From positions 1 through 17,420 of the forward strand of contig JAUWSP010000006.1 of NCBI GenBank assembly GCA_030610025.1: a DNA stretch of 17,420 bases, read 5' to 3'. This DNA comes from Acidobacteriota bacterium (GTDB taxonomy: Bacteria; Acidobacteriota; Thermoanaerobaculia; Multivoradales; JAHEKO01). Made by a program: the position numbers and the translations under genes. The notes below the pieces were generated by a model. The model was not told the DNA's origin, did no database searches, and was given only the letters and a program-made list of their open reading frames with translations. Shown piece by piece: positions 1 through 17,420 of this stretch; positions within the stretch are counted from its first letter, which is position 1; every line of letters begins with the position of its first letter.

Positions 1-1
1 G

Positions 2-130
2 GCGGGACTGCTCTTCCTAGCGGGCGGGGTGTGGGAACTCGCGGGGATTGAGGTTTCCATGGTGCCGCTCTTGCTGATCGTGGCGGGCATGGCAATTCTT
101 GCGTCCGCCTTCAGGCAGAGGAGCAAGTGA
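2..130 (+). CDS. C-terminal end of a small membrane protein (LiaI-LiaF-like TM region), truncated by the window
   Basis: The frame is open from base 2 to a TGA at 128-130, giving 42 residues; the start lies outside the window. It reads as two hydrophobic helices (AGLLFLAGGVWELAGI, then VPLLLIVAGMAILASAF) joined by a short turn and closed by a basic tail (RQRSK). This GLLFLxxG...VPLLLIxxGxxIL pattern is typical of the LiaI-LiaF-like transmembrane domain found in small bacterial envelope proteins. The role is unknown: relatives either sense envelope stress or are simple membrane proteins next to regulators. No terminator hairpin with a T-run is evident after the stop. The frame and hydrophobic pattern are seen directly; the family assignment is by recall. 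Confidence 0.6.
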   Translation, partial: AGLLFLAGGVWELAGIEVSMVPLLLIVAGMAILASAFRQRSK

Positions 131-410
131 TGTCGGACCTCGAACCGCCAGGCCTGAAGTTTGACCGATCAAGTGTCGGGGATTGACCCGCCCCCAGTGT
201 ATGTACAACCTAGAGGTTGAGACTCCGGGCTCCGGGAACAGCTCGAATGACGCCTGAAGGACATTCAGCGCTCCCTGGGCCGACTTGCAGCGGCGGTGGC
301 GTCCCGAAGGGGAACGGACGGCTGAAAAATATCTCTTCAGCGCTGGTTCGCAGTGGACGGGCCAAGATCGTCACGGCTCACAGCGGCTTGAACCGCATCG
401 CAGTGATCAA

Positions 411-515
411 TGGTCGGCGGTTCTCTTCTTCTTCGGGATCTCACTCATCGTCTATCTCGTCCCCGCCCTGCGGGCATCCAGAGTCGATCGAGTCGAAGCT
501 CTGCACACCGAGTGA
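411..515 (+). pseudogene. Remnant of the C-terminus of a MacB/FtsX-type (ADOP-like) ABC transporter permease
   Basis: The last 34 codons before the TGA at 513-515 read as a hydrophobic helix (VLFFFGISLIVYLVPALRA) followed by SRVDRVEALHTE and stop. This is the stereotyped ending of MacB-like permeases and Acidobacterial duplicated orphan permeases (helix, P-A-x-R-A-S-R-V-D-P-x-x-A-L-x-x-E, stop). Upstream in the same frame (285-410) the sequence no longer resembles a permease, so only the tail survives. A full permease is about 400-800 residues. The segment points to a deletion that removed a transporter gene here. The match is from pattern memory and was not searched. Confidence 0.55.
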
Positions 516-532
516 CAGAAACCAAGCTCATA

Positions 533-584
533 GTGCCAGCCGAATCCAATTAGCTTAGCTAACGAAAGCAGAATCGGCTGGCAC
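533..584. repeat. 11-bp perfect inverted repeat with a nested small hairpin
   Basis: GTGCCAGCCGA at 533-543 is exactly complementary to TCGGCTGGCAC at 574-584. The 30-nt loop contains a second dyad, TTAGC-TTA-GCTAA. The structure sits between the stop of the permease remnant (+) and the stop of the secreted-protein gene (-), about 26 bp past the latter. It could act as a bidirectional transcription terminator, but neither strand has a run of T after the stem. It could also be a short inverted-repeat element or the end of one. The dyad is seen directly; the role is open. Confidence 0.6.
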
Positions 585-609
585 CTTTGGCAGTTCGTGC
601 GAGCCTCTG

Positions 610-1152
610 CTATTTGTCGGCTACCGGCACCATGATGTGGGCATAGGGAGTGTCTTTCCACATCACATATGGGCCGCCGGAGCTCGGGTCGTCGGTGATC
701 CCTTCCAGCAACTCATGGGGCACGATGATCATCAAGTGCGGGCCGGTTTCGACGTAGTCATCAGCATTCTTCGGATCCGGGTGATACGGGTCGGAATTAC
801 TGAGACCGGCCCCGATGTCGCCTTGCAGCATGAAGGAGATACCGATGCCGGTCGGCTCGAAGTCACCTTTGCTTCCGACCGCCTTCAGCATCTTCGTCCA
901 CATCGCGTCGTTACACATCGGGGCACCGTCGTCGGGCATGGTGTCAGGCATACAGATCCAGCCGTTGGTGCCCTCGGCGAGAATCGTGCCGTCGCCTTCC
1001 ATCACAGTCGCGTTCGCACTTATCGAGGCCGGCGCCGCAGATCTTGCATGGGCGATCCTGTCCTTGGTTGCGTCACCGGCGCTGGCAGAGCCGGCCACGA
1101 ATGCGGTCACCAAAAGGACGGCGACCAGGGAAATGAATATTCGATAGCTCAT
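610..1152 (-). CDS. Small secreted protein of unknown function
   Basis: This encodes 180 residues from an ATG at 1150-1152, preceded by a good ribosome site (AAGGAG, spacing about 6). An in-frame ATG 17 codons upstream would add a stretch that spoils the signal peptide, so the inner start is preferred. Residues 1-25 form a Sec signal peptide (short basic start, hydrophobic VAVLLVTAFVAG, cleavage near SASA-G). The mature part is about 155 residues with two cysteines (C67, C80) that could pair in the periplasm, and recurring motifs (EGTNGWICMPD, GPHLMIIVP, GPYVMWKDTPYAHIMVPV). It resembles a conserved hypothetical family but I cannot name it or give a function. It is a single gene with stop TAG at 610, convergent with the permease remnant. 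Confidence 0.7.
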   Translation of the reverse strand: MSYRIFISLVAVLLVTAFVAGSASAGDATKDRIAHARSAAPASISANATVMEGDGTILAEGTNGWICMPDTMPDDGAPMCNDAMWTKMLKAVGSKGDFEPTGIGISFMLQGDIGAGLSNSDPYHPDPKNADDYVETGPHLMIIVPHELLEGITDDPSSGGPYVMWKDTPYAHIMVPVADK

Positions 1153-1397
1153 CGTTGTCTCCTTCACGGGTTTTTGGATGATGCACTTCTCCAAGCTCGT
1201 CACCTGCGAGCAGGGAGCGACGTAGTGTCGGCGGCCTCCGTCCCGCCAGTTCGTGGATTGTTGACTGGAGTCTACACCACAGTTTTAATCTGGAAGGATC
1301 CCTGCTCCGGGTCGGTCCTACTCGGCTCTTCCATCGGCAGGAAGAGGATCCGGCCGGACCCGTCAGCGGCGATGAGTAGGCCTCCAGCAATGCCTTT

Positions 1398-1432
1398 CGA
1401 TATATCTCCGTGGCCAGAAGAGGTATCTCGGA
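1398..1432. repeat. 35-bp direct repeat, copy A (downstream of the metallopeptidase)
   Basis: The run from CGATATATCTCC to ATCTCGGA differs at only two bases from the copy at 2971-3005, and similarity continues a few bases to the left with one gap. It is quasi-palindromic around TGGCCA. On the minus strand both copies encode RD(T/A)SSGHGDIS in one frame. The two copies are in the same orientation and bracket the metallopeptidase gene, 1.57 kb apart. Confidence 0.75.
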
Positions 1433-1487
1433 GCCACGGGAGCGGCGCGCGAATATTGAGGTAGCTACCTGGAGGTCCGAAGGTGGG

Positions 1488-2858
1488 TCATCGGGCGGCG
1501 AGCCAGGAGATCCAGGAGTCTTCCAACTCGCTCGGGCTCGCACCGTACAGATCTAGCCAGAGATGCAGCGCCTTTTCTTTCGAATCGCTGGCCCTGACTC
1601 CCTTGTAAAGCTTTTCGAAGGTTGGAAGGCCCTCCCGGTCGAGGAGAAACTCGACGAAGGAACCGGAGGCTGGGTAGCCGAAGTCGGTAGCCTCCCCTGG
1701 CGTGCCGATCTCGTGGTCGAGAAGCCGCCCCAACGGCACGGAGACTCCTCTCCTCCGGAGTTCGAGCGTCCTTCGATGGTTGAGGGTCGGGTCGCTTGCC
1801 CGAGCCTGCGCGTACATGGCCAGACCTTCCGTGAGAAACGACGTCGTCTCCCCCCAGCTTCGATCGAAGAGGGTGTGAGCGTTCTCGTGTACGACGAGGC
1901 CGAAATCGGGCGTCCCAGAATAGACGAGGTAAGAACCCGTTGCTGTCGCTAACGCTTCACCCCAGTGAAGGGTGTAAAAGACCTTGGAGTCATACCCGGT
2001 GAAATAGACCGTCGGCACTTTCGTCCAGGCCAAGTCTGCGCCATCGAAGAGATCGAGTAGAAAGTCCACGGATCGCTCGTTGACCCGGAGCAACTTGTCG
2101 ATATCGTCCTCGGTCAACGCTTGGTCCCGGGTCAGCAGAACGAACCGGGACGATTCCACCCGACGGAATCGTCCGGTAAAAGAACACTTCAGCTTCAGGA
2201 TCATGCGTTCCCTGCGAGGCGCCTCCTCCCCTTCTTGCCATTGCAGCAAGGCCTGCTCACCGAGAGGGCTGTGAGCCGCGAACAGCCTTCTGGCGGTCTC
2301 ATGGCTCAAGGAGATCACCGGAATGAGATCGTCGAAGCCCTTCATGCGTTGCGGCTTCAAGACGGGGTAGAAGACACTGTCCTCTCTCGGGAAGACGGCG
2401 ACTGCAGCCGAGCCGTTCCGAGCTGCGATCATCACTCGCTCTTCGAGAGTGTCTGAAGTTGTAGTGTCGTGGGTCATGAGCACGACGGCACCCTCGACGT
2501 CGAGGAGCAGGTCGTCTTCGCTCTGCCCTGACGACACCCCTAACCCTTGGCCGATGAAGATCAGGTCCGAGTCGAATAGGACGTCCCGCGAGTAGCCGCG
2601 GGTACCGGCCGGGGCTCGCACGGGCTCCATCACGATGGCCGGAAAGAAGGGTATCTGCTGGCTGGAGCCTCCGGGCTGGTAAGCGAGACACTCCGCCCAG
2701 GGAACGCGCGTTGCTAGATCATGGAAGTAGCTCGGCGACGGGCCTTGGCAGATAGCGATCGAGGCGCCGAAGAGGACTGAGAAAGTCGTTAGAGGAAGCA
2801 CTCGGACGAGAGATTTGGATGCAGTAAACCATCGAGTGCCGAGTGTCCCATCTGCCAT
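1488..2858 (-). CDS. Secreted PA-domain metallopeptidase (gluzincin, HExxH)
   Basis: This is a 456-residue protein, probably a zinc peptidase acting outside the cytoplasm. A hydrophobic export signal spans residues about 17-37 after a basic N-terminus. Residues about 90-200 resemble a protease-associated (PA) domain (LDVEGAVVLMTHD, AARNGSAAVAVFP, PVISLSHETARRLF). The catalytic part has HENAH at 324-328 and the likely third zinc ligand E344 in FLTEGLAMYAQA, a spacing typical of peptidase-MA-like/M1-type gluzincins. The C-terminus (YPASGSFVEFLLDREG, WLDLYGASPSELEDSW) fits the helical end of that family. The ATG at 2856-2858 follows an in-frame TGA and has GGGATAGG upstream. It is flanked by the 35-bp direct repeat, and the frame stays open for 71 codons after the TGA. 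Natural substrate unknown. Confidence 0.85.
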   Translation of the reverse strand: MADGTLGTRWFTASKSLVRVLPLTTFSVLFGASIAICQGPSPSYFHDLATRVPWAECLAYQPGGSSQQIPFFPAIVMEPVRAPAGTRGYSRDVLFDSDLIFIGQGLGVSSGQSEDDLLLDVEGAVVLMTHDTTTSDTLEERVMIAARNGSAAVAVFPREDSVFYPVLKPQRMKGFDDLIPVISLSHETARRLFAAHSPLGEQALLQWQEGEEAPRRERMILKLKCSFTGRFRRVESSRFVLLTRDQALTEDDIDKLLRVNERSVDFLLDLFDGADLAWTKVPTVYFTGYDSKVFYTLHWGEALATATGSYLVYSGTPDFGLVVHENAHTLFDRSWGETTSFLTEGLAMYAQARASDPTLNHRRTLELRRRGVSVPLGRLLDHEIGTPGEATDFGYPASGSFVEFLLDREGLPTFEKLYKGVRASDSKEKALHLWLDLYGASPSELEDSWISWLAAR

Positions 2859-3132
2859 ACATCAAGCCTATCCCATCCATCGGGGTATATCCGACGACCG
2901 CTTCGTGGTCCACTCCTGGTCCATCTCCGTGGACCTTGTGGACGGTTCCCGAACGGTCAGTGAGGCTTTCCGATATGTCTCCGTGGCCAGAAGAGGCATC
3001 TCGGATGACGTGAGCCCCAAATCTTGCTGCCGTTAGAATGTGAGTCCTCCGGCCGGCTAGATTCCACTCCAGTCACACGGTTCGGTGGGCTGACAGCGAG
3101 AACTAGTTATAGTTAGGCCAAAGACAGCAATC
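2859..3132. promoter_or_regulatory. Divergent intergenic region between peptidase and GNAT genes
   Basis: These 274 bp separate two divergently transcribed genes, so both promoters should lie here. No clear -35/-10 pair was recognised by eye. It contains copy B of the 35-bp quasi-palindromic repeat (2971-3005), which could be an operator. It also has a GTGGTCCACTC segment (2905-2915) matching the start of the 203-bp repeat further on. The regulatory role is inferred from gene orientation only. Confidence 0.35.
2971..3005. repeat. 35-bp direct repeat, copy B (upstream of the metallopeptidase)
   Basis: This is the partner of 1398-1432, with two mismatches in 35 bases. It lies between the divergent peptidase and GNAT genes, 113 bp upstream of the peptidase start. 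Outside the repeat the two flanks do not match, so this is not simply the edge of a long duplication. Confidence 0.75.
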
Positions 3133-3744
3133 ATGCATCAGCACTCGACAGTGTTTCGAGCCGCGAACCCCACCTTCGACGAGGGACGGGTGTTTGCCCG
3201 CTACCTCGACACAGCAGCTGAGGGCTTCTTCCGTTTCATGCTCGGCCGCCGCGCTGTGGATATAGTCGCCACGGCCTTCATCCAGCCCGACCACGACCTC
3301 TCCTTCCAAAACGTAACCTTCGCCGAATGTGACAAGACCATCGTGGGGATGGTCTCGGGCTACACCGCCGAGCAGCATCGTCGTTCCTCGGGCCGGACTC
3401 TGAAGCGGGCTGCGGGCAGGTGGAATCTGCGGATGATGGTTGTGTCAATACTGTTCGCACCACTTCTACGAATCATCGACACCATCGGCGATGGCGATTT
3501 CTACCTCCAGGCCATCGCCGTCGACAAGGAACTTCGGGGCGACGGCCTCGGTTCCGCCTTGATGGACTTGATTGAGGACCGGGCTGTTGCCAGTGGATCA
3601 GCCCGACTCGCCCTCGATGTCTCTGCCAAGAATGAGGGTGCTCGCAAACTCTACGAGCGCCGCGGGATGACTATTGAGTCGCAGTGGCCAAAACGCTTGG
3701 CCCTACCGGGATTGAGGTTCGTTCGAATGACGAAAGCGCTCTGA
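3133..3744 (+). CDS. GNAT-family N-acetyltransferase
   Basis: This is a 203-residue cytoplasmic protein that should transfer an acetyl group from acetyl-CoA to an amine. Motif A is clear: the strand FYLQAIAVDKEL followed by the pyrophosphate-binding loop RGDGLG (135-140) and helix SALMDLIEDRAVASG. Motif B follows as LALDVSAKNEGARKLYERRGM (160-179), with the usual N-x-x-A-x-x-x-Y pattern. The N-terminal 110 residues are longer than in minimal GNATs and include a hydrophobic stretch (MMVVSILFAPLL, 101-112). The substrate cannot be read from the sequence. The ATG at 3133 has only a weak ribosome site (AAAGACAG). The gene is divergent from the peptidase and convergent with the kinase. Confidence 0.88.
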   Translation: MHQHSTVFRAANPTFDEGRVFARYLDTAAEGFFRFMLGRRAVDIVATAFIQPDHDLSFQNVTFAECDKTIVGMVSGYTAEQHRRSSGRTLKRAAGRWNLRMMVVSILFAPLLRIIDTIGDGDFYLQAIAVDKELRGDGLGSALMDLIEDRAVASGSARLALDVSAKNEGARKLYERRGMTIESQWPKRLALPGLRFVRMTKAL

Positions 3745-3815
3745 AAGATGAAGGCGCGATCCGAACCACCCCAACGGTTGGCTTAGGCAGCTCACCCCTT
3801 TTCTGATCCACCCGA

Positions 3816-3839
3816 TGTGCGAATCCCTTCCCCTCCGCC
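3816..3839 (+). other. Degenerate tRNA-Ser 3' tail (T-loop to CCGCC)
   Basis: TGTGCGAATCCC followed by TTCCCCTCCGCC resembles the T-loop, 3' T-stem and 3' acceptor strand of a tRNA-Ser, with G in place of the second T of TTCGAAT. It matches 6912-6935 with three mismatches in 24. It sits about 25 bp beyond the kinase stop codon. No anticodon arm precedes it. It is probably a relic of integration into a tRNA-Ser gene. Confidence 0.45.
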
Positions 3840-3864
3840 GTGCCCTCATTTGCCACTCAGAAGC

Positions 3865-6594
3865 CTAGCTATCCAGCAGGTCTGTGCGAAACAGTTTCTT
3901 GCCTCCGAGCGAGATCCAGAAGGCGTAGAACGCGGGTGCCAGGAGAAAAACGAGCAGATAGGCCAGGACGTAGCCGAAATACCAGCCGGAAGGGTCGAAT
4001 ATCCGAAACATGTCCGCCATACCGGCATAGATTCCCGCGAAAACGATCGCCAGCAGCCCGAAGCGGATGGCAGTGAAGAACATCGATCCCCAGATGGTCG
4101 TGAATAGGAGGACCGCGATCGGCATTGGCAGCGGGTAGTCCGTGGAGTTCATGCTGAGGCTGAGGGTGGTCACGAGGATCGTCGTCAGCACGAGCCAGGT
4201 CAGCCAGTTTTTTCGCAGGGCGATTCGTGCGAGGACGACGAGTGTCGTGATTCCGAGGCCGAAGACGATAGGCCCCCCCAGGTTATTCACTGCTGCCGAA
4301 GCCCAGGCGGTCGTGCCGGCGATCGAACTGAGAGGGCCGGATCCGGGGAGAGCCGGCGGATTCGAAAACACCTGAACTCCGATGCGTGCGAAGATCACCA
4401 ACTGTACGATTGCGCCGCCGATGAGGGCGTCGCGGCCGATGAGCGGATCACGCACTCGGCCCTCCAGCAGACGCCTCCAGGCGATCATCGAGTTCGGCCA
4501 GACCCGGCGAACGAACGGTTCGGCCGCGACGTAGAACGTCCACGCCAGCAACGCCACGAAGAGGGAGTGCGCCATGATCTCCGCGATCACGGAGAATTCG
4601 CGCTGCGCCGAGGCGACGTGATTTGCTGACAGGGCACGCCAGACGAGGTTGAGAACGAGCACAAACATCGCAATCCTGAAGGCACCACGCCGGTCGGCGC
4701 GCCCCAGACGCAGATTGCGCCTCGCCAGCAGAACAGAGCCGATGAAGACCACCCCGATGATCGAAAAGACGACCGCCACGAGGATCAGTGGATCTTCTCG
4801 TTGATTATCCTGACTGGTGCCCTCTTCGTTACCGCTGGCCCTGAGTTGTTCGTACATGTCGCTCCATGGGGCGAACACTTCGAAGTACAGCGGCATTACC
4901 GCCGCACCGCAGGCCTCGATGTGAAGAAGGACATCATTCGGACCGCCGTAGCCACCCTCCCAGGCGATACGCTGCTCGCACTGGAGTTGGGGATTGGCGC
5001 GGGGCGTGATCGCTCGTAGAGCCTCGGGTTCCAACTCGGCGCGGCGCAGGAGCGGCGCCCAGTCAATCTCGGATTTGGTGGAGACTGCGCGAACTGCCGG
5101 CGGCACGACCTCGAGCTTCAACAACCGACCCTCCGCGTCGAGCCTTACGGTCGCCATACCGGCGATATCGAGGGGTGGCTGGCTCTCTTGAACATGCAAA
5201 TCGGAACCCCGTACATCCAGCCACTCGGGGCTTTGCCGGTACCAGTAGTAGACCGGGTGAGGTCGAACCGACTCAAGGTTGTCCCAGCGACTCGGCGAGT
5301 CGTCATTCTCCCTGACCCAGTCGTAGTAGGGGCTGCTGGTCAGGCCCCACGCTGTGTCGCCGACTGAGGCATCATGTCCTATCTCTTCGAGCGTCTGTTC
5401 CGCTGAGACGCGGAGCTCGGCCGGAGGCTTGGGCAATCCGATCCGTGCGATTGTCGCGTGGCGCGAGCGAAAGACGAATTCAGTCGTGACACCGATCAGG
5501 ATAATGGCCAGCAGTCCGAGAGCGACCGGAAGACTCAAGCCCCCCTTCTCGCCAGCGTTAGCGACCATCTCGGGCGACGGCGTCTCACCGGCGGCCAGAG
5601 CTGCGGCCAACGGATCGCCTCCCGGAAGAGCGGCGGAGATCGCAAGAGGCGACTCGGGGCGTTTCCGCGGATCGGGATCGAGACAGCGCAGGACGATTCT
5701 TTCGATCGTGTCATCGAGGCCGTCGACGTGACTCGACATGCTCACAGGCGTCGTGCTTTGTTGCATCTGCGCCAGCTCGGTGGCGCTCGAGGCCTCGAAG
5801 GCCCGCTCACCGGTGAGTAGCTCGTAGAGCACAAGACCGAGAGCGTAGATGTCGGAAGCCTTCGAGACCTCCTTGCCCGCCAGCTGCTCGGGAGCCTGAT
5901 AGGCAGGCGTCCCGGCGCGCACCTCGCCGCCCTCGATCGATTCCGCCAGGCCCGCCAGCCCGAAGTCTGTGATCCGGGCGCGACCCCTCCCGTCGATCAT
6001 GATGTTGGCTGGCTTGAGGTCGCGGTGGAGAATGCCCTCGTCGTGCGCTGCGGCGAGTCCCGCACAGAGCTGGCGAGCGATCTGCACCGCCTTGTCTTTC
6101 GGTACGTGACCAATACGGCGCAGCAGCGTGCCCAGATCCTCGCCGTCGACGTACTCCATGGATAGGAAGTGATGGCCGCCGACCTCACCGAGGTCGTGGA
6201 CGCGGCAGACGTTGGGGTGGGTGACCTGACGGGCGGTGCGGACTTCGTTGAAGAAGCGCTCGAGCCGTGCCTCGTCGCGGGCGAAGGCCTCGGGCAGGAA
6301 TTTCAAGGCCACCGGTTGGCCGAGCTTGAGGTCATCGGCGCGGTAGACCTCGCCCATACCGCCTCGGCCAAGCAGGCCGATCACCCGATAACGTTCCTCC
6401 AGCACCTGGCCGGGAAGGAAGCGCCCGCCGTCGCTCGGAGGGCCCGATGACGGAGGGTTGAACCGCGCCGCATCCACGGGTGACGCCAGCGTCGGCGCGC
6501 TGGTCAGCTCATCGAGCGCTGACCCACAAGAAGGACAGAAGCGACTCTCGGGCGGCGCAGGCGCCGAGCAGGAGGGGCAGATTCGAGCGGACAC
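3865..6594 (-). CDS. Membrane Ser/Thr protein kinase with zinc ribbon and multi-pass C-terminal domain
   Basis: This is a 909-residue Hanks-type kinase. In order: a zinc ribbon (CPSC at 6-9 and 20-23), a linker, and a kinase domain about 69-322 with glycine loop GRGGMGEV (76-83), VALK lysine K98, HRDLKPAN (190-197), DFG (210-212) and APEQL (234-238), so all catalytic residues are present. A first membrane helix (about 354-374) leads to an extracytoplasmic segment (about 376-600) with no recognised fold. About nine further helices run from about 602 to 893 and end in a basic tail. Kinases with one helix and a sensor are common; the polytopic end is unusual and may sense a membrane signal or carry another function. 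The start is GTG at 6592-6594, because an in-frame TGA lies just upstream; no Shine-Dalgarno is visible. Confidence 0.93.
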   Translation of the reverse strand: MSARICPSCSAPAPPESRFCPSCGSALDELTSAPTLASPVDAARFNPPSSGPPSDGGRFLPGQVLEERYRVIGLLGRGGMGEVYRADDLKLGQPVALKFLPEAFARDEARLERFFNEVRTARQVTHPNVCRVHDLGEVGGHHFLSMEYVDGEDLGTLLRRIGHVPKDKAVQIARQLCAGLAAAHDEGILHRDLKPANIMIDGRGRARITDFGLAGLAESIEGGEVRAGTPAYQAPEQLAGKEVSKASDIYALGLVLYELLTGERAFEASSATELAQMQQSTTPVSMSSHVDGLDDTIERIVLRCLDPDPRKRPESPLAISAALPGGDPLAAALAAGETPSPEMVANAGEKGGLSLPVALGLLAIILIGVTTEFVFRSRHATIARIGLPKPPAELRVSAEQTLEEIGHDASVGDTAWGLTSSPYYDWVRENDDSPSRWDNLESVRPHPVYYWYRQSPEWLDVRGSDLHVQESQPPLDIAGMATVRLDAEGRLLKLEVVPPAVRAVSTKSEIDWAPLLRRAELEPEALRAITPRANPQLQCEQRIAWEGGYGGPNDVLLHIEACGAAVMPLYFEVFAPWSDMYEQLRASGNEEGTSQDNQREDPLILVAVVFSIIGVVFIGSVLLARRNLRLGRADRRGAFRIAMFVLVLNLVWRALSANHVASAQREFSVIAEIMAHSLFVALLAWTFYVAAEPFVRRVWPNSMIAWRRLLEGRVRDPLIGRDALIGGAIVQLVIFARIGVQVFSNPPALPGSGPLSSIAGTTAWASAAVNNLGGPIVFGLGITTLVVLARIALRKNWLTWLVLTTILVTTLSLSMNSTDYPLPMPIAVLLFTTIWGSMFFTAIRFGLLAIVFAGIYAGMADMFRIFDPSGWYFGYVLAYLLVFLLAPAFYAFWISLGGKKLFRTDLLDS

Positions 6595-6687
6595 GTGAGC
6601 GGATCATATCGGATGGTTGCAACAGCTCGGAACAAGGAAGGGCGACAAAGGTTCAGGCGGTCTCGGCGGCAAGCCTCAGTAGCTGCT
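6595..6687. other. Intergenic segment upstream of the kinase
   Basis: No gene is supported here. The kinase promoter should lie on the minus strand in this stretch, but no clear box pair was recognised. Bases 6665-6684 are an exact 20-bp match to 9858-9877 inside the ligase/reductase gene, ending three bases before the 203-bp repeat begins. Confidence 0.4.
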
Positions 6688-6890
6688 CTGTGGTCCACTC
6701 TCGGTCCCCTAAACCACAACAGACCACCACTCTCAGCATCGACCACAACAATCGCCCCTACCAGCGAAGCCCGGTCGCTTCGTTGTCAGGTGTTGTGGAG
6801 TGTTGTCAGTTGTAGGAAACCGGAGGTCTTGAAAACCGGCGACCGTTCATGCGGTCCAAGGGTGGGCTCCCGTTGGTCGCCGACACTGCA
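6688..6890 (+). repeat. 203-bp direct repeat, copy 1 (putative attachment junction)
   Basis: It aligns without gaps to 13908-14110, with 17 mismatches by hand count (about 92% identity). The left two thirds hold repeated CCACAAC (6714, 6733) and GTTGT/GTTGTGG (6782, 6792, 6802) motifs in opposing orientation, plus a hairpin CGAAGC/GCTTCG (6765-6782). The right third is a tRNA-Ser(UGA) 3' half. The layout resembles a tyrosine-recombinase attachment region: arm or core binding sites leading into a tRNA-derived core. No integrase gene is in the window. Confidence 0.8.
6825..6857 (+). other. tRNA-Ser(UGA) 3' half within repeat copy 1 (att-like core)
   Basis: GGTCTTGAAAACCGGCGACC (6825-6844) is, from memory, identical to the anticodon loop, 3' anticodon stem and start of the variable arm of bacterial tRNA-Ser(UGA), e.g. 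E. coli serT. The anticodon TGA is at 6830-6832. A perfect variable-arm hairpin follows (GACCG-TTCATG-CGGTC, 6841-6856). The 5' anticodon strand is wrong (GAGGT rather than CCGGT), and there is no D-arm or 5' acceptor, so this is not a functional tRNA. The break falls in the anticodon stem, a usual crossover site for tRNA-integrating elements. Confidence 0.7.
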
Positions 6891-6911
6891 CCACCCGCGC
6901 CTTCCCCTCCG

Positions 6912-6936
6912 TGTGCGAACCCCACCCCCTCCGCCA
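6912..6936 (+). other. tRNA-Ser 3' tail remnant ending in CCA
   Basis: TGTGCGAACCCC and then ACCCCCTCCGCCA resemble the T-loop, T-stem and acceptor end of tRNA-Ser with an encoded CCA. It lies 54 bases after the variable arm of the half-tRNA in repeat copy 1, as if the T-arm had been separated by an insertion, and 24 bp beyond the TPR gene stop codon. A similar tail is at 3816-3839; repeat copy 2 has none. Confidence 0.5.
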
Positions 6937-6960
6937 TTCTCAGCTACCTGATCAGTCGAA

Positions 6961-7830
6961 TCATGGCTGGTGCTCGGCGAGGAACTGCTTGGCCTCCTCG
7001 AGAACCTGGATCTCCTCGACGAGCAGCTCGGAGTTGGGTGACTGCCGCACCAGCCATTGCAACCGGTCGATGGCCTCGTCGTGGCGGCGGGGGTCAAACT
7101 TGAGGAGGGCTTCGGTCAGGAAGAGGTGGGCTCGAAGATCGTTCGGAGCTCCTTCCACCGCCCTCTCGAGCTCGGAGATCGCCACATCGCGGTCGACCCA
7201 ACCGGTGATCAGGGGGATCCTGGGCGCCTCGGTGTGCAATCTGCCGAGGACGCGATGACCACCGGCGTTCTCGTACTGGTCGTCGAGCGCTATGACGAGC
7301 TCGGAGTAGTCGCGGATCTTGTTGGCGACTCCCTTCCTGGCCGCCTTGAAATTACCCGCGTGGCGGCACCAAAGGCCCCAGTAGACGGCCGACCAGAAGT
7401 AGATTCCTGCCGCCTCGGGCTGATCACTGAGATGCTCCACCAGTCGAGGCTGGTTCTTCCCGCTGGCGTCGGCATAGGCGAGTCCTCCTGCCAGCTGCGC
7501 CATCCCCTCTGAGGCGACATCGAGGGCGCGCTCGAAGAGAGCGTGCTGATCCAGGGCCTCGCTCAACGTGAACTCGGCCTGGAAATAGAGAGCACGGAGA
7601 AGCTTGACGCGGGCCTCGAGGTCGTCCGGTTGAGCCGCCAGGGCCTCCTCGTAAGCGGCGACGGCTTCGCCGATGGGGCCGGGCAGCGCGTGGCTGCCGC
7701 GGTGCCCCTCGGCGCGGCGCCTGACGGCCTCGTCACCGCGTTCCAGGGCGGTCATTTCGCCGGCTTGCACGGCTCCTGCCATCAGAAGGTAGAGGGCGGC
7801 TGCGGCTGATACGGGTCTCGATCGTCGCAT
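6961..7830 (-). CDS. TPR-containing TatT-like secreted protein
   Basis: This is a 289-residue protein with a Sec signal peptide (residues 1-23, ending VQA-GE) and helical repeats. Segments such as AVAAYEEALAAQPDDLEARVKLLRALY and AISELERAVEGAPNDLRAHLFLTEALL are TPR-like. The middle (AAGIYFWSAVYWGLWC, then GVANKIRDYSELVIALDDQYENAG and GRLHTEAPRIP) recalls the TatT family, helical periplasmic partners of TRAP transporters. No TRAP transporter is nearby, so the role may be a general periplasmic scaffold. It is the last gene of a three-gene operon, 26 bp after the glycosyltransferase stop. The ATG at 7828-7830 has no obvious Shine-Dalgarno. The fold is fairly sure; TatT membership is likely but was not searched. 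Confidence 0.75.
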   Translation of the reverse strand: MRRSRPVSAAAALYLLMAGAVQAGEMTALERGDEAVRRRAEGHRGSHALPGPIGEAVAAYEEALAAQPDDLEARVKLLRALYFQAEFTLSEALDQHALFERALDVASEGMAQLAGGLAYADASGKNQPRLVEHLSDQPEAAGIYFWSAVYWGLWCRHAGNFKAARKGVANKIRDYSELVIALDDQYENAGGHRVLGRLHTEAPRIPLITGWVDRDVAISELERAVEGAPNDLRAHLFLTEALLKFDPRRHDEAIDRLQWLVRQSPNSELLVEEIQVLEEAKQFLAEHQP

Positions 7831-7856
7831 CGGTCGGGACTATTGTACGAAAGCGG

Positions 7857-9056
7857 TCACGAGATCTGCTTCAGCTCGACGCTGTGATACGGCGCCAGGT
7901 GAGAGTCGATCACGCGAGTCCAATCGTGAGTCTTTGCCAGATCGAGCGCGGCTGTCTCGGCATTCGACGCGCACTCGAGTGACGCCAGGGTGCCGCGCAA
8001 GGCAGTCGCCAGGTTGGTGGCGTCGGTAGGTGACCATTCATAAGTCCACACAGCCGGCGGTTGTTCGGGTATCGCCGAAAGGTGCTGTCCGCGGTCGGGA
8101 ACCAGAATCGGTGTTCCGTGCGCCAGCGACTCGAGGAACACTCGTCCAAGGGTGTCGGTCGTACTGGCGCTCACCATGATATCGGTGGCAAGGAACGCGC
8201 GGTCCAGACCTTTGCCGGAGAGAAGACCGGTGGAGCGAATATGCGGCTCGTCTTTCAGGGTTGATCGGAGCGGTCCATCTCCGACCAGCACCAGGGTCTC
8301 CTGGAGACGGGCGACGGCATCCGAGACCAGGCCGACGTCTTTCTCCTTCGAGACGCGCCCGACGAAGAGAATGATCGGCGCATCCTCACGAAGTCCGAGC
8401 ATCTCCTGCAGCTCTCGGCGGGCACGGCCCCGCAGCTGTCGGAGTTCGGACGCCGAGCTCGTGGGAAGCTTGACGCCCATCGGCGCGTAGTGGGTCCGTT
8501 TCGCGCCGACCTCGGTGGCTTCGGCGGCTGCCGCCGGTGAATGCGCCACGGTTATCTCGCTGCCGCCGTACAACCGCCTGATCAGGAATGGTACGACCAG
8601 GTTGGCGGGACGCAACAGTGATGGTGGCAGGAGATACGGTCCGAACTGGGACCAACGAGTGTGATGGGAGGTGATCAGTGGAACTCGCTTGGCCCTTGCG
8701 TACATCAACCCATAAAGGCCGAGTGGGCCGGGGCTGGCGCTATGAATGACATTGATTCTCTTGTGCTTGAATAACCGTGAGATCGCTCTGACGGGAATGC
8801 CCACCGGAACTTCCGGGTAGATGCGCCGCGGCAGCGTGGCGCGGGAGGGCAACACGACGAACCGACCGTTCTCTTTGTCGACTCGCTCGGCAGAGAAGCC
8901 GCTGCCGAGTATGTACAGCTCACAGGGCTGGGAGCGCCGGTGGAAGTGCTCGAAAAGCTCCCGGTAGGTAACGGAGATCCCATTGGTCATTCCCAGGGCA
9001 TCTGAAAGGAGGAGCACCCTCGGGCAGTTATCCGGACGATGACTCGGGGAATTCAA
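7857..9056 (-). CDS. GT4-family glycosyltransferase (GT-B fold)
   Basis: This 399-residue enzyme is expected to move a sugar from a nucleotide-sugar donor onto a lipid or sugar acceptor at the inner face of the membrane. The N-terminal Rossmann half starts RVLLLSDALGMTNGIS and carries HSASPGPLGLYGL (105-117), the acceptor-side loop. The C-terminal half has FVGRVSKEKDVG (231-242), LVGDGP (257-262) and TTDTLGRVFLESLAHGTP (299-316), the donor-binding EX7E region with D in the first acidic position, as in MgtA/PimB-like mannosyltransferases. The start is TTG at 9054-9056: the next ATG (residue 23) would delete the first strand, and an in-frame TAA lies seven codons upstream. It lies 18 bp after the ligase/reductase stop. 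The donor sugar cannot be told. Confidence 0.88.
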   Translation of the reverse strand: MNSPSHRPDNCPRVLLLSDALGMTNGISVTYRELFEHFHRRSQPCELYILGSGFSAERVDKENGRFVVLPSRATLPRRIYPEVPVGIPVRAISRLFKHKRINVIHSASPGPLGLYGLMYARAKRVPLITSHHTRWSQFGPYLLPPSLLRPANLVVPFLIRRLYGGSEITVAHSPAAAAEATEVGAKRTHYAPMGVKLPTSSASELRQLRGRARRELQEMLGLREDAPIILFVGRVSKEKDVGLVSDAVARLQETLVLVGDGPLRSTLKDEPHIRSTGLLSGKGLDRAFLATDIMVSASTTDTLGRVFLESLAHGTPILVPDRGQHLSAIPEQPPAVWTYEWSPTDATNLATALRGTLASLECASNAETAALDLAKTHDWTRVIDSHLAPYHSVELKQIS

Positions 9057-9074
9057 GGAAGTGACGTCGCAGCG

Positions 9075-12000
9075 TTAGCCTGGAGCTCCACCAGGAGGGA
9101 GTGAGTGAGCGAAGCGCTTGCCCATATTCGGTCTTGTCGGCGGCTCGGTGATGAGCCCCTGGCGGAGCATGGAATCGACGATCAGTGACACCGTCTCCGC
9201 CAACGATGGCTCGGCAATCTCCCGGCCGGATTGCTCCCGAGCCTCCCTGTAGCGATCGTGGTTGTAGCGCTTGAACTGCATCGCCGCAATCTTCTCGTAG
9301 TACTGGTTGAAGAAATCCAGCAGGGGGTAAACCGGATCATGACGAGTGCACCGCTGGTTCATCTGCTCGATGAAGTCGGGAATGTCGTGATAGCGGAACG
9401 AGTAGCCGAAGAGGCGGCTGATCAGATCGGTGATGTCCTTGAAGTTGTAGTACTTGTCAGCCGTCACGTGAAAGGTGCTGCCGTTGGCTCGCGGAACCTT
9501 GAGGATGGACACGATGTTGTGCGCGACGATGTCCGCCGGCAGGAAGCTGATCTGGTTGAGGGCGTTCACCCCAACGCCGTGCCGGATCATGAAGGCGAGC
9601 AACCGGACGGCGATGTCATCCCTGCTCCCGAAGTGGCCGGTCGATGCCGAGATCAGTGACGGCCTGTAGATACAGACGTCGAGCCCCTGCCTTTCTGCCG
9701 ACAGTACGAGCTGCTCCGCCACCCACTTGGTCTGTGCATAGCCGAAATCGAGGCTGGACATGTCGTCGTTGTTGTCGGTCTCCCAGAGCGTCGCCTTTGT
9801 CGTCCAGCCGAAGACGAAGGTGCTCGAGATCAGGTGGAAGATCTTCCGGCAGCCGGTGGCGGCAAGCCTCAGTAGCTCTCGTGTGCCATCGACGTTGTGC
9901 GGCTTCAAAGCCTCGTAGTCGAGCACGTAGTTCACCATCGCCCCACTGTGACAGATGGCCTGCACTTCCCGAGACAGGAGCTCCCAACGATGCGGCTCCA
10001 ACCCGAGACCCGGGCGGGATAGATCGCCGCAGACTGCCCGGACCCGTGTTTGTATCTGTTCTTCGAGCGCGGGCGTCCAGAGGTCTACCCGCCGGAGCGA
10101 TGCGCGAAGACGCTCCATTGCGTGATCGGCGTCGGTGGCCCGGATCAGAAGGTGGATTGTGTACGAGGTCTCACGCAACAGACTGGAGAGCAGGAAGGGC
10201 CCGAAGAACCCGGTCCCTCCGCTCATGAGGATGTCGGTCACCGGACGATCGTCCTTGTCAGGCAAGATCTCCGGAAGCGCCAACTTGGCATCGGAGTGCA
10301 TGCAGGTGTGCTCGTATGCTCTCTGCTCGTCACGGTTCTCCTCGAGCCGGCGTTGCAGGATCGGGATCGCCCTTTCGGGCTGACGCTCGAACCTCTCGAG
10401 GAAGGAATAGAACTCGGCGATGGTCAATCGTTGGAGGAGCCGCAGGTCGACCCCCTTCGCCAGCTTGCTGGCACCGTACTCCTCCAGCAGCTCCTTGACC
10501 TTGCTCACGAACTCGACCATGGTGATGGAGTCCATGCCGATCTCGGCGAAGGTGTGCTGTTCGCTGGCCGAGAGGTTGTAGAGATCCGCGAGGTAGCGAA
10601 AGCGGTCCATCAGTCCAGAACCGCTGTCGGGTACCTCGAGGACCTTCTCGTGCAACGCGACTACCGGCAGCTCTCCATCCAGCCAAAGCTGGCGACACTG
10701 GCTGCGCGAGACTTTCCCGGATGTAGTCTTGGGAACACTGCGGGGAGCGGTGCAGACGATTTTGTCGGGCTCGATGTAGTACTGCTTCCGGATCTCAGCG
10801 GCGATCGCCTTGAAGTCCGGAAGAGACCGTCTTCTCTTGCCCTCCACCACCACGACCAGCGCTTCGCTCTCTTCGTCTACCGAGAAAGCCGCCACGCATC
10901 CCTGGCGGATGTTGGAGGACGAGGCCTCTACGATCGCCTCGATGTCGTGAGGGTAGTAGTTGACACCGCGGATGATGATGAGGTCTTTGGTCCGGCCGCA
11001 AATGTAGAGCTCACCCTCGTGGAGGAATCCCAGATCTCCCGTTCGTAGATAGGTGCGTTCGTCGTCGGATTCGTGGTTGAGCGTGGCGTGAAAGACCTCG
11101 AGGGCCAGTTCGGGGCGTTTCCAGTAGCCGGCACACTTGCTCTCCCCGTCGACCCAGATCTCACCGATCTGATTCTCACCCTGCGCTATGTGGGAATCCG
11201 GATCCACGATCCGAACTACGTTGCCGTCGAGGGGCCTGCCACAGCTCACCACGCGGAGCTGGTTGTTGTTCCGTCCTTCCTCCCTCTCGATGTGTAGTAC
11301 TCGCTGCTGGAGCTGCTTCTTGTTGATGGTGAGCACCTTCTTGCCGTACGAGGACACCGCGAGAGTGTTCTCGGCGAGCCCGTAGGCAGCCACCAGCGAT
11401 CCGGTCCGAAGGCCGCTCTCCGAGAACCGCTCGAGGAAGCCGACGAAGGTATCCGCACGAACGGGCTCGGCCGCGTTCATCATCACCCTCAGGGAGCCCA
11501 GGTCAAAGCTGCGCAAGATCTCCGGCGGGATCTTGTCCTCCCGAAGACAGTATTCGTATGCGAAGTTGGGGGCCGAGGTGATGGTGCCTCGAACCCGGGT
11601 GATCGTTTCGAGCCAGAGCGCCGGTCGCTTGAGGAAGTTCATCGGCGAGAACCCATAGGTCGAGCCGCCCGTGATCACCGGGTAGAGGTAGTACCCGATG
11701 AAACCCATGTCGTGGTACTGCGGCAACCAGGTTACGGTTGTCGGTCTGTGGTCCAGCACGGCCGCCGAGTTGTGGATCAGGTTCCGGTGGGTGACGATGA
11801 CGCCCTTCGGGTCGCTCGTGGAGCCCGAGGTGTACTGAAGGAAGGCGATCGATTGCAGATCTCGCGATAACGAGATGGAAGTCTGCGTCGGCGCGTCGTC
11901 CGTGGTGACCCACTCGATGTTCGCCAACCCGGGGCCGTCGCGCAAGGCAGATCGCAGTCGCCGCTTGCTTTGGAGGGTCTGGTAGGACTGAAAGAATGCG

Positions 12001-12410
12001 CGGGTCGTCAGTGCGGCGCAGGCCTCGCAATCGCGCGCGATGAAGGCCATCTTGGCGAGGCCCCCCTCGAAGTTCAGTGGCGACGGGGGATAGAGCGGTA
12101 CCGGAATGACCCCGGCCCGCATGCAAGCGAATGAAGCCGCGATCAGCTCCAGGCCGGGTGGGTAGACCAGCAGCACCCGCGATCCGTGCCGCAGGCCCAC
12201 TGTTGCCGATAGATAGGCGGCCAGCTGCAGGGAGCGGTCCCGAAACTGGCCGTAGGTGTAGCTTTCCTGCTCCGTTCCGTCGATGTTGAGGAAGCTGTAG
12301 ACACACTTTTCCGGCTGTACGTCGGCCCAGTGGTCCAAGTAGTCGGGGACGGTTTTCAGTTGAGGTACGGACCAGGCACTCTCATGCTCAGAAAGCGTTG
12401 TCCGCGTCAC
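9075..12410 (-). CDS. Fatty acyl-AMP ligase / acyl carrier / thioester reductase fusion
   Basis: This is a 1111-residue three-domain enzyme. Residues about 15-590 are an adenylate-forming ligase of FAAL type: TSGSTSDPKGVIVTH (194-208), YGLAENTL (343-350), RTGDLGF (456-462) and catalytic K566 in TSGKVSR. Residues about 600-675 are a carrier domain with GMDSIT, where S628 takes the phosphopantetheine arm. Residues about 725-1085 are a NAD(P)H thioester reductase: GGTGFFG (731-737) and YAQTK (Y891, K895). It should activate a fatty acid, hold it on its own carrier and release an aldehyde or alcohol. The order is that of carboxylic acid reductases, but with a FAAL-type ligase, and recalls part of myxobacterial ElbD. 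The start is GTG at 12408-12410, with AGAGGGG upstream. It is the first gene of the operon with the glycosyltransferase and TPR protein. Confidence 0.93.
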   Translation of the reverse strand: MTRTTLSEHESAWSVPQLKTVPDYLDHWADVQPEKCVYSFLNIDGTEQESYTYGQFRDRSLQLAAYLSATVGLRHGSRVLLVYPPGLELIAASFACMRAGVIPVPLYPPSPLNFEGGLAKMAFIARDCEACAALTTRAFFQSYQTLQSKRRLRSALRDGPGLANIEWVTTDDAPTQTSISLSRDLQSIAFLQYTSGSTSDPKGVIVTHRNLIHNSAAVLDHRPTTVTWLPQYHDMGFIGYYLYPVITGGSTYGFSPMNFLKRPALWLETITRVRGTITSAPNFAYEYCLREDKIPPEILRSFDLGSLRVMMNAAEPVRADTFVGFLERFSESGLRTGSLVAAYGLAENTLAVSSYGKKVLTINKKQLQQRVLHIEREEGRNNNQLRVVSCGRPLDGNVVRIVDPDSHIAQGENQIGEIWVDGESKCAGYWKRPELALEVFHATLNHESDDERTYLRTGDLGFLHEGELYICGRTKDLIIIRGVNYYPHDIEAIVEASSSNIRQGCVAAFSVDEESEALVVVVEGKRRRSLPDFKAIAAEIRKQYYIEPDKIVCTAPRSVPKTTSGKVSRSQCRQLWLDGELPVVALHEKVLEVPDSGSGLMDRFRYLADLYNLSASEQHTFAEIGMDSITMVEFVSKVKELLEEYGASKLAKGVDLRLLQRLTIAEFYSFLERFERQPERAIPILQRRLEENRDEQRAYEHTCMHSDAKLALPEILPDKDDRPVTDILMSGGTGFFGPFLLSSLLRETSYTIHLLIRATDADHAMERLRASLRRVDLWTPALEEQIQTRVRAVCGDLSRPGLGLEPHRWELLSREVQAICHSGAMVNYVLDYEALKPHNVDGTRELLRLAATGCRKIFHLISSTFVFGWTTKATLWETDNNDDMSSLDFGYAQTKWVAEQLVLSAERQGLDVCIYRPSLISASTGHFGSRDDIAVRLLAFMIRHGVGVNALNQISFLPADIVAHNIVSILKVPRANGSTFHVTADKYYNFKDITDLISRLFGYSFRYHDIPDFIEQMNQRCTRHDPVYPLLDFFNQYYEKIAAMQFKRYNHDRYREAREQSGREIAEPSLAETVSLIVDSMLRQGLITEPPTRPNMGKRFAHSLPPGGAPG

Positions 12411-12876
12411 GGATCTCTAGACCCCTCTGAAAGTAGCGACGATCTCGGATCCTGCCGTTCCGGCAGCACCGTTGCGGCCGCTCCTCGCAGTCGATACTCA
12501 CGTTCTATCGCGGCGATGTGCAAGGTCCAGCGTAGATCTGACCCGTGTGCTATCACCCTCCTGAAGTCGTCTTCAGGTTCCCTTGGGATCAGGCACTGTG
12601 GCGCCGCGATAAATGAAGTGTAACAGGATCTCTGGCCGGGGAGCCGGTACGTGATAGCGTCTTTTATCGTCGATCCTCCTTCGCTTGCGGCTCCGCCGCT
12701 TGGTTGGTTTTCCGACCTCCAAGGCAACATGTGGTTCGCGATCGGACGGATCGGTCCTTTCATGGGGTTTAGGCAACAGTTGGTGAAGCTCGATCGAAGA
12801 GGAACATGCGCCACTTACCTGATTGCCAGCCCGCACTCGCCATCCGAGGTCGCGGCTTGACGGGGAAGAAGCCAGC
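12411..12876. promoter_or_regulatory. Divergent promoter region between ligase/reductase operon and SDR
   Basis: This 466-bp gap between divergent genes must drive both units. Frames here show no protein-like sequence and are rejected as genes. Visible structure: a hairpin CTGCC-GTTCC-GGCAG (12452-12466) in the ligase leader, and a perfect 7-bp hairpin CCTGAAG-TCGT-CTTCAGG (12560-12577) that could be an operator. No confident -35/-10 pair was recognised. Shared control of the two divergent units is an inference from the layout. Confidence 0.4.
12560..12577. promoter_or_regulatory. Perfect 7-bp dyad (possible operator)
   Basis: CCTGAAG and CTTCAGG are exact complements around a 4-base loop, near the middle of the divergent region. 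There is no T-run after it on either strand, so a regulator binding site is more likely than a terminator. Chance occurrence is possible. Confidence 0.35.
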
Positions 12877-13698
12877 GTGAAGAAGCCGTTAGTGGGGCAG
12901 AGGGCCTTGGTGACGGGGGCGAGCGCCGGTATTGGGGCCGAGCTGGCCAGACAGCTCGCCGCGCTCGGCGCCGACCTGGTCATCACGGCGCGCCGCGGCA
13001 AGGACCTGAGAGATCTCTCTCGCGCTATCGTCGAAGAAAGCGGCACCGATGTCCAGGTCGAGGCCATTGACCTGTGCGATCCGGGCGCCCCTCGAGCGCT
13101 CTTCGAGTGCACCGAGGGGGCTCACAAACCTATCGACCTACTCGTCAATAGCGCGGGTTTCGGTGCCTACGATGATTTCCTGATGATCCCCTGGGAACGG
13201 CATCAGAGGATGTTACTGCTGAACATCTTGGCGCTTACCCACCTCACCCATCTTTTCGCAGGCGCGATGGTGGGCCGAGGGCGAGGTCGGGTCATGAACA
13301 TCGCCAGCGTGAGCGCTTACCTGCCTTGTCCCAGCTTCGCGGTTTACTCGGCCGCCAAGGCCTACGTGCGTAACCTCACGGAAGCACTCGCATACGAACT
13401 GAGAGACACCGGGGTGACGGTGACCTCGGTGTGCCCCGGCGGCACCCGCACGGAGTTCTCGGGCCAAGCTGGGTTGACGCTGAAGAAGAGCGGAGAGATG
13501 TTCATGATGAGCGCAGCCGACTGCGCACGGATCGCGATTCGAGGGACGCTGGCGGGTCGCTCCAACGTCATCGCCGGCTCGTCGAATGCGGCGCTGATGT
13601 TTTTCCTGCGATGGGTTCCCCGGTTCTGGCTTGCACCCCTCGCGTTCAAGGTTTTGGGCCGGTCCGTAGAGAAGTCCAAACCGGCGAGCAGCACGTGA
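12877..13698 (+). CDS. Classical short-chain dehydrogenase/reductase
   Basis: This encodes 273 residues from GTG at 12877, chosen because GGGGAAG lies 8 bases upstream and the sequence then starts MKKPLVGQRALVTGAS, normal for the family; a TTG at 12823 would add 18 unlikely residues. Motifs: cofactor loop TGASAGIG (13-20), LVNSAGFG (89-96, NSAG in place of NNAG), N116, catalytic serine in NIASVSAY (S144 or S146), YSAAK (Y157, K161) and PGGTRTEF (188-194). ARR at 38-40 after the second strand suggests NADPH preference. The C-terminus (FFLRWVPRFWLAPLAFKVLG) is hydrophobic and may bind membrane, as in lipid-acting SDRs. It is divergent from the ligase/reductase operon, so it may act on its aldehyde or ketone product; that link is inferred. 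Confidence 0.9.
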   Translation: MKKPLVGQRALVTGASAGIGAELARQLAALGADLVITARRGKDLRDLSRAIVEESGTDVQVEAIDLCDPGAPRALFECTEGAHKPIDLLVNSAGFGAYDDFLMIPWERHQRMLLLNILALTHLTHLFAGAMVGRGRGRVMNIASVSAYLPCPSFAVYSAAKAYVRNLTEALAYELRDTGVTVTSVCPGGTRTEFSGQAGLTLKKSGEMFMMSAADCARIAIRGTLAGRSNVIAGSSNAALMFFLRWVPRFWLAPLAFKVLGRSVEKSKPASST

Positions 13699-13907
13699 TC
13701 CTGGCCCTCGCCAAAGCTCTGTTTGCGTGAGGAACTGTCCAAGGCTGGCCGTTCGGGTTGAAGACTCACCTTTCTCGCACTTGGAGTGAGCACGGGGGCC
13801 GCCAAGGGCTGACCCTCCCCCCAAGAACGGAACCGGTTTGAGGGTTAGGATCTGACACCTTTGACTGGGTCGAAAGAGAGAGTACTAGCGGCCAGTAGAC
13901 CATGATG
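13699..13907. other. Intergenic region after the SDR
   Basis: 209 bp with no supported gene. An SDR terminator would be expected but no clean GC stem with a T-run was found. A weak CTCAC/GTGAG pair (about 13766-13789) and a direct run into repeat copy 2 at 13908 are all that is visible. Confidence 0.35.
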
Positions 13908-14110
13908 CTGTGGTCCACTCTCGGTCCCCTGAACCACAACTAACCACAACTCTCAGCATTGACCACAACAATCGCCTCTGCCAGCGAAGCCCCGTCGCTT
14001 CGTTGTCAGTTGTTGTGGTGTGTTGTCACTTGTGGGAGATCAGAGGTCTTGAAAACCGGCGACCGTTCATGCGGTCCAAGGGTGGGCTCCCTCTGGTCGC
14101 CGACACTGCA
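13908..14110 (+). repeat. 203-bp direct repeat, copy 2 (putative attachment junction)
   Basis: This is the partner of 6688-6890, 7.2 kb away in the same orientation. It has three CCACAAC motifs (13934, 13944, 13963) facing GTTGT/GTTGTGG motifs (14002, 14012, 14022), the CGAAGC/GCTTCG pair, and the same tRNA-Ser(UGA) 3' half. Similarity stops at 14110. Most mismatches lie left of the tRNA part, which is nearly invariant. It closes the block that starts with the TPR gene and ends with the SDR. Confidence 0.8.
14045..14077 (+). other. tRNA-Ser(UGA) 3' half within repeat copy 2 (att-like core)
   Basis: It is identical to 6825-6857 over all 33 bases: anticodon loop with TGA at 14050-14052, 3' anticodon stem and the variable arm GACCG-TTCATG-CGGTC. 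The bases to the left (CAGA) again fail to pair with the 3' anticodon strand, and no T-arm follows. It is therefore a displaced half-tRNA rather than a gene. Confidence 0.7.
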
Positions 14111-14298
14111 TCCCCGCACCTGCTCGACGCGGGCCGGCGAAAGGAATACTGTGGCCTTGCACGAACAGATTTTCTCAGGAGGCAGGTTCCCCCGTGAGCT
14201 TTAAGATCGAGTACGAAGACAGCCGGGATGGGATCTGACCGACAAGTGCGGCGAGACTACGAGCAACGCAGCGCGGCTTCGCTGCCACGGGATCAGGC
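14111..14298. other. Leader region of the radical SAM operon
   Basis: 188 bp between repeat copy 2 and the first radical SAM gene. A strong ribosome-site sequence AGGAGG (14177-14182) precedes a GTG at 14194 that opens a 14-codon ORF ending at 14238. A second short frame (ATG 14228, 24 codons) ends with its TGA overlapping the radical SAM ATG. Either could be a leader peptide or chance. No promoter boxes were recognised with confidence. Confidence 0.35.
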
Positions 14299-15177
14299 AT
14301 GAAGCCCGTGCTGTACGGGATCGGGTACCTCCTCGGTTACCACTTGCTCCGACGACGCACCCCTCTAATCTGTGGACTGGTGCTGACGAACGAGTGCAAT
14401 CTGCACTGTCGTCACTGCAGGGTGGCCAGTCGGGGTAGGAACCGGCTCTCATTCGAGGAAATCGTGACGGTGATTGACTCATTCTTCGAAGAGGGGGGAC
14501 GGAACCTATACCTGGAAGGTGGTGAGCCATTCCTCTGGCGCGACAGCCACCGCCGTCTCGATGACATCGTCGCCCACGCGCACGGCAGGGGATATCACAC
14601 CGTTGTGGTCTACACCAACGGCACGTTTCCGATCGAAACCTCAGCGGACACGGTCTTTGTCAGCATCGACGGTCTTCGCAAAACGCACGACTACCTGAGG
14701 GGACCATCCTTTGACCGAATCATGGAGAACCTTCGGGCGTCTCAGCATCCGTCCATGCACGTGAACTACACCATCAACAACCACAACAAGGACGAGATAG
14801 AGGAGTTCTGTCGCTTCATCGATGAGGTAGACGAGATTCAGGACGTGTTCTTCTACTTCCACACGCCGTACTACGGCTACGACGAGTTGTACATCGGCCT
14901 TGAAGAGCGACAGCGGATACTGCGGAAGCTGATAGGGTTTTCGAGGAAGCACAGCATCCTGAATTCGCGCGCGGGTCTGGAATGTGCCCTGAGAAACGAC
15001 TGGAACCGACCGCTGGACATCTGCCGAGTCTCTGAGAAGGGCACGGTGTACAAGTGCTGCAGATTCTCGGAGAACGCGGATTTGTGCCGAAACTGCGGCT
15101 ACCTGAGCTACGCGGAAACACACCAGACACTGGGGTTGAGACCGTCAGCGGTCAGGAAGGCACTGGAGTACTTCTGA
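14299..15177 (+). CDS. Radical SAM protein with cysteine-rich C-terminus
   Basis: This is a 292-residue radical SAM enzyme. The [4Fe-4S]/SAM motif is CNLHCRHC (C33, C37, C40), followed by LYLEGGEPFLW (GGEP 74-77), VVVYTNGT (102-109) and VFVSIDG (119-125), the standard strands of a partial TIM barrel. The C-terminal part has further cysteines: C229, C242, C253, C254, C263 and C266, in CRVSEKGTVYKCC and DLCRNC. This resembles a shortened SPASM/twitch region that could bind an auxiliary cluster. The first 20 residues (LYGIGYLLGYHLLRRR) are amphipathic and may sit on the membrane. The ATG at 14299 is the only start after the in-frame TGA at 14236; its ribosome site is poor. It is first in an operon with a secreted START-like protein and a second radical SAM protein. 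Substrate unknown. Confidence 0.9.
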   Translation: MKPVLYGIGYLLGYHLLRRRTPLICGLVLTNECNLHCRHCRVASRGRNRLSFEEIVTVIDSFFEEGGRNLYLEGGEPFLWRDSHRRLDDIVAHAHGRGYHTVVVYTNGTFPIETSADTVFVSIDGLRKTHDYLRGPSFDRIMENLRASQHPSMHVNYTINNHNKDEIEEFCRFIDEVDEIQDVFFYFHTPYYGYDELYIGLEERQRILRKLIGFSRKHSILNSRAGLECALRNDWNRPLDICRVSEKGTVYKCCRFSENADLCRNCGYLSYAETHQTLGLRPSAVRKALEYF

Positions 15178-15216
15178 CCTCGCCGATCACCGTGGTCCTT
15201 GCGAGGGGGGGTGATC

Positions 15217-15807
15217 ATGTCAATCAACATGAAGCGACTGCGGAGAGGGATACTCCCAGCGCTTGTGGTTCTGCCTCTGGCTCTTCATGGCGGCCAGAAC
15301 GGGGGCCTGGACTACGAGTTCACGAAGGACGGAGAGTCCTATTCCTTCCGGGGGCGGTTTTGGGTGAAGGCCGAGCTCCATTGCTTGATGGACGTGATCT
15401 ACAGATTCGAGCACATATCAAGGTTCGCCTCCGGCGCCGAATCGGTCGAGCTGGTCGAGGAGGGGGAGGACTGGCACGTCGTCGCGTACACCTACCGCAG
15501 ACTGCTGATCCTCGAGAACCAGTCCACTTGGCGGAGGGCCCTGGATCGGGAAGGGCAGAGGGTCGTGTTCGAGATGCTGACCAGCGAGAACAGCATGCGG
15601 ATCATGCCCCGGGTGTTGTCCTCTAGAGGCTATTACCAGATCCATGGAGATGGAAAGAGGTATTGGCTGGAGTACTTCCAGGAGTGCCACCTGGAGGGTG
15701 GGGTACTGGGAGGCCGGTACATGGAGAGAGCCAAGAGGGAGGGGGAGAAATTCCTGGGGGAATTCAGAGGCTATGTGGAGAGCACCTGTGGCGAGGCCGA
15801 TCCCTGA
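15217..15807 (+). CDS. Secreted protein, probably START/SRPBCC-like fold
   Basis: This encodes 196 residues from ATG 15217, with GAGGGGGG (15203-15210) 6 bases upstream; TTG 15199 and GTG 15211 are alternative starts. Residues 1 to about 27 look like a Sec signal (basic MKRLRR, then GILPALVVLPLALHG); there is no lipobox cysteine. The mature part begins with a beta-rich stretch, then AELHCLMDVIYRFEHISRFA and VELVEEGEDWHVVAYTYRR, matching the helix-strand opening of SRPBCC proteins (RatA/cyclase-like lipid or ligand binders). It ends with a long amphipathic helix (RYMERAKREGEKFLGEFRGYVE), also typical of that fold. Three cysteines remain in the mature part. It sits between two radical SAM genes, 39 bp after the first and 51 bp before the second, so it may bind their product outside the cytoplasm. 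The fold is a pattern call and the role is inferred. Confidence 0.65.
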   Translation: MSINMKRLRRGILPALVVLPLALHGGQNGGLDYEFTKDGESYSFRGRFWVKAELHCLMDVIYRFEHISRFASGAESVELVEEGEDWHVVAYTYRRLLILENQSTWRRALDREGQRVVFEMLTSENSMRIMPRVLSSRGYYQIHGDGKRYWLEYFQECHLEGGVLGGRYMERAKREGEKFLGEFRGYVESTCGEADP

Positions 15808-15858
15808 GATCACTCGTCCTGACGGTGAACTCCAGGCGTCTGCAAGGGAGTGTTCCAG

Positions 15859-17154
15859 ATGATCGGGGGGTTCGCCAGGAGGCGCCTGAGTAGGCTGCTC
15901 ACGGGAGAGGCCGAAATCGCCTTGGTGAACAGGGTTCCCTCGGTGGCGGAGCTCGGTGAGAAGCTTCGCGAGGTCGATGAGCTGGGGATCTACCTCCACA
16001 TCCCCTTCTGTGACCAGATGTGTTCTTACTGCCCCTACAACAGGGAGCTCTATCGCGCTGAGGTGGCGCTCGAGTACGCCACTGCCGTCAGAAGGGAGAT
16101 CGACTTCTATGCCGATGCCGTCGGCAAGAGACCGATCACCTCTCTCTACATCGGCGGTGGGACACCCACGACCATGCTTCATAGTGGGATCGAGAACATC
16201 CTGGATCACCTCTTCGCCACCTTCGATGTGCAGTGCGACATCCATATGGAGAGCCACCCGAACGATCTATGTCTCGCCAATCTCAGGAAGATCGGCTCCC
16301 TTGGAGTGCGGCATCTGAGCATCGGCGTCGAGGCCCTGCAGGACCGGCACCTGGAGGCCCTCGGCCGGCCCTATACGGCTTCGGAAGTGAGAGCGGCCGT
16401 CGATCGCGCCGTCAGCTGGGGCTTCGAGTGCGTCAATGTGGATGTCATGTTCGCGCTGCCGCACCAGACATGCCAGGAGATCGAGGAGACGGGCCACGCA
16501 CTGATGGAGATGGGTGTCGACCAGGTTGCCGCGTACCCCTTGTTCAGCTTCCCGTACACCAGGATGGGTGGGAGGCAGGGGGGAAACGGCAGCCGGATCC
16601 CCCGGGTCTTCCGACGACGGAAGATGCTTCGTGTCCTGGAGTCGATCTTCTACGGTGCCGGATTCGAGAGAACCTCGGTCTGGGCGTTCACCCGGAAGGG
16701 CAACCCGAAGTACTGCTCGGTGACTGTGCCTCTCTATCTGGGCCTGGGTGCTAGCGGGGGCACCTACCTGAAGGACATCTTCTATCTCAATACCTTCAAT
16801 GTGGCGGAGTACATCGATGCCCTCAGGAAGAGCGAGATGGCCATCGCGTTGTCTCTTGATCTGTCGGAGAGGATGCAGATGGCGGGCTGGCTCTACTGGA
16901 GGGTCTACGAAACGAGGTTTAGCAAAGCGGATTTCGAGGAGAGGTTCGGCACGGATTTCGACAGCGTCTATGGCAGGTATATGAAGCCGCTAGCCTCGGT
17001 CGGATTCCTCGAGGACGATGGAGGGGAGATCGTGCTGTCGGACAACGGCACCTACTGGCTGCACGCCCTCGAAGACCTCTTCTCGATCGAGTACGTCAGC
17101 AGGCTCTGGGGGACTTCGAGGCAGACGCCGTGGCCGGAGGCGGTGGTCCTGTGA
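15859..17154 (+). CDS. HemW/HemN-like radical SAM protein (coproporphyrinogen-oxidase family), not a typical HemW
   Basis: This encodes 431 residues from ATG 15859, placed 8 bases after AAGGGAG; GTG 15850 is possible. The motif GIYLHIPFCDQMCSYCPY (C51, C55, C58) plus LYIGGGTPT (96-104), SIGVEAL (154-160) and VDVMFALPHQT (194-204) places it in the HemN/HemW family. HemW, a heme chaperone, carries HNxxYW shortly before YLGLGPGA. Here the equivalent is GNPKYC (281-286) before YLGLGASG, so the heme-ligand histidine and the tryptophan are missing, and the residue after the third cysteine is P rather than D. The C-terminal HemN-like domain (about 330-400) is retained. It is last in the operon. It is probably an oxidoreductase or methyltransferase-like enzyme with an unknown substrate. 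Confidence 0.88.
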   Translation: MIGGFARRRLSRLLTGEAEIALVNRVPSVAELGEKLREVDELGIYLHIPFCDQMCSYCPYNRELYRAEVALEYATAVRREIDFYADAVGKRPITSLYIGGGTPTTMLHSGIENILDHLFATFDVQCDIHMESHPNDLCLANLRKIGSLGVRHLSIGVEALQDRHLEALGRPYTASEVRAAVDRAVSWGFECVNVDVMFALPHQTCQEIEETGHALMEMGVDQVAAYPLFSFPYTRMGGRQGGNGSRIPRVFRRRKMLRVLESIFYGAGFERTSVWAFTRKGNPKYCSVTVPLYLGLGASGGTYLKDIFYLNTFNVAEYIDALRKSEMAIALSLDLSERMQMAGWLYWRVYETRFSKADFEERFGTDFDSVYGRYMKPLASVGFLEDDGGEIVLSDNGTYWLHALEDLFSIEYVSRLWGTSRQTPWPEAVVL

Positions 17155-17282
17155 AGCCGAAGAGAGGGCGCGGAGTGTTGACCCCGCCCAGTTCTATCCG
17201 AAAACTCGGCCGACCAGCGTTTACATGGCCTACTTGGAGAGACCTTCCCTACTCGATGTACTCGAACGACTCGTCCAGGTAG
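17151..17282 (+). CDS. Possible 43-residue peptide overlapping the HemW-like stop
   Basis: GTG at 17151 overlaps the TGA of the upstream gene (GTGA), and GGAGG (17136-17140) lies 10 bases upstream, a layout typical of translational coupling. The product would be basic at the start (MKPKRGRG) and aromatic-rich later (FTWPTWRDLPYSMY), ending TAG at 17280-17282. Small aromatic peptides beside radical SAM genes can be RiPP precursors, but no known leader motif is visible. Many short frames arise by chance in GC-rich DNA, so this is only a candidate. Confidence 0.25.
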   Translation: MKPKRGRGVLTPPSSIRKLGRPAFTWPTWRDLPYSMYSNDSSR

Positions 17283-17420
17283 AGATCCTGTACTCCTATT
17301 TCTCATTCAAGGTCGCCGTGGTCCAGGGGTGGTCCATTCGTACGGACGCGAACCGGGGAACCAGAGAAGGACCACCGGGACTCAGATGCGGGCCACCGGG
17401 TGGTGTCAAGGAGTCAAGCC
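17225..17420 (+). CDS. Doubtful open frame running off the window end
   Basis: ATG at 17225 opens a frame with no stop through the last base (65 codons). The first part (MAYLERPSLLDVLERLVQVE, then ILYSYFSFKVAVVQGW) is protein-like and amphipathic; the later part (GPPGLRCGPPGG) is not. No ribosome site precedes it, and the frame also stays open upstream through the HemW-like gene. It overlaps the 17151-17282 candidate in another frame; at most one is real. Otherwise 17155-17420 holds nothing I recognise. Confidence 0.2.
   Translation, partial: MAYLERPSLLDVLERLVQVEILYSYFSFKVAVVQGWSIRTDANRGTREGPPGLRCGPPGGVKESS

Follow-up and report, generated by a model that had tools for sequence, protein, structure and literature searches.

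The window, i.e. the whole stretch of DNA analysed here (17,420 nt; contig JAUWSP010000006.1 of an Acidobacteriota bacterium, genome G000, 85% complete), comprises two arm-bearing sites with a tRNA-Ser(UGA) 3' half, cargo genes around and between them, and remnants of further sites. The features are as follows.

1377..1473, + strand: right arm, truncated (P' remnant), with which cassette A begins on the left; matches the right-arm region of a site in G001:C85 at 86% over 88 bp
1377..2902, no strand assigned: cassette A, single gene; 98.7% identical over 1526 bp to G001:C85:322-1847
1488..2858, - strand: cassette A gene, 456 aa, weak MA-clan-peptidase match below the Pfam cut-off
2903..3005, + strand: degenerate site, left arm joined to right arm at the common GGTCCA, tRNA core gone (arm comparison)
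3133..3744, + strand: GNAT acetyltransferase, cargo (Pfam)
3786..3840, + strand: scar with the tRNA-Ser T-loop/acceptor end CGAATCCCTTCCCCTCCGCCG at 3820-3840, without the anticodon core
3865..6594, - strand: serine/threonine kinase, 909 aa, with zinc ribbon, cargo (Pfam)
6688..6822, + strand: site 1, left arm (P), tandem GTGGTCCACTCTCGGTCCCCT followed by CCACAAC / GTTGTGG repeats
6823..6862, + strand: site 1, tRNA-Ser(UGA) from the anticodon arm through the variable arm to the first T-stem strand
6863..6915, + strand: site 1, T-arm insert of ~50 nt (type B)
6916..6936, + strand: site 1, remaining tRNA-Ser 3' half (T-arm 3' strand, acceptor, CCA)
6961..7830, - strand: TPR protein, cargo (Pfam)
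7857..9056, - strand: GT4-type glycosyltransferase, cargo (Pfam)
9075..12410, - strand: fusion of an AMP-ligase with a NAD-binding domain of thioester-reductase type (1111 aa), cargo (Pfam)
12823..13698, + strand: short-chain dehydrogenase, cargo (Pfam)
13908..14115, + strand: site 2, comprising a left arm, the anticodon and variable arms of tRNA-Ser(UGA) and a partial T-arm insert; tRNA 3' end lost
14299..15177, + strand: radical SAM protein beyond site 2, next cassette or flank (Pfam)
15850..17154, + strand: radical SAM / HemN_C protein beyond site 2 (Pfam)

The scar at 3786..3840 probably divides two cassettes; its first part (3786-3822) recurs at 97-100% identity at two other places in G000. 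The AMP-ligase is presumably FAAL-like, and the matches listed for the 1111-aa protein outside its own genome cover the ligase part only (residues to ~640, best 46%; 145 genomes of the class, five candidates scored per genome). A padloc run on the window cargo gave generic kinase matches and weak radical-SAM matches, which were not called defence.

A reading of the letters without database searches (the sequence-only reading) had reported two identical 33-bp segments on the same strand, and these were found on the + strand at 6825-6857 and 14045-14077. Their extent had been understated: the longest exact run is 49 nt (6823-6871 in copy 1), within a direct repeat of 208 nt (6688-6895 and 13908-14115; 189 of 208 positions identical, 91%), while first-order Markov shuffles (n=20) gave longest exact direct repeats of only 13-16 nt. 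The repeat opens with an arm of ~135 nt, in which TGGTCCACT-type motifs occur in tandem, and continues as tRNA-Ser(UGA) from the anticodon arm on, with the anticodon arm (loop CTTGAAA) and the variable arm as its core. The identity of this core, proposed in the same reading, is supported by ARAGORN, which calls tRNA-Ser(UGA) at 18 of the 22 loci in relatives that match the same 39-48 nt (L014-L035).

The segments had been described as tRNA 3' halves, which holds for the anticodon and variable arms; missed were the arm sequence, three additional scars (two degenerate arm scars, 1377-1473 and 2903-3005, and the tRNA-Ser 3'-end scar, 3820-3840) and the interruption of the T arm, which is non-canonical in both copies. 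Copy 1 contains ~50 extra nt between the T-stem GGG and CGAACCCCACCCCCTCCGCCA (6916-6936), and copy 2 is devoid of the tRNA 3' end; the type B insert is missing from the copies on G001:C165, G001:C12 and L089. As had been stated, the 5' half is absent at both copies. Neither ARAGORN nor Rfam (gathering thresholds) predicted a tRNA in the window, as expected, since only half a tRNA is present. A recognisable right arm, which is GTGGTCCACTGGTGGTCCATT where sites retain it, was found at neither window site, and the arm version GTGGTCCACT is the one used in the window's genus. A displaced 3' piece of the target tRNA gene lies at the element end, as in tRNA-targeted tyrosine-recombinase genomic islands.

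A site profile identified 46 arm-bearing sites in 12 genomes, on 29 of 36 contigs; these contigs had been picked from earlier matches, and the profile was made from 33 sites that nearly all lie within them. No match was obtained in 41 control stretches (446 kb), i.e. 37 of 40 integrase neighbourhoods (L213, L214 and L218 were excluded, having matched earlier) and four other stretches. An independent genome search for sites used a 13-sequence model. Site counts were four in G000, five in G001 and three in G009. All sites lie on one strand in each of the nine multi-site contigs (26 sites). The longest array, at selC in G008, has seven sites in a row, among which similarity mostly stops at the end of the tRNA half; its units are small (0.9-5.5 kb), its contig has no PF00589 match, and its cargo includes a toxin-antitoxin pair (HigB-like toxin with an HTH partner). 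A complete site (left arm, core, right arm) is found on G001:C85 (around 1751-2181), and right arms are also present at sites or the tRNA of G005 and G011. Six of eight genome-contig matches are contigs of G001, G002, G005 and G011; the remaining two are L089 (labelled Deltaproteobacteria), a true site, and L091 (Bacteroidales), a low-complexity chance match. Scans of IMG/VR with two arm motifs yielded 2 and 0 matches, the 2 being located inside ORFs with no tRNA nearby and regarded as chance.

On all six contigs that contain both sites and the intact cognate tRNA, the sites are downstream of the tRNA and co-oriented with it (tRNA-Ser(UGA), G005:C290, G007:C68 and G048:C30; selC, G008:C26, G007:C30 and G009:C48), and the site core switches according to the tRNA target. 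The sequence-only reading had proposed a search of the contig for the intact tRNA-Ser(UGA). None was recognised in G000: of four candidate places, two are the copies in the window, a third is the C218 site, and at the fourth, C345, ARAGORN calls no tRNA, as at nine places with a D-arm pattern. The tRNA root of the G000 array is not in the assembly, and we therefore infer it.

The selC halves match the selC of their own host best at 11 of 12 sites read (95.6-100%; genomes with known selC, including five of G008's seven sites). The exception, on G007:C129, is 97.1% identical to the selC of G008 vs 82.9% to its own; four further selC-type sites, of which three are in G012 and one is in G011, had no selC from their own genome to be compared with. 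The tRNA half also differs from that of the host at the sites of G005:C5 and G007:C68 (Ser identities read by eye), and the half may mark the cassette donor.

No recombinase genes are predicted in the window, in agreement with the sequence-only reading, and the PF00589 search of G000 gave XerC as the sole protein, i.e. no element-encoded integrase; in G001 it gave only XerC and XerD. Scores for the integron integrase IntI (TIGR02249, cut-off 265) were 132.6 bits in G000 and 131.8 and 116.8 bits in G001, all below the cut-off. In relatives, tyrosine recombinases are present directly behind the tRNA: G016 encodes one phage-type integrase immediately after tRNA-Ser(UGA) and one after selC, both with a version of the tandem arm motif ahead of their start, and G051 encodes a 50% homologue directly behind tRNA-Ser(UGA). 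The founder candidates in G016 carry integrase, primase/helicase-like and HNH genes, and look satellite- or phage-like.

One cassette is shared between genomes. Cassette A is 98.7% identical between G000 and G001, vs 88.2% for rpoB (recovered from seven of ten genomes searched, with partial truncation in G009 and G012; not found in G005, G007 and G016), and its match in G001:C85 lies between two sites, with identity stopping where the left arm begins. A chromosomal stretch of 794 bp is also 93.7% identical between G000 and G001, and both are draft bins, so that misbinning could mimic a shared cassette. A stretch of 825 bp (94%) common to G008 and G009 starts at a kinase start codon and spans the kinase domain, not site to site, and was dropped as evidence for cassette transfer. 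A stretch of 713 bp at 90.7% between G007 and G012, first taken for a shared cassette, was likewise not used.

Taken together, the site anatomy, the arrays, the tRNA roots in relatives, the arm-motif integrases at those tRNAs and the one shared site-bounded cassette indicate that the window is probably part of an accretion array of integrase-less, att-bounded elements at tRNA-Ser(UGA); on the best reading, these elements either have lost an integrase of their own or never carried one. A unit would consist of cargo closed by an attachment site, i.e. a left arm (two tandem motifs ~11 bp apart plus CCACAAC-type repeats), the tRNA-Ser(UGA) anticodon-arm core, the tRNA 3' half and, if retained, a right arm. 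A phage-type tyrosine integrase, encoded by a founder element that resembles a satellite or prophage and occupies that tRNA, would bind the arm motifs, cut in the anticodon loop and recombine a circular unit with the tRNA or with a site already present; the 3' half brought in by the unit would restore the tRNA and push the old half downstream, and repeated insertion would stack units one way behind one tRNA. Cargo units would be moved in trans, or else in cis if they were excised together with an integrase-bearing neighbour, and the array may be active at present. The earlier proposal of 3' halves displaced by stacked, same-orientation insertions of tyrosine-recombinase elements, with integrase-less cargo between them, is supported by the tRNA-rooted, same-strand sites of the relatives and by the integrases of G016 and G051.

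The serious rival assumes the same anatomy and departs from this reading over mobility: elements with an integrase of their own inserted at the tRNA one after another, their integrases decayed, and the cargo is now immobile. An integrase of the G016 founder type was not found in G000, G001 or G009, so that their arrays may be frozen; the window contains degenerate sites, broken integrase genes lie behind tRNA-Leu in G007 and G008, and a C-terminal integrase fragment, as decay would give, lies 2.7 kb from the site on G016:C112 (seen on one of the 28 contigs with sites that were searched for integrases). Against immobility stand the identity of the site-bounded cassette relative to rpoB, the G008-type selC half in G007, and the small G008 units on a contig with no PF00589 match; we consider such relics a substantial possibility, somewhat short of an even chance.

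Movement of the sites by host XerC/XerD, in the fashion of dif modules, would fit the Xer proteins as the only PF00589 proteins found in G000 and G001, but the sites are long and asymmetric, contain a tRNA core as well as arm motifs, and look like the arm next to a different, phage-type integrase; this is very improbable. Still less credit is given to a self-spreading dispersed repeat (transposon or retro-type) that picked up a tRNA fragment by chance: it would be multicopy and include a tRNA half, as observed, but neither the single orientation in nine of nine multi-site contigs nor the position behind the cognate tRNA in six of six, with a core that follows the target, would be expected of it. 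Least probable is a segmental duplication through homologous recombination, with the cargo as ordinary chromosome; the two copies are indeed 91% identical, but the site occurs among other neighbours across 12 genomes, and the 7-kb block between the window sites was matched in G001, G002, G005 and G011 only by pieces of the TPR gene and three stretches of 59-97 bp.

Searches of the open-access literature for tRNA-gene arrays of tandem or cassette type, for cis-mobilizable elements and for Acidobacteriota islands turned up no description of this system and no such system in this phylum; a search on tycheposons yielded nothing useful. The closest precedent is the Dehalococcoides ssrA islands, which, in the part of the account drawn on here, are likewise stacked in tandem downstream of one RNA gene, with a direct repeat of the gene's 3' end as their boundary; 15 islands have no integration module and were suggested to be possibly cis-mobilizable (PMC3146451). 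Those islands target the tmRNA T-loop through a serine recombinase, DsiB (PMC3146451), whereas the arrays here involve the anticodon arm of tRNA-Ser(UGA) or selC and a tyrosine integrase; compared with that partial account, they also retain a long arm sequence at the junctions, have units down to ~0.9 kb and belong to another phylum. CIMEs, in the portion of their description considered (PMC5704250), similarly lack integration genes, keep att sites and are stacked through site-specific integration. The block at 6937-13907 has att sites on both sides and no integration genes, with site 1 lacking a recognisable right arm. CIMEs as thus described differ from the arrays here, in which as many as seven junctions follow one another, founder candidates carry integrase, primase/helicase-like and HNH genes, and no related ICE was identified (transfer genes were outside the search).

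Acinetobacter plasmid dif modules, from a partial account, also are gene modules that lack a recombinase and are flanked by the sites of one encoded elsewhere; they have short Xer sites and reside on plasmids, whereas the sites here are ~200 nt, arm-bearing, at tRNA genes and on seemingly chromosomal contigs. Integrons likewise line up small, co-oriented units at a single anchor and have toxin-antitoxin cargo (here in G008), but the present sites are att-like with arms. We tentatively suggest, as one possible reading, a trans-acting, tRNA-anchored counterpart of integrons, in which a satellite- or phage-type integrase would insert circular integrase-less cassettes, each with one arm-core-tRNA-half site, into tRNA-Ser(UGA) or selC, to give long co-oriented arrays across the Thermoanaerobaculia with the tRNA half as donor tag. 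The cargo (kinases, the toxin-antitoxin pair, lipid and glycan enzymes) can be found directly through a site search, and the arrays would represent one more way, alongside integrons and dif modules, of storing genes that carry no recombinase.

The two 33-mers that a sequence-only reading had described at 6825-6857 and 14045-14077 are indeed exact copies, embedded in a 208-nt direct repeat (identity 189/208; exact run of 49 nt at 6823-6871); in 20 shuffles of the window, the longest exact repeat was at most 16 nt. Their assignment to tRNA-Ser(UGA) was upheld: the core comprises the anticodon arm, the variable arm and the first T-stem strand, ARAGORN calls tRNA-Ser(UGA) at 18 of the 22 loci of relatives that match this core (L014-L035), and the tRNA 5' half is missing from both window copies, as claimed. 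We read the window as an accretion array: its elements encode no integrase and are delimited by attachment sites belonging to a family of phage-type integrases, for which relatives have candidate founders located at these tRNA genes.

The left arm of a site (about 135 nt, upstream of the core) consists of two tandem motifs followed by CCACAAC and GTTGTGG repeats. The tandem motifs read GTGGTCCACTCTCGGTCCCCT in window copy 1 and vary jointly between genomes, as with GTGGCACACTCCTGGCACACT at two sites of the related genome G016 and GTGGTGCACTGGTGGTGCAGT at sites in arrays at selC, the alternative tRNA target. One site on G001:C85 (contig 85 of related genome G001) is complete, having a right arm with GTGGTCCACGGGTGGTCCATT after the tRNA 3' end; at an adjoining site, the right arm is present and the left arm partial.

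Attachment-site features in the window
1377-1473, right-arm remnant
2903-3005, fusion of left arm and right arm, core-less
3820-3840, scar of a tRNA-Ser 3' end
6688-6936, site 1, retaining left arm, core and 3' half
6863-6915, T-arm interruption (type B)
13908-14115, site 2, retaining left arm and core, with an incomplete 3' half

Types B and C are two distinct sequences of about 50-70 nt that interrupt tRNA-Ser 3' halves within the T arm, at roughly one position; besides the window's copy, they occur at the sites of L038, L040 and L174 and at L041:3817-3880 and L047:105-262, and both were found again next to a tRNA-Ser(GGA) 3' fragment on G001:C35. They may represent junctions of a second family that uses these tRNAs with the T loop as its crossover point. 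The selC arrays contain additional copies of the selC T-loop/acceptor end alone, with different upstream sequence (L166:10133, L166:6158, L176:8677), a counterpart to the scars in the T arm seen in Ser arrays.

The reported absence of an integrase extends to the window's genus, in which no cognate one was found; the PF00589 proteins found are XerC alone in the window's own genome and XerC and XerD in G001, and none was found in G009. G016 encodes a 402-aa integrase directly downstream of selC and a second integrase, in a 438-aa ORF, directly downstream of tRNA-Ser(UGA) (both PF00589 and PHROG integrase family); each is preceded by a tandem arm motif and followed by primase/helicase-like genes, with an HNH gene too at the Ser locus. 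In G051, tRNA-Ser(UGA) is directly followed by a 50% integrase homologue; further homologues, some broken or cut, were located at 0.1-1.4 kb downstream of tRNA-Leu or tRNA-Lys in G005, G007, G008, G011 and G012. None of the integrases whose arm surroundings were inspected had the window-genus version of the arm next to it. Only one site-bearing contig carried PF00589 (18 family genomes searched; G048 outside), namely G016:C112, where a C-terminal integrase fragment (7028-7270), possibly a decaying founder, lies 2.7 kb from an arm-bearing site. Rows of at least three tyrosine-recombinase matches on G002:C439 and G013:C95 resemble recombinase-in-trio elements.

A profile search of 36 contigs yielded 46 arm-bearing sites, spread over 29 of the contigs and 12 genomes. 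This count is not independent, since the contigs were picked from earlier matches and the profile was made from 33 sites, nearly all on those contigs. The controls (41 stretches, 446 kb; 37 of 40 fetched integrase neighbourhoods and four other stretches) gave no profile match; the remaining three neighbourhoods, L213, L214 and L218, had already matched and were counted among the targets. At E <= 0.01, a first model built on 13 sequences had matches in 16 of the 18 family genomes; some of these matches are plain tRNA-Ser genes. Site strand was uniform within all nine multi-site contigs (26 sites), and on all six contigs that combine an intact cognate tRNA with sites, the sites are downstream and co-oriented. 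On G008:C26, intact selC is followed by seven sites with units of 0.9-5.5 kb, whose cargo includes serine/threonine kinases, a HigB-like toxin with HTH partner, a transposase pair, an outer-membrane barrel and a SnoaL protein. The sites of G005:C5 and G011:C49 lie near opposite-strand tRNA-Arg, with no root on their contigs; on G011:C49, an arm-bearing site without a Ser/Sec 3' half (L177:9872-10095) adjoins an opposite-strand tRNA-Arg(ACG) gene. A typical site of the window-genus type forms the end of a contig labelled Deltaproteobacteria (L089, JAFDAJ010000234.1), through either misbinning or transfer.

Signs of movement were found in cassette A (1377-2902). Over 1526 bp it shares 98.7% identity with a unit between two sites on G001:C85, against 88.2% for rpoB and 93.7% and 83.7% for chromosomal stretches of 794 and 362 bp; the match stops at 2902/2903, at the start of the left arm, and on the other side within the right-arm remnant. 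The host's own selC was the best fit for the selC half at 11 of 12 sites (95.6-100%; genomes with known selC), the exception being a G007:C129 site with 97.1% to selC of G008 vs 82.9% to its own. Read by eye, the Ser half is identical to the host's tRNA at two sites each in G005:C290 and G011 and at one each in G016 and G009, is identical as far as the T-arm insert in G048, and differs from it in G005:C5 and G007:C68. The integrase would act on the cassettes in trans, with crossover presumably in the anticodon loop, and units may still be moving. Frozen relics of identical anatomy that no longer move are a serious rival to an active array, and strongest for the window's genus, in which sites are decaying and the search for a cognate integrase found none.

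Between two genera (rpoB 79.9%), the kinase-domain coding DNA of array kinases is 94% identical (L166:9133-9957 vs L176:12598-13422); the stretch begins at the start codon in G008, its flanks are without match, and genes of the arrays may swap kinase domains with one another. In G001, G002, G005 and G011, the only DNA matches to the block between sites 1 and 2 (6937-13907) were to parts of the TPR gene and to three short segments (59-97 bp) of the ligase and dehydrogenase genes. Among 145 class genomes, with five candidates scored in each, the listed non-self matches of the 1111-aa ligase-reductase cover the ligase part only (best 46%). The fusion of an AMP-ligase to a reductase-type domain (9075-12410), with GT4 and SDR genes alongside, suggests that the cargo is a lipid or glycolipid pathway.

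The nearest described case is that of Dehalococcoides, with tandem islands behind ssrA, 15 of them without integration module (PMC3146451); the general category is that of cis-mobilizable elements with accretion (PMC5704250). Arrays of the window type differ in their tRNA targets, tyrosine integrase, arm sequence retained at the junctions, and compactness.
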